In this document: positions 1-64,000 of the stretch, one piece after another | How positions within the stretch are numbered: position 1 is the first letter of the stretch | How the letters are laid out: the number at the start of each line of letters is the position of its first letter | NCBI RefSeq assembly: GCF_016405985.1 | Contig: NZ_JAEFCF010000005.1 | Coordinates: 1 to 64,000 of the forward strand | DNA length: 64,000 nucleotides | Direction: 5' to 3' | From: Paracoccus sp. IB05 | GTDB taxonomy: Bacteria; Pseudomonadota; Alphaproteobacteria; Rhodobacterales; Rhodobacteraceae | Program-made: the position numbers and the translations under genes | The notes under the pieces: model-generated | What the model was told of the DNA's origin: nothing | What the model saw: the letters and a program-made list of their open reading frames with translations, nothing else | The model's database searches: none

Positions 1-2
1 TT

Positions 3-647
3 GCCCCCGGTGGCTCTGACCCGAACTACATGGGCAATGCTATCGCTGACGCGGGTATGATCCTCGCGGATGCGTGGGCGAAGCGTACTGACGCCCAGAA
101 GCTCCAACGCTCTAACGAGCGGATCAAAGAGCTTCAAACCAAGCTCGATCATCAAACCCTCCGGCCCAAGGTCGGTGGGGTCTATGCCCAGCGGGAAATG
201 TCGCCTATGCTGCCTGCAGCAAATGGGGGCAGTAATGGTCAAAATGCTTCGTCAGTACCTCCTTCTGGTGGTTCTGCTCGCATTCCTGATGGGGATAATG
301 CTTGGTTTGGGCGGGGTCTAAGCACTAAAAGTGCTTTAGACGACCGTCGAAAGGTCGATAATCAAGATATCAAGACTCATCCCGGGGTCATGGTTCTTGA
401 TAACCCCAATCTCCCCTTTGATATCTACGTCCCGACGCTTGATGGGGATGAGGCTCTCACCTTCAATGAGTTGCCGGGGCTTCTGGCTGCCGGCGCTGCC
501 ACCGCTGGCGTTCACGCCGTTCGTGGTGCGAGGGGTATGTATAACCTCTTCGCTGATCCTCACTCCGGCAAGCGGCCTAAAATGGCTGGTGGGCGCGTAA
601 AGTCGCCCAAGAAAAACAGCGCTGGTAAGCGCCCGTTCCAACCATGA
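3..647 (+). CDS. Microvirus DNA pilot protein (VP2/H-like), 5' truncated
   Basis: Forms the DNA-delivery component of the microvirus capsid. The frame is open from base 3 (reading APGGSDPNY before the first ATG at 30), so the gene starts upstream of the window and the ATG at 30 is internal. Visible features: an alanine-rich start, a helical coiled-coil-like stretch at about residues 20-45 of the visible part (QKLQRSNERIKELQTKL), a Gly/Ser-rich linker, then a segment with VPTLDGDEAL that resembles the C-terminal part of pilot proteins in related phages. The tail is basic (KSPKKNSAGKR), as expected for a DNA-contacting protein. The stop codon overlaps the start of the next small gene (ATGA). 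Identification rests on position, composition and the partner genes; sequence conservation in this family is low. Confidence 0.7.
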   Translation, partial: APGGSDPNYMGNAIADAGMILADAWAKRTDAQKLQRSNERIKELQTKLDHQTLRPKVGGVYAQREMSPMLPAANGGSNGQNASSVPPSGGSARIPDGDNAWFGRGLSTKSALDDRRKVDNQDIKTHPGVMVLDNPNLPFDIYVPTLDGDEALTFNELPGLLAAGAATAGVHAVRGARGMYNLFADPHSGKRPKMAGGRVKSPKKNSAGKRPFQP

Positions 648-742
648 AGCGCTGCAAGAAATGCGCTGAACGCCGCGCTGCTTTGAAGCTGGCGGCGAAA
701 AAATTCATCATCAAAATCAAGCCTAAAAGGAACGTCAAATGA
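644..742 (+). CDS. 32-residue basic J-like DNA-binding protein of the microvirus
   Basis: This open frame encodes 32 residues. Its ATG overlaps the pilot gene's TGA and its own TGA overlaps the capsid ATG (ATGA at both ends), which strongly suggests translational coupling and a real gene. The product has 15 Lys or Arg residues and a CKKC motif near the N terminus. Known: microviruses carry a tiny basic protein (J in phiX174, a VP8-like protein elsewhere) that condenses ssDNA in the capsid; its gene is often missed because it is so short. Inference: this is the equivalent. The paired cysteines could bind metal or form a disulfide. No homology search was possible. Confidence 0.65.
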   Translation: MKRCKKCAERRAALKLAAKKFIIKIKPKRNVK

Positions 743-2319
743 CGACCTATCAAAACGCGCGCAACACGCGCCGCGAGAGCATCACTAATCTTGGCCGCTT
801 CCGTGGGGGCATGCTCTCTCCGGTCGCGTTCACTGCCGTTCGCCCGTCCGAAGGTGGTATGCTTTCACAGCAGATCACCTATGAGCTGGATCCGATCGCC
901 GGTCGCATGGTCACGCCCATGTATGCGGAACTCACAGTTGTATTCGTCCCTGTTCAGGCGATGGATGCGCTGAAAAACCCTGACGCAGATTACCCTGGAC
1001 TGACTGAGGTCGTGCGCGAAAAATACCTCTCGGGCAATCCGCTGTTCGTGCTTGAAAACGAGAATGAAATCTCTAAGCGCTGCCGGATCAATCCCCGGTC
1101 CATCGGCGGTGTAAAAAAGGTTTCCGAGACTATCCGGCTCGGCCATAACGCCGCCGTCAACTTCCTGCGCACCCGCAAGTATGTGAAGGCGACAAAGCTT
1201 CTGGCGTCCTCTACCGCGAGCACCCCTGCCCTGATCAGCCGCACGTCTCTGGAAATGCTCAACGGCGTTCTTGATCCTGACGACCGGATCAATGGCGAAG
1301 TTCAGTTGGCGCTGCCGACTGTTCAGCTTCCGGTCTATGGTATTGGCACCAATGCCAACCCGTCTGGTGCGGGTGCCTTGGCTCCCGCTATCAAGGAAAG
1401 CAACAGCAAAGTCAGGGACTATGCGAAGGGGTACAGTACCGCTGTTACGGGTAACGGCGTTCATATCAATGTGACGCCGAGCGGTCATCCGCATGTCTTC
1501 GCGCAGCTTGACGCTGTTGCCGCTGGCGGCTTGTCCCTCACCGATCTGTACAACGCAGAAAAGAAAGACAGCCTCGTTCGTATTCTGCGCCAGATCGTTG
1601 ACGAAAATTCCGAGTATGGCGAGGAAATGGCTGTGCGCTATGCGCATGGTATGTCTGTTGACCCGGGAAGGAACCCGTTCATCCTCTCGGAACAGCGCGT
1701 CCAGTTCGGGCGTAACCTTGTCGGCGCTTCCGATACTACCGGCGTTCAGGAAAATGTCCGGCGCTCTGACATGGCTGCATCCATCAATGTGATGGTGCCT
1801 GTTCCCAAAACCGAGCTCGGCGGCGTGATCATGACTTTCGCCTCGCTCAAGCCCGACGAAACGCTTGCGGCGCAACCTCACCCCTTCCTCTCGGATAACT
1901 GGGGCGTTGATAACTTCCTCGCTGACGAACTGGCGCTTGATCCTGTTCCGGTCACTATCCGCGATCTTTCCAGCAATCCGCCAAACGCTGCCGCTGAAAG
2001 TACACGCGTCATGTACACGGGCCACAATGCCTTGAAACAGACCTATGTCAGCTACGGCCTGAGCCGCCAGCTTGACCCTACCACGGTCGAAAACAAGACC
2101 GCTATCTGGCAACTGGAAATCCCTCTCTCGGTCACGCCGGATAACATCCTGTATCCGGCTGACCTGCCCCATTACCCCTTCGCTGACCAGCTTGCAGAGG
2201 TCTGCACGTTTACCATTGCGTCAAACATGACGCTTGGCACTCCGATGATCCTTGGGCCGACGCCGGTGGAAACCCTTGCAATCATCGACAGCGATAACCT
2301 GTTCGGAGACGACGAATGA
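739..2319 (+). CDS. Microvirus major capsid protein (VP1/F)
   Basis: Builds the T=1 icosahedral capsid. The 526-residue length is typical for microvirus F/VP1 proteins (about 500-600). The N-terminal segment (residues 10-60, with a conserved Gly/Ser-rich stretch leading into YELDPIAGRMVTPMYAELTV) and the VFVPVQAMD motif resemble the start of the jelly-roll in alphaproteobacterial microvirus capsid proteins. Later segments with RVQFGRNLVGASDTTG and an LPHYPFADQ region near the C terminus also fit the family. An AAGGA ribosome site lies 8 bases before the ATG at 739. The start overlaps the J-like gene and the stop overlaps the next gene by 4 bases, so capsid genes are translated as a coupled set. 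The frame is intact with no frameshift. Confidence 0.92.
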   Translation: MTTYQNARNTRRESITNLGRFRGGMLSPVAFTAVRPSEGGMLSQQITYELDPIAGRMVTPMYAELTVVFVPVQAMDALKNPDADYPGLTEVVREKYLSGNPLFVLENENEISKRCRINPRSIGGVKKVSETIRLGHNAAVNFLRTRKYVKATKLLASSTASTPALISRTSLEMLNGVLDPDDRINGEVQLALPTVQLPVYGIGTNANPSGAGALAPAIKESNSKVRDYAKGYSTAVTGNGVHINVTPSGHPHVFAQLDAVAAGGLSLTDLYNAEKKDSLVRILRQIVDENSEYGEEMAVRYAHGMSVDPGRNPFILSEQRVQFGRNLVGASDTTGVQENVRRSDMAASINVMVPVPKTELGGVIMTFASLKPDETLAAQPHPFLSDNWGVDNFLADELALDPVPVTIRDLSSNPPNAAAESTRVMYTGHNALKQTYVSYGLSRQLDPTTVENKTAIWQLEIPLSVTPDNILYPADLPHYPFADQLAEVCTFTIASNMTLGTPMILGPTPVETLAIIDSDNLFGDDE

Positions 2320-2777
2320 CCAATATTCACCGCAAGGCCGTATTCCTGTCCGCTGCTGGCGGTCGCATCGACTTCGTTCATGACGAAAGCGGGGAGCTTC
2401 TGGCTTCGGTCGCAATTCCCCCAGGGCGAATTGATGCTGCCCCCTATCTCGATATCGAGATCGAGGGCGCTACCGCTGAAATCATCGACGTGGCTGTCGT
2501 CAATCCGCGCTCCGCTTACGGCGCGGTCGAGTATGGCGAAGGCTCCTTCGACACGGCGGCTAACCCGGAGTTCCAGCCTACCCCCGCCTCTGCTCTTGAG
2601 GCCGACATGCGGCATATGATGCGCAAGCTGCAAGGCACTGAAAAGCGCCTTCAGGCCCGTATGGCGGCGCTTGATACGCTTGAGCGCATACCGGACAACC
2701 CGGAGCCGCTCATTGAGGCCCCTGCCCCGTCTCCTGAGCCTGCGCCGGTCCCTTCTCCGGCTCCTGCCGCTGAATGA
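2316..2777 (+). CDS. Microvirus hypothetical protein after the capsid gene, possible scaffold
   Basis: Encodes 153 residues; starts in an ATGA overlap with the capsid gene and ends in another with the next gene. The N-terminal 80 residues look like a small beta-rich domain (alternating hydrophobic strands with AAPYLDIEIEG). Residues 90-125 form a charged helix (EADMRHMMRKLQGTEKRLQ) likely to be a coiled coil, and the last 25 residues are Pro/Ala/Glu-rich and disordered. Known: microviruses need an internal scaffolding protein (VP3/B) encoded near VP1. Inference: position, size and a helical plus disordered tail fit such a role, but I see no family signature, so this is only a suggestion. Confidence 0.6.
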   Translation: MTNIHRKAVFLSAAGGRIDFVHDESGELLASVAIPPGRIDAAPYLDIEIEGATAEIIDVAVVNPRSAYGAVEYGEGSFDTAANPEFQPTPASALEADMRHMMRKLQGTEKRLQARMAALDTLERIPDNPEPLIEAPAPSPEPAPVPSPAPAAE

Positions 2778-3121
2778 CTTCACGGCGCTATATCAAGCGC
2801 GTCTGGCGCGTCCCGAAGGATCGGGGCGCGTTAGAGTACTTCGCCACGCTTGTGGTCAAGGCGCTTGTGAAACACGGCTGGCCCGCCAGGTGGAAACCCT
2901 GCGGTGATCCAGAGGCTGACGGCTGGTTAGATGGCTTCGTCATTTACGAACAAGGCAAGGATACGGGCGATCTGCCGCCCGACTTCCAGAACGCAACAGA
3001 AATCGCTGTCCGCATCGTCGCCCGCACATATCGGGTCGACGTGACGCAACATTACAACTGGGTCGGTCTCAACCGCCCCTATGTCGTCACCACAAGCGGA
3101 CACTTCAAAGAGGAAAAGTGA
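2774..3121 (+). CDS. Microvirus hypothetical protein, 115 aa, Trp/Tyr-rich
   Basis: A small protein I do not recognise. It overlaps the previous gene by ATGA and ends 3 bases before the amidase start, so it belongs to the same coupled operon. The product starts with a basic segment (MTSRRYIKRVWRVPK), then mixes helix (residues 17-35) and strand-like segments rich in Trp and Tyr. It has no signal peptide and no clear transmembrane segment. Being next to the amidase it could assist lysis or host entry, but nothing in the sequence proves that. The coding call rests on the overlaps and the full-length open frame. Confidence 0.6.
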   Translation: MTSRRYIKRVWRVPKDRGALEYFATLVVKALVKHGWPARWKPCGDPEADGWLDGFVIYEQGKDTGDLPPDFQNATEIAVRIVARTYRVDVTQHYNWVGLNRPYVVTTSGHFKEEK

Positions 3122-3124
3122 ACG

Positions 3125-3568
3125 ATGTTCACGCACGGTTCTGCAAAAACTCCCGTTCGGGAGGCTGTCCTTCACTGCGCTGCGATCAAGACCGGCCAAT
3201 TCAAGGGAATGAGGGCCTTTCAGGTCTTTGCCACTATCAATCAGTGGCATATCAAGCGCGGCTTTAAACACGGCTTTGGTTATCATGGCCTGTTCATGCC
3301 CGATGGTGATTTCGCTTGGGGTCGCCCTTATTCCATGGTCGGCGCTCACACATTGGGCCGGAACACCGGCACTCTCGGCTTTCTCATGATCGAAAGCCGC
3401 GAAATTACCCACATAGGTGAGTTCTCCGACTGGTTTACCGAGGATCAGCGCGAGGCTGTGAAATATTGCCTCTCGAAAATCCCCGGCCTTCAAAAGGTCT
3501 CGGGTCACAATGACCACGCCGCGCGGCTCTGCCCCGGCTTCAAGGTCAAATCGTCTGACTGGCTCTGA
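3125..3568 (+). CDS. N-acetylmuramoyl-L-alanine amidase (amidase_2, T7-lysozyme-like)
   Basis: Cleaves the amide bond between N-acetylmuramic acid and L-Ala in peptidoglycan; in a phage this serves host lysis or entry. The 147-residue protein matches the T7 lysozyme/amidase_2 fold in length and motifs. Likely zinc ligands are H17 (LHCAA), H128 (SGHND) and C136 (CPGF); Y53 (GYH) matches the catalytic tyrosine. The catalytic lysine two residues before the cysteine in T7 lysozyme is Arg134 here. The GRPYSMVGAHTLGRNTGTLG stretch is characteristic. There is no signal peptide, so it needs another route to the periplasm. It lies 3 bases after the preceding gene and is the last gene of the capsid operon. 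The phiX174-like microviruses lyse with a different protein (E), so an enzymatic lysin is notable. Confidence 0.85.
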   Translation: MFTHGSAKTPVREAVLHCAAIKTGQFKGMRAFQVFATINQWHIKRGFKHGFGYHGLFMPDGDFAWGRPYSMVGAHTLGRNTGTLGFLMIESREITHIGEFSDWFTEDQREAVKYCLSKIPGLQKVSGHNDHAARLCPGFKVKSSDWL

Positions 3569-3582
3569 TGATTTTGGGCGCG

Positions 3583-3695
3583 AGCTGACCGTTATTCCTG
3601 TGGAACATAACGGTCAGCTAGCGACCATTTAAGCCCTCGCCGCCCTATCTCAGATGGGCGGCGGGGCGTCTGCATACCCCTTGTTCCTGTATGCA
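3583..3695 (+). promoter_or_regulatory. Three consecutive hairpins before the replication gene
   Basis: The gap between the amidase and the Rep gene holds three perfect inverted repeats in a row: 13 bp arms (3583-3595 with 3607-3619), 8 bp arms (3638-3645 with 3656-3663) and 7 bp arms (3671-3677 with 3689-3695). None is followed by a T-run. On an ssDNA genome such hairpins would form directly in the virion strand. Inference: they may act as a termination/processing element for the capsid operon, a complementary-strand origin, or a packaging signal. Placement 30 bases before Rep also allows a promoter role. Confidence 0.55.
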
Positions 3696-3725
3696 CTTAA
3701 CGAGACTAAATAGGACTACCCCGCC

Positions 3726-4931
3726 ATGTGCACCCGCCCCCCGGAAATGAATGGCCACACTTTTTCGTGCCGGTCCTGTAATGACTGCCTCGACACGCGG
3801 CGGCGTCAATGGATCGCCCGCGCGCTGGCCGAAAAAACAGATCACACTCACACCCTCTGGGTCGACCTGACCTATTCCGAGGATACGCAGGAAGGCCGCG
3901 ATGCGGCTCAGATGTTCTGTTACTATGACGTCAAGATGTTCGTTGACCGGCTCCGGTCTGCTGCGCGGCGCTATGCCAAGCGCCACAAGCTGAACATCGT
4001 TCCTTATGTCCGCTTCCTTGTCGCTGGCGAACAGGGCGACCAAGAGGGGCGCTGCCATTGGCACTGCATCCTCTACACAAACTTTGACGTCCTCAAGATC
4101 GGCGAATTTCAAGCGCTGCGCGACGGAAGGCGCCAGATCGTCACTGACCGTAAAGACATGCTCACTGTCTTTGGCGGTCGAAAAATCCGCCTCAACTGGT
4201 CACTCTGGCCTGCCGGGTTCTCCTGCCTCCATGAGGTAGATCAGGGCGGGGCGTCCTATGTGCTCTCGTATGTAAATAAAGACCAGTTCACCGCTGAAAA
4301 GTCCGAAGGGACTATGCGGGAAAGCAAGTCAGAAAACTTCGCTACTGGTCTCTTCCGCATGAGCAAGCGCCCCGGCATCGGGGAAAACTTCCTCATGCGC
4401 AAATTCGAAGCTCTCGAAGCCTCCGGCTCGGTGCTTCCCTCTCTCAATATCAAGATCCCGGGTCTGAAGGGCTATTGGCACCCCTCCGGCCTTTGGCGGA
4501 AGAAAATCCTCTGGTGCCTTCTTGCTCTTAACACCCGCGCCCGTTGGGCGACTGGCTGCGATGCTGCCCAGTGGTCCTCTCTCCTTCGCAGCTGCGAAGA
4601 TAACCAACCTGATTTGGACATTCTCCATGGCAAAATCGACGAAACGGAAAACCCAGAAAACCCAGACTACGAATGCCCGGTCGGCAACGCCCGCAAGCGC
4701 GCCGCGTGGAACGCCGCAGAGCGCCCCCAAACCGCAACCCATGATGACCGCCGCTGCTCATGCTATGGCTGCCTCTCGGCGGCAACAGACGCCGATCTCG
4801 AAAGATGGGGCATCTTCCACCTTGTCGCGGGCAAGGGCTGCTCAGGCCAATTCTGGCGTGACGCCGACTGGCCCCACGGCTCCCCCCTCCCCGAGGAAGC
4901 CGCCTGTATCCTCTGGGCCTATTCGTCATAA
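3726..4931 (+). CDS. Microvirus replication initiator (VP4/A-like HUH endonuclease)
   Basis: Nicks the viral double-stranded form to start rolling-circle replication. The 401-residue protein carries an N-terminal cysteine cluster (C15, C18, C21) probably binding zinc, the HUH metal motif H111-W-H113 in GRCHWHCILY, and the nicking motif Y178-x3-Y182-x2-K185. Two tyrosines in that motif fit the superfamily-1 HUH initiators of microviruses. The C-terminal part from about residue 300 is Cys-rich and overlaps another gene in a different frame. The start at 3726 follows the three hairpins; the frame is intact. The Rep gene is last in the core order, which differs from some gokushoviruses and fits alphaproteobacterial groups. 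Confidence 0.88.
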   Translation: MCTRPPEMNGHTFSCRSCNDCLDTRRRQWIARALAEKTDHTHTLWVDLTYSEDTQEGRDAAQMFCYYDVKMFVDRLRSAARRYAKRHKLNIVPYVRFLVAGEQGDQEGRCHWHCILYTNFDVLKIGEFQALRDGRRQIVTDRKDMLTVFGGRKIRLNWSLWPAGFSCLHEVDQGGASYVLSYVNKDQFTAEKSEGTMRESKSENFATGLFRMSKRPGIGENFLMRKFEALEASGSVLPSLNIKIPGLKGYWHPSGLWRKKILWCLLALNTRARWATGCDAAQWSSLLRSCEDNQPDLDILHGKIDETENPENPDYECPVGNARKRAAWNAAERPQTATHDDRRCSCYGCLSAATDADLERWGIFHLVAGKGCSGQFWRDADWPHGSPLPEEAACILWAYSS

Positions 4932-5268
4932 TCCTGTCCTCACCCCTCCTAAGCCGGAACGTCTTATCCGCCGTCCCGGTCGGATCGCAGGCGTTCACTA
5001 CGCCGGGGCTGACAGAAAACGGTGGGACAAAAACCCCCCGGAGGCGGAGCCGAAGGGGGGTGTGGGGGTTCGGGGGAAAGGGGGGCTTGTCCCCCTGTCC
5101 CCTGAGACGTCTGCCAAGGTGCCTGACGCTTCCAAGTTGCACGAGCCTGCGAGTTCACCCACGGTGCGCGACGATAAACTAGAACGCTGCAAGGCCCGGC
5201 CAGACGACAACCGCCCGAAGGGCGGCGGCTCTGGAAAGAGCCGAGACTTCATCCCATGGTGTAAGTAA
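4627..5268 (+). CDS. Basic low-complexity microvirus protein overlapping the Rep gene
   Basis: Encodes 213 residues from ATG 4627, in the +1 frame relative to Rep, so its first 305 bases overlap the Rep C-terminal coding region. The open frame extends upstream to 4522, but the ATG at 4627 gives a plausible start (MAKSTKRKTQKTQ). The product is rich in Lys, Arg, Ser, Pro and Thr with no hydrophobic core. It ends in a Gly/Ser-rich stretch followed by RDFIPWCK. I recall similar aromatic-Pro-Trp-Cys tails on small microvirus proteins, but could not check this. It may bind DNA or assist assembly; function unknown. It is the last gene before the terminator hairpin. Confidence 0.5.
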   Translation: MAKSTKRKTQKTQTTNARSATPASAPRGTPQSAPKPQPMMTAAAHAMAASRRQQTPISKDGASSTLSRARAAQANSGVTPTGPTAPPSPRKPPVSSGPIRHNPVLTPPKPERLIRRPGRIAGVHYAGADRKRWDKNPPEAEPKGGVGVRGKGGLVPLSPETSAKVPDASKLHEPASSPTVRDDKLERCKARPDDNRPKGGGSGKSRDFIPWCK

Positions 5269-5291
5269 CTCCTAGGCAAATCCGCCAGGAC

Positions 5292-5343
5292 AAAAACCCC
5301 GGAAATTCCGCCAATCACAGGGCTGGGGATTTCCGGGGTTTTT
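5292..5343 (+). terminator. Strong hairpin terminator at the prophage right end
   Basis: A perfect 15 bp inverted repeat (AAAAACCCCGGAAAT at 5292-5306 and its complement at 5329-5343) flanks a 22-base loop. It ends in T5 on the plus strand and, because of the A5 at the other side, also works on the minus strand. It sits 23 bases after the last microvirus gene and 200 bases before the end of the convergent beta-barrel gene, so it likely stops transcription in both directions. Confidence 0.8.
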
Positions 5344-5432
5344 CGTTTCAAGGGGGACTCCCTTTCGCTGTCAATCTTTTCTGCTTGACAACATATTGTG
5401 TACCGTCCTAATCCTTGTGTTGCGCCTGCTAA

Positions 5433-5461
5433 CGTCTTGATAATGTTGCATTATCGGATGT
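5433..5461 (+). other. Candidate dif-like XerCD site beside the prophage
   Basis: An AT-rich dyad GATAAT-GTTGC-ATTATC (5439-5455) lies inside a layout resembling dif: an 11-base left arm ending in GATAA, a 7-base centre and a right arm starting TTAT. The E. coli dif dyad is CATAAT-GTAT-ATTATG. About 6 of 11 bases match the E. coli arm in each half by eye. Known temperate microviruses use host XerCD at dif. The centre is one base longer than usual, so the call is tentative. A second partial match (TTATGTT) starts at 5461. Confidence 0.3.
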
Positions 5462-5543
5462 TATGTTCGTTTCAACCAAATCACCATCTGCGGCCGCCGG
5501 TTGACGTCACAGAAGCGACCAGCTGCCGCCTGTAACATCCCCG

Positions 5544-8500
5544 CTAAAACTGGCTCGTGACATTCAGGAAGAAGCCGGTCCGGGGCGCATCGATCTTCCG
5601 CAGGTCATCATCGACTTTGCCCCAGAGGTATCCGCCCCCTACCCGCATATTGTCACCAAACAGCCGGTAGACGCCCAGCAGCGCGCCCGTTTCGGTGGTA
5701 TCCGAGCGCGGAGCATAAAGGCTGCGGACCTCGGCCATCACATCCCAGTTGTGAACGACGTGGTAATCAACCCGCAGGACAGCCAGATGCGCCTCGCTTG
5801 AGGTGAAGTCACTTGTTCCACGCCCGGCGCTGTCGCGCAGCCGATAGCCGTATTTGCCGCCCAGGGTCCAAAGCGGATCGACCTGCCAGCTAACAGCCGC
5901 ATTCAGAATATGGCTCTTTTGCTTCGGTCCATTGACGTCACCGTCGATATTGACCTGATCGGCACCCGGCAGGTCATAAAGATAGGTATAGCTGACCAGC
6001 GCATTCAGCTCGTCATTCCCGACCGGACGCCATGCATATCCAAGGCGGGTCTCGATGTAACGGCCATCGCGGAACGAGGACTGGTCGCTTTCCGAGATCA
6101 CCGCGTCGACCGAGGAGACAAAGCGCCAGTCCTGGCTGACCTTGGTTTCATAGAAGCCCGAAATCAGCCATGTATCGCGGTCAAGTTCATTGCCCGGACG
6201 ATCCGACCGCTCGCGCCGCCATTCGCCGCGCAGGCCCGCCGACATTACCTCTGCTTCGCTGTAGCGCACACCAAGCGATAGACCCTCACGCTTGAGGCTG
6301 CTGCCGTCGGTCTCACGCCCTTCGCCATATTGGATCATGCCGTCATAGCGCCAGCGCTGGTCGGGGGTATAGGTGACCCCATAGCCCGAGGTCAGTGCCG
6401 GCCTTGTGCCGAAAGCGCTGTAGTTGCTTTCGGTGGTATAGGCCCAATTGTCATTGACCTGCGAGCTGCTCCCGAAGACGAGGCTGCCCTTGTCACGCCC
6501 CGAAAAATCGCTGGCATCGAAGCGGCGCAGCGGATCAAGGCGGTAGCCGATTGTGGTGGTGGTATTGTCGTTAGGCCGGTAGCCGAACTCCAGCCGCCCT
6601 GCCCCGCCGAGGCTGCCGTCCGAAAGCTCGGCCGTCATCTCGGTCCGTTCAGAAAGCCGAAGCGTGCTGCCGATCCCGACCCGGTCATTGCTGCGCCGGG
6701 TCGGGTCATGCGACAATGTCGCCTGACCGAAGCCCCAGACCGAAAGATCGGCATCACGCTGCCATGTCACACGGACTGCGGCATCGGCCCGCCTGCCGAA
6801 ATCCTGCGGCGATCCGCTTTCGTCGCGGCGATCATGGGCCAGCTCACCTTCGACCTTCCACTGCGCGTTGATGCGATGGGCAAAGCCGATCCGGGCCTTT
6901 TCTTCACGATCACCATCGTCGCGCTTCAACCCTTCGCCACCAAAGGTCAGATCGGTGCTTGCGTTCAGCGCCACGGTACCGGACAGGCCCCAGGCATCCT
7001 GATCATATTCGAAATCGGCATCCGGCGACGAGAACCCCGCATCCTTGTGATCGAAGAAGGCCGCCAGTTCGCCGTCCAGCCCTGCAAAGCTCAGATCGGT
7101 CTTGCCCCCGATCCGCCAGGATGCCGCATCCAGTCCGGGCAGGCCATAGCTGGGGTTCGACGGCTCCAGGTCCAGACCACCGTTCAGCGAGAAACTGGAG
7201 CCGAAGCCAGGTCCCTCACTGGCAGCATATTCCAGCAGCAGCTCCCGGTCTTGCCCGCCCCGCAACAGGATGTCGACTCCGGCCAGCGTATTGTCGGCAA
7301 TGCCTGTGGTTTCACGCAGGGCAGAAGCGCCAAGCCGGATGCTGTTGTTGATCCAGCCTTCGCTGCGGGCACCGGCAGTATAACCGTCGATATCGCCGGT
7401 GGTCGGCACATATTCGTATTGTGCCACCAGATTGATATCATAGTCACCCAGTGGGTTGTTCTGGATCAGCCCGTCGCCGCCGGTGCTGGATGACAGCGGC
7501 CCGTTCAGGATGATCACCCCCTGCACCGAATTGATGCGGTAATCGGTCCCTTCTGTCAGGCGGCGGGTTTCAACCACCAGCCCGGTGGTCCGTGAGACCA
7601 CCTGGACAAAGACGCTTTCGCTGTCGGACAGGATATCCTGACGCGACAGGAAATAGGCGCTGCCACCGGTCGCACGCATCACGTCGCGCTGCATCAGACT
7701 GTCGGCCTGCGCGGCAAAACCGGTGACGCGCAGCTTCGTCTCACCGCGTGAAGTGACATCAAGATCGCGGTATTCCCCGGACAGACCATAGAGTGCCCGG
7801 TCGGTGCGGACGGTCAGCCCGGTGCTTTCGCGGGGTTTGAAATCGCCCCACTGCAAGTGGCTGCCGTCCCGCTCGGCCCGCAGGAAGAACTTGCCCGAAC
7901 TGGGAGCCAGCTCGGTCATGACGGAATCGTCACCGAAGGTGTTGAACACATCCTCGGACTTCATTTCCCGCAGCGTCTGATCGGGGTTCTTGCGGCCGAA
8001 ATTGCTGAAGAGGTCACGCAGCTCATCTTCCTGCGTATCGACCGAGGCGGTGATCCGGGTGCCATTGGCCAATGTGCCCTGAGCAAATCCGGCAATGCGG
8101 CCCATCTTCCAGGTGCCCTCATTATCGTCGCCGACCGTAAGGTCGATAATGCCGGTCGCAAACCACTCTGACTTTTCGATGGTGACCGAGCGGTCCATTC
8201 TGCGGCCATCGATGGCAATCGCAACGCCATGGGTGCCGGGCGGCAGGATGCGCTGGACCACGAAATTGCCCGACGGGTCGACCGGGATCCTTTCCCCCAG
8301 CACCTGCACCAACTGACCAGCGGGCGCATGACCCGAAACAGTGATGGCACCGCCCCGCACGGGAATGCTGCGACGGGCGGTCATGTCATCGCCCTCGGCT
8401 GCAGCCGTGACCGGACCGTCCAGATCGGCGGCAGCACTCCGGGCCGTGCGGTTCAGCACCAGACTGCGCGTCTCATCCCGCCGGCCGCCGGCATCGATGA

Positions 8501-9116
8501 CGCGCAGGAAATAGAGATATTCGCCCTTGCTCCGGTCTGCATCGGCAGCCGGCATCCGCCAGTCAGCGGTGCCATTGGCGCCGATCGGCACCAGCGCCAG
8601 TTCGCGGCCACGGCGGTCCGTGACCACCACCTCTGCACGTTCAACCCAGCCCGGATAGTTGGAAGAGGCCCTGAAAGTCACAACCTCTCCCGCAGCATAG
8701 CCCTGCCGCAGGTCGCCAGTGGCAACAGCCAGCCGGGGGCGTGCCCCAAGTCCATCATAGCTCAGATCCACACCGGCAAGGTCAAGCAGCCGGTCGATCT
8801 CGCGCAGCCTGTCAGGACGGGCCGGAGCCCCTGCGATGGTGCGCCTTGCGGCCCCCTCGCCCGCCGTCACCCCGTCGATGGAGATCGAGAAGCCGATCTC
8901 TCCCAGCGGGGCGGCGGGCGCGTCCGAGACATTGGGCTGGACCGGCCGGCTGACGGTGGTGCCGGCGTTGTAATGCAGGCAGTCACCCTCATAGACCGGA
9001 CCTTCGGCGCGGCAGTTATCCGCCATAACGGGCATGCCGAGGCCAAGCACCGAGACAGTCACCCCCCCCGCAAGAAGGGCTTTCAGCGTTGCAGAAGAAC
9101 GTTTGACAGGTTTCAT
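5544..9116 (-). CDS. Outer-membrane beta-barrel protein paired with the giant DUF11 protein
   Basis: A 1,190-residue protein with a signal peptide (hydrophobic stretch ending near residue 32, VMA). After an Ala/Pro-rich linker come Ig-like segments (about 110-320, with a PSGNFVVQRILPPGTHGV stretch like a carboxypeptidase-regulatory fold), a mixed region (about 330-580), and a long C-terminal part (about 600-1190) of alternating amphipathic strands. The barrel ends in aromatic-rich strands and a C-terminal Phe (NVTSQF), the signature recognised by the BAM complex. Its start overlaps the stop of the giant repeat gene by 4 bases, so the two are translationally coupled. Inference: it anchors, exports or docks the giant partner at the cell surface. 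It is not a TonB receptor: I see no TonB box or plug. Confidence 0.75.
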   Translation of the reverse strand: MKPVKRSSATLKALLAGGVTVSVLGLGMPVMADNCRAEGPVYEGDCLHYNAGTTVSRPVQPNVSDAPAAPLGEIGFSISIDGVTAGEGAARRTIAGAPARPDRLREIDRLLDLAGVDLSYDGLGARPRLAVATGDLRQGYAAGEVVTFRASSNYPGWVERAEVVVTDRRGRELALVPIGANGTADWRMPAADADRSKGEYLYFLRVIDAGGRRDETRSLVLNRTARSAAADLDGPVTAAAEGDDMTARRSIPVRGGAITVSGHAPAGQLVQVLGERIPVDPSGNFVVQRILPPGTHGVAIAIDGRRMDRSVTIEKSEWFATGIIDLTVGDDNEGTWKMGRIAGFAQGTLANGTRITASVDTQEDELRDLFSNFGRKNPDQTLREMKSEDVFNTFGDDSVMTELAPSSGKFFLRAERDGSHLQWGDFKPRESTGLTVRTDRALYGLSGEYRDLDVTSRGETKLRVTGFAAQADSLMQRDVMRATGGSAYFLSRQDILSDSESVFVQVVSRTTGLVVETRRLTEGTDYRINSVQGVIILNGPLSSSTGGDGLIQNNPLGDYDINLVAQYEYVPTTGDIDGYTAGARSEGWINNSIRLGASALRETTGIADNTLAGVDILLRGGQDRELLLEYAASEGPGFGSSFSLNGGLDLEPSNPSYGLPGLDAASWRIGGKTDLSFAGLDGELAAFFDHKDAGFSSPDADFEYDQDAWGLSGTVALNASTDLTFGGEGLKRDDGDREEKARIGFAHRINAQWKVEGELAHDRRDESGSPQDFGRRADAAVRVTWQRDADLSVWGFGQATLSHDPTRRSNDRVGIGSTLRLSERTEMTAELSDGSLGGAGRLEFGYRPNDNTTTTIGYRLDPLRRFDASDFSGRDKGSLVFGSSSQVNDNWAYTTESNYSAFGTRPALTSGYGVTYTPDQRWRYDGMIQYGEGRETDGSSLKREGLSLGVRYSEAEVMSAGLRGEWRRERSDRPGNELDRDTWLISGFYETKVSQDWRFVSSVDAVISESDQSSFRDGRYIETRLGYAWRPVGNDELNALVSYTYLYDLPGADQVNIDGDVNGPKQKSHILNAAVSWQVDPLWTLGGKYGYRLRDSAGRGTSDFTSSEAHLAVLRVDYHVVHNWDVMAEVRSLYAPRSDTTETGALLGVYRLFGDNMRVGGGYLWGKVDDDLRKIDAPRTGFFLNVTSQF

Positions 9117-12100
9117 TGTGCCACTCCTGCCCGCTCGACGACGGTCTCAATGTTCAGCTTGTACTTCCCGCTGTCCCGCCAGAGCGCATGTATAGCGCGC
9201 TCGACCCGGCGCAGACGTTGTTTTGCGTCTGCATCAGACTCGCTGCCCGCCAGCACATAGCTGATGCGCAGCATCGTGACGGTCTCGCGGATCTCGCCCA
9301 CCATCTTCTGCAGGCCTGCGTGCAACGCTGGTTTCAGATCACCGTTGGCTTCGAAGGCATTGGCCGAAAGGTCGACCCGTACCAGCCGCGCCAAAGTTGC
9401 CCCGAAATCAAGGCGCGTGATCATGCCTTGGGTCAGCCGCACAACGCGCGGGTTCTCTGTCGTCAGGCGATAGCCTGCCGGCAGGGTCCGTTCATCCAGC
9501 TTCAGCATGTAGTTTGAACCGAAGGTCTGCGGCAGGGCGGCGCAGGGCACGTTGAAGCGGCCATGCTCGTCAGTGACGATCGCCACACCATTCGGCGCAA
9601 TCAGGCGGATATTGGGCAGGCCGCGTTCTTCTGCGGATTTGCTCATATGACCGTTCTGGTCGGTATCATCGAACACCCGGCCCAGCACTGTGGCGCATTG
9701 CATCACCGCATCGGCAAGCACCCGGATCGTCGCCGTCGCCTCCTTGGCAATCTCGCCTCCGGTGGTGCTGTTCACGAGCCGCGCCCGGTTGGTATGGGCC
9801 CCCGGCTTGACCGAAGAGCCGATCAGCACGTTCAGCGTCAGCTGCCGCGTCTGGCCCGGATCAAGCCTGACACCGTCCAGCGTCACGTTCCGGCCCGAAA
9901 CCGAGGGCGTGACCGCGACACCGTCCAGCCGTGCCGAACCCTCGCGGTAGAGGAAGCCCGCAGGAAGCTGGTCGATGATCCGCGCCGTCAGCGGCACATT
10001 CTCGGCTGCGCTGGTGATGCGGATGGTATAGGGCACCACATCACCGACCATTGCTGTATCAACACCGGCCAGTTTCTCCAGACCGAAGCCGCCCCGACCC
10101 AGATCCGGAACCGCCGGGGTCGAAGAATTGGCACTCACATGCACTCCTGCATCCGAGCTGCCGGTGGCATCACCGCTCAGCACGACCTGCCCGCGATCCA
10201 CATCGGCTGCAGTCAGGGTATATGCCGCATTGCTGCATTCAAGGAAGGCACGCTCCCCTGGTTGCAGATTGATCGGCACACAGACCAACCCGGGCAGATT
10301 GAGCGAGAGTGAGGCCGGATCCATGGTGACACCATTCAGTGCCACGGTTCCGGTATTGATCACCTCGAAGCGGTAGATCACCTGATCCCCCTGCCCCATC
10401 ATGCCGTCGCCATTCACGTCACGCAGTTCACCCACGGTGATGTTCAGTTCCAGCTCTGGGTAGCCGAGTTCGACCAGCGCGCTGGCCGGATCCGAAGGTA
10501 CGGTGACCGCAGGCCCCCCGGCAGGCTGCCAGGTACCGCTTGCCGTCGCGGTGTTCTCACGCTTGGCGGCACGAATGTCGTCAAGCGTGATGGCATAGGT
10601 CCCGGTGATGGCGACACTGTCGCCCGGCGCAATACTGGCGACCGGATTTCCGGTCAGCACCAGGCCCGGCAGCGGATCACTCACTGTCACATTCGTCAGC
10701 GTGACGTTGCCGGTATTGGTCAGGGTGAAGGTATAGATGATTTCCTCACCGACCTGGGCCGAGGCCGAGATCCCGGAAGCATCGGCGGTCTTCTCCAATT
10801 TCAGACCGCTGCTGCGCACCGGCGAGATCCGCGTCGGGTCATTCGCCCCCGCGGTGGTGCCCGAGATGTCCTTCACCAGCACAGGGATCCCCGAGCCATC
10901 GACATAATTGCCGACCGCTTCAGCCTGATTGGTGATCGCCTCGCCGCTGTCGATATCAGCCTGCGTCAGCGCATAGACGGCGGTAAAGCTGGTGGCATCG
11001 GTCTGACCAGGCGCGAGGCTTGCGATCGGTCCGCCACTGATCTGCAGACCCGGCATCGGATCGTTCAGAACGATACCGGTCAGCGTCACATCACCGATAT
11101 TGGTGATGGCAAATCTGTAGTGCAGCAGATCACCGGGCCGGGGTGGTGTTCCAAGCGCCGAGGCGTCGACGGTCTTCACCAGATCGATCAATGGCGTCCG
11201 CGTCAGCGGGGTGACCGTGGGATCATCGTCAGTGACCGTGGTGCCGGACTTGTCGGTCACCACAACCGGCGTTCCTGTGCCGTTGTCAAAAGTACCCGAA
11301 GCAATCGCCTGGTTCTCGATCGAGCCGACATCAAGGTCAGACTGCTTGACGGTATAGACCGCCGAGAAGCTGGTGCTGTCGCTCTGGCCGGGCAGCAGGC
11401 TGATCGGGCCGCCCGATACCGTAGCCCCTGCAAGGGTTTCGGTCAGGGTGATGCCGGTCAGCGGAACGTTGCCGGTATTGGTGACGGTGAACACCCAGCG
11501 GACCGGATCGCCCAGCTTCAGGCCGGCCGGATCAACTGAGGGATCCAGCGCCTTGACCAATGCGATGGCAGGCACACCCGAAACCGGAGTCACCGTCGGC
11601 TCGTCCAGACCTTTGTCGGTCATGGAAGAGGACGTCACCGTACCGGGGCTGCCGGGCGGACCATAGTCACCGCTGGCAAGCGCACGGTTGGTGACGTTGC
11701 CGGCCGTGATGTCTTCGGCCGTAATCGCATAGCCTGCCGGTCCGACCGTAACGATATCGCCGGGCGCCATGATGCCGATGGTGAAGCTGCCCGGCGTCAG
11801 GCCCGTCAGCGGATCCGCCACTTCGACGTCACGCAGAGTGACATTACCCGTATTGGTGACAGTGAAGCTGTAGAGGATCTGCTGGCCGACCACGGCCGGA
11901 TCAGACAGCGCCGTCGCATCAGCACGCTTCACCAGTTCGATCTGCGGATCCTGCGGAACCGGAACGATGGTCTTTCCAGGTGTTCCCTCGCTCGGGCCCG
12001 AAGGCTCGTCGACAGGATCTGGACCGAAGGTACCGCTTGCAAGGGCCTGGTTCTCGACCTGACCTGCATCGATATCATCCTGGGTGATCTGATAGGTCGC

Positions 12101-15100
12101 GGTGCGCGTCTCGATTGCGCCCGGGGCCATGTCGCCAAGGGTGAAGGCGGCAGGGGTCATTCCCGGCAGCGGGTCGGCGATGGAAACCCCCTCGATCAGG
12201 ACGTTGCCGGTGTTCTTGACCGTGAAAGTATAGGTGATCGTCTCACCCACCACCGCCGGTGTCGAGATAGCGGAGGAGGCCGTCTTCACGAAGCTGAGTT
12301 CAGGAAGCTGATCGATCGGAACCACGACGGTATTCGAGGTTCCCGGCACATTGGTCACTGCATTGGTACCAGGATCCGTGAAAATCGCGTCAACCGTGGC
12401 GGTATTGACCACTTCGCCGGCCTCGATCTCATGTTGGCGGAGCGGATAGGTTGCGGTCAGGGTCACGGCATTGATTGCCCCCGGCTCAAGCACTGCGATG
12501 AGCCGCCCACCCGGCGTGAAATCCAGTCCCGGCAGGGGATCAGTCAGCTCGACCGCCGTCAGTGTCACATTGCCGGTATTGGTCACCAGGAAGCTGTAGG
12601 TGATCAGATCACCCGGCTGCGGCGGCACCGAAAGTGCGGGAACAGCTGATTTCACCACAGAAATGCCGGTCTGTTGGGTCAGCGGCAGAACCGTCGGGTC
12701 ATCCGTCCCGAGGCTTGTGCCGGAATCGTCGCTGACCGTCTGCGGTACGCCCGAACCGTCAACACTCCAGGTCCCCGTCGCCGTGGCCTGATTGGTGAGC
12801 GAACCAAGGTTCACATCCGCCTGGGTCAGCACATAGGTTGCACTCAGGGAAGTGCCGTCGGTGGCGCCCGGCTCAAGGACGGGCAGGCTGCCGGCCAGCA
12901 AGATCCCGGTCAGGGGATCATCGATGGTCACATCCGTCAGAGTGACGTTGCCGGTATTTGTGACGGCAAAGTCATAGTGAACCACGTCACCGGCCATGGG
13001 CGGAGTGGACAGAAGCGAATTCGCGGTATCGATCACCTTGACCAGATCGATGGACGGAGCCGGCGTCAGCGGCGTGATGACGGTGTCATCATCCGAGATC
13101 GTCGTCGGCGTGCTGCCCCATTCGCCCTCGGCCTCGGCGGTATTTTCATACAAACCGCGGTTGATGTCGGCCTGCGTCAGATCATAGCCGCCGACATCGG
13201 TCAGGACCCTGGAGTCGCCCGGGTTCAGAGTGAAGGGTGCGATCGCCGCATCGAAGGTCACGCCAAGGTCGGTCAGCGTGATATGGCTCAGGATCACGTT
13301 GCCGGTGTTGGTCACCGTGAAGCTGTAGCGGATCTCATCCCCGGGAACCGGAGCATTCACATCTGCAAAGCCCGAAATGCTGCCGGTCTTGACCAGCTCA
13401 ATCCCCGGCACTTGCGGGATGACCAGCGTGGTATCCTCATCGGTGCCGGTGGTATTGCCGGATTCGTCGGTGACAGTGCCACCACCCGCCGGATCCGTAC
13501 CCCAGTCACCGCTGGCCTCGGCGCGGTTATCCAGGTTGCCGCGTTCGATATCGGCCTGGGTCAGCGTATAGGTGGCAGTGAAGGTCGCGCTATCCGCCTC
13601 ACCCGGATCAAGGTCGATCGGCCCGCCCGAAACCACCGCGCCGATCAGCAGTTCGTCCACGGAAACATTTGTCAGCGTGACATTGCCGGTATTGGTGACG
13701 GTGAAGCCATAGGTGACGACCTCACCTTCCTGAGCCGGAGAGGACAGGGTTGAGGTGATGGTCTTGACCAGATCGATTGCGGCCTCCTGCGTGAGCGGGA
13801 CGGTCACCGGATCCGAATCCACTTCGGGGATCGTCAGATCGCCGCCGGTCGCGCGGTCGAAGTAATCACCTTCGGCGCTGGCCTGGTTGTCGACGCGGCC
13901 AAAGTCGATATCGGTCTGGGTCACATCATAGGTTGCGGTCAGGATAACGGCATTGGCCGCGCCAGGCTCAAGCGAAGCAACTACATTGCCTGCCGTCCAG
14001 ACCAGACCGGGCAGCGGGTCAGTAACCGTCACATCTGTCAGCGTCACATTGCCGGTATTGGTCAGCGTGAAGCTGTAGACGATCTGATCTCCCACCTCGG
14101 ACGGGTTCTGCACGCCGGTATCGTCAGCGCTCTTGACCAAGGTCAGACCCGGAGCCGGATCATAGGTCAGGTCAACGGAAGCCTGGTCATCGACGTCCAG
14201 ATCTGTTCCGGCCGGCCCGGTTCCGACAGCCGTCACTTCTGCATCATTGGTGAAGATGCCGGCATCTACATCCGCCTGCGTCAGCGTATAGCTGGCAGTG
14301 AATGTGGTGCTGTCAACGCCCCCGGCAGCCAGCGGCGTGGTGCGCGATCCCGTGATCGACACATCGTCAAGCTCGGTCAGGACGATATCGCGAAGTTCGA
14401 CGTTGCCGGTATTGGTGATGGTGAAGCTGTAGGTGACGATGTCACCCGCCATGACCGGATCAGTCGGGGCAGTCGTGATGGCTTTCGTCAGGCTGATCGA
14501 GGGGCTGCGCACAAGACTGACCACGGTCGGGTCGTCATTGGTCAGCTCGGTTCCGGAATCGTCGGTAACGACAGTTCCGTTCGGATCCGTACCCGTCGCA
14601 ACAGCAGTGTTTTCCAGTCCACCGTTTTCAAGATCGGAAACCTTCAGAACATAGGTCCCCGGGAACGACATTGATGCACCCGGCGGTATGCTCAGGAAAC
14701 CAAGAATTCCCGTATCGATCACCACATCAGGCAGGTCATCGGTCAGCGTAAGCTGGTTCAGCGTGACGTTGCCCGTGTTCTGGATCGTGAAGAGGAACTC
14801 GATCTCGTCACCCGGCATCAGCACGCCGGTCACATCGGTGATGAGCTCCTTCTTCAGCGCAATCGCAGGCGCCGGGTTGAGCGGCGTGACGGTTGGATCC
14901 TCATTCGGATCCGAAGGGTCATTGCCCGAGGGCGTATCCGGGAACGGATTGCCCGAATCCGGGACCGTACCCGCCACCTCGACCTGGTTCTCGACCTCGC
15001 CCGCATCGATCTCGACCTGACTCAGGGTATGGGTCGCCGTTGCGGTCGTGCTTTCGCCCGGCGCAAGCCGCGACTTGGCCGGAGGCGAGACGGTGGTATT

Positions 15101-18100
15101 GGCCAGAGGCTCGGAGATGGAGTCGATCACCAGACTGGTATTGCCGATATTCTCGATCGTGATCGTCCAGGTGACGGTATCCCTTTCAAAGGGCTCGGCC
15201 GGGACGGTCGTGGCCACCTTGGTGACCCGCATCAGAGCGTTCTGGAAGAGAGGCTCGACGATATCGTTGGAATTTGCTGAAATCGGTTGACGGCTCGGAA
15301 GATAGTCGCCGTCAACGGTGGCCCTATTGGTCACGCTGCCCGCGTCGATATCCACCTGGGTTACGGCATATTCCGCATAGACCACAGCCTGATTGCCCGA
15401 CTGTCCGAACGGCGCCAGCGAACCGATGGTGAAAGCACCCGCAGGCGATTCCTCGATGCCCGGCAGCGCATCGGTCAGAACCAGGTTGTTCAGCTGGGTA
15501 TTGCCCGTATTGGTGACGGTAAAGCTGTAGCGGATGGTGTCGCCGGCCACGGTCGGATCCTGGACACCACTGGTGACCAGCGCCTTCACTACGGTCAGAC
15601 CCGGCTCGGCCAAAGCCGTGACCGTTTCGGTGTCGTCGTCAGTGACGGTCAGATCGCCGGAACCATCCTCGCCCCATTTTCCGGTGGCGGTGGCGGTATT
15701 CTCGATCAGACCGCTGTCGATATCGCTTTGCTTGAGCGTATAGGTCGCGATGAAGGCACCCACCGGACTGGTGGTACCTGCCGCCAGCTGGGCCACGGGC
15801 GTATAACTGGTCCAGACCAGATCCACCATCGGGTCAGCGACCGTGACATTCAGCAGCGGCGTATTACCGGTGTTCGCTACCGAGAAAGTATAGGTGATCA
15901 CATCGCCCGGCACCGGAGGGTCTGACAGCTGCGAAATGTTGGCGGTCTTTGTCAGCTCTATCTCTGGCGCGAAGTTCAGAACCACCTCGGTCGGCGTGTC
16001 CAGGCCCCAGGTCGGCGTCGTCCCATCGTTGGAGGCATCGCTCAGGCGGGGATCGGTCGCTCCCTGAAGGCCAGAGAACTGGCCGTCGGCCTGCAAGGCT
16101 GCTGTATTGGGCAGCGTCATGCTGGAACCGGGACGCGGCACTGGCGGATTGACCAGCACTGTAACCTTGACCAAGGCCGTGCTCTGCGGCGCGATAGTCC
16201 CGCCGGAAATCACATCGTTACCACTCCCGTTGAAAGCCGAATTCAAAGTCAGGTCGCTGGCCGTGCTTAGCGAGCTAACAGCAAACGACCCGGGGGCAGG
16301 TAACGCACCGCTGAATGTGCCAAAGAGCGGGTCCAGCGTGTCACGCAGCCGGACATTGGTAATCGGCTCCTGACTGTTGTTCTGCAGTCTGAAGGTATAC
16401 TCAATTGAGTAGGTGCCATCGACCCGCAGCACGGGCGCGGTCGCCGATTTGGACAGCGCAAGCCCCGGAACCGGGATCAGGCTGAAATCCTTGGTCACAG
16501 CCGGCGCAGCGGTGGTCGCCGTAATGCCCAGGATCGATTGTGTGCCGCTTGCCGTACCTCCGCCAACGCCGGCCGGATAGGCCGAACCGGCTGTAAAGGT
16601 CCCGCCGGTGGGGATGGTATAGCTGACCTGATAGGCAACACCCGGGGGCAGCAGCGCAAAAACGTAATTCCCGGCTGCATCGGTGGTTGTCGTGCGGGTA
16701 ACCGAATCACCCAGCAGGTCTGTGCCGGTCAGCAGGACCGAAACCCCGGACACGCCGCTGTCCTGCGGAAGGTCGCGGATCTGGTTGAAGTCAAAATCGC
16801 GCCAGACCGTGCCAGAAACTTGCGTCGTCACGATGTCGATCGTGCCGGTTGCAGTATTGTTGCTCTCGTCGTCGAAAGACAGCGTCGAAACCGTTGCGCT
16901 ATTGCTGAAGATTTGCGGCGAACTGGTCACGGCAGTCACCCGGACGGGCACCCTGATCGAGATCGAGCTGCCAGCCGGCATGTCGGGAAGGATGCAGATC
17001 ACGTCACGGCCACCGACCTGGCCGTCGCAATTGCCCAGCGACGGAACAGGAGCACCCGTCAGCTCCATATGCGCCGGCAGCTGATCGACCAGCTCAACGT
17101 CTTCGGCAAGGCCGATACCCGCGCCGGCGACGTTGCTGACGACGATATCCCAGTCGAACCCTTCAAGCAGATCTGCCTCAGGCGCGGAAGCGGTCTTGCT
17201 GACCCGCAAATCGGCCCGTTCATAGACCGAGGTGGTTTCATTCACCACGTTATTGGCCTGCGGATCATAGGCGGCCTCGGCTGATGTGACCCGGGCACTG
17301 TTCGTCCAACGACCGCGGGTCACGCCGGTCATCTCGACCTCCAGGATGAGCGACTGGTTGACCGCGAGGTGCTCTGCGGAACAGACGATGCTCCCCCCGA
17401 TAGCGTTCAGCGCAGCCCCGGACGTCAGATTGCATGCCATGCCACTCGTCATCGGCCGCACAGCTACAAGCTGCATGCCTGCGGTCGGCAGAGTGTCTGT
17501 CATCACAACCGAGAAGGCTTCGGACGGACCGGCATTGATTGCCGTAACCGTATAGACGGTATTCCCGCCCAGTTCGAGCGGGTCGGTACTGTCGATCTTG
17601 TTGATGATCAGATCGAGCGCCGGAGCCAAAATCTGATGGCTGATCGCATCCGAATTGTTGGTGGAATCTATCTCCGGCGTAGTGGTGGAGACACTGACGG
17701 AATTGGTTATCGCGGAGCCCGTCAGTGCGGTCGAGGGCACCGTCACCACGGTCACCGAATGCTGGCTGCCGTTCTGAATGGTGCCCAGATTGCAGACAAC
17801 GCTGGAGCCCGCGGTCGTCAATCCGCCGGACAGTCCGCTCACTGCACCGCAGCTACCCTGGCTGGGCACTACGCTGACAATGCGCAGACCCGCCGGAAGG
17901 CTGTCGGTGACCGTCACATTCTCGGCATCTGACAGGCCGTTGGCCGGAACAATGGCTGCAATGGTATAGATCAGCTGCTGGCCCGCAGGCAGCGAGGCGC
18001 CTTCGTCGTGTGAAGCTGACTTCTCGACCACCACATCGGTCCGGGGCGTCACGGCATAGGGAGCCGTGGCCGAGTTGTTGGTATAGTCGGGGTCAGGGGT

Positions 18101-20104
18101 CACCGTCGAATAGGTTTCGGCGGTGTTGCTCTTGTTGCCTGTGCCACCGGCAAGCACGGTAAGTTCGATGAACGGACAGTCGACCCCCGGCGAACAGATG
18201 GGAAGCGTTGCGATCTCGCAGCGCAAATCGCTGTAGAAGGCCGCGCCACGCGTGACCGAACAGACCGCGCCACCGGTCGCATTGTCGATCACGGTCGCGG
18301 TGGTGGAAGCGTCGGCAAAGTAAAGATCGGCAAGACGGTCGGTGACCACAACGCTCTCGGCTGCCGAATTGCCGGGATTGATGATTTCAATGCGGAAACT
18401 GACCGGATCGCCCGAGACATAGGGGCCGGTGCTGGTGACGGTCTTTTCGATCCGCAGATCCGAGATCTGCGGCCCCTCGCCCGAACCCACGCCAGTGGAG
18501 GTCGTGTTGTTCGAGAGATCACGGTCGTCGAATTCCTGCCCCGAATAACCAACGGTCAGACCGTTCGTCAGATTGCCCTCCTCCAGAACCGTGGTGCGAA
18601 TATTCAGCTGCGGCGTCTGACCACCGACGGGCAGGCCGGTGGTGGCATAATCGTCGGTATAGCAGGTGATATCCGCCGGCCCGGCCACGGGCGGCGTCAC
18701 ATTGCAGGTCCAGTTTGATCCGGCAGGAACAACAACATCATCGAGCCGCAGGCCAGCCGGAAGGTGATCGGTAAAGATCAGCCGGCCTTTAAAAGGCACG
18801 TTGCCCGTGTTCTGGGTCCAGATGGGCCAGTCGTACTGATTGCCGACTGTTACCAGCGCATGGGGCGGGCTACCCTTATGGGCGACCAGATCAAACATCG
18901 GCACAGCGATATCTGCACCGCCGTCAGATGCGGAATTGTTGGTCGTCAGCACATCGGTCGGCGACGTGATCTCTGCAGTGTTGACCACCGGACCACTGGC
19001 GGCGGTATCGGTGGCTGCAATTGCAGTGATGGTGATCGGCGCGCTGTAATCGGCACCGGAGGGGCTGGCGGCGCTGTAGCTGCAGCTGACGGCATTCCCG
19101 ACTGGCGAAGGACAGGTCCAGCCGGCGCCAGCTGCATTGACACCTGTAATGATATAGTTCGAAGGCACAATATCGCTGATCTGAGCTTCAAGCGGCGCGC
19201 CGCCAGCAAAGCCCGGGGTCAGCGTGAAAGTCACGGGACTACCGGTAAAGATCAGCCCAGAAGGCGAACGGCTCTTGCTAAGCGAGACGTCGGTTCCCGG
19301 CTGCACGGCAATGCTGACACTGTCCGCATCATTGCTGAGATTGGGATCCAGCGGCGATGTGCCTGTAACCGAGCCCGCCATCGCGATATTTGACGCATTG
19401 TCGGTCGTGACCTGAGTGGTGAAATCCAGCGTGATCGCGTCACCGGCCGCAATCGGTCCCGGCACCGTGCAGTTGATCATTCCTGCGACAATCGAGCAGC
19501 CCGCAGGCAGGCTGACATTGGAAGAAAGCCCGCTCGGCAGTGTCAGGGAGAAGGTCGCTCCGTCCGAAGTATCTGGGCCTTCGTTGGTGATGGTGGCCGT
19601 CAGTGTCACATTATCGCCAGCCTGAACCTGGGCGGGAGCGTCAAGCTCGAGCGAAAGATCGGCGCCCCTGACAACGGTGGTGCCCTGATCGACGTTAACG
19701 GCGGCGTTAACGATCGTACCAGTGAAACTCAAAGTTCCCGAACCAGTGGTGCGAACCAGCACGTGACCGGTCAGCTGCTCGCGCGGCGCAAGCGAAGGAA
19801 CATCGCAGGTAACAGCTGCCGGGCCGGTCAGCTCGGGTGCGGGCGTGCAATTCTGCAGTCCGCCGCTAACGCCGACATATACGCCTCCGGTCGGAATAGC
19901 GAAGGTAATCGTATCAGCAGCTTCACGGACATTCCCGCCATTCTGGATCCGCACAGCATATTGGATCGTGCCGCCAGCCGGGATAGGGTCATAACCGGTA
20001 TCGGTGATATTGAGAGTAAGCCCGTTCGCACTGGCCAGGCCCGCAGAGAAACCCAGAGCGACAAAAGCGGTCCCCAGAATCGAGGTTACCTTGCGCATCA
20101 TCAC
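9113..20104 (-). CDS. Giant secreted DUF11/DUF7507 repeat protein, about 3,660 aa
   Basis: Probably a surface adhesin or filament. Order from the N terminus: signal peptide (to about residue 26, LASA), about 8 divergent DUF11 (TIGR01451-type) repeats to residue about 1090, one SdrD-B-like domain (GTVWRDFDFNQIRD), one more DUF11 unit, then some 15 similar DUF7507-type units with the core TNTGNVTLTDVTVTDPLPG, two divergent units, and a second SdrD-B-like domain (GRVFDDTDQNG). The C-terminal 100 residues (YVLAGSESDADAKQRLRRVE) recall OmpA-like ends seen in related proteins. The start is GTG 20104, or ATG at 20101 or 20098, behind GGAG. The frame is unbroken for 11 kb despite the repeats, so it is under selection. 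It overlaps the barrel gene by ATGA. Confidence 0.85.
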   Translation of the reverse strand: MMMRKVTSILGTAFVALGFSAGLASANGLTLNITDTGYDPIPAGGTIQYAVRIQNGGNVREAADTITFAIPTGGVYVGVSGGLQNCTPAPELTGPAAVTCDVPSLAPREQLTGHVLVRTTGSGTLSFTGTIVNAAVNVDQGTTVVRGADLSLELDAPAQVQAGDNVTLTATITNEGPDTSDGATFSLTLPSGLSSNVSLPAGCSIVAGMINCTVPGPIAAGDAITLDFTTQVTTDNASNIAMAGSVTGTSPLDPNLSNDADSVSIAVQPGTDVSLSKSRSPSGLIFTGSPVTFTLTPGFAGGAPLEAQISDIVPSNYIITGVNAAGAGWTCPSPVGNAVSCSYSAASPSGADYSAPITITAIAATDTAASGPVVNTAEITSPTDVLTTNNSASDGGADIAVPMFDLVAHKGSPPHALVTVGNQYDWPIWTQNTGNVPFKGRLIFTDHLPAGLRLDDVVVPAGSNWTCNVTPPVAGPADITCYTDDYATTGLPVGGQTPQLNIRTTVLEEGNLTNGLTVGYSGQEFDDRDLSNNTTSTGVGSGEGPQISDLRIEKTVTSTGPYVSGDPVSFRIEIINPGNSAAESVVVTDRLADLYFADASTTATVIDNATGGAVCSVTRGAAFYSDLRCEIATLPICSPGVDCPFIELTVLAGGTGNKSNTAETYSTVTPDPDYTNNSATAPYAVTPRTDVVVEKSASHDEGASLPAGQQLIYTIAAIVPANGLSDAENVTVTDSLPAGLRIVSVVPSQGSCGAVSGLSGGLTTAGSSVVCNLGTIQNGSQHSVTVVTVPSTALTGSAITNSVSVSTTTPEIDSTNNSDAISHQILAPALDLIINKIDSTDPLELGGNTVYTVTAINAGPSEAFSVVMTDTLPTAGMQLVAVRPMTSGMACNLTSGAALNAIGGSIVCSAEHLAVNQSLILEVEMTGVTRGRWTNSARVTSAEAAYDPQANNVVNETTSVYERADLRVSKTASAPEADLLEGFDWDIVVSNVAGAGIGLAEDVELVDQLPAHMELTGAPVPSLGNCDGQVGGRDVICILPDMPAGSSISIRVPVRVTAVTSSPQIFSNSATVSTLSFDDESNNTATGTIDIVTTQVSGTVWRDFDFNQIRDLPQDSGVSGVSVLLTGTDLLGDSVTRTTTTDAAGNYVFALLPPGVAYQVSYTIPTGGTFTAGSAYPAGVGGGTASGTQSILGITATTAAPAVTKDFSLIPVPGLALSKSATAPVLRVDGTYSIEYTFRLQNNSQEPITNVRLRDTLDPLFGTFSGALPAPGSFAVSSLSTASDLTLNSAFNGSGNDVISGGTIAPQSTALVKVTVLVNPPVPRPGSSMTLPNTAALQADGQFSGLQGATDPRLSDASNDGTTPTWGLDTPTEVVLNFAPEIELTKTANISQLSDPPVPGDVITYTFSVANTGNTPLLNVTVADPMVDLVWTSYTPVAQLAAGTTSPVGAFIATYTLKQSDIDSGLIENTATATGKWGEDGSGDLTVTDDDTETVTALAEPGLTVVKALVTSGVQDPTVAGDTIRYSFTVTNTGNTQLNNLVLTDALPGIEESPAGAFTIGSLAPFGQSGNQAVVYAEYAVTQVDIDAGSVTNRATVDGDYLPSRQPISANSNDIVEPLFQNALMRVTKVATTVPAEPFERDTVTWTITIENIGNTSLVIDSISEPLANTTVSPPAKSRLAPGESTTATATHTLSQVEIDAGEVENQVEVAGTVPDSGNPFPDTPSGNDPSDPNEDPTVTPLNPAPAIALKKELITDVTGVLMPGDEIEFLFTIQNTGNVTLNQLTLTDDLPDVVIDTGILGFLSIPPGASMSFPGTYVLKVSDLENGGLENTAVATGTDPNGTVVTDDSGTELTNDDPTVVSLVRSPSISLTKAITTAPTDPVMAGDIVTYSFTITNTGNVELRDIVLTELDDVSITGSRTTPLAAGGVDSTTFTASYTLTQADVDAGIFTNDAEVTAVGTGPAGTDLDVDDQASVDLTYDPAPGLTLVKSADDTGVQNPSEVGDQIVYSFTLTNTGNVTLTDVTVTDPLPGLVWTAGNVVASLEPGAANAVILTATYDVTQTDIDFGRVDNQASAEGDYFDRATGGDLTIPEVDSDPVTVPLTQEAAIDLVKTITSTLSSPAQEGEVVTYGFTVTNTGNVTLTNVSVDELLIGAVVSGGPIDLDPGEADSATFTATYTLTQADIERGNLDNRAEASGDWGTDPAGGGTVTDESGNTTGTDEDTTLVIPQVPGIELVKTGSISGFADVNAPVPGDEIRYSFTVTNTGNVILSHITLTDLGVTFDAAIAPFTLNPGDSRVLTDVGGYDLTQADINRGLYENTAEAEGEWGSTPTTISDDDTVITPLTPAPSIDLVKVIDTANSLLSTPPMAGDVVHYDFAVTNTGNVTLTDVTIDDPLTGILLAGSLPVLEPGATDGTSLSATYVLTQADVNLGSLTNQATATGTWSVDGSGVPQTVSDDSGTSLGTDDPTVLPLTQQTGISVVKSAVPALSVPPQPGDLITYSFLVTNTGNVTLTAVELTDPLPGLDFTPGGRLIAVLEPGAINAVTLTATYPLRQHEIEAGEVVNTATVDAIFTDPGTNAVTNVPGTSNTVVVPIDQLPELSFVKTASSAISTPAVVGETITYTFTVKNTGNVLIEGVSIADPLPGMTPAAFTLGDMAPGAIETRTATYQITQDDIDAGQVENQALASGTFGPDPVDEPSGPSEGTPGKTIVPVPQDPQIELVKRADATALSDPAVVGQQILYSFTVTNTGNVTLRDVEVADPLTGLTPGSFTIGIMAPGDIVTVGPAGYAITAEDITAGNVTNRALASGDYGPPGSPGTVTSSSMTDKGLDEPTVTPVSGVPAIALVKALDPSVDPAGLKLGDPVRWVFTVTNTGNVPLTGITLTETLAGATVSGGPISLLPGQSDSTSFSAVYTVKQSDLDVGSIENQAIASGTFDNGTGTPVVVTDKSGTTVTDDDPTVTPLTRTPLIDLVKTVDASALGTPPRPGDLLHYRFAITNIGDVTLTGIVLNDPMPGLQISGGPIASLAPGQTDATSFTAVYALTQADIDSGEAITNQAEAVGNYVDGSGIPVLVKDISGTTAGANDPTRISPVRSSGLKLEKTADASGISASAQVGEEIIYTFTLTNTGNVTLTNVTVSDPLPGLVLTGNPVASIAPGDSVAITGTYAITLDDIRAAKRENTATASGTWQPAGGPAVTVPSDPASALVELGYPELELNITVGELRDVNGDGMMGQGDQVIYRFEVINTGTVALNGVTMDPASLSLNLPGLVCVPINLQPGERAFLECSNAAYTLTAADVDRGQVVLSGDATGSSDAGVHVSANSSTPAVPDLGRGGFGLEKLAGVDTAMVGDVVPYTIRITSAAENVPLTARIIDQLPAGFLYREGSARLDGVAVTPSVSGRNVTLDGVRLDPGQTRQLTLNVLIGSSVKPGAHTNRARLVNSTTGGEIAKEATATIRVLADAVMQCATVLGRVFDDTDQNGHMSKSAEERGLPNIRLIAPNGVAIVTDEHGRFNVPCAALPQTFGSNYMLKLDERTLPAGYRLTTENPRVVRLTQGMITRLDFGATLARLVRVDLSANAFEANGDLKPALHAGLQKMVGEIRETVTMLRISYVLAGSESDADAKQRLRRVERAIHALWRDSGKYKLNIETVVERAGVAQ
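10440..15980 (-). repeat. Array of about 15 tandem DUF7507-type coding repeats
   Basis: Within the giant gene, about 15 consecutive units of roughly 122 codons each carry the pattern aliphatic-K-x(n)-GD-x-aromatic-x-F-x(3)-NTGN, then TDPLPGL, then a TxxYxLTQ-D-hydrophobic-D-G segment and an acidic DPTVTPL linker. Units differ by many substitutions and short indels, so the array is old rather than freshly expanded. Acidic linkers with many Asp residues suggest calcium binding. Boundaries are approximate, set by eye. Confidence 0.75.
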
Positions 20105-20733
20105 CGAACTCCATCCTGACAGGCAGAGAACGCGCGCATGAACTTACTCCGTCCAAAAACGGGGTGGCAGACCGTAAATTCGGATGGCCGCGTCACTGCT
20201 CGCGTTCGCCTAATTGGTGTGCAAAAAAGCGGTTCCACGGCTGGACAACAAGGAGAGCTGGCAAAATATTGCCAAAATATTCAGCAACTTCATGATCACA
20301 GAAGCTGGAGGCGGAATGCACCAGCTCGCGACACGCCATAATTTTTATTCAATAAACCAATATGTTAATTGGCTTCTGCGTCCCCCTTAGCTGCATTACG
20401 AGGTGCGCCATACCCGCAACACCCGCTCGGCTCCCCCAAAAGATGCGCGAAAATTCGCTTGCCAAGCAATTAAAGCGCTTACTCTCTTCATGTGGCTGCT
20501 CTGCAACGTGAGGTTGCTCTTCTGACAGATGCGTCGATCGGGAGCGATTACAGGAGTGACGTGCAATCTTGTTTTATCGGGCTCGCCTTCGCTTAACAGA
20601 AAAAACTCACGCAAAAACAACAACTTAGCAAAGCATTCACGACAGTTGTGCCGCTGGCGCCTGGCTTCCTCGGCGGGACGGTCTCGACCTTCTTTCCGGC
20701 GTAGTTTCAGGCCTTCTGCGCGGGGGCGCTCTG
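20105..20733. other. Gene-free upstream region of the surface-protein operon
   Basis: No convincing gene lies here; the short open frames are not supported by composition. The part next to the giant gene has AT-rich blocks (20259-20285 and 20340-20372) unlike the GC-rich surroundings, and probably holds the minus-strand promoter, though I could not assign clear -35/-10 boxes. The part near 20640-20733 is open in frame with the recombinase remnant to the right (no stop after 20628) and may be its decayed N-terminal coding sequence. Confidence 0.5.
20259..20274. promoter_or_regulatory. AT-centred dyad upstream of the giant surface-protein gene
   Basis: TGGCAA-AATA-TTGCCA is a perfect 6+6 inverted repeat with a 4-base centre, about 155 bases before the start of the giant gene. 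CAAAATATT is repeated directly just after it (to 20281). It looks like an operator for a dimeric regulator; which one is unknown. A second weaker dyad (CCAAT/ATTGG) is at 20357-20372. Confidence 0.35.
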
Positions 20734-21687
20734 ATGCCCCAAGGCATGAACCTTCAACCCCTGAAAACCTCTTTCTCGGAGATCGAGCGTCAGCGGCGTT
20801 CGCCTGACATCGCGGCCAAGCGCATCGCTGTCCTCGCTGATGCGCAAGAGCCTGTGTCGTCCTATCAGGACGCGTTCTGCGCCTCCGGCGCAACGTCGGT
20901 CGGCGGGCGTAAGAACACCGTCTCGACCATCGAGCGGCGTCTCTCGGCGCTGGTCTGGGCCTATACCCAACGCGGCATTGTCCTAGACCGGCACAACCGG
21001 CACCTCGCCACCGTCCTCGCGGGCGTCCGCAACACCGACGCCGCGCCTCCGCGCCAGAAGGAGGCGATCCTGTCCGACGATCTTCTTACCATGCTTGAAA
21101 CCTGCGACCGAGGCCCCCTGCGGGGGCTGCGCGACAGGGCCATGTTGCTGATGGAATTTGCCGGGAGCTTGCGCCGGTCCGAGATCATCGGGTTGGATCC
21201 AGGCCGTGACCAGACGGAGGATGGGCGCGGCTGTATCGAGGTTCTGCCCGGCGGCTTGCTGGTGCCCCTCCGAGGCAAGACCGGCTGGCGCGAGGTCGAG
21301 ATCAACCGCGGGTCTTCGCCCGCGACCTGCCCGGTCGAGGCGCTGGAACTATGGCTGAAGTTCGGCGTATCAGCCAGGGACCGCTGTTCCGTCGTGTAAC
21401 CGGCAGGGAAAAGGAACCGGGGCCGCTTCGCCTCAACGACCGCGAGATCGCAAGGCTGGTCAGGCGGGCCGCTCAGACCGCGGAACTTGCGGGGCGATCT
21501 GCCCGAGAAGGACCGCCCTGCCCTCTTCTCCGGCCACAGCCTTCGCGCCGGCCTGGCCTCCTCGGCCGAGGTCGACGAGCGGTATGTGCAGAAGCAGCCT
21601 GGCCATGCCAGCGCCGAGATGACACGCAGGTATCAGCGCTGGCGCGACAGGTTCCGGGTGAACCTGACCAAAGCTGCCGGATTGTAA
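20734..21687 (+). pseudogene. Frameshifted tyrosine recombinase (integrase)
   Basis: Reads as a tyrosine site-specific recombinase broken over three frames. Frame one (20734-about 21365) holds the core-binding region and the first catalytic Arg (AGSLRRSEIIGLD). Frame two (about 21365-21480) continues with RISQGPLFRRVTG. Frame three (about 21482-21687) has the H-x-x-R box (SGHSLRAG), the PGHAS histidine and the nucleophile tyrosine (TRRYQRW). Two frameshifts make it inactive unless recoded. It resembles recombinases common on rhodobacteral plasmids, and its place just before repABC hints at an old integration or resolution role. Sequencing error could also explain single-base shifts. Confidence 0.8.
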
Positions 21688-21773
21688 ACCAAACCTGTTC
21701 GTCATGATCGAAGCGCGCCTTTCTCTCTGTGGAAGCAAGATTCGGCCAAAGCCAGAAGCCCCTGCCAGACGAC

Positions 21774-21782
21774 TTATCCACA
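21774..21782 (+). promoter_or_regulatory. DnaA box upstream of repA
   Basis: TTATCCACA matches the DnaA box consensus TTATNCACA exactly and lies about 200 bases before repA. It may be chance, but its place at a replication module is suggestive. Two isolated AT-rich stretches (21838-21875) follow and probably contain the repA promoter. Confidence 0.35.
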
Positions 21783-21980
21783 TAAGCCACCGGACGCTGG
21801 CAGCTGCTTTGCCGCCTCCTAAGGTGTAGCGCGAGCTTTACTCGTTAAGTTATTGATTTATAGTAGTATTTCTTCATCAGAAAACCACTCTCTAAACGCA
21901 ATTCTCGGCCTCAACGGTTTTGGCTGGATTAATCGAGCGAAACTGTTAAAGTGACAAAAATAACAACATCGAGGGCAGCA

Positions 21981-23162
21981 ATGAGTGCGATACAGGCATC
22001 TCAGCGGTTCGAAACAATGTCTACGCGGCTCGGCAACCGTTTGCGAGAGCATGCCGAAGAGACCTTCCCGCCGGATGCTCAAAAGGGCCTTCGGCGCTTC
22101 GCCATGCGCGAAGCCGCTGATCTGTTGCGCATCAATCAAAATACCTTTCGCCATCATGTGTCAAACCTGGAAGGTTTTCCGGAGGGCATACTTGAGGGTG
22201 GCAATCGGCGATCTTTTACTGCCAGCGAACTGGTTGAGGCGCAGCGCATACTTCTGGACACGGGGCGCATCCGCCGTGAGGACCACCCTCATCGCACGGA
22301 CGGCGAAGCCTGTCAGGTTGTCACTGTCTTCAATCTGAAGGGCGGCTCTGCCAAGACCTCGACCGTGACCCACCTCGGGCAGCTTCTTGGCTTGCGCGGC
22401 TATCGTGTACTGCTCATCGATCTGGACAGCCAGGCCAGCCTGACCAATCTCTTCGGTATCACGCCCGAGCTCGCGCCCGACATGCCGACCTCCTACGATC
22501 TTATTCGTGCAGACAGCCCCCTGCCCGCTTCAGAGATCATCAGGAAAACCAACTTCCCTACCGTGGACCTCATCCCCGCGTCGATGGACATTATGGAGTA
22601 TGAGTTCGAGGTCGCATTAAGCTTCCGCAGCGGGACGACGACCTTCCACACCCAGCTCAAGGAAGCGCTCGAACCCGTTCTTGGTAACTACGATATCGTC
22701 CTCATCGACACCCCACCGCAGCTCAACTTCTCGGTAATCTCTTCCATCTTTGCGTCAACGGGCGTCCTGATCCCGCTTAATGCTTCCATGCTGGATGTGA
22801 TGTCTCTCGCCAGCTTTCTTAAAATGGCAAGCAGTCTGATGGGCGTGGTCGAGAGCCACGCCCCTGAGCATGGGCTGAACTTCGTTCGTCTTCTGTTGAC
22901 CCGCTATGAGCCGACAGACGGGCCACAGGTGCAGATCTCGTCTCTTTTGCGAACAGTGCTCGGGGATTCGGTCCTGCCCGCCGAGTTCCTGAAATCGACC
23001 GCCATTGGCGATGCCGCTAACACTCAGCAGAGCATCTTCGAGGTAGAACCGAAGGACGTGAACCGTCGAACATATGAGCGGGCAATCGAATCCGTCTCTC
23101 GGATTACCGACGAGGTAGAACGGGAAATCCGTAAGGCATGGGGACGGACCTATGGCGCGTAA
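21981..23162 (+). CDS. repA: RepA, ParA-like plasmid partitioning ATPase
   Basis: Segregates the replicon and represses the repABC operon. The 393-residue protein has a winged-HTH-like N-terminal part (about 35-100, including EAADLLRINQNTFRHHV), the deviant Walker A motif of ParA proteins (K120-GGSAKTS), a Walker A' box (LLIDLDSQASL) and a Walker B box (IVLIDTPPQL). Size and layout are those of RepA in repABC plasmids. I chose ATG 21981, which has GAGGG about 8 bases ahead, over the in-frame GTG at 21951, which lacks a good ribosome site. It overlaps repB by 11 bases, typical of this operon. Confidence 0.93.
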   Translation: MSAIQASQRFETMSTRLGNRLREHAEETFPPDAQKGLRRFAMREAADLLRINQNTFRHHVSNLEGFPEGILEGGNRRSFTASELVEAQRILLDTGRIRREDHPHRTDGEACQVVTVFNLKGGSAKTSTVTHLGQLLGLRGYRVLLIDLDSQASLTNLFGITPELAPDMPTSYDLIRADSPLPASEIIRKTNFPTVDLIPASMDIMEYEFEVALSFRSGTTTFHTQLKEALEPVLGNYDIVLIDTPPQLNFSVISSIFASTGVLIPLNASMLDVMSLASFLKMASSLMGVVESHAPEHGLNFVRLLLTRYEPTDGPQVQISSLLRTVLGDSVLPAEFLKSTAIGDAANTQQSIFEVEPKDVNRRTYERAIESVSRITDEVEREIRKAWGRTYGA

Positions 23163-24114
23163 GGTATTCGGCTCCACTCTCAAAAAGGCGATGGATGAAG
23201 GCGTTTCTCTCGATGCCATCGAAGCGCAGGCGATGCAGACCCGGACCAGTCCGACTGTTGCACGGGCCCAGGCTTCGGTCATAGAAGAGGACAAACATGC
23301 TACCCGACTGATCGACCCAAATCTGATCCGTATGTCCGCAGTTCAGGATCGCCTCGATCCGTCAGACGGTCTCGAAGAGCTCGTGGAGTCCATCCGGGAG
23401 CACGGCCAGAAGGTCGCCATCCTTGTCCGCCGACTGGCAGATGGGGCCTATGAAATCGTTTATGGCAGGCGGCGCCTTCTCGCCTGCCGAGAGCTGGGAC
23501 AAAAAGTCCGGGCGACGGTCATGGAGCTTTCGGACGAAGAAGCTCTGATCGCCCAGGGCGTAGAAAACAATGCGCGCCAGGACCCTTCCTTTATCGAACG
23601 AGCGATTTTTGTTTCGGGCATCATCGCAGAACTCGGTAAGACCGACGAGACCCGGAAGAACGCCCAGACGGTTGCGTATCGTGCATTGCAAATCGATGAG
23701 TCTCTGGTTTCACGGATGCACCGCATCGCATCAGCAATCCCGATGGTCCTGATCCGGGCCATTGGACCTGCGCATGGCTCCGGGCGGCGGATCTGGGAGA
23801 AGCTCGCAAAGCTTTGCGAAGCAACCCCCGATCTCGCAGGTGCGGTGGCAAATGGTTTACCGAAGGACCTTCCCGGTGCCGGGCGGCTGGAGTTGGCCAT
23901 AAACCGCATGAGTCCTCCCCCTGCCCCCGCCACCAAACCGGCGAGGTCAGATCGGATCACGATCAAGCGGAAGGGCAACAAAATCACTCTCGAAGCCGAT
24001 CTTGTGATGCTGCCTCAGCTTGAAGACGCCGTTCGCAATCTGGTTGCTGAGCTTCTTGACCGCGGTCAAGAAGAAGCGCCGGAACCTGCCCCAGGCACAG
24101 CCATACCGTCTTGA
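23152..24114 (+). CDS. repB: RepB, ParB-like centromere-binding protein
   Basis: Binds parS and works with RepA in partitioning. The 320-residue protein shows the ParB N-terminal box (YEIVYGRRRLLACRELG) followed by the conserved EEALIAQGVENNARQDPS region (CTP-binding and DNA-contact motifs) and a helix-turn-helix around residues 165-200 (VAYRALQIDESLVSRMHRI). The C terminus is a probable dimerisation domain. The ATG at 23152 lies inside the end of repA. Its stop codon is embedded in the second perfect palindrome, and another palindrome lies inside its last codons, so the protein's own target sites are built into its gene. Confidence 0.93.
   Translation: MARKVFGSTLKKAMDEGVSLDAIEAQAMQTRTSPTVARAQASVIEEDKHATRLIDPNLIRMSAVQDRLDPSDGLEELVESIREHGQKVAILVRRLADGAYEIVYGRRRLLACRELGQKVRATVMELSDEEALIAQGVENNARQDPSFIERAIFVSGIIAELGKTDETRKNAQTVAYRALQIDESLVSRMHRIASAIPMVLIRAIGPAHGSGRRIWEKLAKLCEATPDLAGAVANGLPKDLPGAGRLELAINRMSPPPAPATKPARSDRITIKRKGNKITLEADLVMLPQLEDAVRNLVAELLDRGQEEAPEPAPGTAIPS
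24052..24073. promoter_or_regulatory. parS-like centromere palindrome 1
   Basis: A perfect 22 bp palindrome centred on TTGACCGCGGTCAA, inside the 3' end of repB. Perfect palindromes inside or next to repABC act as RepB binding sites. The same core recurs at 24106-24129, which supports a functional role. Confidence 0.75.
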
Positions 24115-24129
24115 CCGCGGTCAAGACGG
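24106..24129. promoter_or_regulatory. parS-like centromere palindrome 2, over the repB stop codon
   Basis: A perfect 24 bp palindrome with the same TTGACCGCGGTCAA core, spanning the repB TGA (24112-24114). Two copies 54 bases apart allow cooperative RepB loading. Confidence 0.75.
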
Positions 24130-24171
24130 ACAACTCATAACAACGATAACGAGCAGAAAGGAGGACAGGAG

Positions 24172-24228
24172 CGAAAAAGAAAGACCCCCCGAAAGCGGTG
24201 CTTCCGAAGGGCCTCAATTAGTCTCGAC
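24172..24228 (-). ncRNA. Predicted antisense ctRNA (IncA-like) between repB and repC
   Basis: All repABC plasmids studied carry a small antisense RNA here that limits repC expression and sets incompatibility. On the minus strand I see TTGATG (24263-24258), a 17-base spacer and TATCAA (24240-24235) as promoter boxes. Downstream there is a hairpin (24210-24186, 10 bp with some G-U pairs, loop of 5) followed by a T-rich tract (24184-24174). That predicts an RNA of about 57 bases, the expected size. The RNA start is inferred from the -10 box. Confidence 0.65.
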
Positions 24229-24307
24229 ACCTGATTGATACCCTACATACGAATCGGCATCAACATCGCTTGCGGTGATCGGGGATACTTTTTCATCCTA
24301 AATCAGC

Positions 24308-25519
24308 ATGAAGCACATCACATCCACGGTCCTTGCGGCCGGGGCACAGGAAACTTGTGCCAAATCCGCGGAGCACTCGCTCCCCGGCATGGGGTCGATT
24401 ACCCTGCAGCCAGCATTCCGGCCGATCTCTCGTCGTGACATTATGGCCGCGGTCAACACATGCAGCCGCGATCTCGGCATCCGGCAAGGGGCGGTTGTAG
24501 TCCTCGACGCTCTGCTGAGCTGCCTGCCCTGCCAGGGCACGGATGGTCGCGAGACCCCTGTCTCTCCGACCACCCTGCTAACGGTCTACGCCAGCAACGA
24601 AACCCTGTGCTTCCGCGCCAGGGGTCTCACCGACCGTCAACTGCGTCGGCATCTGGAGAGACTCGAAGCCGCCGGCCTGATCCGCCGCCGTGACAGTGCA
24701 AATGGCAAGCGCTTCCCCGTCATGCAACGCGGAAAGCCGATCGGCGCCTTCGGGCTGGACCTGTCGCCTCTCTTCGCCCAGTCCGACAAGCTGCTCGCCC
24801 TTGCCCTGCAACGCCGCGAAGAAGCCGACGAGTTGCGTGGGCTGCGCGCCCAGATCCTCAGACTTCGCGCGGCCTGTACTGACCTCCAATTGAGCGCCGC
24901 TGCCGTCACGTTTATCGACGGGCTGCGCAACCTCGTGCGGCGCACCTCGCTGACCCTCATTGAGGCTCGGTCAGCTCTCTCACAGCTGACCGCGGTCGTC
25001 TCTTCTCATACCGCCCTCCAAACGGCGGCCATTTGCGAAACCAAACTGGTTGAGCAACACCTACCTTCCAATGATGAAGCCGCAGATCCTGCTTCCCCCA
25101 CCGAGACCACGACCAACAGCAACACCACCGAAGCAGCCCCGGAAGCCTTTCAGGCCCTCACCGCAGAAACCTGCAGCCTCCCCCCAACCAAACAAATGCC
25201 CGGCTCTGACGGACAGAATGTCCGCCACATAGAGCAAGACTCAGATACAAAAAAAAGAAAGAGAGAAGCCACGGATCTTCCCAGTTGGGCAGCCCTGAAC
25301 GAGATCAGTGCTTTCTATGAAGAGCCGACCAGCTCCCAAGAGGCCACATGCATCGCTTTCGAATTCGGAAAGATGCTGAGAATAAGCCAGGACATTCTCG
25401 CCAGCGCTGCGAGCAAGCTCGGGCTCTGGGAACTTCTCAGACTTGAAAACCGCATGGCAAAGCAGATCGGAAGCATCCTCAACCCTGATGCCTATGTGAG
25501 ATCCCTCCTGCGGGCGTGA
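24308..25519 (+). CDS. repC: RepC replication initiator
   Basis: Initiates replication of the plasmid at an origin located within repC itself in this family. The 403-residue protein has the typical RepC layout: an N-terminal winged-helix region (TDRQLRRHLERLEAAGLIRRRD, about residues 100-121, ending in the beta-wing RFPVMQRGK), a central helical region (LRGLRAQILRLRAACTDLQL), a variable Ser/Thr/Pro-rich linker (about 255-310) and a conserved C-terminal helical domain (315-403). ATG 24308 gives the family length; ATG 24389 is a possible alternative. It is separated from repB by the ctRNA region, as expected. Confidence 0.92.
   Translation: MKHITSTVLAAGAQETCAKSAEHSLPGMGSITLQPAFRPISRRDIMAAVNTCSRDLGIRQGAVVVLDALLSCLPCQGTDGRETPVSPTTLLTVYASNETLCFRARGLTDRQLRRHLERLEAAGLIRRRDSANGKRFPVMQRGKPIGAFGLDLSPLFAQSDKLLALALQRREEADELRGLRAQILRLRAACTDLQLSAAAVTFIDGLRNLVRRTSLTLIEARSALSQLTAVVSSHTALQTAAICETKLVEQHLPSNDEAADPASPTETTTNSNTTEAAPEAFQALTAETCSLPPTKQMPGSDGQNVRHIEQDSDTKKRKREATDLPSWAALNEISAFYEEPTSSQEATCIAFEFGKMLRISQDILASAASKLGLWELLRLENRMAKQIGSILNPDAYVRSLLRA
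24988..24997. promoter_or_regulatory. Half-conserved parS core inside repC
   Basis: GACCGCGGTC, the 10-base core of the repB palindromes, occurs within repC without the flanking symmetry. It may be a weak RepB site or chance. Confidence 0.35.
25245..25268. other. A-rich tract in repC, candidate origin (oriV)
   Basis: A purine-rich, A-dominated stretch lies in the variable linker region of repC, unlike the GC-rich neighbours. In repABC plasmids the origin maps to an AT-rich region inside repC. The position fits, but no iterons or other proof are visible. Confidence 0.3.
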
Positions 25520-25524
25520 CCCCT

Positions 25525-25534
25525 GACCGCGGTC
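25525..25534. promoter_or_regulatory. parS core just after repC
   Basis: GACCGCGGTC occurs 5 bases after the repC stop codon. It is the fourth copy of this core in 1.5 kb, which supports a spread RepB-binding region around the replication genes. Confidence 0.4.
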
Positions 25535-25582
25535 GGATGGCCCTGAAACACGCAGATAGACCGCTCGAGGGAAATCGGATAG

Positions 25583-25597
25583 GTTCTTTGATTGTTC
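25583..25597 (+). promoter_or_regulatory. LexA (SOS) box stranded upstream of the insertion element
   Basis: GTTC-TTTGATT-GTTC is a perfect alphaproteobacterial SOS box (GTTC-N7-GTTC). It lies 29 bases before an ATG-TGC (25626) with a strong GAGGAGG ribosome site, which I read as the original start of the SRAP gene. The insertion element now separates this promoter from the rest of the operon. Confidence 0.75.
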
Positions 25598-25628
25598 TCA
25601 TACGGAGATGCCGCGAGGAGGAATCATG

Positions 25629-26582
25629 TGCTGGTGTGGACGGGTGCTCACCCACCTGCGCTATGGTCTTCCGGACCACGGTCAAAAACCTGAGGAGATA
25701 GCGATGAAGAACCCACCAGTCCGCATCGGCATGGATACATCCAAATCCGTCTTCCAGTTGCACGGGGTAGACGCGGACGAAGTTGTCGTCATCCGCAGAT
25801 CATTCCGGCTGTCCGAGATGATCCACTATTTCGAGAAGTTGTCGCCTGTGCCCGTCGCCATCGAATCCTGCGGCAGTTCGCATCATTGGGCGCGGTTGCT
25901 CACCTCGCTTGGCCACGATGTGAGGCTGATACCGCCGCAATATGTGAAACCCTACGTTAAGCGGGGCAAAAACGATGCTGCAGATGCAGGGGCACTTTGT
26001 GAGGCGGTCACCCGACCGAGCATGCGCTTTGTGCCGATCAAGTCGAAAGAACAACAGGCTGCCTGTATGTTGATGACCGTGCGCGAACGTCTGGTCTCGG
26101 TCAAATCGCAGCTCTCGAATGCGTTCCGCAGCTATGCCGCCGAATTCGGCATTGTCGGTGCCGCTGGCCGGCAGAATGTCAATGAGCTGATACAACGTGT
26201 TCTGGAAGAAGAGACCTTGCCCGAACTGGCCCGGGAACCCTTCCGCTTCCAGGCCAGGGAATATGCTGCCGTCGAGACCCGCCTTGAAGAGATAGAGGCC
26301 AGGCTGATGAAATGGCACCGCGAGAATGAGGCCAGCCGACGTATCGCGACGATAGCCTTACCAGTCTTGCAGGACGCATGAGATGGAACACCCAATCGGT
26401 CGATACGCGCGTGATTCCGAAGGTTACACTGGCCCTGACAAGGTCGCTCATGTGCCTGGAGCGGGCGTAGCGCACACCATCTGGGCCAGCGAGTTCGCCT
26501 TGCGCAAACAGGCCGGACATCTGACAGCAAACGATTTGGCTAAAAGTCTTCTGCAATCCTGACAAGAGAGGGGGTCCACATC
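25629..26582 (+). mobile_element. Damaged IS110-family (IS1111-type) insertion sequence
   Basis: An element of about 950 bp encoding an IS110-family transposase remnant. Subterminal inverted repeats TGTGGAC (25635-25641) and GTCCACA (26574-26580) mark its ends. Known: IS1111-group elements have such subterminal repeats, often no target duplication, and a long non-coding 3' end that can carry the bridge RNA. Here about 200 bases of non-coding sequence follow the broken transposase. Joining the outside bases (ATG before, TGCAACCTT after) rebuilds the canonical SRAP start M-C-N-L. Exact ends are ambiguous by 3 bases, because TGC occurs on both sides. Confidence 0.75.
25704..26381 (+). pseudogene. 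IS110-family transposase, C-terminally truncated
   Basis: The N-terminal DEDD (RuvC-like) domain is present: RIGMDTSKSVFQLHG with the first Asp, then AIESCGSSHHWARLL, then PYVKRGKNDAADAGALCEA with the second acidic cluster. The 226 residues stop after SRRIATI; the C-terminal Tnp20 domain with the catalytic serine, normally another 100 or so residues, is missing, so a deletion has removed it. The element should therefore not transpose on its own. The open frame also extends upstream in frame to the former SRAP start codon at 25626, so SOS induction could now express this remnant. Confidence 0.8.
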
Positions 26583-27266
26583 TGCAACCTTTACGCCCAG
26601 ACCAAAAGCCAGGACGCGATGCGCCAGGTCTTTCGTGATGTGTTGGACCAGGACGAAGACGAGGAGCTTATCGATGCCACGGGCAATCTCGCGCCAGCTC
26701 CCGGTCTCTTTCCTGACTATCCGGCGCCGATCATTCGCCGCGGTAACGGCCGCAACTGGACCCTGACCACGGCCCGATGGGGCATGCCGACCCCATCAGT
26801 CTATCTTTCGGCCAGGCGCACGGATCCGGGCGTCACGAATATCCGCAACATCAGCTCGCCCCATTGGCGCCGCTGGCTCGGACCAGCGCATCGCTGCCTC
26901 ATTCCCTTCACCAGCTTCTCCGAACCCGATGGCCGACCGGGGGCAGCTCGCAACAGCCCGGTCTGGTTTGCCCTCGGCCAGGATCGTCCGCTTGCCTTCT
27001 TCGCCGGCATCCGTACCGAATGGACCTCGGTCAGGAAGCTGAAAGAGGGCGAAGTGACTGCGGAGCTCTTCGGTTTCCTGACCTGCGAGCCCAATGCCGA
27101 GGTCCGGCCCGTGCATCCCAAAGCCATGCCGGTGATCCTGACGCGCCCCGAGGACTGGCGCTGCTGGCTGACCGCGGACACCAATACGGCGCTGAAACTG
27201 CAGCGCCCGCTCCCCGACGGGCAGCTTCAGATCGTGGCGGAGGGGCATCATGCGGACCCTGCGTAA
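26580..27266 (+). CDS. SRAP (HMCES/YedK) abasic-site-binding protein with lost start codon
   Basis: SRAP proteins form a thiazolidine crosslink to abasic sites in ssDNA through Cys2. Reading from 26580 gives I-C-N-L-Y-A, where known relatives begin M-C-N-L-Y: the ATG has become ATC. The other active-site residues are in place: Asn in TNIRNIS, Glu in SFSEPDG and His in RPVHPKAMPVIL. A ribosome site (GAGAGGGGG) stands 5 bases before the ATC. If translation starts only at ATG 26619, Cys2 is lost and the protein is inactive. The gene overlaps imuA by 17 bases, so it is the first gene of the mutasome operon. Whether ATC is used as a start, or the gene is dead, cannot be told from sequence. Confidence 0.8.
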   Translation: MCNLYAQTKSQDAMRQVFRDVLDQDEDEELIDATGNLAPAPGLFPDYPAPIIRRGNGRNWTLTTARWGMPTPSVYLSARRTDPGVTNIRNISSPHWRRWLGPAHRCLIPFTSFSEPDGRPGAARNSPVWFALGQDRPLAFFAGIRTEWTSVRKLKEGEVTAELFGFLTCEPNAEVRPVHPKAMPVILTRPEDWRCWLTADTNTALKLQRPLPDGQLQIVAEGHHADPA

Positions 27267-27852
27267 CTGGCTTACATATGAGAGTCATGCTGACCCGCTG
27301 CACCTTCTGAACAGCCGCGTTCATGAAGTCGAAGGGCGCGGTCGGATCGGGTTCGCTCTCTTTCAGGCCGCCCGGCTGGCGGGGCCGGTCTTCTGGATCA
27401 TGCTGGCGCATGACCGGGACAGGCTGCTGCCGGGATCCCTGCCGGAAGGTGTAGCCGGGCGGCTGCATCTCATCGAGGCCCCTGGTGAGACGGATCTGCT
27501 CTGGGCTGTTGAAGAGGCTCTGCGGGCGCGGCCGGTGTCTCTGGTCATCGCGGCGCCGGAAAAGCCCATCACGCTGACCGCGGGCAGGCGGCTCCAGCTT
27601 GCTGCCGAGGCCGGGGACACCACGGGCCTCATGCTGATCCAGGAGGGCAGGGGGAGCAATGCCGCCGAGACGCGCTGGAAATGTGATCCGCTGCCTTCAC
27701 CTGCGGACTCGACTCGCCATCGCTGGGCTCTTAGTAAGAACAAAAAGGGAACAATCATATTCTGTGATGTGAGCTGGAATGGCGCGACGGCTGCTGTCCA
27801 TCTGGTTCCCCAGGCTCGCGAGCGATGTCAGCCTGAGGATCCGCCCGCTTGA
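27250..27852 (+). CDS. imuA: ImuA, RecA/SulA-like mutasome component
   Basis: Part of the ImuA-ImuB-DnaE2 translesion polymerase system that causes damage-induced mutation. The 200-residue protein fits the ImuA family, which has a RecA-like fold: FALFQAARLAGPVFWIML, then a helical region, DLLWAVEEALRARPVSLVIAA (strand plus helix), then TAGRRLQLAAEAGDTTGLML, and a C-terminal TRWKCDPLPSP motif characteristic of ImuA. The start overlaps SRAP and the end overlaps imuB by 74 bases, so all are co-translated. No intact Walker A box is seen, as is common in this family. Confidence 0.85.
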   Translation: MRTLRNWLTYESHADPLHLLNSRVHEVEGRGRIGFALFQAARLAGPVFWIMLAHDRDRLLPGSLPEGVAGRLHLIEAPGETDLLWAVEEALRARPVSLVIAAPEKPITLTAGRRLQLAAEAGDTTGLMLIQEGRGSNAAETRWKCDPLPSPADSTRHRWALSKNKKGTIIFCDVSWNGATAAVHLVPQARERCQPEDPPA

Positions 27853-29254
27853 CGGGCCTTTCGCGTTGACGCTCCGGGCGTCGAACGCGGAACATCTGCA
27901 TTGCCTGAACAAAGCCGCCACGGCGGCAGGCCTCCATCCCGGCATGCCGCTCGCCGATGCGCGCGCGGTCTGCCCGGCGCTTTCGACCCGTCCGGCCGAT
28001 CTGATCCGCGAGGGCAGGGCGCTTGAGGGCCTGCGACGGTGGGCGAGCCGTTACGGACCACATGCAGCGAAAGACGGAACGGATGGCCTGGTCGTCGATG
28101 TCTCGGGCGTGCCGCATCTCTTTGGCGGCGAGGCAGAGCTGCTTGCCGATCTCGAGGCGCGGTGTGAGCGGACAGGGGTTGGCGCAAAGAGCGCCATAGC
28201 GGAAACCCGGGGCGGAGCCTGGGCCCTTGCCCGTCATGGCGGTGGCGTGATCCCGGAAGGCGGGCTCCTGGCCCGGCTTGGGCCGATGCCGGTCAGCGCG
28301 CTTCGGATCGAACCTGCGGTTGCCGAAGCTCTGACCCGGCTTGGGCTGAACAGGATCGTCGACCTGACCAATGTTCCCCGGGCACCACTGGCCCGCCGGT
28401 TCGGCGCGGATCTTCTGCTGCGGCTGGATCAGGCGCTCGGAACGCAGGTTGAACCCGTCGCGGCGGGGTCAGAGGCCCCGCATTTCGGGGTGCGGATGAC
28501 CCTGCCCGATCCGATCGGGCTGACGGCGGATGTCATGGGCGTGCTTGACCGGCTGCTCGTGCGGCTTTGCGACAGGCTGGCATCGGCCCGGATGGGCGCG
28601 CGCGCGGTCCGGCTGGAGCTGCAGCGCGTAGACCGCTCGGCTGCGGTGGTCGATGTGGGGCTGGCCCGCGCAATGCGCGATCCGGCCCGGATCTCGGCCT
28701 TGTTCCTCAAAGGGGTCGATGAGGTCGATTCCGGCTTTGGGATCGACGGGCTGCGCCTCACCGCCACAATGACCGAGCCGCTGGCCCCCGAGCAGATCGG
28801 CAATACAGAGGCGCGGGCCGGGGATGAGCTTTCGGATCTGATCTCCCGGATCGGCAACCGGCTCGGGTTTGACGCCGTGCAGCGCTTCCAGCCCGCCAGC
28901 AGCCGCATTCCCGAGCGCAGTTTCGTGACCGTTCCGGCCGTCTCTGCGCCGCCGGTGCCGTTCCCGCAGGGGCGTCGCCCCCGCCGGCCCATCACCCTCT
29001 TTCCGGCAGAGCCCCTGACCCAGGTCTCGGGCAACCCGCCCGCCCGGTTCAGCTGGCGCAGGATGGGCTTTACCACATTGCGGGCGCATGGCCCGGAGCG
29101 GATCACGCCGGAATGGTGGTGCGACGATCCGGCCTGGCGTTCCGGCGTGCGGGATTACTGGCGGGTAGAGACCAGTGAGGGGCCACGGCTCTGGCTTTTC
29201 CGCACGCCGCAATCGGGGTCACGGGACTGGTATGCACAGGGGGTTTTCCTGTGA
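27779..29254 (+). CDS. imuB: ImuB, inactive Y-family polymerase homologue
   Basis: Scaffold of the mutasome that links DnaE2 to the beta clamp. The 491-residue protein begins RRLLSIWFPRLASDVSL, where the Y-family polymerase would carry catalytic Asp and Glu; these are missing, as in known ImuB. A palm/fingers-like region, a thumb-like HhH section (LTRLGLNRIVDLTNVPRAPLARRFG), a little-finger domain and a C-terminal ImuB-specific tail follow. Lengths match the family. The stop overlaps the dnaE2 start by 4 bases. Confidence 0.9.
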   Translation: MARRLLSIWFPRLASDVSLRIRPLDGPFALTLRASNAEHLHCLNKAATAAGLHPGMPLADARAVCPALSTRPADLIREGRALEGLRRWASRYGPHAAKDGTDGLVVDVSGVPHLFGGEAELLADLEARCERTGVGAKSAIAETRGGAWALARHGGGVIPEGGLLARLGPMPVSALRIEPAVAEALTRLGLNRIVDLTNVPRAPLARRFGADLLLRLDQALGTQVEPVAAGSEAPHFGVRMTLPDPIGLTADVMGVLDRLLVRLCDRLASARMGARAVRLELQRVDRSAAVVDVGLARAMRDPARISALFLKGVDEVDSGFGIDGLRLTATMTEPLAPEQIGNTEARAGDELSDLISRIGNRLGFDAVQRFQPASSRIPERSFVTVPAVSAPPVPFPQGRRPRRPITLFPAEPLTQVSGNPPARFSWRRMGFTTLRAHGPERITPEWWCDDPAWRSGVRDYWRVETSEGPRLWLFRTPQSGSRDWYAQGVFL

Positions 29255-32200
29255 CCGCCTATGCCGAACTCTGCGTGACCTCGAATTTTACCTTCCTGCG
29301 CGGGGCGTCCCACCCCGAGGAACTGGTGAAACGCGCGGCCGATCTTGGCCTCACGGCCATCGCCATCACCGACCGCAACTCGGTCGCGGGGGTGGTCCGG
29401 GCTTTTTCTGCTCTGAAGGAGCTCGCACGGGTCGCGCAGGAGGCCGGCCAAAGTCAGGGGGGGCAGGATGTTTCTCTGCCCCGCCTGATCCCCGGGGCGC
29501 GTCTCGTGCTGACCGACAGCCCTGTGGAATGGCTCGCGCTGCCAACCGATCTGGCCGCCTGGTCGCGGCTCACACGGCTTCTATCGCTCGGGAAAAGGCG
29601 CGCTGAAAAGGGCAGCTGCCATATCGGTCTGGCCGATCTCGAGGAATGGGGCAGGGGGATGATCCTGATCGCCCTGCCGCCCGATCCGCTGGAAAAGAGC
29701 GGCTTCGAGCGGGATCTGCTCCGGGTTTCCGCCCGCTTCTCCGGTCAGTGCTTCCTTGGCGCGGCCCCCGTCTATGACGGGCAGGATCAGGAACGGCTTG
29801 ATTGTCTGGCCGGGATTTCGCAGGCGACCGGCTTGCCCAAAGTCGCGGTCGGCGATGTGCTGATGCACCGCTCAAGCCGGCGCCCGGTCGCTGATGTGCT
29901 GACCTGTATCCGCGAGGGCTGCACCATCGACACTATCGGTGACCGGCGCCTTGCCAATGGGGAACATCGCCTGAAATCCGGCGAGGAACTGGCCCGTATC
30001 TTCCACCGCTATCCGGCGGCACTGCGCCGCACGGTCGAGATCGCCGACCGCTGTGCGTTCCGCATGGACCAGCTGCGCTACCAGTATCCCGACGAGGCAA
30101 AGGACGGGGAACCGGCCCAGACCCGGCTCGAGCGGCTGGCGCGCGAAGGGCTGCACTGGCGCTACCCAGGCGGCGCGCCCCCGAAGATCGTCAGCCGCGT
30201 CGAGAAGGAACTGCGCCTGATCGCCGAGGTGGAATACGCCCCCTACTTTCTGACCGTCTATGACATCGTCAGCTTTGCGCGATCAAAAGGCATCCTTTGC
30301 CAGGGCCGGGGGTCTGCCGCGAATTCCGTGGTCTGCTATCTGCTGGGCATCACCGAAGTGCCGCCTGAAAGCATCACCCTGATTTTCGAGCGGTTCATCT
30401 CGAAAGACCGCGGCGAGCCGCCGGATATCGATGTTGATTTCGAACATGAGCGCCGCGAGGAGGTGATCCAGTGGATCTATAAGCGCTACACCCGCGAATG
30501 CGCCGGGCTGACCGCCGTGGTGATCCATTTCCGCGCCCGCGCCGCAATCCGCGAGGTCGGCAAGGTCATGGGGCTCAGCCAGGACGTGATCGCCCGGCTT
30601 TCGGGCCAGATCTGGGGCTGGTCGTCAGAGGCCCCCGGCGAGGACCGGCTGCGTGACGCGGGCCTCAGCCCCGGGGACAACCGCGTGGCCCTTGCGGTGA
30701 AGCTGATCGCCGAGATTATCGGCTTCCCCCGGCACCTCTCGCAGCATGTCGGCGGTTTTGTCATCACGCAGGGAAGGCTGGACGATCTCTGTCCGATCGA
30801 GAATGCCGCGATGGAGAACCGCACCGTCATCGAATGGGACAAGGATGATATCGACGCGCTCGGGCTGTTGAAGGTCGATGTGCTGGCGCTCGGGATGCTG
30901 ACCGCGATCCGCAAGGCCTTTGGCCTGATCAGGGATCACCGGCAAGAGCATATGACGCTCGCGAATATCCCACCCGATGATGCTTCTGTCTATGACATGC
31001 TCTGCCGCGCGGATGCGATCGGGGTGTTCCAGGTCGAAAGCCGGGCGCAGCTGAACTTTCTGCCCCGGATGAAGCCCCGGGAATTCTATGATCTCGTCTG
31101 CGAGGTGGCCATCGTCCGGCCCGGGCCGATCCAGGGCGGCATGGTCCATCCCTTCATCAACCGCCGCCAGGGCCGTGAGAAAGTCGAAGATCTTGGCCCG
31201 GCCATGATGGAGGTGCTGGGCCGCACTTACGGGGTGCCGCTGTTTCAGGAACAGGCCATGCAGATCGCCGTTGTGGCAGCCGGTTTCACCCCGGCCGAGG
31301 CCGACCGGCTGCGCCGCTCGCTTGCGACCTTCAAACGGATGGGCACCATCGGCGGCTTTCGCGACCGCTTTATCGGCGGTATGCTGGAACGTAGATATGA
31401 TGCCGATTTCGCGGCACGCTGCTTTGCCCAGATCGAGGGCTTCGGCTCTTACGGCTTCCCCGAAAGCCATGCGGCCAGCTTCGCCCGGCTGGTCTATGTT
31501 TCGGCCTGGCTCAAGCGCCACCATCAGGCGATCTTCACCTGCGCGCTGCTGAATGCCCAGCCGATGGGGTTCTACGCGCCGGCCCAGCTGGTGCGCGATG
31601 CGCGCGATCACGGTGTCGAGGTACGCCCCGTCTCGGTGAACGAGTCCGTCTGGGAGTGCACCATCGAGCCCCGGGCCGATGGATCGCATGCGTTGCGGCT
31701 TGGATTTTGTCAGGTGAAGGGGATGCGTGAAGAGGATGCGGACTGGATCAAGGCCGCACGTGGCAATGGCTATCCCGATGTCGAAAGCGTCTGGCGCCGT
31801 GCGGGGCTCAGGCCCGACGCGCTGGACCGGCTGGCAGAGGCCGATGGTTTCGCGGGTCTGGGTCTCTCGCGGCGCGATGCCCTCTGGCAGGCGAAAGCGC
31901 TGAAGGCGCCAAAGCCGCTGCCGCTGTTCGGCCTCGACGGGGAAGGCGGGCAGGAGCCGATGAGCGATCTGCCCCGGATGACGCTCGGCCAGGAGGTGAT
32001 CGAGGATTACCTGTCCCTGCGCCTCAGCCTGCGGGCCCATCCTCTGGAACTCCTGCGACCCAATCTGCCCGAAAGCCTGCCGGCGGCCTCGCTCCTGCAC
32101 GCGACAGGCCGCATCCGGCTCACGGGGCTGGTCATCACCCGCCAGCGCCCGGGCACCGCCTCGGGCGTGGTCTTTCTCACCCTTGAGGACGAGACCGGCA

Positions 32201-32493
32201 CCGCGAATGTCGTGGTCTGGAAGAAGATCTATGAGGCCTTCCGCCCCGCCGTGGTGGCGGGGCGGCTTTTGCGGGTGACGGGGCGGATCGAGCGTGACGG
32301 ACAGGTCACCCATCTGATCGCGGAAGCAATCGAGGATCTGTCAGCGCGGCTTTCAACCATCGGGCATCAGCTGCGGATCGGGGCCGAAACCGAGAGGGCA
32401 GGGGAGACCGTCAGGCCGACGCGGACAGCGGGCAGGGCGCGGCATCCGAGAGAGCAGGCGAAGAAGCTGTTCCCCAGCCGGGATTTTCACTGA
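29251..32493 (+). CDS. dnaE2: DnaE2 (ImuC), error-prone C-family DNA polymerase
   Basis: Copies damaged DNA during the SOS response together with ImuA and ImuB. The 1,080-residue protein has an N-terminal PHP domain (YAELCVTSNFTFLRGASHPE), the polymerase core with the catalytic acidic motif PPDIDVDFEHERR (about residue 390), the CQGRGSAANS motif, a fingers region (PGPIQGGMVHPFINRRQG) and a C-terminal OB-fold (VVFLTLEDETGTANVVVW). It lacks the long tau-binding tail of DnaE1, as expected for DnaE2. It is the last gene of the SRAP-imuA-imuB-dnaE2 operon, with a 4-base overlap to imuB. The frame is intact. Confidence 0.93.
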   Translation: MTAYAELCVTSNFTFLRGASHPEELVKRAADLGLTAIAITDRNSVAGVVRAFSALKELARVAQEAGQSQGGQDVSLPRLIPGARLVLTDSPVEWLALPTDLAAWSRLTRLLSLGKRRAEKGSCHIGLADLEEWGRGMILIALPPDPLEKSGFERDLLRVSARFSGQCFLGAAPVYDGQDQERLDCLAGISQATGLPKVAVGDVLMHRSSRRPVADVLTCIREGCTIDTIGDRRLANGEHRLKSGEELARIFHRYPAALRRTVEIADRCAFRMDQLRYQYPDEAKDGEPAQTRLERLAREGLHWRYPGGAPPKIVSRVEKELRLIAEVEYAPYFLTVYDIVSFARSKGILCQGRGSAANSVVCYLLGITEVPPESITLIFERFISKDRGEPPDIDVDFEHERREEVIQWIYKRYTRECAGLTAVVIHFRARAAIREVGKVMGLSQDVIARLSGQIWGWSSEAPGEDRLRDAGLSPGDNRVALAVKLIAEIIGFPRHLSQHVGGFVITQGRLDDLCPIENAAMENRTVIEWDKDDIDALGLLKVDVLALGMLTAIRKAFGLIRDHRQEHMTLANIPPDDASVYDMLCRADAIGVFQVESRAQLNFLPRMKPREFYDLVCEVAIVRPGPIQGGMVHPFINRRQGREKVEDLGPAMMEVLGRTYGVPLFQEQAMQIAVVAAGFTPAEADRLRRSLATFKRMGTIGGFRDRFIGGMLERRYDADFAARCFAQIEGFGSYGFPESHAASFARLVYVSAWLKRHHQAIFTCALLNAQPMGFYAPAQLVRDARDHGVEVRPVSVNESVWECTIEPRADGSHALRLGFCQVKGMREEDADWIKAARGNGYPDVESVWRRAGLRPDALDRLAEADGFAGLGLSRRDALWQAKALKAPKPLPLFGLDGEGGQEPMSDLPRMTLGQEVIEDYLSLRLSLRAHPLELLRPNLPESLPAASLLHATGRIRLTGLVITRQRPGTASGVVFLTLEDETGTANVVVWKKIYEAFRPAVVAGRLLRVTGRIERDGQVTHLIAEAIEDLSARLSTIGHQLRIGAETERAGETVRPTRTAGRARHPREQAKKLFPSRDFH

Positions 32494-32754
32494 GGAACCG
32501 CGCGCTGAGCTGATCCTTCCGTATGGAGGTTTCTTTGCCAGTGCCAGTATCGAGGCTGATATCAGCCCCGTTGATACCTGCCCCCTTGAACCCACGGGAT
32601 TCTTCGCGGTCCATAGCGCAAACCGGCCTGTAATGTCTTTGCAGCAGGCCGTCGTCTGTGGATACGGGCGGACCGGATAGGGAACATGCGGCGATCCACC
32701 GGGGTCCGGAAGAGCCGGATCCCCGCTGCGATGAGCTGATCGCGGGATCTGCCG

Positions 32755-33363
32755 TCAGGGATCAGGGCGCAGCGCCCGCCCCCGCGCGGCGAGTTCGAGG
32801 GCATTGCGCACCCCCATCTTGCTCAGCACCTTTTCGCGATGCGCCTCGACCGTGCGGATCGCAATCCCAAGCTGATCGGCAATCTGCTTGTTCATCGCAC
32901 CGGTCAGCATCAGGTCCATCACCTCGGCCTCGCGCTGCGACAGCGAGGCGCGGCGATGGTCGAAATCGCGCCGATGCACCGCCTGGGTCTGCGCGGCGAG
33001 GCCAGCGGCAATCGCGCGCAAAGCGAGATCAACGATGTGATTGTCATTGAAGGGTTTTTCAACAAAATCAAAGGCCCCGGCCTTCAGTGTCCGTACCGCG
33101 ATCGGCACATCGGCATGGCCGGTCAGAAAGATCACCGGCACCACCGAGCCCATGGAATGCAGCCGTTCATAGACCTCGGGCCCCGACAGGCCCCCCATGC
33201 GGACATCCATGATGATGCAGGTCATATCCTCCAGCGGCTGCGCGGCGAGAAAATCCTCGCCCGAGGCCCAGAGCCGGGTTTCGATATCGCGCGAGGCCAG
33301 CAAAAAGGCCAGCGCGTCGCGGATCGCCTCTTCATCGTCAACGATGTCAACCAGTCCGGTCAT
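32755..33363 (-). CDS. dctR: DctR-like response regulator (FixJ/LuxR family)
   Basis: Receives phosphate from DctS and activates the dctPQM transport genes. The 202-residue protein has a receiver domain with the acidic pocket (D9-D10), the phospho-acceptor D53 (IIMDVRM), the signalling Thr/Lys (FLTGHAD, FVEKPF), and a C-terminal LuxR-type helix-turn-helix (LSQREAEVMDLMLTG, IADQLGIAIRTVEAHREKVLSKMG). It overlaps the kinase gene by 4 bases. Known: this order and family match DctS-DctR of Rhodobacter capsulatus, which controls the adjacent C4-dicarboxylate TRAP genes; the same neighbours occur here. Confidence 0.85.
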   Translation of the reverse strand: MTGLVDIVDDEEAIRDALAFLLASRDIETRLWASGEDFLAAQPLEDMTCIIMDVRMGGLSGPEVYERLHSMGSVVPVIFLTGHADVPIAVRTLKAGAFDFVEKPFNDNHIVDLALRAIAAGLAAQTQAVHRRDFDHRRASLSQREAEVMDLMLTGAMNKQIADQLGIAIRTVEAHREKVLSKMGVRNALELAARGRALRPDP

Positions 33364-35411
33364 GCATCCCCCCTGCTGCCCTCAGCTTTTCCCTCGTCTT
33401 CCCCGGATCTCATGGCCGGCAAGGCGACCGTGAACACCGTTCCCCCCTCCCGCGCTTCGCGCCAGGTCAGGCTGCCGCCATGCACTTCTATGATCGAGCG
33501 GCAGATTTTCAGACCCATTCCCATACCCTGCGGCTTGGTGGTGGCAAAGGCTTCGAAAATGCTTTCGCGCAGATCGGCAGAGATGCCCGCGCCGCAATCG
33601 TCGACCTCAAGCACCACCTTGCCCGGCGCTTCCGACAGCCGGACGGTGACCGTATCGCCATGGCGGGTCTCGGCCATGGCCTCCATACCGTTGCGGATCA
33701 GGTTGATCAGCACCTGTTCCAGCAGGATACGGTCAGCGGCCACCTCTTGCCTGACCGCGCCGTCGCGCAGAAGCCTGACCCGGTGTTCGCGCGCATCGGC
33801 CTGCAAAAAGCCCAGCGTTTCATCGACCACTGCAGTCAGATCAAGCGGCTGAAAATGCGGCTCGCGCTTTTTCACCAGATCCTGGATCCGCCGGATGATC
33901 TGACCGGCGCGGTCGGCCTGACGGGCCAGTTTTTCTGTGGCGGTTCTGAGCACCTGAGGATCGGCTTTCTGGCGTTCCATCAGGTTCAGCATCCCCGCCG
34001 CATAAGAGGCGATGGCCGCCAGCGGCTGGTTCAGCTCATGCGCCAGCGTCGAGGCCATCTCGCCCAAAGTCACCAGCCGGCCGGTCCGCGCCAGGGTCTC
34101 ATCCTGCAACCGGGTGCGCCGGGCCGCGCGGCGCGCCTCGGTAATATCGATCACCGAGCCCATCCAGCCGCGATGCGCGCCCATCGCATCGATCAGCGGC
34201 GCCTCATAGACTTCGATGTCAATCTCGCGCCCGTCGCGGGCAACGAAACGGGTCTCGAAGCGCTGGCTGACCGCGCCGCCGGCGGCAAGCTGGCTATGGC
34301 GTTCCTGCGTCTCGGTCAGGATCGAGGGGTCCCAATAGGGCATTGGCGGCTGATGCCCTATCAGCTCCTCCGCCTCCCAGCCGACCAGATTGCAAAAGGC
34401 CGGATTGACGAAGAGAATGCGCCCGTCATGGTCCTTGGCGCGCAGACCGACGGTCAGGCTTTCCTCCATCGAACGGCGAAAGGCGGTCTCACTCCAGAGC
34501 CGCATTTCGGTCTCGCGGCGTCGTTTCGACGAGCGGTAGAGCACGCCAAGCGCCAGCACCGCAAAGGCCGCAAGGGCGGCAATGGCGCCGAAAAGCGCGG
34601 TGGCGCGGAAGGCTCCGGGCGCGGTATAGGCGCTGATATGCAGCCAGGTTCCCCGCAGCGGCGGATCGAAGCTGATGATATGTTTCGGATTTTCCGGGTC
34701 TTCTGCAAGGCGCTGGCGGCTGGCCAGAACATTGCCGGACAGATCGACCAGCAGGACGCCATATTGTTCGGCGATCCACCAGGGCAGATGGCGGTCGAGC
34801 ACGCGGGGCAGGGAAAGCGTTGCGGTAATCACGCCCTGGCGCTCTGCCAGCGGCACGCCGATGGTCACCAGACCATCGCGCCCGACGGCGCCATAAACCG
34901 GGCGGATCGCCCCCGCAGGGCTGGCAAGGATCCGCGTGACCAGCGCGGCATCCGCCTCTGAACCAATGGCGGGCACCGCTGATCCAGGGGCGCCATCGGC
35001 ATCAAACCACAGGATCGAAACCACTTCGGGATTGGACATGATATGGCTGCGCGCCCTTGCGGCGATCACCTGATCCGACACGCCGCCGGCATGATCCAGC
35101 GCCAGCCGGACCAGCATATCCTCATCCACACCCAGCTGGAATCGCAGGGTCTGCTCGACCCAGAGCGCATCGGTCGCGAGTTTGTCGCGGGCTTTCCCGA
35201 CCTCGTCGCGGGCCACCAGCCAGACCAGCGCCCAGACCATGCCAACCAGCGCGATGATCGCCAGCAGCGGCACCAGGGACAAGAGATCCACACGCCTGCG
35301 CGGCGGATGCGCGATCTCCATCGCCCAGGAGCCGCCACGCGGCGCCGCCCGCCCGGTCTGATCGGGAGAGCCGGGCCGGGCGCGGGCACTCAAAGGCGCG
35401 GCCTCAGTCAT
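33360..35411 (-). CDS. dctS: DctS-like sensor histidine kinase
   Basis: Senses external C4-dicarboxylates and phosphorylates DctR. The 683-residue protein has TM1 (about 42-67), a periplasmic sensor domain (about 70-270), TM2 (about 272-292), a PAS domain (about 310-430), the H-box with H458 (TLAHELNQPLA), and a HATPase domain (N-box NLIRNGMEAM, then VDDCGAGIS and GMGLKICRSIIEVHGG). The start could be ATG 35411 or the inner ATG at 35321 (MEIAHPPRRR), which would shorten the cytoplasmic start but leave TM1 intact. It is divergent from dctP across about 200 bases. Confidence 0.87.
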   Translation of the reverse strand: MTEAAPLSARARPGSPDQTGRAAPRGGSWAMEIAHPPRRRVDLLSLVPLLAIIALVGMVWALVWLVARDEVGKARDKLATDALWVEQTLRFQLGVDEDMLVRLALDHAGGVSDQVIAARARSHIMSNPEVVSILWFDADGAPGSAVPAIGSEADAALVTRILASPAGAIRPVYGAVGRDGLVTIGVPLAERQGVITATLSLPRVLDRHLPWWIAEQYGVLLVDLSGNVLASRQRLAEDPENPKHIISFDPPLRGTWLHISAYTAPGAFRATALFGAIAALAAFAVLALGVLYRSSKRRRETEMRLWSETAFRRSMEESLTVGLRAKDHDGRILFVNPAFCNLVGWEAEELIGHQPPMPYWDPSILTETQERHSQLAAGGAVSQRFETRFVARDGREIDIEVYEAPLIDAMGAHRGWMGSVIDITEARRAARRTRLQDETLARTGRLVTLGEMASTLAHELNQPLAAIASYAAGMLNLMERQKADPQVLRTATEKLARQADRAGQIIRRIQDLVKKREPHFQPLDLTAVVDETLGFLQADAREHRVRLLRDGAVRQEVAADRILLEQVLINLIRNGMEAMAETRHGDTVTVRLSEAPGKVVLEVDDCGAGISADLRESIFEAFATTKPQGMGMGLKICRSIIEVHGGSLTWREAREGGTVFTVALPAMRSGEDEGKAEGSRGDA

Positions 35412-35514
35412 TGACGGGTCCGTGACCGTATCGCCTCACCCTTTGCTCCTGCTGCCGGGATCCTGTGTTGCCATATCTGTTTGCCCCCGCGCCCCATACG
35501 CAACTTTCTTGCCT

Positions 35515-35534
35515 TATTGCGGGAATCCACAATA
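35515..35534. promoter_or_regulatory. Dyad in the dctS/dctP divergent promoter region
   Basis: TATTG and CAATA (5+5) are inverted around a 10-base centre, about 80 bases before dctP. It is a plausible regulator site, for example for DctR, in the shared intergenic region. No other clear signal is seen. Confidence 0.3.
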
Positions 35535-35612
35535 GCGAAACCGTGATCACGCTGGCAAGGAAGCAAACGGAAATCCCACGGCAGGAGGGCGGTGGGATCT
35601 GAGGAGGATATC

Positions 35613-36617
35613 ATGATCACTCGTCGTTCACTTGCCGCTCTGGCCGGCGCCGCTGCTCTCGCCCTGTCCGTGGCCGCCCCGGCCCTGGCCCAATCTGTCA
35701 CCATCAAATTCAGCCATGTGGTGGCTCCCGACACGCCCAAGGGCAAAGGGGCCCAGAAATTCAAGGAACTGGCCGAGAAATACACCGAAGGCGCGGTGCT
35801 GGTTGAGGTCTATCCCAACAGCCAGCTTTACAAAGACAAAGAAGAGCTGGAGGCGCTGCAGCTTGGCGCCGTTCAGATGCTCGCGCCCTCGCTTGCGAAA
35901 TTCGGCCCATTGGGCGTGCAGCAGTTCGAGCTGTTCGATCTGCCCTATCTGATGGCGGATTACGACGATCTGCGGAAGATCACCGATGGCGAGATCGGTC
36001 AGGAACTGCTGGGCCTTCTCGATCCCAAGGGCATCAAAGGGCTGGCCTATTGGGACAATGGTTTCAAGATCATGTCCGCCAATTCGCCGATCGAAAGCAC
36101 CGATGATTTCCTCGGCCTGAAGATGCGCATCCAGTCTTCGAAGATCCTTGAGGCGCAGATGCTGGCGCTGGATGCGGTGCCGCAGGTGCTGCCTTTCTCC
36201 GAAGTCTATCAGGCGTTGCAGACCGGCGTGGTCGACGGCACCGAAAACCCGCCCTCGAATATGTTCACCCAGAAGATGCATGAAGTGCAAAAGCATGCAA
36301 CGCTTTCGAACCATGGCTATCTCGGTTATGCGGTCATCGTGAACAAGGCCTTCTGGGACGGTCTGGACCCTGCGATCCGCGAGCAGCTGGACCGCGCGAT
36401 GGAAGAATCGACCATCTATGCCAATTCCATCGCCCGCGAAGAGAATGAATGGGCGATGGCCGAGATGGTGAAGGCCGGCTACACCACCTTCCACGAGCTG
36501 ACTGAAGACGAGCGCGCCGAATGGATCGCGCGGCTGCGTCCGGTCCATGATGAGATGGCGTCCCGGATCGGCGCTGATCTGATCGCCAAAGCGCATGGCG
36601 TGCTCGGCATCGAATAA
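35613..36617 (+). CDS. dctP: DctP, C4-dicarboxylate TRAP substrate-binding protein
   Basis: Captures malate, succinate or fumarate in the periplasm for the DctQM permease. The 334-residue protein has a signal peptide (ITRRSLAALAGAAALALSVA, cleaved after LA) and the DctP fold: IKFSHVVAPDTPKGKGA, then the ligand-binding Arg in LKMRIQSSKI, then VVDGTENPPSNMF, a family hallmark. I chose ATG 35613 with GAGGAGG 7 bases ahead; the frame opens at GTG 35592. An attenuator-like hairpin follows the gene. Confidence 0.92.
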   Translation: MITRRSLAALAGAAALALSVAAPALAQSVTIKFSHVVAPDTPKGKGAQKFKELAEKYTEGAVLVEVYPNSQLYKDKEELEALQLGAVQMLAPSLAKFGPLGVQQFELFDLPYLMADYDDLRKITDGEIGQELLGLLDPKGIKGLAYWDNGFKIMSANSPIESTDDFLGLKMRIQSSKILEAQMLALDAVPQVLPFSEVYQALQTGVVDGTENPPSNMFTQKMHEVQKHATLSNHGYLGYAVIVNKAFWDGLDPAIREQLDRAMEESTIYANSIAREENEWAMAEMVKAGYTTFHELTEDERAEWIARLRPVHDEMASRIGADLIAKAHGVLGIE

Positions 36618-36649
36618 TCCCGTCTGACAGATTTCCCTGCATGAACCCG

Positions 36650-36678
36650 GGGGCGCGGTCTCTCCGCGCCCCTTTTTT
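36650..36678 (+). terminator. Hairpin with T-run between dctP and dctQ
   Basis: GGGGCGCGG (36650-36658) pairs with CCGCGCCCC (36664-36672) around a 5-base loop, followed by T6. It has the form of an intrinsic terminator but sits inside the operon. Partial readthrough would make more DctP than membrane permease, as is common for binding-protein transporters. Confidence 0.75.
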
Positions 36679-36702
36679 GATCCCCTGACACGAGGTTTTG
36701 CC

Positions 36703-37335
36703 ATGTTTCTGCGCATCCTCGACCGTTTCGAGGAGGTCCTGATCTCGGTGCTGATGGCAGCCGCCGTGATCCTGATCTTTGTTGCGGTCTTCCATCGCTT
36801 TTCGATCGGCTATGCCGCCGATCTGGTGCGCTATGCGCGCGCCAATGAGATGCCCGAACTGCAATCCTGGGCGCGTTCGGTCTATTCCTCGATCAATTCG
36901 ATCAAGCTGACCTGGGCCCAGGAGGCCTGTATCTATCTCTTTGTCTGGATGGCGAAATTCGGAGCCGCCTACGGCGTGCGGATCGGCATCCATGTCGGCG
37001 TCGATATGGTTGTGCTGAAGCTTGATGCCAAATGGCAGCGGATCGTGACGATCATCGCCATGTCGGGCGGCATCCTGTTCACCGCGATCCTTGTCTGGAT
37101 CGGCACCACCTTTGTTTACCATGTCGGCGTCGGCGGCCAGATCTCGGCTGACCTCGAAATGCCGATGTGGATCGTCTATCTCGCGGTGCCGCTCGGCTCG
37201 GCGCTGATGTGCTTCCGCTTCATCCAGGCGCTGCATCTTTATGTCACCACCGGCCAGATCGTGCATCACGAGCATGGTCATGTCGACGGCATGGATGACG
37301 CGCCGGCACCCGCCAATGGAGGTGCCGCGAAATGA
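36703..37335 (+). CDS. dctQ: DctQ, small TRAP membrane subunit
   Basis: The four-helix membrane subunit of the DctPQM transporter. Hydrophobic segments lie at about residues 12-32, 70-92, 104-128 and 148-172, as expected. The family motif EACIYLFVWMAKFGAAYGVR is present. The 210-residue length is typical. The stop overlaps the dctM start by 4 bases. The C-terminal tail is His- and Gly-rich and unremarkable. Confidence 0.9.
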   Translation: MFLRILDRFEEVLISVLMAAAVILIFVAVFHRFSIGYAADLVRYARANEMPELQSWARSVYSSINSIKLTWAQEACIYLFVWMAKFGAAYGVRIGIHVGVDMVVLKLDAKWQRIVTIIAMSGGILFTAILVWIGTTFVYHVGVGGQISADLEMPMWIVYLAVPLGSALMCFRFIQALHLYVTTGQIVHHEHGHVDGMDDAPAPANGGAAK

Positions 37336-38654
37336 CCGCACTTATCATCTTTGCCATTCTGACCCTGCTGCTGGCGACCTCGATGCCGGTGTCCATCGCG
37401 CTTGGTCTGACGGTGTTCAGCTTTCTCTATTTCTTCACCTCGATCCCGATGGACAGCATCGCGCTGAAGCTGTTCACCGGCATCGAGAAATTCGAGATCA
37501 TGGCGATTCCCTTCTTCATCCTGGCGGGGAATTTCCTGACCCATGGCGGGGTTGCCAAACGGATGATCGCCTTTGCCACCTCGATGGTCGGGCACTGGCA
37601 TGGCGGCATGGGTCTTGCGGCCGTGGTGGCCTGCGCGCTTTTCGCTGCGATTTCGGGGTCAAGCCCGGCGACCGTGATGGCCGTGGGGTCGATCATGATC
37701 CCGGCCATGGTGAAAATGGGCTATCCGCCGCAATTCGCGGTCGGCCCGGTGGCGGCGGCCGGGGGACTTGGCATCCTGATCCCGCCGTCCATCGTCATGG
37801 TGATGTATGCGGTGGCCACATCGGGGATGATGGCGACCGGGCCGGATGGCGAGGTCGTCTTCTCGCCCTCGATCGGGCAGATCTTCATCGCGGGCGTGGT
37901 GCCGGGGCTGATATTGGCCGCGATGTATGCGGCCACCACCGTCTGGCGGGCCTGGAAGAACGGCTATCCGCGGCTGCCGCGCGCCGGCTGGGGCGAGCGC
38001 TTTGCCGCGTTCCGCAAGTCGATCTGGGGCCTTTTGCTGATCGTTATCATCATGGGCGGCATCTATGGCGGTATCTTCACCCCCACCGAAGCCGCAGCGG
38101 TCTCGGCGGTCTATGCCTTCGTCATTGCGGTCTTTGTCTATAAAGACATCCGGATGCGCGATGTGCCGAAAGTGCTGCTGACCTCTGCAGCGATGTCGGC
38201 GATGCTGCTTTACATCATCACCAATGCTGTGATGTTCGCCTTCATCCTGACCTCGGAACAGATCCCGCAGCATATGTCGGACTGGATCGTCAGCCTGGGC
38301 TTTGGCAAGATCGGCTTCCTGCTGATGGTCAATATCATGCTGCTGGTGATCGGCATGGTGATGGAACCTTCGGCGATCATCCTGATCATGGCGCCGATCC
38401 TCTATCCGATTGCGGTGAAACTGGGGATCGACCCGGTCCATTTCGGCATCATCCTGATCGTCAATATGGAGATCGGCCTTGCCACTCCACCGGTCGGGCT
38501 CAACCTCTATGTCGGATCGGCGATCTCGAAACTGGGCCTGACCGAGGTTTCGAAATCGGTGGTGCCCTGGCTGCTGACCGCGCTGGTTTTCCTGATGATG
38601 ATCACCTACATCCCGGAAATAACGCTGTTCCTGCCACGGCTTATGGGGATGTAG
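37332..38654 (+). CDS. dctM: DctM, large TRAP permease subunit
   Basis: The sodium-coupled channel subunit for C4-dicarboxylates. The 440-residue protein has about 12 membrane segments and the DctM signature sequences, including AAISGSSPATVMAVGSIMIP and GGLGILIPPSIVMVMYAV. Near the C terminus it has the conserved LATPPVGLNLYV motif. Start ATG 37332 overlaps dctQ. The operon ends with a hairpin at 38688. Confidence 0.93.
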   Translation: MTALIIFAILTLLLATSMPVSIALGLTVFSFLYFFTSIPMDSIALKLFTGIEKFEIMAIPFFILAGNFLTHGGVAKRMIAFATSMVGHWHGGMGLAAVVACALFAAISGSSPATVMAVGSIMIPAMVKMGYPPQFAVGPVAAAGGLGILIPPSIVMVMYAVATSGMMATGPDGEVVFSPSIGQIFIAGVVPGLILAAMYAATTVWRAWKNGYPRLPRAGWGERFAAFRKSIWGLLLIVIIMGGIYGGIFTPTEAAAVSAVYAFVIAVFVYKDIRMRDVPKVLLTSAAMSAMLLYIITNAVMFAFILTSEQIPQHMSDWIVSLGFGKIGFLLMVNIMLLVIGMVMEPSAIILIMAPILYPIAVKLGIDPVHFGIILIVNMEIGLATPPVGLNLYVGSAISKLGLTEVSKSVVPWLLTALVFLMMITYIPEITLFLPRLMGM

Positions 38655-38687
38655 CGACGATCTGCGGCGGATCTCGTCCGTGACCTG

Positions 38688-38724
38688 AAATCTCGCGGCC
38701 TGCTTTGGGCGGGTCGCGGGATTT
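38688..38724 (+). terminator. Imperfect hairpin after dctM
   Basis: Ten-base arms (38688-38697 and 38715-38724, one mismatch) flank a 17-base loop. The right arm ends in ATTT and a short T-rich stretch follows. A weak intrinsic terminator for the dct operon is plausible. Confidence 0.45.
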
Positions 38725-38753
38725 GTGTATTTGCCCCCCCGGCGCTTTGCCCT

Positions 38754-38787
38754 CATATGAGACCAGCGCCCATATGAGATGAGCGCC
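38754..38787 (+). repeat. Tandem 17 bp direct repeat
   Basis: CATATGAGACCAGCGCC is followed directly by CATATGAGATGAGCGCC (two differences). The surrounding region (38726-39031) has no recognisable gene. The repeat may be a regulator site or slippage product; no function is evident. Confidence 0.4.
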
Positions 38788-39031
38788 GGTAACGGTTGCC
38801 AGTTTCTATTCTTCGCCGCAGACCTGCTCGCGCCGGAGGCAATGATAGAACGATCCTCTCACGATGAAGGTCAGATCCTGGCCGGGACGATTGTCATCGC
38901 GGATGATCAGCCTGATATCCTGGCGCAGTGCCGGGTCGGTCGGCCTGGATGATGCGAACCACATCCTGAGCCAGTCTTCTTTGTCGCAGATCCGGAACCC
39001 TGTGCCGGGATCATGCAGATGGAGATTGAAA

Positions 39032-39427
39032 ATGATGAGATTTCTTATCGCCGCGACGCTGGCAATCAGCGCGGCAGGCGGTGCCTTCGCCCAGACCTTT
39101 GACCCCCTGAAGGGGGTGGTGAAGCCGAAAGCCGGCTCGCTCCTTTCCATGCCAGAGCTGAAGGACCTGCCGCACATCACCGTATCGCCGGGCCTTGCGG
39201 GGAAAATGCCTCTGGGGGTCAGAGGCAGGGGCTGCACATTCTACGAACATATCAACGGAAAAGGCGCGGACTGGAAGAAACCCGTCGAAGGGCAGGCGAG
39301 GCGCCATACCGGCGGCACGGTCACCTCGGTCTGGGCGCGGACCATGCCGACTTTGGGCGAATGGTGGAATGACCGGATTTCCCCGGTGCAATGCGACAGC
39401 GGACCAAAGCTGATCTGCACCGTGTGA
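39032..39427 (+). CDS. Secreted beta/gamma-crystallin-like (I36-type) small protein
   Basis: Encodes 131 residues from ATG 39032 behind a GGAG-type site. A signal peptide (MRFLIAATLAISAAGGAFA) directs it out of the cytoplasm. The mature part has the crystallin pattern: CTFYEHINGKG (aromatic-rich Greek-key strand), then SVWARTMP, and NDRISPVQC near the end, matching the N-D-x-I-S-x-I/V core of beta/gamma-crystallin and peptidase inhibitor I36 families. Four cysteines may pair. It probably acts as a calcium-stabilised structural or inhibitory protein; exact role unknown. The longer frame opening at 38864 has no ribosome site. Confidence 0.6.
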   Translation: MMRFLIAATLAISAAGGAFAQTFDPLKGVVKPKAGSLLSMPELKDLPHITVSPGLAGKMPLGVRGRGCTFYEHINGKGADWKKPVEGQARRHTGGTVTSVWARTMPTLGEWWNDRISPVQCDSGPKLICTV

Positions 39428-39681
39428 TCCTGCGCCAGCTGTTTGACCGCCAGCACCTGGCGGTTGCGGTTGATCACCAGCGCCGCCAGACCGACCGCCT
39501 CCAGCGTGCCCAGCGTTGTTTCGGCAATCATCATGCCAAGACGCGCCGACATCATCAGCGCCCGCGTCAGATGCGGGCGCAGCTGATCCAGCAGAGCGAC
39601 ATGTTCAGGCTGATGCGGGCCATTGTCATAGGCGCGGTCGATCGTCAGCACCGTAAGCTCCTGCGTCAGCAAGGGCGCCAC
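39427..39681 (-). pseudogene. Fragment of a LuxR-type HTH regulator
   Basis: The minus frame reads DRAYDNGPHQPEHVALLDQLRPHLTRAL, then SARLGMMIAETTLGTLEAVGLAALVINR. From memory this matches the middle part of helix-turn-helix regulators that carry an N-terminal sensing region and a C-terminal LuxR domain. Both ends are lost: no DNA-binding domain follows, and the reading frame then runs through the complement of the crystallin-like gene. It is a remnant, not a working gene. The rest of the gap to 39744 has nothing I recognise. Confidence 0.5.
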
Positions 39682-39744
39682 GGTGCCAACCTGCCAGCCA
39701 GCCAGACAGCAGCGTTCACCGGCTTTTGCGGCACACCGGCGCGC

Positions 39745-40983
39745 TCAGCCCGCCGCCCGGCCCATCCCGGTCAGATACCATTCCACAAAGCGGCGCTGGC
39801 GCCCTTCCATCACCGCCAGCGGGCCGGGCTGGTAATAGCGCGAACTGACGCCTTTCTGGTTGTCCTCGGTGATGCGCTTATCTGCCTCCGAGGTCACGAC
39901 CCACATCCAGGACAGCGCTTCGGGATCGTAGTCACGCCCCGCCTCGGCCTCGCCATGCACCAGCCAGAGGATCTCCATCTCGCATTCGCTCACCCCATGG
40001 GGGATGAACCGGTAGATCACCGTATGATCGGGATAAGACAGGCTGTAGCTGACCGGCCCCATATTCAGATAGGTGGTCCCGCCGTCATAGCGCGTGAACT
40101 GTCCCATCAGCGGCGCGACCGGCGCGCCGCCCGCACTGCCGCTGCGCGCGCCGTCAAGCAGGGCAAAGCGCTTGCACCAGACCGGTTCGCGCCCCTCACC
40201 GGCTGCAATGCCCCAAAGATCGGTCTCGGGCAGATCAAGGCCCTGGGCTGCCGCCTCGGCCTGCATCGCGGCAAAGAGACCGGCGACCTTTTCGGGCGAC
40301 TGATCGTTGGAATGGATCCCGCTGAATTCGGGATGCGAGGGGCCGCAATGATAGCATTCCAGATAATTCTCGACCGCGAGCTTCCAGTTCGCCGCGATGC
40401 GCCAGCTTTTGCGCAGGGCCACTTTCGCGGTCTCCCAGCCATAGGCGCGGGCGACGGTGGCGATCACCTCCTGCGCCGCAGAGAAATCCGGCGGCTGATC
40501 GGCGAAGGTGAAGAAAATCAGCCCGCCGGCGATCCTGACCTGCAACTGCCGCAGCCCATGATCCTCGCGCGAAAACTCGGGGCCCATGTCGCGCGCCGCC
40601 CGGAGCGCGCCGTCCAGATGATAGGCCCAGGCGTGATAGGGGCAGATGAACAGCCGCGCATTGCCAGAGCGTTCCAGGCAGACGCGCGATCCGCGATGGC
40701 GGCAGACATTGGCCAGCGCGCGGATCTCATTGTCACGGCCCCGGACCAGGATCACCGATTCCCCGGCGAATTCAACGGTGAAGAAATCGCCGGGCGCGGC
40801 CAGGCTGCTGATATGGCCGGCGCAAATCCAGTGGCGGAACAGGAAGCGTTCCAGATCCTCGGCATAGATCGCGGGATCGGTGTAGAACGGCTGCAAAGGT
40901 GAACGCCCCGGCGGCTGCAGCGCCAGGAGTTTTTCGATCCGGGACCCGATGGTGGCGGCGGCAAGCGGGCTGATTTCGGTCAT
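39745..40983 (-). CDS. Rieske non-haem iron oxygenase alpha subunit (quaternary-amine type)
   Basis: Likely hydroxylates or demethylates a small organic substrate using O2 and electrons from a separate reductase. The 412-residue protein has a Rieske [2Fe-2S] site (CRHRGSRVC then CPYHAW, giving C-x-H and C-x2-H) and a mononuclear iron motif (ENYLECYHCGPSHPEF, with two His). The carboxylate ligand is probably Asp or Glu in TSEADKRITEDNQKGV. The C-terminal SRYYQPGPL motif resembles glycine-betaine and carnitine demethylase-type oxygenases (GbcA/CntA). No reductase gene is adjacent, so it must come from elsewhere. The gene is divergent from a MocR-type regulator across 220 bases, its probable controller. 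Substrate is inferred from family resemblance only. Confidence 0.8.
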   Translation of the reverse strand: MTEISPLAAATIGSRIEKLLALQPPGRSPLQPFYTDPAIYAEDLERFLFRHWICAGHISSLAAPGDFFTVEFAGESVILVRGRDNEIRALANVCRHRGSRVCLERSGNARLFICPYHAWAYHLDGALRAARDMGPEFSREDHGLRQLQVRIAGGLIFFTFADQPPDFSAAQEVIATVARAYGWETAKVALRKSWRIAANWKLAVENYLECYHCGPSHPEFSGIHSNDQSPEKVAGLFAAMQAEAAAQGLDLPETDLWGIAAGEGREPVWCKRFALLDGARSGSAGGAPVAPLMGQFTRYDGGTTYLNMGPVSYSLSYPDHTVIYRFIPHGVSECEMEILWLVHGEAEAGRDYDPEALSWMWVVTSEADKRITEDNQKGVSSRYYQPGPLAVMEGRQRRFVEWYLTGMGRAAG

Positions 40984-41203
40984 CGTGGCTGTTCTCTGCG
41001 AAGAGGGTGAAGGGGGAGATGCAGGCGGCGGGGCAATCAGAACAGATGAAACTTTTATCGCTCGCGATCACGCCCGTTCCGGCGTGTCGCGCGGCCTGCC
41101 GCGCAGATAAGGGCTGTTCCTGAAAAGATTAGCGTGCTGCGTCCTTGTTTCCTATCAGCAGATCCCCTCATTCTCGATCAGTACAGATTGAGAAAACCAG
41201 CTG

Positions 41204-42613
41204 ATGACCAGATACGAGAAAGTGGCCGGGATGATCACCGCGCGCATCGGCGCGGGCGCTTTGCGGCCGGGGGATCGTCTGCCCTCGGTGCGGCAGATGA
41301 GCCGGATCACCGGGTTCAGCGCGGTCACAGTGCTGCATGGCTATGAGCTTTTGGAAAGCCGTGGTCTGTGCCGCGCGCAGCCGCGCTCGGGTTATTTCGT
41401 CACAGCCGTTCCGCCCGCGCCTGAAAGCCTGCCCGATACCGCCCCTGACGACAGGGCAGGGGATCTGCACAGCCAGCTCCTGCGTCCACAGCAGGACCGC
41501 CGGTTCGAGACCTTTGGTGCCATGTGGATCTGTGACGATCTGATCCCGCGCGCCCAGGCCGACCGCATCATGCGCCAGTCGCTGCGCACCGGCAGCCGCC
41601 GCCTTGCCGAGGGGCTGGAGCCCGATGGCGATCTGCGGATGCGTGAGGAGATCTGCCGCCATATCGCCCGCCGCGGCACCTTTGCCCAGCCGGGTGAGAT
41701 CCTGATCACCGGATCGGCGATCCAGGCCTGCAACCTCTGTCTCGACAGCTTTACCCGGCCGGGCGATACCGTTCTGGTGGAAAGCCCCGGCTATTTCCCG
41801 CTGCTGGCGACGCTGCGGCGGCGCGATCTGAAGGTGATCGAAATCACCCCCGATCCGCTGCGCGGCCTTGACCCGGAGGAATTTGCCCGGCTGCTGGCAG
41901 CGCATCCGGTGCGCGCGGCGATCCTGACGGTGACCAACCACTTTCCGACCGGCGTCACCTGTCCGCCAGAGGTGATGGAGCGGCTTGTCGCCATCGCCGC
42001 GCGTCATGGCACCGTGATCATCGAGAATGATATGTTTGGCGATCTTGGCTACCGTCCGGGCCCGCGCGTCACGCTGCGGCATTTCGATCAGGGCGCCACG
42101 GTGGTGCAGATCGGCAGCTTCGAATTCACCCTGCCGCCGGAATATGGCTATGGCTGGGTGGTGGGCGGATTGCACAAACGCGATCTGTTGGTCACCCATT
42201 ACATGAACGGGCACCGTCTGCGCGACGGTTTCGTGCAATGGGGCATCGCGCGCTATCTCTCGGGGCGCAGCTATGACCGCCAGCTGCGCAACCTCAACCG
42301 CACGCTCGCGCGCCGGATGCAGGAGGGCCGTGCGATCCTGACCGAAGCCCTGGGCGGACGGGGCGTGCTTTCTGATCCGGCGGGGGGCTTCACCTGCTGG
42401 CTGAGCCTGCCCGCGCCGCTGGACCAGGGCGTGCTTTTGCGCGAAGCGGGCAAGGCCCGGACCAGTTTTCTGCCCGGCACGATCTTTGCACCTGTCACGC
42501 CCGATCCCGGGGCCAATTTCGCCGCGGCGCTGGCGCTGAATTTCTCCTTCCGCTGGACCCAGGAGACCAGCGCGCGGCTGCGCCACCTCGCATCGCTTTT
42601 ATGTGCCGGTTAA
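41204..42613 (+). CDS. MocR/GntR-type regulator with aminotransferase-like domain
   Basis: A 469-residue fusion of an N-terminal GntR winged helix (residues 3-68, LRPGDRLPSVRQMSRITGFS) and a type I aminotransferase-like domain (100-460). Known: MocR proteins normally bind PLP via a lysine in GSFSKTL. Here that segment is GSFEFTL (G304-L310), so the lysine is Phe308, and the usual EDDY motif reads ENDM (274-277). Covalent PLP binding is therefore unlikely. Inference: it senses another ligand, perhaps the substrate of the divergent Rieske oxygenase. The frame is intact and the rest of the domain is well preserved. Confidence 0.85.
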   Translation: MTRYEKVAGMITARIGAGALRPGDRLPSVRQMSRITGFSAVTVLHGYELLESRGLCRAQPRSGYFVTAVPPAPESLPDTAPDDRAGDLHSQLLRPQQDRRFETFGAMWICDDLIPRAQADRIMRQSLRTGSRRLAEGLEPDGDLRMREEICRHIARRGTFAQPGEILITGSAIQACNLCLDSFTRPGDTVLVESPGYFPLLATLRRRDLKVIEITPDPLRGLDPEEFARLLAAHPVRAAILTVTNHFPTGVTCPPEVMERLVAIAARHGTVIIENDMFGDLGYRPGPRVTLRHFDQGATVVQIGSFEFTLPPEYGYGWVVGGLHKRDLLVTHYMNGHRLRDGFVQWGIARYLSGRSYDRQLRNLNRTLARRMQEGRAILTEALGGRGVLSDPAGGFTCWLSLPAPLDQGVLLREAGKARTSFLPGTIFAPVTPDPGANFAAALALNFSFRWTQETSARLRHLASLLCAG

Positions 42614-42676
42614 CACCGCGTGTTCTTCGTGCCGCAGATCCGGTTTGCAGCGGCGCTGCAAAGCATGACCATCCCT

Positions 42677-44368
42677 TCAGGCGGCAATTTCTCCCTTCCC
42701 CGGGCGGCCATTGTACCGCGCCTGCGCCAGAAGGAGCAGGCGCATCAGCCCCATGGCTGCCAGCACGGTCAGCATGATCAGCACCGAGAAGGCCGCCGCC
42801 TGTGTCGATGAGCCTGCCTGATCCAGCCGCATCACCGAGACCGCGCCGACGCTCAGCTTCGGGGTGATCAGGAAAATCACCGCCGACAGCGTCACCATCC
42901 CGCGCATGAACAGGAAGAAGAACACCGAAATCAGCGTTGGCACCATGATCGGAATGATCGCATCGCGCAGGTTGGCCCAGACACCGCCACCGATCGTGGT
43001 CACGGTCTCCTCAAGCTGTCGCGGCACGTTGCGCACGCCCGTCACCATCGTCAGGAATCCCTGCGAATGGTAATGGTAGAAGTTGCAGAATGCGATCAGC
43101 AGGGCCGAGCCGTAAAGAATGCCAGGAAAGACCGGCTTCACATTGAAGGACAGCACGTAAGACAGCCCCAGCACCAGCCCGGGCACGCCAACCGGAATGA
43201 TCGCCAGCAGATAGACCAGCCTTGCCGGGCCGCGCGACATCTTGCGCTGCGCCAGCACCAGGGCGAACAACATCAGTGTGCCAAAGGTCGCGGTGATCAG
43301 CGAGGCATAAAGCGAGGTCCAGAGCGGATCATAGCCGCCATGGGTGGTGATATTGTAGTTCTTCAGCGTCAGGCTCATTTTATAGGGCCAGAGCTGCACA
43401 AAGCTTGCGAAGATCACCACCGCGACAATCGCAATCAGGAACAGCGCGGTCAGATAGCTGGCTGCCCAAAGCGGAATATCGCGCGGCGCCCAGCGGTCGG
43501 GCTCGACCGGGATCGCGCCTTCCTGGGTGCCGCCGCGCTGTGCGGCGACTTTTTCAAGATAAAAGGCCAGCAAAGTGGGGATCAGCAGCAGGATCCCGAC
43601 CACCGCGCCCATGTTGAAATTCATCTGGCCGACGACCTGGGCGTAAATCTCGGAGGCCAGCACCCGGTAATTGCCGCCAATCACCGCCGCATTGCCGAAA
43701 TCGGTAATGGTCACGGTGAAACAGACAAAACCCGCGCTCAGAAGGCCGAACCGCAGCGATGGCAGCGTGATATCGACAAAACGCCGCCAGGGCGAGGCGC
43801 CCAGCACCAGCGCCGCATCATATTGACGCCGGTCGGCATAGCGCAGCGCGACCGCAAGGATCATCACGGCCTGGGGCAAAGCATACATCGAATTGGCGAT
43901 CACCAGGCCGGGCAGGCCGTAGATCTGCATTTGCATCCCGGTCAGGTAATTCAGCAGGCCATTGCGGCCAAACATGAAAATCAGCCCGAGCGCCTGCACC
44001 AGCGAGGGCGCGAGCAGCGGCAGGATCAGTGCCAGCGAGACCAGCCAGCGCAGCGGTATCCTGCTGCGGCTCATCGCATAGGCGATCACAAGGCCAAGAC
44101 TGACACAGATCAGCGCGGTCAGGCCGCTCATCACCATCGAATTCCACACCACGCGCCAGAGGTGATCAAGCGCGAGGATCTCGCGGTAATTGCCAAACCC
44201 CACCGCGCCGTCGCGTTGCAACAGGCTGCGCCAGATCACAATCGCCAGCGGATAGAGGAAGAAGAGCGCCAGCCCCGCCAGTGGCACCAGCAGCACCACG
44301 CGCTGAAAGAGCCGCTCTTCAAACGGGGTATCCAGGCCGCGCGCGACGCGTTTGCCGGCCGCGCTCAT
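42677..44368 (-). CDS. ABC transporter permease, two domains fused (PhnU/AfuB-type)
   Basis: Membrane channel of an organophosphate/phosphonate or related importer. The 563-residue protein has two permease halves, each with about six membrane segments and an EAA-type loop (ALVLGASPWRRFVDITLPS and the equivalent region QLEETVTTIGGGVWANLRD). Fused permeases of this type occur in the 2-aminoethylphosphonate (PhnU2) and Afu hexose-phosphate systems. It overlaps the ATPase gene by 4 bases and is the last gene of the transport operon (binding protein, ATPase, permease). Confidence 0.85.
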   Translation of the reverse strand: MSAAGKRVARGLDTPFEERLFQRVVLLVPLAGLALFFLYPLAIVIWRSLLQRDGAVGFGNYREILALDHLWRVVWNSMVMSGLTALICVSLGLVIAYAMSRSRIPLRWLVSLALILPLLAPSLVQALGLIFMFGRNGLLNYLTGMQMQIYGLPGLVIANSMYALPQAVMILAVALRYADRRQYDAALVLGASPWRRFVDITLPSLRFGLLSAGFVCFTVTITDFGNAAVIGGNYRVLASEIYAQVVGQMNFNMGAVVGILLLIPTLLAFYLEKVAAQRGGTQEGAIPVEPDRWAPRDIPLWAASYLTALFLIAIVAVVIFASFVQLWPYKMSLTLKNYNITTHGGYDPLWTSLYASLITATFGTLMLFALVLAQRKMSRGPARLVYLLAIIPVGVPGLVLGLSYVLSFNVKPVFPGILYGSALLIAFCNFYHYHSQGFLTMVTGVRNVPRQLEETVTTIGGGVWANLRDAIIPIMVPTLISVFFFLFMRGMVTLSAVIFLITPKLSVGAVSVMRLDQAGSSTQAAAFSVLIMLTVLAAMGLMRLLLLAQARYNGRPGKGEIAA

Positions 44369-45357
44369 GGCTGAACCCAGACACCGGCGCCCGGCTGGAG
44401 GCTGAGGTCAACCGAGGCGCCCTCGCCAAATCCGGGCAGGCGGTGGGTCTCTGCCAGGATGGTTTCGCCCTGCCAGTCGACCTCGACGCGGCTGACATTG
44501 CCGAGGAAGGTGATCGACCGCACCCGGCCTGCGGCCGCCGCATCCTCGCGGATAAGCACATCTTCCGGGCGCAGCGCGAAAAGGCTGTCGCCCTGACCCG
44601 GGGGCGGCGTGACGCCGAACCCCGCCGCACGCGCGGCGCTCAACAGGGTCGAGCTGCCAACGAAATCGGCGACAAAGCGGGTCGCCGGCCGCGCGTAGAT
44701 TTCCGCCGGAGAGCCGATCTGCTCGATCCGGCCTGCGCTCATGCAGACCACCCGGTCCGCCATGGTCAGCGCCTCTTCCTGGTCATGGGTCACCATGATG
44801 GTCGGGATGCCAAGCCGCTTTTGCATCTGACGGATTTCGGTCCTGAGCCCGGCCCGAACCCGCGCATCCAGCGCCGAAAGCGGCTCGTCCAGCAGCAAAA
44901 GCGCCGGCTGCACCGCCAGGGCGCGCGCAATCGCCACCCTTTGCTGCTGCCCGCCGGAAAGCTGCCAGGGCAGGCGGTCGGCGAATTGTTCAAGTCTGAC
45001 CAGCGCCAGCAGCTCTTCGACCCGCGCGGAGATCTCGGCCCGGGGGCGCTGCCGCAATTTCAGCCCATAGCCGATATTCTGCGCCGCAGTCATTTGCGGG
45101 AACAGCGAATAGGACTGGAACACGATGCCAAAGCCGCGGTCCCGCGCCCCGATCGTGGCAAGATCCCGCCCGCCCAGCATCATCTCGCCGGTCTCAAAGC
45201 TTTCCAGCCCGGCGATCACCCGCAACAGCGTGGTCTTGCCGCAGCCCGAAGGCCCGAGCAGACAAACGAATTCACTGTCGCCGACCGAGAGATCGATCTC
45301 GTTCAGCGCCTGAAATGTGCCATAGAATTTCGACAGCCCTCGGATGTCCAGGGTCAT
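44365..45357 (-). CDS. ABC transporter ATPase (PhnT/AfuC-type)
   Basis: Powers the importer formed with the neighbouring genes. The 330-residue protein has a Walker A motif (LGPSGCGKTTLL), the Q-loop, the signature LSGGQQQRVAIARAL, Walker B (LLLLDEPLSALD) and the H-loop (VTHDQEEALTMADR). A C-terminal TOBE-type domain (about 240-330) fits the MalK/PotA-like subclass that carries a regulatory domain. Coupled to the permease by a 4-base overlap; 91 bases separate it from the binding-protein gene. Confidence 0.88.
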   Translation of the reverse strand: MTLDIRGLSKFYGTFQALNEIDLSVGDSEFVCLLGPSGCGKTTLLRVIAGLESFETGEMMLGGRDLATIGARDRGFGIVFQSYSLFPQMTAAQNIGYGLKLRQRPRAEISARVEELLALVRLEQFADRLPWQLSGGQQQRVAIARALAVQPALLLLDEPLSALDARVRAGLRTEIRQMQKRLGIPTIMVTHDQEEALTMADRVVCMSAGRIEQIGSPAEIYARPATRFVADFVGSSTLLSAARAAGFGVTPPPGQGDSLFALRPEDVLIREDAAAAGRVRSITFLGNVSRVEVDWQGETILAETHRLPGFGEGASVDLSLQPGAGVWVQP

Positions 45358-45447
45358 CTTACCTCACTCAAAACCAGAATTGCTTTGTACCGGAGACCGG
45401 TGAAGACGGGATGCGGAAAAGGCGCCGCATCCCACAGATCAGGTGTC

Positions 45448-46452
45448 TCAGCGCCCGACGGTCTCGCGCCATTTGGTGAGGATCGCATCGCGCGCCTCGC
45501 CCGAAGCGGCGAAATTCATCGGGAAAAGCACCGAGGAAAGATCTTCCGGCAGACCGGCTTTTTCGGCCTGGGGCGACCGCGGCACACCGGGAATGGTGAC
45601 CAGATCCTTACGCGCCGCATAGGCCTCGGCCGCGCCTTCCCCCAGCGTCCAGTCAAGGAAACGCTTCGCATCGTCGGGATTTTTCGCCGAAGCCATCAGC
45701 CCGTTGGCTTCCAGCTCAAAGCCGGCGTAATCCGAGGGGATCACCATCTGGATCGGATAGCCCTCATCGATGCCCTGCATCGCCACGTAGGAAAGCGATG
45801 CCCCGATGGCGAATTCACCGGCCTGGGCCATGCGGCAGGGCCGCGAGCCAGAGGTGGTATATTGTGCCATATTCGGGTCGATATCCTTGATCAGCTGCCA
45901 GCCGGCCTCGTCCCCCGCGCCCTGCAGGATCGCGGCGATCTGCAGATAGCCGGTGCCCGAAGAGGATGGATCAGGCATCACCACCTCGCCCTTATAGGCG
46001 GGGTTCTTCAGATCCTCCCAGGAGGTGGGGACCGGCGCGCCGAGCTGGGCCAGACGTTCGGTATTGACGCAGAAAGCGCCGACATAGCCCGTGGGCGCGA
46101 ACCAGCGGCCATCCTTGTCGCGGAACTGCGCGCCAAGGGCGTCCTCGCCTTTGGCGTCATAGCCCGCAAGCTGGTCATAGATCGCCGGGTTAAGCATATT
46201 GGTGAGGGCAAAGCCCCAAATCACATCGGCCTGGGGATTGCCGGCCTCTGCAATCAGCCGTGCGCCCAGGTCGCCGGTCGAAAGCCGGAGAAGATTGACG
46301 GTAACATCCGGCATATCGGCTGCTGCCCGCTCCAGGTAGGCGGCAATCTCGTCTTCTTCCAGCGCCGAATAGACTGTGATCTCACCCGCCAGTGCCGGCA
46401 AAGCCGCCACCCCGAGAGCAAGTCCGGCAAGAAGTGAAATAGTATTCTTCAT
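45448..46452 (-). CDS. Periplasmic binding protein, 2-aminoethylphosphonate/AfuA-type
   Basis: Captures the transported solute in the periplasm. The 334-residue protein has a signal peptide (MKNTISLLAGLALGVAALPALA) followed by EITVYSALEEDEIAAYL. Segments such as GNPQADVIWGFAL and MPDPSSSGTGYLQIAA, and NMAQYTTSGSRPC, are close to what I recall of PhnS2-type (2-aminoethylphosphonate) binding proteins, which are related to iron and hexose-phosphate (AfuA) binders. The adjacent phosphatase-family gene and a DeoR regulator make a phosphorylated sugar or polyol an alternative ligand. Confidence 0.82.
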   Translation of the reverse strand: MKNTISLLAGLALGVAALPALAGEITVYSALEEDEIAAYLERAAADMPDVTVNLLRLSTGDLGARLIAEAGNPQADVIWGFALTNMLNPAIYDQLAGYDAKGEDALGAQFRDKDGRWFAPTGYVGAFCVNTERLAQLGAPVPTSWEDLKNPAYKGEVVMPDPSSSGTGYLQIAAILQGAGDEAGWQLIKDIDPNMAQYTTSGSRPCRMAQAGEFAIGASLSYVAMQGIDEGYPIQMVIPSDYAGFELEANGLMASAKNPDDAKRFLDWTLGEGAAEAYAARKDLVTIPGVPRSPQAEKAGLPEDLSSVLFPMNFAASGEARDAILTKWRETVGR

Positions 46453-46551
46453 AAGCCTTCTCCTGTTGATTGGTTTTATTTTTCAGAAACGGTAACGCAG
46501 GCTTGACGATGTGGCAATCTGTGCATTTGTGCTATATTGAGGTTTTTTAAA

Positions 46552-46561
46552 AATGATCATT
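46552..46561. promoter_or_regulatory. Palindrome before the phosphatase gene, candidate operator
   Basis: AATGATCATT is a perfect 10 bp palindrome in an A/T-rich region between the divergent binding-protein and phosphatase genes, 22 bases before ATG 46584. A TGTGCATTTGTGC direct repeat (46520-46532) is nearby. Either could be the DeoR-type regulator's site; promoter boxes were not clear. Confidence 0.3.
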
Positions 46562-46583
46562 CCAGCACAGGAGTTGTCCGGAC

Positions 46584-47396
46584 ATGGTTACAGCAGCGCC
46601 AGGAAATCGGACAATTCCGGCCGAAATGGCTGATTATGCGTTCGAAATCGCGACCGAGGCCGGAAGGCTGGGCATGCAATGGTTCCGCAAGCCGGTCTCG
46701 ATTGACATCAAAGAAGACCAGAGCCCCGTCACCGAAGCAGATCGCGCGGTCGAGGCTTTGCTGCGCGACAGGCTGCGCGCGGCTTTTCCGGGACACGCAA
46801 TTCTGGGCGAGGAATTCGGCCTGGAAGGCCAGTCCGGCGCTCCGACCTGGGTCGTCGATCCGATTGACGGAACCCGCAGTTTTATCACCGGCTGGCCGAT
46901 CTGGGGCACTCTGATGGCCCTGATCACCGAAGATCACCCGCAGCTCGGCATCGTGCATATGCCGGCCCTCGGCGAGACCTGGGTCGCCAGCGCCGGCAAT
47001 GGCTGCCGCTTTCACGGCGCCGATGGAACAAACAGCGCCGCGCGCAGCAGCAGCTGTGAAACCCTGGCCCAGGCGCGGTTCTACACCACCTCGCCTGACT
47101 ATTTTGACAGCAGCGAACGCCCGCATTACGAGGCGATCCGCGATGCGTCCCGGGTTCAGCGTTTCGGCGGCGACTGCTATGGATATGGCTTGCTCGCCTC
47201 GGGACATATCGACCTTATTGTCGAAAGCCGCCTGCAGCCATATGACTTTCTTGCCATCGCGCCGGTGGTCACCGAGGCTGGCGGCGTCATCACCGACTGG
47301 CAGGGTAAACCACTGACCATCGGCTCCGGCGAGCAGGTCATCGCTGCCGCAACGCCCGCGCTGCACCGCGAAGCCCTGGCCTTTCTGAACAGTTAA
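46584..47396 (+). CDS. Inositol-monophosphatase-family phosphatase (HisN-like)
   Basis: Removes phosphate from a small phosphorylated alcohol using Mg2+. The 270-residue protein has the family metal sites: E76 in LGEEFG, the DPIDGTRSF box (D92, D95), and the late motif PYDFLAIAPVVTEAGG with an Asp. It is most like the histidinol-phosphatase/inositol-phosphatase branch; the real substrate is unknown. It is divergent from the transport operon and lies 17 bases before the deoR gene. Inference: it may dephosphorylate the imported compound. Confidence 0.85.
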   Translation: MVTAAPGNRTIPAEMADYAFEIATEAGRLGMQWFRKPVSIDIKEDQSPVTEADRAVEALLRDRLRAAFPGHAILGEEFGLEGQSGAPTWVVDPIDGTRSFITGWPIWGTLMALITEDHPQLGIVHMPALGETWVASAGNGCRFHGADGTNSAARSSSCETLAQARFYTTSPDYFDSSERPHYEAIRDASRVQRFGGDCYGYGLLASGHIDLIVESRLQPYDFLAIAPVVTEAGGVITDWQGKPLTIGSGEQVIAAATPALHREALAFLNS

Positions 47397-47413
47397 CAAA
47401 AGGTCTTCGCCCC

Positions 47414-48208
47414 ATGTGGCAGGCAAAGCGTCATCAGCGGATCCGCGCCCTTCTGGAAACTTTTGGTCAGGTCAGCATCGACAGGATCGTCACCGAGCTT
47501 GGCGTCTCACGCGAAACCGTGCGGCGCGACCTGAAAGAGCTGGAAGATGCGGGGGCCCTGCGGCGCATTCATGGCGGCATCGTGCCGTCACATGCGGAGA
47601 ATGAAGCGCCGTATCCGGAACGGACCCGCCAGAATCTGCGCGAAAAGCGGGCGATTGCCGGGACCTGCCTGCGGCTCGTCAGCCCCGGCCAGACCTTGCT
47701 GATCGATGCGGGCAGCACCACTGCCTGCCTCGCCGGACAACTGGCCGGGCTGAGCGGGCTGCTGGTCTTCACCAATTCGGTCGAAGTCGCCAATCATCTG
47801 AGCACGGCCACGTCGCGCGCGCGCCAGAACCGCGCCATCCTGTTTGGCGGCGATTTCATCCCTGCCCCCGCTTCGACCTGTGGCATGACGACCCTTGCCG
47901 CAATCGCCAATGTGCGCGCCGACATCGCGTTTTCATCGCCCTATGGCCTGAGCGCGGCGGATGGCGCGACCAGCATACTCGTCGAAGAGGCCGAGATCGC
48001 GCGGGCTGTCTTTGCCAGCGCCACGCGCCGGATCCTATTGGCGGATGGATCGAAACTGGGGCGCTGCGGGCGTATCTCTTTTGCATCGGCCAGTGAACCC
48101 GACCATATCATCATGGACGCAGCCGCGCAGGAACATCCCCATTTCGCGCTGCTGCAGGAAAAAAGCGGCAACCGCATCATTTGCGCGGGGGCAGATACGC
48201 CGCAGTGA
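47414..48208 (+). CDS. DeoR-family transcriptional repressor
   Basis: Binds DNA through an N-terminal DeoR helix-turn-helix (KRHQRIRALLETFGQVSIDRIVTELGVSRETVRRDLKELEDAGALRRIHGG, shown here in part as ELGVSRETVRRDLKEL, about residues 26-41) and senses a sugar-phosphate-like effector through a C-terminal DeoRC domain (LLIDAGSTTACLAGQL, then LFGGDF). Length 264 is typical. It is the second gene of the operon with the phosphatase and probably controls both divergent transcripts. Confidence 0.88.
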   Translation: MWQAKRHQRIRALLETFGQVSIDRIVTELGVSRETVRRDLKELEDAGALRRIHGGIVPSHAENEAPYPERTRQNLREKRAIAGTCLRLVSPGQTLLIDAGSTTACLAGQLAGLSGLLVFTNSVEVANHLSTATSRARQNRAILFGGDFIPAPASTCGMTTLAAIANVRADIAFSSPYGLSAADGATSILVEEAEIARAVFASATRRILLADGSKLGRCGRISFASASEPDHIIMDAAAQEHPHFALLQEKSGNRIICAGADTPQ

Positions 48209-48297
48209 CGCGCTGATGGCTGATACCCCTGCCGGTTGCGAGGGAACCTCTGCCAGGCCCGGGCGTTGCCGATATGATGAATGCGGTGTGAGGGAAT

Positions 48298-49779
48298 ATG
48301 TCCGAAAGCCCACTGCTGCGACCAGGTGAAACCTGCTGGAGGGTCGAGACCGCGCAGCGATTTGCCTTTGTCATTGATGGCGCGGATTACTTCGTATCCC
48401 TGCGCAAGGCGCTTCTTCAGGCCCGGCATTCGATCATGCTGGTGGGCTGGGATTTCGACACCCGGATCACCTTTGGCGACAGCAATGACGGGGGGCCTGA
48501 GCGTCTCGGGGATTTTATCCTCTGGCTGGCGGATCGGACGCCGTCCCTGGAGATCAGGCTGCTTCGCTGGGATACGGGTGCTTTCAGGGCGATGCTGCGC
48601 GGCAATACGATCTTCACCATTCTGCGCTGGAAGGCGCATCCCCGGATCACGCTGAAGCTTGACGCAAAGCACCCGCTGGCCGGATCGCATCACCAGAAGA
48701 TCGTGGCGATTGACGACAGTATCGCCTTTGCCGGCGGCATTGATCTGACCATGCAGCGATGGGACACGCGCGACCATCTCGATGATGATCCGCGGCGTGT
48801 CAGCCCGGACGGGCGGCCCACGGATCCCTGGCATGATGCGACCAGCGCCTTTGACGGGGACGCCGCGCGGGCGATTGGCGATCTGGCGCGGGCGCGCTGG
48901 CTGAACGCCACGGGGGAAAGCCTTGAACCCTGTTCCCAGTGTCACGAGTGCTGGCCCGAAGGGCTGGCGACGTCGTTCACAGAGATGCGGCTTGGCATTT
49001 CGCGGACCATCCCGAAGATGGACGGGCAGGAACCGGTCCATGAGATCGAGGCCGCCTGGATCGATATGATCGCGCGGGCACAGCGGATGATCTATGCCGA
49101 AAGCCAGTATTTCGCCTCGCGCAGGATCGCGCACGCCATTGCCGAACGGCTTGCAGAGGCGGACCCGCCCGAGATCGTCATCGTCATGCCGCATACCGCC
49201 TATGGCTGGCTGGAGCCGCTGGCGATGGACACTGCCCGCGCGAAGCTGGTCGAGGCTTTGCAGCGGATCGACCACCACGGCCGTCTGTGCATTCTGCATC
49301 CGCAGACCGCAGGCGGGAAGCCGATCTATGTCCATGCCAAGGTCATGGTTGTGGATGATCAGATCCTGCGGGTGGGATCCTCGAATTTCAACAACCGCTC
49401 GATGCGGCTCGACAGTGAATGCGATGTGATCCTCTCGGCGGATGAGCCGGGCAACGCGGATCTGAAAGATGAAATCGCGGCGCTGCGCAATGATCTGCTG
49501 GCCGAGCATCTGGGCGTCACACCAGAGGAGGTCGCCGCCAGCCTGCAGGACACAGGCTCGCTGATCGCCACCGTCGGGGCGCTGCGCGGACCAGGCCGCA
49601 GCCTCGTCCCATACGAGGTCCCGGACCTCTCCGCCATCGGAGCATGGCTCGCCGAAAACGAGATCCTCGATCCGAACGGCCCGGACGAGATGTTCGAGAG
49701 CCCGGCAAAGCGCGGGATCTTCAAAGGGTGGGAGCGGCTGAAAACCCGCTTCCGCCGCCCGAAAAAGGGGCAGCGGTAG
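48298..49779 (+). CDS. Phospholipase D-family enzyme (cardiolipin-synthase-like)
   Basis: Catalyses phosphodiester hydrolysis or transphosphatidylation of lipids. The 493-residue protein has two HKD motifs: H132-x-K134-x4-D139 (HHQKIVAIDD) and H346-x-K348-x4-D353 (YVHAKVMVVDD), with conserved GSSNFNNRS after the second. There is no N-terminal membrane segment or signal peptide, so it is probably a cytoplasmic or peripheral enzyme, unlike ClsA. It has a small Cys cluster (CSQCHEC at 212-218) that might bind metal. Its operon context is separate: 90 bases after deoR and convergent with tspO. Confidence 0.88.
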   Translation: MSESPLLRPGETCWRVETAQRFAFVIDGADYFVSLRKALLQARHSIMLVGWDFDTRITFGDSNDGGPERLGDFILWLADRTPSLEIRLLRWDTGAFRAMLRGNTIFTILRWKAHPRITLKLDAKHPLAGSHHQKIVAIDDSIAFAGGIDLTMQRWDTRDHLDDDPRRVSPDGRPTDPWHDATSAFDGDAARAIGDLARARWLNATGESLEPCSQCHECWPEGLATSFTEMRLGISRTIPKMDGQEPVHEIEAAWIDMIARAQRMIYAESQYFASRRIAHAIAERLAEADPPEIVIVMPHTAYGWLEPLAMDTARAKLVEALQRIDHHGRLCILHPQTAGGKPIYVHAKVMVVDDQILRVGSSNFNNRSMRLDSECDVILSADEPGNADLKDEIAALRNDLLAEHLGVTPEEVAASLQDTGSLIATVGALRGPGRSLVPYEVPDLSAIGAWLAENEILDPNGPDEMFESPAKRGIFKGWERLKTRFRRPKKGQR

Positions 49780-49857
49780 CCGACTGTCCTCGCAATAGGT
49801 CGATGATCAGCACCGATTTCCCTGCCCGGTTGCGGCAGTGGTACTCCGCGCCTCGGC

Positions 49858-50301
49858 TCAGTTCAGGCGCCAGATCGCGATATTGAGCAGCGAAGCAAAG
49901 GCGACCCAGGCGATATAGGGCAGAAACAGCAGGGCTGAGATCGGCTCTTTCGTCCTCGCTCTCAGACTGAAAGCGACCAGCGTCGCGAGCAGAGCAAGGA
50001 TGATAACCAATGCGAGTGCAATGTTTTGCAGCCCGAAAAAGGCCGGCGACCAGGCGAAGTTCAGCCCCATTTGCAGGATCCAGAGCCAGCGGAGCGGCTG
50101 ATCGGGTGTTTTGTCAAAGACCCGCCAGCCGACGAGGCCGATCAGAACGTAAAGGGCGGTCCAGACCGGGCCGAAAACCTGGTTTGGAGGGTTAAAGCCG
50201 GGCTTCACGAGGCTCTCATACCAGGCGCCGGGGATGTTGAGCCAGCCGATCAGCAACCCGGCCACGACCACCGGCACGATGAAAAAAAGTGGTCTCAGCA
50301 T
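49858..50301 (-). CDS. tspO: TspO/MBR (translocator) family membrane protein
   Basis: A five-helix tetrapyrrole/cholesterol-binding membrane protein; in Rhodobacter it modulates pigment-related gene expression. I chose the ATG at 50301 (MLRPLFFIVPV), giving 147 residues with about five hydrophobic segments, because the longer frame adds a charged 23-residue start. Family motifs PGFNPPNQVFGPVWTALYVLIG and LNFAWSPAFF are present; the Pro- and Trp-rich loops fit. A GAAGGAG site lies about 12 bases ahead of this start. Confidence 0.9.
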   Translation of the reverse strand: MLRPLFFIVPVVVAGLLIGWLNIPGAWYESLVKPGFNPPNQVFGPVWTALYVLIGLVGWRVFDKTPDQPLRWLWILQMGLNFAWSPAFFGLQNIALALVIILALLATLVAFSLRARTKEPISALLFLPYIAWVAFASLLNIAIWRLN

Positions 50302-50444
50302 GGTTGGTCGCGCTCCTTCGGGCTGGCCTGGTCGCGAGGACATAAGGATGCGGCCCGCGTGTAAATACACGGGCCGCGTTAGGCCGGGGCGGGGCAGGGG
50401 GAGGGGAGAGGCCCGGCCCCGGCCGTCCGTTGCCGACGGAGGCG

Positions 50445-50762
50445 TCAGCGCCGGCGATCACCGGCGCAAAGCCCTGCCAGCACAAAGCCCGCTGCAACGC
50501 CCATCAGGCCAACGGAGGTCAGAACGGTTGCCGTTGTGCCGGGGTTTTCGCGCATCGCGCCGACCGTAAGCTGGGCCTGTTCGCGAACCTGCGACGCAGC
50601 CTGCCGTGCCCGGCCTTTGCCTTCCTCGAAGGCATCTTCCGCGTCATCCATCGCGTCTGACGCCCGCGACGCGAGAGATTTGCTCATTCTGGAAACTTCT
50701 TTCTTCAGATCGGTGATCTGCTTCTCCAGATTGGCGCGGATATCGTCTGCGGCCTCTGCCAT
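50445..50762 (-). CDS. DUF883/ElaB-YqjD-like membrane-anchored protein
   Basis: Small inner-membrane protein that in enterobacteria binds ribosomes in stationary phase. The 105-residue product is a long charged helix (residues 1-70, AEAADDIRANLEKQITDLKK and repeats of Ala/Glu/Lys), followed by one C-terminal membrane segment (PGTTATVLTSVGLMGVAAG) and a short basic tail. That arrangement is typical of the DUF883 family. An SOS-like GAAC-N8-GAAC lies just upstream (50779-50794) but has the wrong spacing. Confidence 0.75.
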   Translation of the reverse strand: MAEAADDIRANLEKQITDLKKEVSRMSKSLASRASDAMDDAEDAFEEGKGRARQAASQVREQAQLTVGAMRENPGTTATVLTSVGLMGVAAGFVLAGLCAGDRRR

Positions 50763-50853
50763 CGTCAGCTCTCCTTTTAGAACAAGTAAACGAACTCACA
50801 CCTGTTCAACGGCAAAGCGGCTCTCAGGTTCCCCGGGATGACGTCGCGTTCAC

Positions 50854-52275
50854 TCAGGGGTGATGGCGCGCCGTCGCAAGATCGGCTGCAAGGTCTTCGG
50901 TCATCCGGGCCCGGGCCCCGGGGTCCCGCTGCCGCAGGATTGCCGAGGGATGCCAGGTGATCAACACCGGCCCGCCATGGAGGCCGGTCTCGATCTGCCC
51001 GCGCCGGGCGGTCATCGGGTCATCCCTGCCGGTCAGGGCAAGCGCCGCCGTGGCACCAAGCGCCAGCACAAGATCTGGCCGGATAAAGCTCAGCTCCAGC
51101 CCGAGCCACCAGCGGCAGTGCAGGATCTCCTGGCGGTCCGGGGTCTGATGCAGGCGCTGTTTGCCGCGCGGGCTGAATTTGAAATGCTTTACCGCATTGG
51201 TAAGCCAGACCGAAGCCGGGTCGAGGCCGGCCGCCGCCATGCTGTGCCGCAAAAGCTGTCCGGCGGGGCCGATGAAGGGGCGGCCCGCCAGATCCTCGCG
51301 GTCGCCGGGCTGCTCGCCGACCAGCATCAGGCGGGCGGTTGCAGAGCCCTCTCCCCAGACGGTCCGGGTGGCCGCCTCACATAAACCGCAGCGGCGGCAT
51401 TGCTGCGCCGCATGCTGCGCCGCCGCCAGTGTCTCTGGCAGATCCTGAGCTGCGGGCATCGTAGCGCGGTAGCGGGTCGAAACAGCGGCGGCACCGGGGC
51501 GCGGTGCGCTGGCCGCCGCCTCACGCATCCGCTGCACCCGCGCTTCTGCATCCTTCAGCATATCGGGGATCAGCCGCGTCTCGGGCAGGTTCTTCCAGTA
51601 TTTCTTCGGCATCTCCGAGCGCATCGCATCAAGTTTCACCCGTGCCGGGTTGAAGATATTGGCGAAATAGGTGGCCCAGAGGCTTTCCGAGGCATCTTCG
51701 GGAAGATCGGGACGCGCGCCGCCGGGATGAAAGGCAAGCTGTCCCGCCTCGAACCTGGCGGTCAGGCGCGGCGTGGCGATCATCCAGTCCATATCGGCAA
51801 AGCGTTTCGCGAAAAAACTGCTGCCGGGTTCCAGCGTGTTATGCCCGGGCTCGAACCAGGCCGCAAAACGGCGTCTGCCGTCAGAAGGCAATTCGCGAAA
51901 CCGCACGAAAGCATGCATCTTGTGGATGTCGCGGCCCACGGCCTTTGTCATCAGGGTCAGTCGCCGCCCGAGCGGATCGGTTTGCGACAGAGGCTCCCCC
52001 TCGCGCGCGTCCAGTCGCCAGAGCGCCTGATAGAGCAGGGCGAACCGCTCTGGCGCAGAATGCCAGATGACCGAGCCTGCCAGTTTCACGAATTGCTCCG
52101 GCACCCGTGCCTGATGCGGGCCAGGGCTGTCCGGCAGCGGATCGGTCGCGAAAAGCCCGGCCCCGCCGGCCCAGTCGATCTTGCCGGGAGGGATGCGGTG
52201 GCTTATCGCAAGCCGCGCCGCCTGCCGCCAGGCTGCGAACTGCCCCTGATCGGGCAGGGTGACGGCGAAGCTCAT
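50854..52275 (-). CDS. UdgX-type uracil-DNA glycosylase fused to a DUF4130-like DNA-metabolism domain
   Basis: Likely binds and excises uracil in DNA; UdgX forms a covalent link with the abasic product. The 473-residue protein has two parts. Residues 1-250 form a domain of the TIGR03915/DUF4130 type (DNA-metabolism protein). Residues 290-470 form the UdgX domain, with Cys ligands (CRRC, C293 and C296, and C387) of a 4Fe-4S cluster, the motif GEQPGDREDLAGRPFIGPAG (320-339) and the loop KQRLH (372-376) whose H376 is the reactive histidine in UdgX. Its start overlaps the radical-SAM gene stop by 4 bases. Both genes lie behind one perfect SOS box. Confidence 0.82.
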   Translation of the reverse strand: MSFAVTLPDQGQFAAWRQAARLAISHRIPPGKIDWAGGAGLFATDPLPDSPGPHQARVPEQFVKLAGSVIWHSAPERFALLYQALWRLDAREGEPLSQTDPLGRRLTLMTKAVGRDIHKMHAFVRFRELPSDGRRRFAAWFEPGHNTLEPGSSFFAKRFADMDWMIATPRLTARFEAGQLAFHPGGARPDLPEDASESLWATYFANIFNPARVKLDAMRSEMPKKYWKNLPETRLIPDMLKDAEARVQRMREAAASAPRPGAAAVSTRYRATMPAAQDLPETLAAAQHAAQQCRRCGLCEAATRTVWGEGSATARLMLVGEQPGDREDLAGRPFIGPAGQLLRHSMAAAGLDPASVWLTNAVKHFKFSPRGKQRLHQTPDRQEILHCRWWLGLELSFIRPDLVLALGATAALALTGRDDPMTARRGQIETGLHGGPVLITWHPSAILRQRDPGARARMTEDLAADLATARHHP

Positions 52276-53501
52276 ATAAGCAACAGCTGCTCTGGCGGTG
52301 GTGCGAAACGGGCGCGCAGGCCGGCGCTGTCGGTCAGCCCGCCCGGCGACCAGCCCGGGGCCGTGATGAAGGGCCGCGCCTTTTTCATCAGGGCGCCCAT
52401 CCGCACGAGATCCTCATAGCGTAAGCCGTGCGAGCGGCGCGCGGCCAGGATGCGGTCGACCGTACGGGTGCCGAAGCCCGGAACCCGCAACAGCATATCC
52501 TTCGCCGCCCGGTTCACATCCAGCGGGAAGAGCCCGCGATGCTGCAGCGCCCAGGCCAGTTTCGGATCAATCTCCAGATCCAGATGCCCGGCAGTCGCGC
52601 CGGTCGCGATCTCTTCGGCGCTGAAGCCGTAAAAACGCAGGAGCCAGTCTGCCTGATACAGCCGATGTTCGCGCAGGAGCGGCGGCTGCACCAGGGGCAG
52701 GGCCGATGACGCATCAGGGATCGGCGAGAAGGCCGAGTAATAGACCCGCCGCAGCTTGTAACCGGTGTAAAGCCGGGTCGAGCTTTGCAGGATCGTCACA
52801 TCATCGGTGCCATCCGCGCCGATGATCATCTGCGTCGACTGGCCTGCGGGGGCAAAACGCGGCGGGCGCCTGCCGGTCAGGGTCTTCTCTTTCGCCGCCT
52901 CCCCCTCGAGCCGCACCTGCGCCATAGCAGAGCGGATTGTCTCGGGGCGTTTTTCCGGAGCGAAGCGGCGCACCGAGGCATCGGCGGGCAATTCGACATT
53001 GATCGAGAGGCGGTCGGCATAAAGCCCTGCCTCGCGGATCAGATCCGGGCTGGCATCGGGAATGGTCTTCAGATGGATATAGCCCCTGAAGCCGTGCTCC
53101 TGGCGCAGGACCCGCGCGATGCGGGCCATATCCGCCATGGTCTGATCGGGCGAACGGATGATCCCCGATGACAGGAACAGCCCCTCGATATAATTGCGCC
53201 GGTAGAATTCCAGCGTGAGCGAGACGACCTCATCGACCGAAAACCGCGCGCGCTCGACATTCGATGACACGCGGTTGATGCAATAGGCGCAGTCGAAGAT
53301 GCAGAAATTGGTCATCAGGATTTTTAAAAGGCTGATGCAGCGCCCGTCGGGCGTGTAGGCGTGGCAGATGCCGGCGCCGCCCGAAGATCCGATGCCACCT
53401 TTGCGGGAATCACGTTTCTCGCCTCCGCTGGAAGCGCAGGAGGCATCATATTTCGCCGCATCCGAAAGGATCGCCAGCTTGTCCTGAAGGGGTCTTGCCA
53501 T
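52272..53501 (-). CDS. Putative DNA modification/repair radical SAM protein
   Basis: A 409-residue protein of the TIGR03916 type. The radical SAM cluster cysteines are C67, C71 and C74 (CIFDCAYC). Other features are the preceding GGAGICHAYTPDGRCISLLKILMTN segment, and a C-terminal HhH motif (LRVPGFGTRTVDRILAARR) for DNA contact. Known: the paired DUF4130-domain/UdgX and radical-SAM genes recur together in bacteria; the chemistry is unresolved. The gene is first in the operon, 17 bases behind a perfect LexA box, and overlaps the UdgX gene. Inference: SOS-induced DNA lesion processing. Confidence 0.8.
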   Translation of the reverse strand: MARPLQDKLAILSDAAKYDASCASSGGEKRDSRKGGIGSSGGAGICHAYTPDGRCISLLKILMTNFCIFDCAYCINRVSSNVERARFSVDEVVSLTLEFYRRNYIEGLFLSSGIIRSPDQTMADMARIARVLRQEHGFRGYIHLKTIPDASPDLIREAGLYADRLSINVELPADASVRRFAPEKRPETIRSAMAQVRLEGEAAKEKTLTGRRPPRFAPAGQSTQMIIGADGTDDVTILQSSTRLYTGYKLRRVYYSAFSPIPDASSALPLVQPPLLREHRLYQADWLLRFYGFSAEEIATGATAGHLDLEIDPKLAWALQHRGLFPLDVNRAAKDMLLRVPGFGTRTVDRILAARRSHGLRYEDLVRMGALMKKARPFITAPGWSPGGLTDSAGLRARFAPPPEQLLLI

Positions 53502-53517
53502 ACGCGCGACAGTATAT

Positions 53518-53532
53518 GTTCACTATATGTTC
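53518..53532 (+). promoter_or_regulatory. LexA (SOS) box for the radical-SAM/UdgX operon
   Basis: GTTC-ACTATAT-GTTC matches the alphaproteobacterial SOS consensus exactly. It begins 17 bases before the radical-SAM start codon (53501, minus strand), so LexA would block its promoter. Confidence 0.78.
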
Positions 53533-53602
53533 GTCAATTTCATCCCTGCGGGCCAGGCTGAAATGTGCAGGCCGCCCGAGACGGAGCACTGCTCTGAACA
53601 TT

Positions 53603-54349
53603 TCAGAGCTTGAGGCTCCGCGCGAGGACAAGCGCGTCTTCTGCCAGCATCCCGACATGTTCGCGCATCGCCCGCGCCGCCGCCGGGGCGTCTCCGGATA
53701 ACAGTTTGGCGGCCAGCAGCTCATGTTCCTGGGTTGCCGCCTGGTTGCGCTCGGGGCGGAAGGTGATGAAATGGCGATAGGGCATCAGCCGTTTGTTCAG
53801 CGCCCCGATCTGGGCGATCAGAGCGCGATTGTCCGATGCGGCGTGGATCGCGGCATGGAACAGGTCATTCATGCGGATATAAAGGTCGACATCCGCCCCG
53901 GCGGCGGCCAGGCGACAGGCCTCATGGCTGTCAGCGATGGCGATGCGGTGATGTTCGGTCATCCGCTCACAGGCCAGCCGGGCCGCGACGGCCTCCATCT
54001 CGCCAACGAGTTCAAACAGATCCATGATCTCGGAGACGGTCGGCCGTGACACCAGCGTGCCGAGGCGCGGCTCAGAGGTGACAAGGCCGCTTGCCGCCAG
54101 CAGCCGCAGCGCCTCGCGCACAGGGGTACGGGAGGCGTTGAACCGGTTGCCCAGCATCTGTTCGTCAAGGCGCTGCCCCGGCGCGAGGTCGCCGGTGATG
54201 ATTTCCTTCTCGAGCGTGGCGGCGATCTCACCCGCAAGCGTCAAAGGCCGGGCCGGAATTTCCATTGCCGATTCGCCTGTTTTTTGAGCGACGCCCCTGG
54301 AAATCTCATGAGGCACCTCGGTCATTCGGTTGCCGGTATTTCCACTCAT
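53603..54349 (-). CDS. GntR/FCD-family transcriptional regulator
   Basis: Controls the divergent catabolic operon. The 248-residue protein has an N-terminal GntR winged helix (residues 35-95, LAPGQRLDEQMLGNRFNASRTPVREALRLL, in which the recognition helix is RTPVREAL) and a C-terminal FCD domain (about 105-235, with His residues in LFHAAIHAASD that usually bind metal and a small acid). The start may be ATG 54349 or one of the later in-frame ATGs (54325, 54265), since the first 30 residues are not conserved. The divergent SDR gene begins 217 bases away. Confidence 0.88.
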   Translation of the reverse strand: MSGNTGNRMTEVPHEISRGVAQKTGESAMEIPARPLTLAGEIAATLEKEIITGDLAPGQRLDEQMLGNRFNASRTPVREALRLLAASGLVTSEPRLGTLVSRPTVSEIMDLFELVGEMEAVAARLACERMTEHHRIAIADSHEACRLAAAGADVDLYIRMNDLFHAAIHAASDNRALIAQIGALNKRLMPYRHFITFRPERNQAATQEHELLAAKLLSGDAPAAARAMREHVGMLAEDALVLARSLKL

Positions 54350-54462
54350 CGGGCTACTTTCTGTGTCACGGTTACATTAAGCACAATTTTCGGTCATAAT
54401 TGATCAAATAATGCCTATTATTTGTGCATATTTTGACCATGAGCGAAAATATTCAAAATTCT

Positions 54463-54470
54463 TGTATACA
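54463..54470. promoter_or_regulatory. Candidate GntR operator TGTATACA
   Basis: A perfect 8 bp palindrome TGTATACA, in the form TTGTATACA, lies in the divergent intergenic region, 97 bases before the SDR start. FCD-type GntR regulators often bind TTGTATACAA-like sites. It overlaps a possible -35 element (TTGTAT), consistent with repression. Confidence 0.4.
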
Positions 54471-54566
54471 TCTGGCATACGCGGCATAGTTTAACCTCAA
54501 CAGGCCGGAACTCAACCTTCGGCACGGCCCATGTGGCCAGATTCTCCAGACTGCAAAGGAAGCCCC

Positions 54567-55349
54567 ATGGATCTTGGACTTGGTGGAAAGCGCGTTTTGA
54601 TCACGGGCGCGTCGCAGGGCATCGGCGAAGGCCTTGCCGAAACTTTCGCCGAAGAAGGTGCGCGCCTGTATCTGACCGCACGCTCGCAGGACAAGCTGGA
54701 GGCCATCGCGGCCCGGTTGCGCGCGCGGTTTGACAGCGAGGTTACCACGATTCCGCTGGACCTGACGACCGAGGGCGCGGTGGCGACCCTGCTGGCGCAG
54801 GTGGGCGCGCCGGATGTGCTGATCAACAATGCGGGCGTCATCCCGGGCGGCAATCTCTTTTCGACCACCGATGCCGAATGGCGTGCCAACTGGGAGCTGA
54901 AGGTTTTCGGCTATATCGACATGTGCCGCCAGTTCTATCAGGTGATGAAGGCAGCCGGCGGCGGCGTGATCATCAATGATATCGGCAATGCGGGCGAACG
55001 CTATGACGCCGATTACATCGCCGGCACCACCGGCAATGCAAGCCTCATGGCCTTTACCCGTGCGCTTGGCGGGCGCTCGCTGGAAGACAATATCCGGGTG
55101 GTGGGCGTCAATCCGGGGCCGGTCGATACCACGCGGATCTACAAGCTGCTGAAGCGCCGCGCGGTCGACTGGTATGGCGATGAAAGCCGCTGGGAAGAGC
55201 TGCTTGCGACCTATCCGCTCAGGCGCCCGGCCAAGGTGCGCGAGATCGCCGATCTGATGGCATTCCTCGCCTCGGACCGCTCGGGCTATACCTCGGGCGC
55301 GATCTTTACCGTTGATGGCGGCATCGCCTCCAGGGCGTCGATCATCTGA
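54567..55349 (+). CDS. SDR-family oxidoreductase with degenerate catalytic motif
   Basis: A 260-residue Rossmann-fold protein. Cofactor motifs are canonical: TGASQGIG (13-20) and NNAG (87-90). The active-site Y-x3-K appears as Y150-IAG-T154, so the lysine is missing; the usual catalytic Ser is also not obvious (IINDIGNAGERY). The family with YIAGTTGNASL is known among SDRs, so this may be a distinct subfamily rather than decay. I chose ATG 54567 with an AAGGA site; the frame extends to 54531. It shares one base with the next gene (TGATG overlap). Confidence 0.85.
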   Translation: MDLGLGGKRVLITGASQGIGEGLAETFAEEGARLYLTARSQDKLEAIAARLRARFDSEVTTIPLDLTTEGAVATLLAQVGAPDVLINNAGVIPGGNLFSTTDAEWRANWELKVFGYIDMCRQFYQVMKAAGGGVIINDIGNAGERYDADYIAGTTGNASLMAFTRALGGRSLEDNIRVVGVNPGPVDTTRIYKLLKRRAVDWYGDESRWEELLATYPLRRPAKVREIADLMAFLASDRSGYTSGAIFTVDGGIASRASII

Positions 55350-56869
55350 TGAGCATCTCCTTCACCCCCCTTCTCGATCCGGTGCCTTTCCAGAGCTTTC
55401 CGCTGTTCCACGGCGGCGGCTGGCAGGATGCGGCCTCGGGCAACAGCCATGAGGTGTTGCGCCCCGCGACGGGTCTGCCCGGATGGCGGGTGAGGGAAGC
55501 GGGGGAGGAGGATGTCGCGGCCGCCTGTGAGGCCGCCGCCCGCGCCTTTCCGGCCTGGGCGGCAACCGATCCGGATGAGCGCTCAAAGCTGTTGCGGGCG
55601 CTGGCCGGGGTGCTGCGCGAAAAGATGGCGGATCTCGCGGCGCTGGAAAGTGCCGTGACCGGGCGCCCGATCCGCGAGATGCGGGCGCAGATGTCCAGGA
55701 TCCCGGAATGGTTCGACTATTTCGCCGGGATCCTTGCCGGGCTGGAAGGTGGCTCGAACCGGGTGAAAGGCGGGTTTCTGACCTATACGCGCTATCGCCC
55801 CTATGGCGTTTGTGCGCTGCTGACCCCCTGGAACCATCCGATCCTGATCCTTGTGAAAAAACTGGCGGCGGCGCTGGCGGCAGGGAATGTCGTGGTGGTG
55901 AAGCCGTCAGAACTGGCACCGGTTACGCCGCTTTTCCTCGGCCAATGGGCGATGGAGGCGGGTTTTCCGGCGGGGGTGATCAATGTGGTGACCGGTGGTA
56001 TCGAGACCGGCAAGATGCTGGTCGCGAACCCGCATGTCGCCCATGTCGATCTGACCGGCGGCACCACGACCGGCCGGCGCGTGGCAGCGGCGGCGGCGGA
56101 ACGGCTGGTGCCCTGCACGCTGGAGCTTGGCGGCAAGACACCGGTCCTGGTTTTCGACGATGCGCAACTGGACGAAGCGGTTGCGGGGGCGCTTTTCTCG
56201 GGATTTGTGGCCGCAGGGCAGACCTGTGTCTCAGGCAGTCGTTTCCTTGTGCAGCGCGGCCATTATGACGCGTTTTGTGAAAGACTCGCGGCCCGGGCAG
56301 AGGCGCTGCACCAGGGCGATCCGTCTGACCCTGCGACCGATATCGGCCCGGTGATTTCGGGCAAATCGCGCGACCGCTGCATGGGATTCATTGCGCGGGC
56401 TGAAGCCGGGGGCCTTCGGCTGATCGCGGGCGGCCGCCCGCGCGCGCTGCCGCAAGGGCTCAAAGGTGGCTTTTTCGTCCCCCCCACCGTTTTCGCCGAT
56501 GTACCGCCCGAGGCCGGGCTGTTTCGCGAAGAGGTTTTCGGCCCCGTCGTCTCGGTCACGCCCTTTGACAGCGAAGAAGACGGGATCGCACTGGCCAATG
56601 CCGGGCCCTTCGCCCTTGGTGCCTCGGTCTGGACCCGCGATGTGATGCGCGCCCACCGGGTTACCGACCGGCTGAAGGCGGGGGTGGCCTGGATCAATGA
56701 CCATCACAAGAATGACCCGCGCTCGATCTGGGGCGGTTCGGGCGACAGCGGGTACGGCCATGAAAACGGCTGGGATGCGCTGCTCGGCTATCTGATCAAA
56801 GGGTCGGTAACGGTGCGCACCAGCGAGGACTATTCCGACTGGTTCGCCGGGGGGAAACGCTATGGCTGA
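55349..56869 (+). CDS. NAD(P)-dependent aldehyde dehydrogenase
   Basis: Oxidises an aldehyde to a carboxylic acid. The 506-residue protein has the ALDH cofactor and catalytic motifs: LLTPWNHP (central Asn), the general-base Glu in LELGGKTPV (about residue 257) and the nucleophile Cys in GQTCVSGSRF (about 292), with the phosphate-binding region VTGGIETGK. No signal peptide. ATG 55349 begins on the last base of the SDR stop codon. Probably converts an aldehyde formed by other enzymes of the operon; substrate unknown. Confidence 0.9.
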   Translation: MSISFTPLLDPVPFQSFPLFHGGGWQDAASGNSHEVLRPATGLPGWRVREAGEEDVAAACEAAARAFPAWAATDPDERSKLLRALAGVLREKMADLAALESAVTGRPIREMRAQMSRIPEWFDYFAGILAGLEGGSNRVKGGFLTYTRYRPYGVCALLTPWNHPILILVKKLAAALAAGNVVVVKPSELAPVTPLFLGQWAMEAGFPAGVINVVTGGIETGKMLVANPHVAHVDLTGGTTTGRRVAAAAAERLVPCTLELGGKTPVLVFDDAQLDEAVAGALFSGFVAAGQTCVSGSRFLVQRGHYDAFCERLAARAEALHQGDPSDPATDIGPVISGKSRDRCMGFIARAEAGGLRLIAGGRPRALPQGLKGGFFVPPTVFADVPPEAGLFREEVFGPVVSVTPFDSEEDGIALANAGPFALGASVWTRDVMRAHRVTDRLKAGVAWINDHHKNDPRSIWGGSGDSGYGHENGWDALLGYLIKGSVTVRTSEDYSDWFAGGKRYG

Positions 56870-57650
56870 GCCTTTGTCGATCGCCGTCGAAATCCGCCGC
56901 CTGTCGCTGACCTATGGCAGACAGGGCAGTCAGGTTCACGCGCTTTCTGACGTGGATCTGACGATCCCGACGGGCGGGTTCGTCTCGTTGATCGGGCCTT
57001 CGGGCTGCGGGAAATCGACGCTGCTGCGCATTCTTGGCGATCTCCTCGATCCCGGCGCGGGCGAGGTCAGGATCAATGGCAAATCGCCGAAGGCAGAACG
57101 CCTGGACCGGCGGATCGGCTTTGTTTTCCAGGAGGCGGCGCTGCTTGACTGGCGCACGATCATCGAAAATGTCGCCTTGCCGCTGGAGTTGCATGGCAGC
57201 CCGCGTGCAAAGCGCGAGGCCCGCGCGCAGGAGCTTTTGGACCTTGTGGGTCTGAAAGGGTTCGAAAGGGCGCGGCCGCGTCAGCTTTCGGGTGGCATGC
57301 GCCAGCGCGCCGCAATTGCGCGGGCGCTTTCGACAAAGCCCGATCTTTTGCTGCTGGATGAGCCGTTCGGCGCGCTTGATCAGATCACCCGCGACCGGCT
57401 GAATATGGAGCTTGCCCATATCCATGAAGTCACCGGTGTCACCGTGGTGCTGGTCACCCATTCGATCCGCGAGGCAGTGCTGCTGTCGGATCGCATCGTC
57501 GTGATGACACCGCGCCCGGGCCGGATTGAATCGATCATCGAAAACGACCTGCCGCGTCCGCGCAGTCTTGAAACCCGCGCTTTGCCCTTGTTCGAAGACC
57601 TCGTGCGGCAGGGCAATCTCGAGCTTGAAAAGGGATACAGCCATGTCTGA
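56862..57650 (+). CDS. NitT/TauT-family ABC transporter ATPase
   Basis: Energises the uptake system encoded by the next two genes. The 262-residue protein has Walker A (GPSGCGKSTLL), signature LSGGMRQRAAIARAL, Walker B (LLLLDEPFGALD) and the H-loop His in LVTHSIREAV. The size and the QEAALLDWRTIIENV segment fit the SsuB/TauB/ThiZ group. It overlaps the aldehyde dehydrogenase end by 8 bases. Confidence 0.9.
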   Translation: MAEPLSIAVEIRRLSLTYGRQGSQVHALSDVDLTIPTGGFVSLIGPSGCGKSTLLRILGDLLDPGAGEVRINGKSPKAERLDRRIGFVFQEAALLDWRTIIENVALPLELHGSPRAKREARAQELLDLVGLKGFERARPRQLSGGMRQRAAIARALSTKPDLLLLDEPFGALDQITRDRLNMELAHIHEVTGVTVVLVTHSIREAVLLSDRIVVMTPRPGRIESIIENDLPRPRSLETRALPLFEDLVRQGNLELEKGYSHV

Positions 57651-58482
57651 TGCGCTTTCCGCAGGCACCGCATCGGGCAAAAGCCGGGCCAGGGCGTCTC
57701 GCTTTGCGGAACGGTCGGCGGCAATCCTCGGGGATATCTGGCCGCCGGTCGTGGTTCTGGTGGCGCTTCTCGGCTTCTGGGAATGGGCCTGCATGGCCTT
57801 TGCGGTCAAACCCTATGTGCTGCCCGCGCCCTCGGCCATCTGGGAGGCCGCGACCAGCGGCTTCGGCCAGCTGATGTATAATGCCGGCATCACCGCCTGG
57901 GAGGCGCTGGCCGGTTTTGTGATCGGCTCGGCCATGGGGGCGGTGATCGGCACCGCCTTCGCCTATTCGCGGTTCATGGCCCGGGGGTTCATGCCGCTGC
58001 TGATCGCCGCCAACACCATCCCGACCGTCGCCATCGCGCCGATCATCATCATCTGGTTCGGCCATGGCATCGGGTCGAAAATCGCGGTGACCGCGTTTCT
58101 GAGCTTTTTCCCGCTGGCGCTGAACATGATGAAGGGGCTGCAAAGCTATGACCGGGTGGTGGCGGATGTGTTCCGCATCTCGGCCGCAAGCCCGGCACAG
58201 ACCTTCTTCAAAATGCGCCTGCCCACCGCCATGCCCTATGTCTTTGTCGGGCTGAAGCTGAACGTCACCTTTTCGGTGATCGGTGCCATCGTGGCCGAAT
58301 TCATCCAGGCCGACCGCGGCCTCGGCTTCGTGATCATGACCACTTACCGCACCATGGCGATGCCGAAACTCTGGGCGGCGATGATCCTCTCGGCCCTGCT
58401 GGGGATCGTGTTCTTCCTGATCGTGGCCGCGCTCGAACGCCTGTTCGTGCCATGGCACGCCTCGATGGAGCCCGGACGCTGA
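57643..58482 (+). CDS. NitT/TauT-family ABC transporter permease
   Basis: Membrane channel of the importer. The 279-residue protein has about six membrane segments and the permease EAA-type loop (FRISAASPAQTFFKMRLPTAMP). I chose ATG 57643, which overlaps the ATPase stop (ATGTCTGA); the frame opens earlier at 57526 inside the ATPase gene. A hairpin with 6 bp arms follows before the binding protein. Confidence 0.9.
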   Translation: MSDALSAGTASGKSRARASRFAERSAAILGDIWPPVVVLVALLGFWEWACMAFAVKPYVLPAPSAIWEAATSGFGQLMYNAGITAWEALAGFVIGSAMGAVIGTAFAYSRFMARGFMPLLIAANTIPTVAIAPIIIIWFGHGIGSKIAVTAFLSFFPLALNMMKGLQSYDRVVADVFRISAASPAQTFFKMRLPTAMPYVFVGLKLNVTFSVIGAIVAEFIQADRGLGFVIMTTYRTMAMPKLWAAMILSALLGIVFFLIVAALERLFVPWHASMEPGR

Positions 58483-58487
58483 CGGGG

Positions 58488-58502
58488 GGCGCTGACAGCG
58501 CC
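58488..58502 (+). other. Intercistronic hairpin between permease and binding protein
   Basis: GGCGCT-GAC-AGCGCC forms a 6 bp stem with a 3-base loop; GGCGCC follows 7 bases later. There is no T-run, so it is more likely an mRNA-stability element than a terminator. Such elements often raise expression of a downstream or upstream gene of a transporter. Confidence 0.35.
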
Positions 58503-58576
58503 TGACAAGGCGCCACCAGCCTCACGCGAATAATGACCGGGGAAAACCCTGGCTGACCTTCCAACGGAGAGAGAAA

Positions 58577-59581
58577 ATGCAGAGATCTGAGATAAAACTA
58601 CTGATCGCCGGCCTTGCTCTTCTGGGCTCGGGCTTCGCCGCGAATGCAGAATCGATGCGGCTTGAATGGGTGATGCAGGGTCAGTTTGCCGGCCCGATCG
58701 TCGCCGCAGACAAGGGCTGGTACAAAGAGGCCGGCGTTGATCTGGAGCTGCGCCCGGCCGGCCCGGATATCAAGCCCTCGGTGATGGTGGCGACCGGCGT
58801 CGATACATTCGGGATCGGCCACCCGAACCAGATCATCGCCGCGCGCTCGAATGGGGTGCCGCTGGTGATGGTCAGCCAATGGGGCCAGAAATCGGCCACC
58901 ACCTATATCGCGCGCAAGGACAGCGGCATCGCAAAGCTCGAAGATGTCAAAGGCCATTCAGTGGGTCTGTGGTTCGGCGGCGACGAACATGAATTCCTCG
59001 CCATGCTGAAAAAGGCCGGGATCGCGCAGAGTGATGTGAATATCGTCAGCCAGGGCTATGACATCATTTCCTGGCTGAATGGCGATTACGATGTGATGCA
59101 GGTCACGCAGTATAACGAATTGCAGCTTGTCTATCAGAACGGCCATGCCCCCGACAGTCTGACCTATCTCGACCCTGCCGATTATGGCGCCGAGCTGATT
59201 TCGGGCGGGCTCTTCACCACCGAAGAGGTGATCGCGGCCAATCCGGACATGGTGCAAAAAGTGGTCGATGTTTCGCTGCAGGGCTGGCAGGCTGCCTTTG
59301 CCGATCCCGAAGCTGCGGCGGATATCATGCTGAAATACAATGCCGAACTCGACCGCGATCACCAGATCGCGCAGATCAGGGCGATGAAGGTATTGGCCTG
59401 TGCCGGCCCGACCCTTGACGGCAAATTCGGCGAGACGGAACTTGCGAATTACGAGACCGCGCAAGAGATCCTGCTCGGGGCCGAGCTGATCACCGCGCCT
59501 GTCGATCTGGCGAAGGCCTATACCAATGCCTTTGTCGATGCTGCGCCCGCAGAGCTGCGCAAGATCGCCTGCGAGAGCTGA
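58577..59581 (+). CDS. Periplasmic NMT1/THI5-like substrate-binding protein
   Basis: Binds the imported solute. The 334-residue protein has a signal peptide (KLLIAGLALLGSGFAANA) and then the NMT1/THI5 fold: LEWVMQGQFAGPIVAADKGWYKEAGVDLEL, VATGVDTFGIGHPNQII, and a central VMQVTQYNELQLV segment. Such proteins bind pyrimidines, sulfonates, nitrate or aromatic amines; the ligand here is not predictable. A GGAGAGA ribosome site lies close ahead of the ATG. Confidence 0.88.
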   Translation: MQRSEIKLLIAGLALLGSGFAANAESMRLEWVMQGQFAGPIVAADKGWYKEAGVDLELRPAGPDIKPSVMVATGVDTFGIGHPNQIIAARSNGVPLVMVSQWGQKSATTYIARKDSGIAKLEDVKGHSVGLWFGGDEHEFLAMLKKAGIAQSDVNIVSQGYDIISWLNGDYDVMQVTQYNELQLVYQNGHAPDSLTYLDPADYGAELISGGLFTTEEVIAANPDMVQKVVDVSLQGWQAAFADPEAAADIMLKYNAELDRDHQIAQIRAMKVLACAGPTLDGKFGETELANYETAQEILLGAELITAPVDLAKAYTNAFVDAAPAELRKIACES

Positions 59582-59645
59582 GGTCTGATCCTGTCTCCGG
59601 CGCTTATCCCGCGCCGGAGCTGCCATTTTCATCCGGAGTATCCCC

Positions 59646-60584
59646 ATGCGCGACATCAGCATCCGTCTTCTGTGGCACAAACAGGCGCAGTTCGCCGGCT
59701 ATCTTCTGGCCGAAGAGCTGGGGCTGGCCGAAAAGAACGGCGTGCGGATCCGCTGCCAGGGGCTTGATTTCGCGTGCAAACATGTGAATGCGATTTTCGA
59801 GGGCCAGGCCGATATGGCGGTGGCAAGCCCGGCGCATCTGCTGGAAAGCCGCGATCCCGCCGCGCTGCGCTGGCTGCTTTCGATCCAGCAGCAAAGCCCG
59901 CTGGTCTATCCCGCCCGCAAATCCGATGGCATCGCGACACTGGCCGATCTTGCCGGGCGCCGGGCCGGGGTCTGGCCGGGGCATGAGGATCTGGAACTGC
60001 GCTGGATGCTGCACCGCGCCGGTGTGGCCGATGATGCCGTCACCCGGATCCCGATGCCCGATACCGTGGCGCCTTTCCTCGCAGGCGAAACCGCGACGGG
60101 GCAGATGACCTCCTATCACGAACTGCATGTGGTCGAGGAAACCATTCCCCATGACGAGCTGGTTATTTTCGATGGCCGCGCCTCGGGGACGCAGATCCTG
60201 AAGGACGGGCTGATCGTGCCGGCAAGCCTGGTCGAGGCCGAACCAGAGATCGTCCAGGCCGTGGTCGATGCGGTGCTTGAGGGCTGGACCATCGCGTTCG
60301 ACGACCCCGAACGCGCCATCGCCGCCTGTCTGCGCGCGCGGCCCGAGCGCAGCCATGCCGAGGAAAGCGCACAGCTCGCCGCGATCCGGGCGCTGTCGCT
60401 GACCGGCGCCACCCTGACCGAGGGGCTCGGCTTTCCCGACCCCGCCCATATGGAGGCCGCCGCTCGCGCGATGCGCGAGGTCGAAGGCGCGGCACCCGAC
60501 ACGGCCGGGCTGCGCGACCCCCGTTTCTGGCAGGCGGCGCCGACCGTCTTCCGCTCCGCCAGCTGGGCTGAGGGGGCCGCGTGA
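59646..60584 (+). CDS. Cytoplasmic NMT1/THI5-like paralogue of the binding protein
   Basis: A 312-residue protein with the same fold as its neighbour. The paired motifs are HKQAQFAGYLLAEELGL here versus MQGQFAGPIVAADKGW there, and MTSYHELHVV here versus VTQYNELQLV there. It has no signal peptide and starts directly with MRDISIRLLWH, so it should stay in the cytoplasm. Inference: it could be a ligand sensor or a substrate carrier to the dehydrogenase, or an enzyme like Thi5, which uses its own histidine; no such role is proven. It overlaps the next gene by 4 bases. Confidence 0.85.
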   Translation: MRDISIRLLWHKQAQFAGYLLAEELGLAEKNGVRIRCQGLDFACKHVNAIFEGQADMAVASPAHLLESRDPAALRWLLSIQQQSPLVYPARKSDGIATLADLAGRRAGVWPGHEDLELRWMLHRAGVADDAVTRIPMPDTVAPFLAGETATGQMTSYHELHVVEETIPHDELVIFDGRASGTQILKDGLIVPASLVEAEPEIVQAVVDAVLEGWTIAFDDPERAIAACLRARPERSHAEESAQLAAIRALSLTGATLTEGLGFPDPAHMEAAARAMREVEGAAPDTAGLRDPRFWQAAPTVFRSASWAEGAA

Positions 60585-61786
60585 CGATGCAAAGGCAACA
60601 GGTGCAGCCACCAGGCGAGGCCGGGGTGATCATCCTCGGCGGCGGGGTGATTGGCCTGTCGCTGGCGCTTGCGCTGGCCGAGGCGGGTCTGCGCCCGCTT
60701 TTGATCGAAGCGCGGTCTTTTGGCGGTGCGGTAACCGCTGGCAGCCTGGCCGGGATCGGCGTTCATATGCATGGCATGGCCGAGTTCCACCTGATGACCG
60801 AGGCCTGCCGTCTCTGGCGTGATCTGGCCGCAAAAGTCGGAAATCCGTTCGAATACAATCCACAAGGCCAGATCGGTTTCATCCTCGATCAGGAGGGAAT
60901 GGAGAGCGGCGAGGCCTGGGTGGCCGAAGAAAGCGCGCTTGGAGCGCCCTGTCGACTGCTCACACCTGCCCAGCTGCGCGAGATCGAGCCCGGCCTGACC
61001 GGCCCGGTCCTTGGCGCGACCTGGGCGCCCGACAGCGCCACTGTGAACCCGTTTTTCGCGGCCCGCACCCTTCTGCGCCTCGCGCGGGAGGCGGGGGCGC
61101 TCGCTTTTGAACATTGCCCTGCCGCTGCGCTTTTGTCCCAGGGCGGACGCATCACCGGTGTCCGGCTTGCCAACGGCCAGGAAATCCGCGCCGATCATAC
61201 CATTCTCGCCGCCGGACCCTGGTCGCAGGAAATCGCGGCGCCCGCCGGGGTCATGGTGCCGCTGCGCCCGCGCCAGGCGCAATGCCTTGTGGGCCTGCGC
61301 CAGCCGCCCGGCACCATCCGCCATGTGGTCAGCGCGGTCGAACGCCGGGGCGGCGTCGATGCCGGCTATACCCAGATCCAGCAAAGCGTGAATGGCCAGA
61401 TCCTTTTCAACACGGTGATCACCCCGGTCGATTCAGGCGCTGCCGGGCGCGACCGCATCAATGAAGTGCCGGCGAGTTTCGTGACCTCGTCGATCGATAT
61501 GCTGGTCCGGCTGTTTCCGGCGCTGGCGGATCTGGTGCTCCTGCGCTCCTGGGTACGGTTCGAGGCGGTTTCGCCCGATGCGCGGTTCATGGCGGGGCGG
61601 CTCGCGCCGGAAGGCCTGTGGATCTGCGCCGGCGACAATGGCTCGGGCTATTGCCGGGCGCTGATGCTGGGCCGCTATCTTGCGGGCGAAATCTCGGGCA
61701 ACAGCCGCGCCGGTCTTGCCCCCGATCTGGTCGCTCAGGCGCGCGCGCTTTACGCGCCCGCGCGGTTTTCACAACAGGCAGCCTGA
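60581..61786 (+). CDS. FAD-dependent dehydrogenase (DAO family; HcnC/opine-oxidase-like)
   Basis: Probable catalytic subunit that oxidises an amino or imino substrate. The 401-residue protein has the FAD-binding GxGxxG (IILGGGVIGLSLALAL) and the DAO-family C-terminal motif (GLWICAGDNGSGYCRALMLGRYLAGEI). Start GTG 60581 overlaps the previous stop (GTGA); ATG 60587 is an alternative. The two following genes encode partners resembling HcnA and HcnB, and octopine/nopaline oxidases and some hydroxyproline dehydrogenases share this design. Confidence 0.82.
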   Translation: MTMQRQQVQPPGEAGVIILGGGVIGLSLALALAEAGLRPLLIEARSFGGAVTAGSLAGIGVHMHGMAEFHLMTEACRLWRDLAAKVGNPFEYNPQGQIGFILDQEGMESGEAWVAEESALGAPCRLLTPAQLREIEPGLTGPVLGATWAPDSATVNPFFAARTLLRLAREAGALAFEHCPAAALLSQGGRITGVRLANGQEIRADHTILAAGPWSQEIAAPAGVMVPLRPRQAQCLVGLRQPPGTIRHVVSAVERRGGVDAGYTQIQQSVNGQILFNTVITPVDSGAAGRDRINEVPASFVTSSIDMLVRLFPALADLVLLRSWVRFEAVSPDARFMAGRLAPEGLWICAGDNGSGYCRALMLGRYLAGEISGNSRAGLAPDLVAQARALYAPARFSQQAA

Positions 61787-61788
61787 TC

Positions 61789-62064
61789 ATGAGCCAGCCC
61801 ATCCGCATCACGCTTGACGGAGACGAGATCGAGGTCGCCCCCGACCTGCCGCTGACCTCGATCCTGATGGAACGCGCGCCGGGATGGCGCGAAAGCCCGC
61901 GGCTGCAGGCCCGAAGGGGGATGTTTTGCGGTATGGGCCTGTGTTTCGAATGCGTGGTCGAGGTCGATGGCCAATGGACCCGCGCCTGTATGGAGCGCAG
62001 CCGGAGCGGGATGGAAATCCGCACCGCTGACCAGCGTCGCAGTGCCGGAGGCGGCCATGTCTGA
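61789..62064 (+). CDS. Small [2Fe-2S] subunit (HcnA/OoxX-like)
   Basis: Electron-transfer subunit of the flavin dehydrogenase. The 91-residue protein has a plant-ferredoxin-like cysteine pattern (FCGMGLCFEC, then TRAC near residue 68) and an N-terminal beta-rich segment (PIRITLDGDEIEV). The start at 61789 lies 3 bases after the DAO stop; the frame opens earlier at 61618 but only this ATG gives the right size. It overlaps the next gene by 8 bases. Confidence 0.85.
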   Translation: MSQPIRITLDGDEIEVAPDLPLTSILMERAPGWRESPRLQARRGMFCGMGLCFECVVEVDGQWTRACMERSRSGMEIRTADQRRSAGGGHV

Positions 62065-63514
62065 GCCTCAAACCCATTTCCGCACGGACGAGGGCGCTGT
62101 GGCGCAGATCCTGGATTGCGACATTGCCATCGTGGGCGCCGGACCGGCCGGGCTTGCCGCCGGAGAGGCTGCTGCCGGAACCGGCGCGCGGGTGATCTTG
62201 CTTGACACATTCGCCGCACCCGGCGGGCAATATTCCATGCAGCCCACCCAGGGCGACAGCCCCTTCACCGATACTCCCGCTGTGCGGCTGGCGCGTGAAG
62301 CCACCGCCCGGCTGGCGGCCAGGGGCGTGCAGATCCTGACCCGGGCCGAGGTGTTCCATGCCGCGAAACGCCAGGATGGCAGCTTCCGGCTGGCGGTCTC
62401 GCAGCAAGGTGCGGCGCGGGTGATCCGGGCCGGCGCGGTGATTGCCGCCACTGGCGCGATGGAGCGGCCCTTGCCCTTCCCGGGCTGGACGCTGCCCGGT
62501 GTGATCGGAGCCGGTGCGGCGCAGCGGCTTTTGAAAACCGGCACCGGGAGCCTCGGGCCGCAGGGAAAGACGGTTCTCGCCGGATCGGGTCCGTTTCTCT
62601 TTGCCGTGGCACAGACATTCGCCAAAGCCGGCGCGCCGCTTGATCATCTGGTCGAGATGCGGCGCCCTGGTGTCCGTGAGGCACTCGGGCTGTTTCTGGC
62701 GCATCCCTCGCGCCTCCCCGAGGCGCTGCGGCTGATGGCGGATCTCAAAGCCAGCCGCGCCCGCCGCCATTCTGGCCATATGGTGACACGCGCGCTTGGA
62801 ACGACCTGCCTCGAGGCGGTCGAGATCGCGCCCCTTGGGCCGGACGGCCAGCCCGGTATGGCGGCGGCCCGGGTGCTGGATGGTGTGGGGACGCTGGCCA
62901 TTGGCTATGGCTTTCAGCCGGTGGTGGATCTGACGACGCAGCTTGGCGCGGATCACGGTCATGACCCGGCGCTTGGGGGGTTCTATTGCCAGACCGGCGC
63001 CGATGGCGGCACCAGTCTGGCGGGGCTTTATGCCGCTGGCGAGACCTGCGGCCTCGGGGGGGCCAATCCGGCGCGGCTTTCGGGGCGGATTGCCGGGCTT
63101 TCGGCGGCGCGGGGGCTTGGTTTTGCGGCTGCGCCGGATGAGACCGCGATAAAGGCACTGCGCCGGGCGCGGGATTTTGCGGCGCGGCTGGCGGCGCTCT
63201 GGCCCGCGCCGCAGCGCCTGCCGCTGAGCCTGCCCCCTGATGAGCTGATCTGCCGCTGCGAAGATGTACGGGTCACCGATATCCGGGCCGCGATCCAGGA
63301 TGGCGCCCGCGAAGCGATGGCCGTCAAGCTCTGGACCAGGGCAGGCATGGGCCCCTGTCAGGGCCGCATCTGCGGCGCAGGGTTGTCTGCGGTGCTGGAA
63401 GAGGCCGGCGTAACGGCCATAGCGGCAGGCTATAACCGCGCCCATCTGCCATTGCGCCCGACCCCCATCGGCATCGTCCGCGCGGCGATGGCAAGCGGAG
63501 AATGGGATATATGA
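62057..63514 (+). CDS. FAD/NAD-type subunit with C-terminal BFD-like [2Fe-2S] domain (HcnB-like)
   Basis: Third subunit of the same dehydrogenase. The 485-residue protein has an N-terminal FAD site (DIAIVGAGPAGLAAGEAA), a second nucleotide site (VLAGSGPFLFAVAQTF) and a C-terminal bacterioferritin-ferredoxin-like domain (ICRCEDV then GPCQGRICG, four Cys). Layout matches HcnB and OoxA. Together with the two preceding genes it forms a three-part enzyme passing electrons to a quinone or cytochrome chain. It overlaps the next gene by 4 bases. Confidence 0.87.
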   Translation: MSEPQTHFRTDEGAVAQILDCDIAIVGAGPAGLAAGEAAAGTGARVILLDTFAAPGGQYSMQPTQGDSPFTDTPAVRLAREATARLAARGVQILTRAEVFHAAKRQDGSFRLAVSQQGAARVIRAGAVIAATGAMERPLPFPGWTLPGVIGAGAAQRLLKTGTGSLGPQGKTVLAGSGPFLFAVAQTFAKAGAPLDHLVEMRRPGVREALGLFLAHPSRLPEALRLMADLKASRARRHSGHMVTRALGTTCLEAVEIAPLGPDGQPGMAAARVLDGVGTLAIGYGFQPVVDLTTQLGADHGHDPALGGFYCQTGADGGTSLAGLYAAGETCGLGGANPARLSGRIAGLSAARGLGFAAAPDETAIKALRRARDFAARLAALWPAPQRLPLSLPPDELICRCEDVRVTDIRAAIQDGAREAMAVKLWTRAGMGPCQGRICGAGLSAVLEEAGVTAIAAGYNRAHLPLRPTPIGIVRAAMASGEWDI

Positions 63515-64000
63515 ACACGCATTCGCAAAATGAAACCTTGCGCGCCCCGGTCACAAGCCGGGGGCGCTTCATCACGCTTCGCCTGCGCCCGGGTGAGGAA
63601 GTTCTGGGCCAGCTGGTCGATTTCGTTGTGGCACAGAACATCCGGGCCGCGGCGCTTGTCTCGGCGGTGGGCTCGCTGACGCGGGCGGCGATCCGCTTTG
63701 CCAATCAGCCGGATGCGACGATCCTGGCTGGTCATTTCGAAGTCTGCACGATGTCGGGCACAGTGGAATGCGCGGCCCCGGGTATTGCGCTGAACGGGCT
63801 TGAGGCGCCGGGCCAGGGCGCCGCCCATGTCCATCTCGCGATCTCGGATGGTGAGGGCCGGATGACCGGCGGCCATATGATGATCGGCTGCGAGGTCTAT
63901 ACGACCTTAGAGATCGTGCTTCTCGTGCTGGACGATCAGGTCTTCACACGCGAACACTGTGACATGTCGGGCTATCCGGAGCTCGTCATCCGGGCCGCAG
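63511..64000 (+). CDS. DUF296/PPC-domain protein, cut by the window end
   Basis: At least 163 residues are visible and the frame is still open at base 64000. The PPC/PCC (DUF296) pattern is clear: SRGRFITLRLRPGEEV, LVSAVGSLTRAAIRFAN, then HVHLAISDGEGRMTGGHMM and VYTTLEIVLLVL. The conserved HVH and GGH histidines could bind a metal. Such domains occur in DNA-binding proteins and in a few enzymes, so function is open. It starts in an ATGA overlap with the HcnB-like gene and so belongs to the operon. Confidence 0.8.
   Translation, partial: MNTHSQNETLRAPVTSRGRFITLRLRPGEEVLGQLVDFVVAQNIRAAALVSAVGSLTRAAIRFANQPDATILAGHFEVCTMSGTVECAAPGIALNGLEAPGQGAAHVHLAISDGEGRMTGGHMMIGCEVYTTLEIVLLVLDDQVFTREHCDMSGYPELVIRAA

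Follow-up and report, generated by a model that had tools for sequence, protein, structure and literature searches.

A complete microvirus prophage on a repABC plasmid of Paracoccus and its probable integration at a plasmid-borne recombination site

Temperate microviruses have no integrase and are described as using the XerCD-dif system of their hosts. In the sections cited here, XerCD is the demonstrated integration route of an enterobacterial gokushovirus (PMC7062461) and the stated route of Rhodobacter phage Ebor, which is described as attaching to a XerCD dif motif within the cbbII operon (PMC11980548). Elements of the IS1202 family also target dif, in one orientation and at a constant spacing from Xer sites, according to the cited part of another report (PMC10132070). 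Here, we compare with these systems a microvirus prophage of Paracoccus sp. IB05 found at a different kind of site.

The window, a stretch of 64,000 nucleotides, starts where an apparently circular contig of 190,393 bp (C64) was opened, inside the prophage, and the last 55 bp of the contig are the same as window positions 1-55. The prophage spans this join and measures 6,091 bp from core to core, with identical 19-bp core repeats at its ends (window 5440-5458 and C64:189687-189705). The initial annotation had ended the prophage at 5343, where a terminator-like hairpin ends; its guess of a direct repeat at 5433-5461 was correct, and the true end is the core repeat there. It had called the virus nearly complete; the genes are indeed present, but nothing is missing, since mapping the leftward junction through the end overlap placed the left 0.65 kb at the opposite end of the contig, outside the window (C64:189687-190338). 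At up to three mismatches the core occurs seven times in the 5.29-Mb genome vs. zero times for a backwards-pattern control, i.e., more often than expected by chance. All nine recognized genes are open, including the capsid and Rep frames, as had been claimed, and the frame of VP2 (278 aa) stays open across the join. Because the genes are open and both repeats are intact, excision appears plausible from the sequence. The data thus support a complete temperate microvirus integrated in a repABC plasmid of ~ 190 kb. The features are presented in Table 1.

Table 1 Features of the prophage and the neighbouring plasmid DNA (window coordinates)
Feature	Position	Strand	Basis or remark
Right 5.4 kb of prophage, up to right core repeat	1-5458	+	contig end overlap and repeat comparison
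VP2/H pilot protein, C-terminal part	3-647	+	homology; whole protein 278 aa, start C64:190149
VP1/F major capsid protein, 526 aa	739-2319	+	tblastn and PDB match
Homologue of Ebor gp5, 40% identity	2316-2777	+	homology
Homologue of Ebor gp6, 47% identity	2774-3121	+	homology
Amidase/peptidoglycan hydrolase, homologue of Ebor gp7, 59% identity	3125-3568	+	family scans and homology
Inverted repeat between amidase and Rep genes	3575-3627		opposite-strand self-match, 80%
Rep (VP4/A), 401 aa	3726-4931	+	HWH at residue 111, YxxxYxxK at residue 178
J-like basic protein, homologue of Ebor gp10, overlaps rep	4627-5268	+	homology; start by eye
Terminator-like GC-rich hairpin with T run	5287-5345	+	by eye
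attR: phage-side left arm and 19-bp core ATAATGTTGCATTATCGGA (5440-5458)	5429-5458	+	repeat comparison
Pair of very long ORFs, the larger with surface-type repeats	5544-20104	-	ORF list and Pfam
Decayed second site core, 4 mismatches	20563-20580	+	site comparison
Relic of second microvirus (gp1 80%, gp2 67%)	20627-20877	+	homology
Plasmid tyrosine recombinase (INT) pseudogene, residues 72-347	20854-21684	+	one in-frame stop and frame change
repA, repB, repC	21951-25519	+	ParA-type, ParB_N, RP-C domains

Homology and family scans agree with the initial annotation on the capsid, pilot, amidase, HUH Rep and J-like genes and their places. Compared with Microviridae references by tblastn, the capsid aligns along almost its whole length with those of Ascunsovirus oldenburgi (56.7% identity) and Rhodobacter phage Ebor (55.6%); the range is 55.6-59.7% when Rhodobacteraceae prophages are included. 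The Pfam Phage_F model did not match it, and therefore the identification rests on tblastn and on PDB entry 9ffg, a major capsid protein of 511 aa that it matches at E 4.5e-192; the Phage_F search of the source genome was likewise empty, and as its control was positive in 0 of 14 genomes, that search is uninformative. VP2 shows 34-40% identity to Ebor and Ascunsovirus over parts of the protein. Rep is an HUH protein of the VP4/A kind, with REP_ORF2-G2P and phrog_942 matches. For the J-like gene, ATG 4627 was picked by eye as the start, and the ORF list gives TTG 4522. No integrase was found among the prophage ORFs or in family scans of seven of them, and an Rfam scan of window 1-6000 gave no match.

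Capsid and gene order put the prophage beside Ebor and Ascunsovirus, and the capsid tree, which contained no subfamily references, groups the three with support of 1.0; judged from its sequence, the prophage appears to be a member of the Ebor / 'Tainavirinae' group of Microviridae. The capsids of the window and of G394:C1 form a clade (support 1.0) that is sister to the G397:C136 prophage, which occupies chromosomal dif in the same genus, and the two phages at module sites are nested among dif users. A capsid scan of IMG/VR for a free relative matched 12 stretches, none of them a relative. Capsid relatives do occur on four public plasmids, with dif-like repeats at both ends in three (Rhodovulum sulfidophilum, Tritonibacter and Aminobacter); the relative on the Rhodovulum MB263 plasmid has a dif-like site at its left end. 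The initial proposal that integration in a plasmid adds a new setting is thus only partly correct; the novelty lies in the type of site, which the initial annotation had no means of seeing.

The target, 29 bp long, is nearly palindromic around a 7-nt centre and lies between divergent genes for DUF1403(-ScpB) and a tyrosine recombinase (INT). Arm complementarity is 0.775 at spacer 7 vs. 0.17-0.29 at spacers 3-6 and 8-11 (42 distinct sites), a test that leans on the site-collection pattern, which included the inner arm bases. The presumed chromosomal dif of the genus is the 16-mer CATAATACTGATTATG with a 6-nt centre, present as one copy in each of 9 of 13 genomes in a search whose controls gave three matches (one in G403, two in G404). 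Although both share the inner ATAA...TTAT, the centre length and conserved outer arms of the plasmid site set it apart from the dif presumed for these genomes, and canonical chromosomal dif was dropped as the identity of the repeat once the 16-mer had been found. Of the features that define a XerCD/dif-integrating element (IMEX), the prophage shows the lack of an integrase and a flanking direct repeat with a diverged phage-side arm, but in place of a chromosomal dif target with a 6-bp spacer it has the 7-nt centre and different arms. A DUF1403 promoter or operator is not favoured as the cause of conservation because the site persists where DUF1403 has decayed or is undetected. A chromosomal match in G403 with two mismatches was absent with a longer pattern and was dropped as chance; that search gave one control match (G401).

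How widespread is this arrangement? We found 36 sites in 12 of the 13 genus genomes, never two per contig, and none in the controls. For 13 of the 36, an INT gene begins within 1.4 kb on the right, and many have DUF1403 or what remains of it on the left. Among 166 tblastn matches, all seven named plasmids that were opened carry DUF1403, site and INT in this order, and they range from Rhodobacterales to Rhizobiaceae and Nitrobacteraceae. The 12 site-bearing genomes are exactly those with a close INT homologue (E below 1e-100), and G400, the sole negative genome in this co-occurrence, lacks both. INT has a Phage_integrase domain; its XerC score is 52 bits (cut-off 335) and its XerD score 46 bits (cut-off 330). 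The site-bearing plasmids of G403 and G404 have no intact adjacent INT; an intact INT lies on a replicon of ~ 0.5 Mb, where no site was found. One G404 site is on a 3.4-Mb contig without DUF1403 or INT, indicating that the site is not strictly plasmid-bound. Outside the genus, tblastn of phage and module proteins against 29 pattern-bearing viral contigs (IMG/VR) gave no match, and a literature search found no functional description of the DUF1403 module.

Microvirus sequence is present at nine of the 36 sites, four of these judged from short leaders only. An attR was not found for the relics in G394:C1 and G397:C118, nor a convincing one for G404:C5, and an att of G395:C8 (58% capsid) was looked for and not found. 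The right flank also occurs, without the phage, on the related plasmid G403:C7 (98.7% over 1,061 bp, from the exact start of the core); on the left that plasmid shares only the 56-bp site arm (86%), and thus the empty site is seen cleanly for the right side only. To the right of the prophage, the 3,663-aa ORF (9113-20104) has DUF7507, DUF11 and SdrD_B domains, and the 1,190-aa ORF (5544-9116) has no Pfam match; for the larger gene, the initial label of a surface protein is borne out. These genes, situated between the site and a second, decayed one, are neighbours and not the integration target, and seem to have been inserted between site and recombinase gene. The repABC genes lie 16.5 kb from the right repeat, close to the ~ 17 kb first estimated. 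A Tn7/Tn5053-like transposon also occurs beside sites, with one copy in G394:C8 (L097; Mu-transpos_C/rve, TniB, TniQ); if C50 and C16 are joined through the TniABQ element, a candidate 5-bp duplication, ACTTA, appears (a single case, seen by eye).

These data raise the question of which recombinase acted. We consider it probable that the prophage integrated at the recombination site of the DUF1403(-ScpB)-site-INT module by means of the plasmid-encoded recombinase. The double-stranded circular replicative form would carry an attP with one good arm, the common 7-nt centre and one poor arm; INT would recombine it with the plasmid site, and later excision could follow. As the INT gene of this plasmid is a pseudogene and the G403 and G404 site plasmids lack an intact adjacent copy, action in trans from other replicons must be assumed; elsewhere in the same genome, four INT genes are stop-free, one cut by a contig end. 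We infer INT as the acting recombinase, plasmid multimer resolution as the role of the module, and an active prophage. That the site is instead a dif variant at which host XerC and XerD integrate the microvirus, the adjacent INT having another job, seems to us rather unlikely. This is the route reported for the gokushovirus (PMC7062461) and Ebor (PMC11980548), in the sections cited; XerCD could act on both sites given their common inner halves, ATAA and TTAT, and sites persist on plasmids without adjacent INT. Such a role fits poorly, however, with the centre length and outer arms unlike those of the presumed dif, with the position of the site between DUF1403 and INT in seven of seven plasmids, and with the joint presence of INT and site in 12 of 13 genomes and joint absence from the thirteenth.

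Could the prophage have arrived passively, with no site-specific integration here, through homologous recombination that involved plasmid DNA or a further microvirus copy? Several microvirus fragments exist in the source genome, and contig C38 there has a left arm that matches the 56-bp one at C64 with 96.4% identity, but the prophage is bounded on each side by an exact core repeat, and the right-flank homology to the unoccupied plasmid starts at the first core base, which makes this very improbable. Hardly credible is an assembly artefact, with free or contaminating phage joined to the plasmid or a false circular join: the opening point of the contig falls within the phage and the 55-bp end overlap is what supports the join, yet this overlap is exact, VP2 is open through it, and relics of related phages occupy homologous sites in other genomes. 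Integration in a repABC replicon, as initially proposed, is borne out by plasmid DNA contiguous with the virus at both ends, and this, together with the phage-free right flank of G403:C7 from the exact core, makes contamination very unlikely as its source.

Beyond integration by the plasmid recombinase, a broader proposal may hold, although we hesitate to call it probable: DUF1403-ScpB, site and INT would form a recombination module that is so far undescribed, the counterpart of XerCD-dif on alphaproteobacterial repABC plasmids, with its site serving as a general docking port for microviruses, the 15-kb surface-protein segment, toxin-antitoxin genes and the TniABQ transposon. One microvirus lineage would have moved there from chromosomal dif, and an ssDNA phage would thus spread by capturing a plasmid-encoded recombinase. 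The findings suggest that ssDNA viruses can enter dormancy with the help of plasmid machinery. If so, integrase-less viruses could, through a change in a site of ~ 29 bp, switch from one host recombinase to another, and plasmids would become vehicles for temperate ssDNA phages. Attention is also drawn to a widespread plasmid module whose function is now open to experiment through INT and its site.

Among known systems, the neighbouring transposon resembles the IS1202 family, as described in the cited part of the report, in inserting in one orientation at a constant spacing from Xer sites (PMC10132070), but it has TniA, TniB and TniQ, and its distance from the site start is 67-84 bp. Ascunsovirus oldenburgi ICBM5, whose database record bears no annotation, is similar in its capsid over the whole length. 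Gokushovirus EC6098 of Escherichia, in the sections cited, is likewise integrase-less and carries its own copy of the host recombination site, one good and one poor; it differs in using chromosomal dif with a 6-bp spacer and XerC/XerD and belongs to another subfamily (PMC7062461). Ebor shares the gene order VP2, VP1, gp5, gp6, lysin, Rep and gp10, with capsid, lysin and Rep identities of 55.6, 59 and 47%, and is also temperate without an integrase. Its putative methylase gene has no counterpart here (no open frame matched there), and whereas Ebor, in the account cited, lies at the XerCD dif motif in the cbbII operon (PMC11980548), the prophage described here lies at the site of a plasmid module.

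Contig C64, a 190,393-bp member of the 5.29-Mb draft genome, begins and ends with the same 55 bp, an exact identity that fails at position 56; such terminal overlaps are a common mark of a circle opened by a k-mer assembler. The window covers C64 from base 1 to base 64000. The cut lies within the pilot gene (VP2) of the prophage, whose frame (278 aa) is open across the join. Read across it, the microvirus that the initial annotation took to be nearly complete has its full gene set, namely gp1, gp2, VP2, VP1, gp5, gp6, amidase, Rep and a basic gp10-like protein (gp names follow Rhodobacter phage Ebor), and measures 6,091 bp between two identical copies of a 19-bp core, ATAATGTTGCATTATCGGA. Extension to the left, suggested there for mapping the junction, located the left end at the other end of the contig, and the direct repeat sought around 5433-5461 proved to be the right-hand core. 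Rep has HWH and YxxxYxxK, and no integrase is encoded among the prophage genes.

Coordinates of the prophage, its site and related features (G, genome, with G000 the own genome; C, contig; L, extracted locus)
Feature	Location	Description
Left core	C64:189687-189705	
Right core	window 5440-5458	
Hairpin	window 3575-3627	separates amidase and Rep genes; candidate replication signal
Surface-protein segment	window 5440-20580; G403:C7 (L049, L223)	full site on one side, half-decayed site on the other, direct orientation
Second microvirus relic	window 20627-20877	gp1, gp2; beside a decayed site with 4 mismatches
Dead INT gene	window 20854-21684	relic fused into it; next to repABC
Microvirus sequence	G394:C1	partial capsid, 74%
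Microvirus sequence	G397:C118	gp1 match
Microvirus relic	G404:C5 (L088)	gp1, gp2, VP2 start, then Rep (90%); capsid to amidase absent
Second microvirus of own genome	G000:C16 (L008) 9600-10407	degraded left end
Tni transposon beside site	ends of G000 contigs C34, C37, C38, C50, C61; G394:C8; G395:C27; also L071	
Tni transposon	G394:C8 (L097), from 4980	TniA, TniB, TniQ

The core is embedded in a longer conserved module site, approximately CGGCG-TTTA ... TATCCGCCGC-CCTGTC ... ATAATGTCCAATAAnnTTGCATTATCGGAC. The prophage, its repeats, the architecture of the site and their linkage are established, and the target differs from the dif-type sites of relatives. A 26-base pattern (≤3 mismatches) found 36 module sites, each on a separate contig, in 12 of the 13 genomes of the genus and none in the controls, a count that lists the palindromic site of own contig C50 twice and leaves out the right copy of the prophage. 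The two least fragmented genomes include G403, with the site on four of 10 contigs (C3, C4, C7, C10), and G404, with six of seven (C1, C3-C7). Among 42 distinct sites, including those of seven PLSDB plasmids, complementarity of the 11-bp arms was 0.775 at a 7-nt centre versus 0.17-0.29 at other spacings, a value favoured by construction since the collecting pattern held inner arm bases. CATAATACTGATTATG, presumed to be the dif site on the chromosomes of this genus, has a 6-nt centre and is single-copy in 9/13 genomes.

Microvirus sequence directly abuts 9/36 module sites, with protein-level support at four (C64, G394:C1, G397:C118, G404:C5) and scoring from a 45-65 bp leader only at own C38, own C61, G395:C27 and G397:C16. 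The own C50 site may be tied to the C16 relic via a transposon, through a common ACTTA; the transposon's other end lies in gp1 of that relic, and ParA/ParB-like genes, recognized by eye, lie upstream. In the G404:C5 relic, one internal deletion fuses the VP2 start to Rep, and a frameshifted DUF1403 adjoins.

In a search of 72,556 plasmid records, a 107-bp copy of the site from G397 gave 167 hits in 166 of them (E ≤0.1; some weak). Seven were opened for gene context: Paracoccus aminophilus pAMI8, Allorhizobium ampelinum pAtS4c, Phaeobacter inhibens pP24_b, Afipia carboxidovorans pHCG3, Nitratireductor kimnyeongensis pNK_1, Sulfitobacter pontiacus p4 and Fuscovulum blasticum pRsa. By tblastn, all seven have a leftward-running DUF1403, followed in six by ScpB, and the start of a plasmid tyrosine recombinase (INT) 151-803 bp to the right of the site; annotation names the recombinase in six. 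Within the genus, INT starts within 1.4 kb of the site in 13/36 cases, and several sites with no INT nearby reach a contig end, transposon or phage first. It is likely that this module serves recombination in plasmids and that its site is being exploited.

Other guests are found at or beside the site. On G403:C7, a site with no phage is followed by the surface-protein genes of the window, with 98.7% along the initial 1,061 bp counted from the core. After 15 kb come a half-decayed site, a leader of INT type and a broken INT gene; homology with the window ends at window position 20580 and restarts at 20877 within INT. To us, the 15-kb segment looks like an earlier insertion that separated site from INT, placed as if the same recombination had brought it in. 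Toxin-antitoxin genes hold the corresponding place in pAMI8 and pRsa. At 7/36 sites, five of them in the own genome, the left end of a TniA/TniB/TniQ transposon lies 67-84 bp right of the site start, always in one orientation, and own contigs C81 and C39 open with its other end, then INT; it looks like a hunter of the module site.

Which enzyme, then, moves the microvirus? We consider it reasonably probable that INT does, catalysing both integration at the module site and excision from it, and that it would be supplied in trans for the C64 plasmid. The own genome has four stop-free INT genes, on C81, C39, C80 (cut by the contig end) and C20. Close INT homologues and the site co-occur in the identical 12 genomes, and G400 has neither (best INT match 33%, E 1e-6); that just one genome serves as the negative counts against the reading. 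The main rival, in which host XerCD acts on the plasmid site, appears unlikely to us. INT belongs to Phage_integrase and scores 52 and 46 bits against XerC and XerD cut-offs of 335 and 330; it had no match among PDB sequences at E 0.001.

Several observations nevertheless weigh against INT: the inner half-sites are common to the module site and dif, one site (G404:C1) lies on a 3.4-Mb, chromosome-sized contig, the INT of C64 is dead, module sites also occur on INT-less plasmids, and intact INT genes lie on the large replicons G403:C2, G404:C2 and own C20, where the 26-base pattern found no recognisable site. Own C20 also carries DUF1403.

In a FastTree capsid tree of 16 sequences, the module-site capsids (window, G394:C1) form one clade (support 1.0), sister to a G397:C136 prophage at the chromosomal dif 16-mer (support 1.0). 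With two module-site tips, a single change of attachment site within the lineage would be the simplest reading. At G397:C136 (L160), two microvirus prophages stand back to back, one with a capsid 73% identical to the window's and the other, on the opposite side, divergent (25%). Divergent VP2 matches lie within about 0.4-0.8 kb of the chromosomal dif 16-mer in G403:C1 (L161) and G394:C1 (L162); the copy of this 16-mer on own contig C44 has a similar flank, but the 0.9 kb left before the contig ends matched no phage.

The flanking repeats of relatives are short (13-19 bp), and their dif likeness was judged by eye. Shared dif-type repeats with a 6-nt centre flank the plasmid-borne relatives found in Rhodovulum sulfidophilum, Tritonibacter and Aminobacter, as well as those of Ruegeria THAF57, G382, G085 and G397:C136; in Rhodovulum MB263, G111 and G328, a dif-like site was observed at the left end only. 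As a new setting, plasmid integration has to be narrowed: since capsid relatives are already on 4/72,556 public plasmid records, plasmid location by itself is not new in sequence space, while literature searches turned up no report of a microvirus inside a repABC replicon. The phiX174 genome is 5,386 bp long. PMC8224337 describes a microvirus 'prophage' that is identical across three roseobacters, at 5421, 5478 and 5441 bp, and carries domains of Phage_F, gene A and J; to us it looks like a phiX174 sequencing spike-in plus assembly overlap.

Temperate microviruses without an integrase are already known in Rhodobacteraceae, and PMC7062461 demonstrates XerC/XerD-dependent gokushovirus integration. 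Comparison of the capsid with phage references, as had been proposed, matched 32 records, the closest named relatives being Ascunsovirus oldenburgi (56.7%) and Ebor (55.6%). Ebor is itself a prophage with XerCD dif motifs on its flanks, according to PMC11980548; the genes of our prophage follow Ebor's order, except that none stands where Ebor has its methylase.
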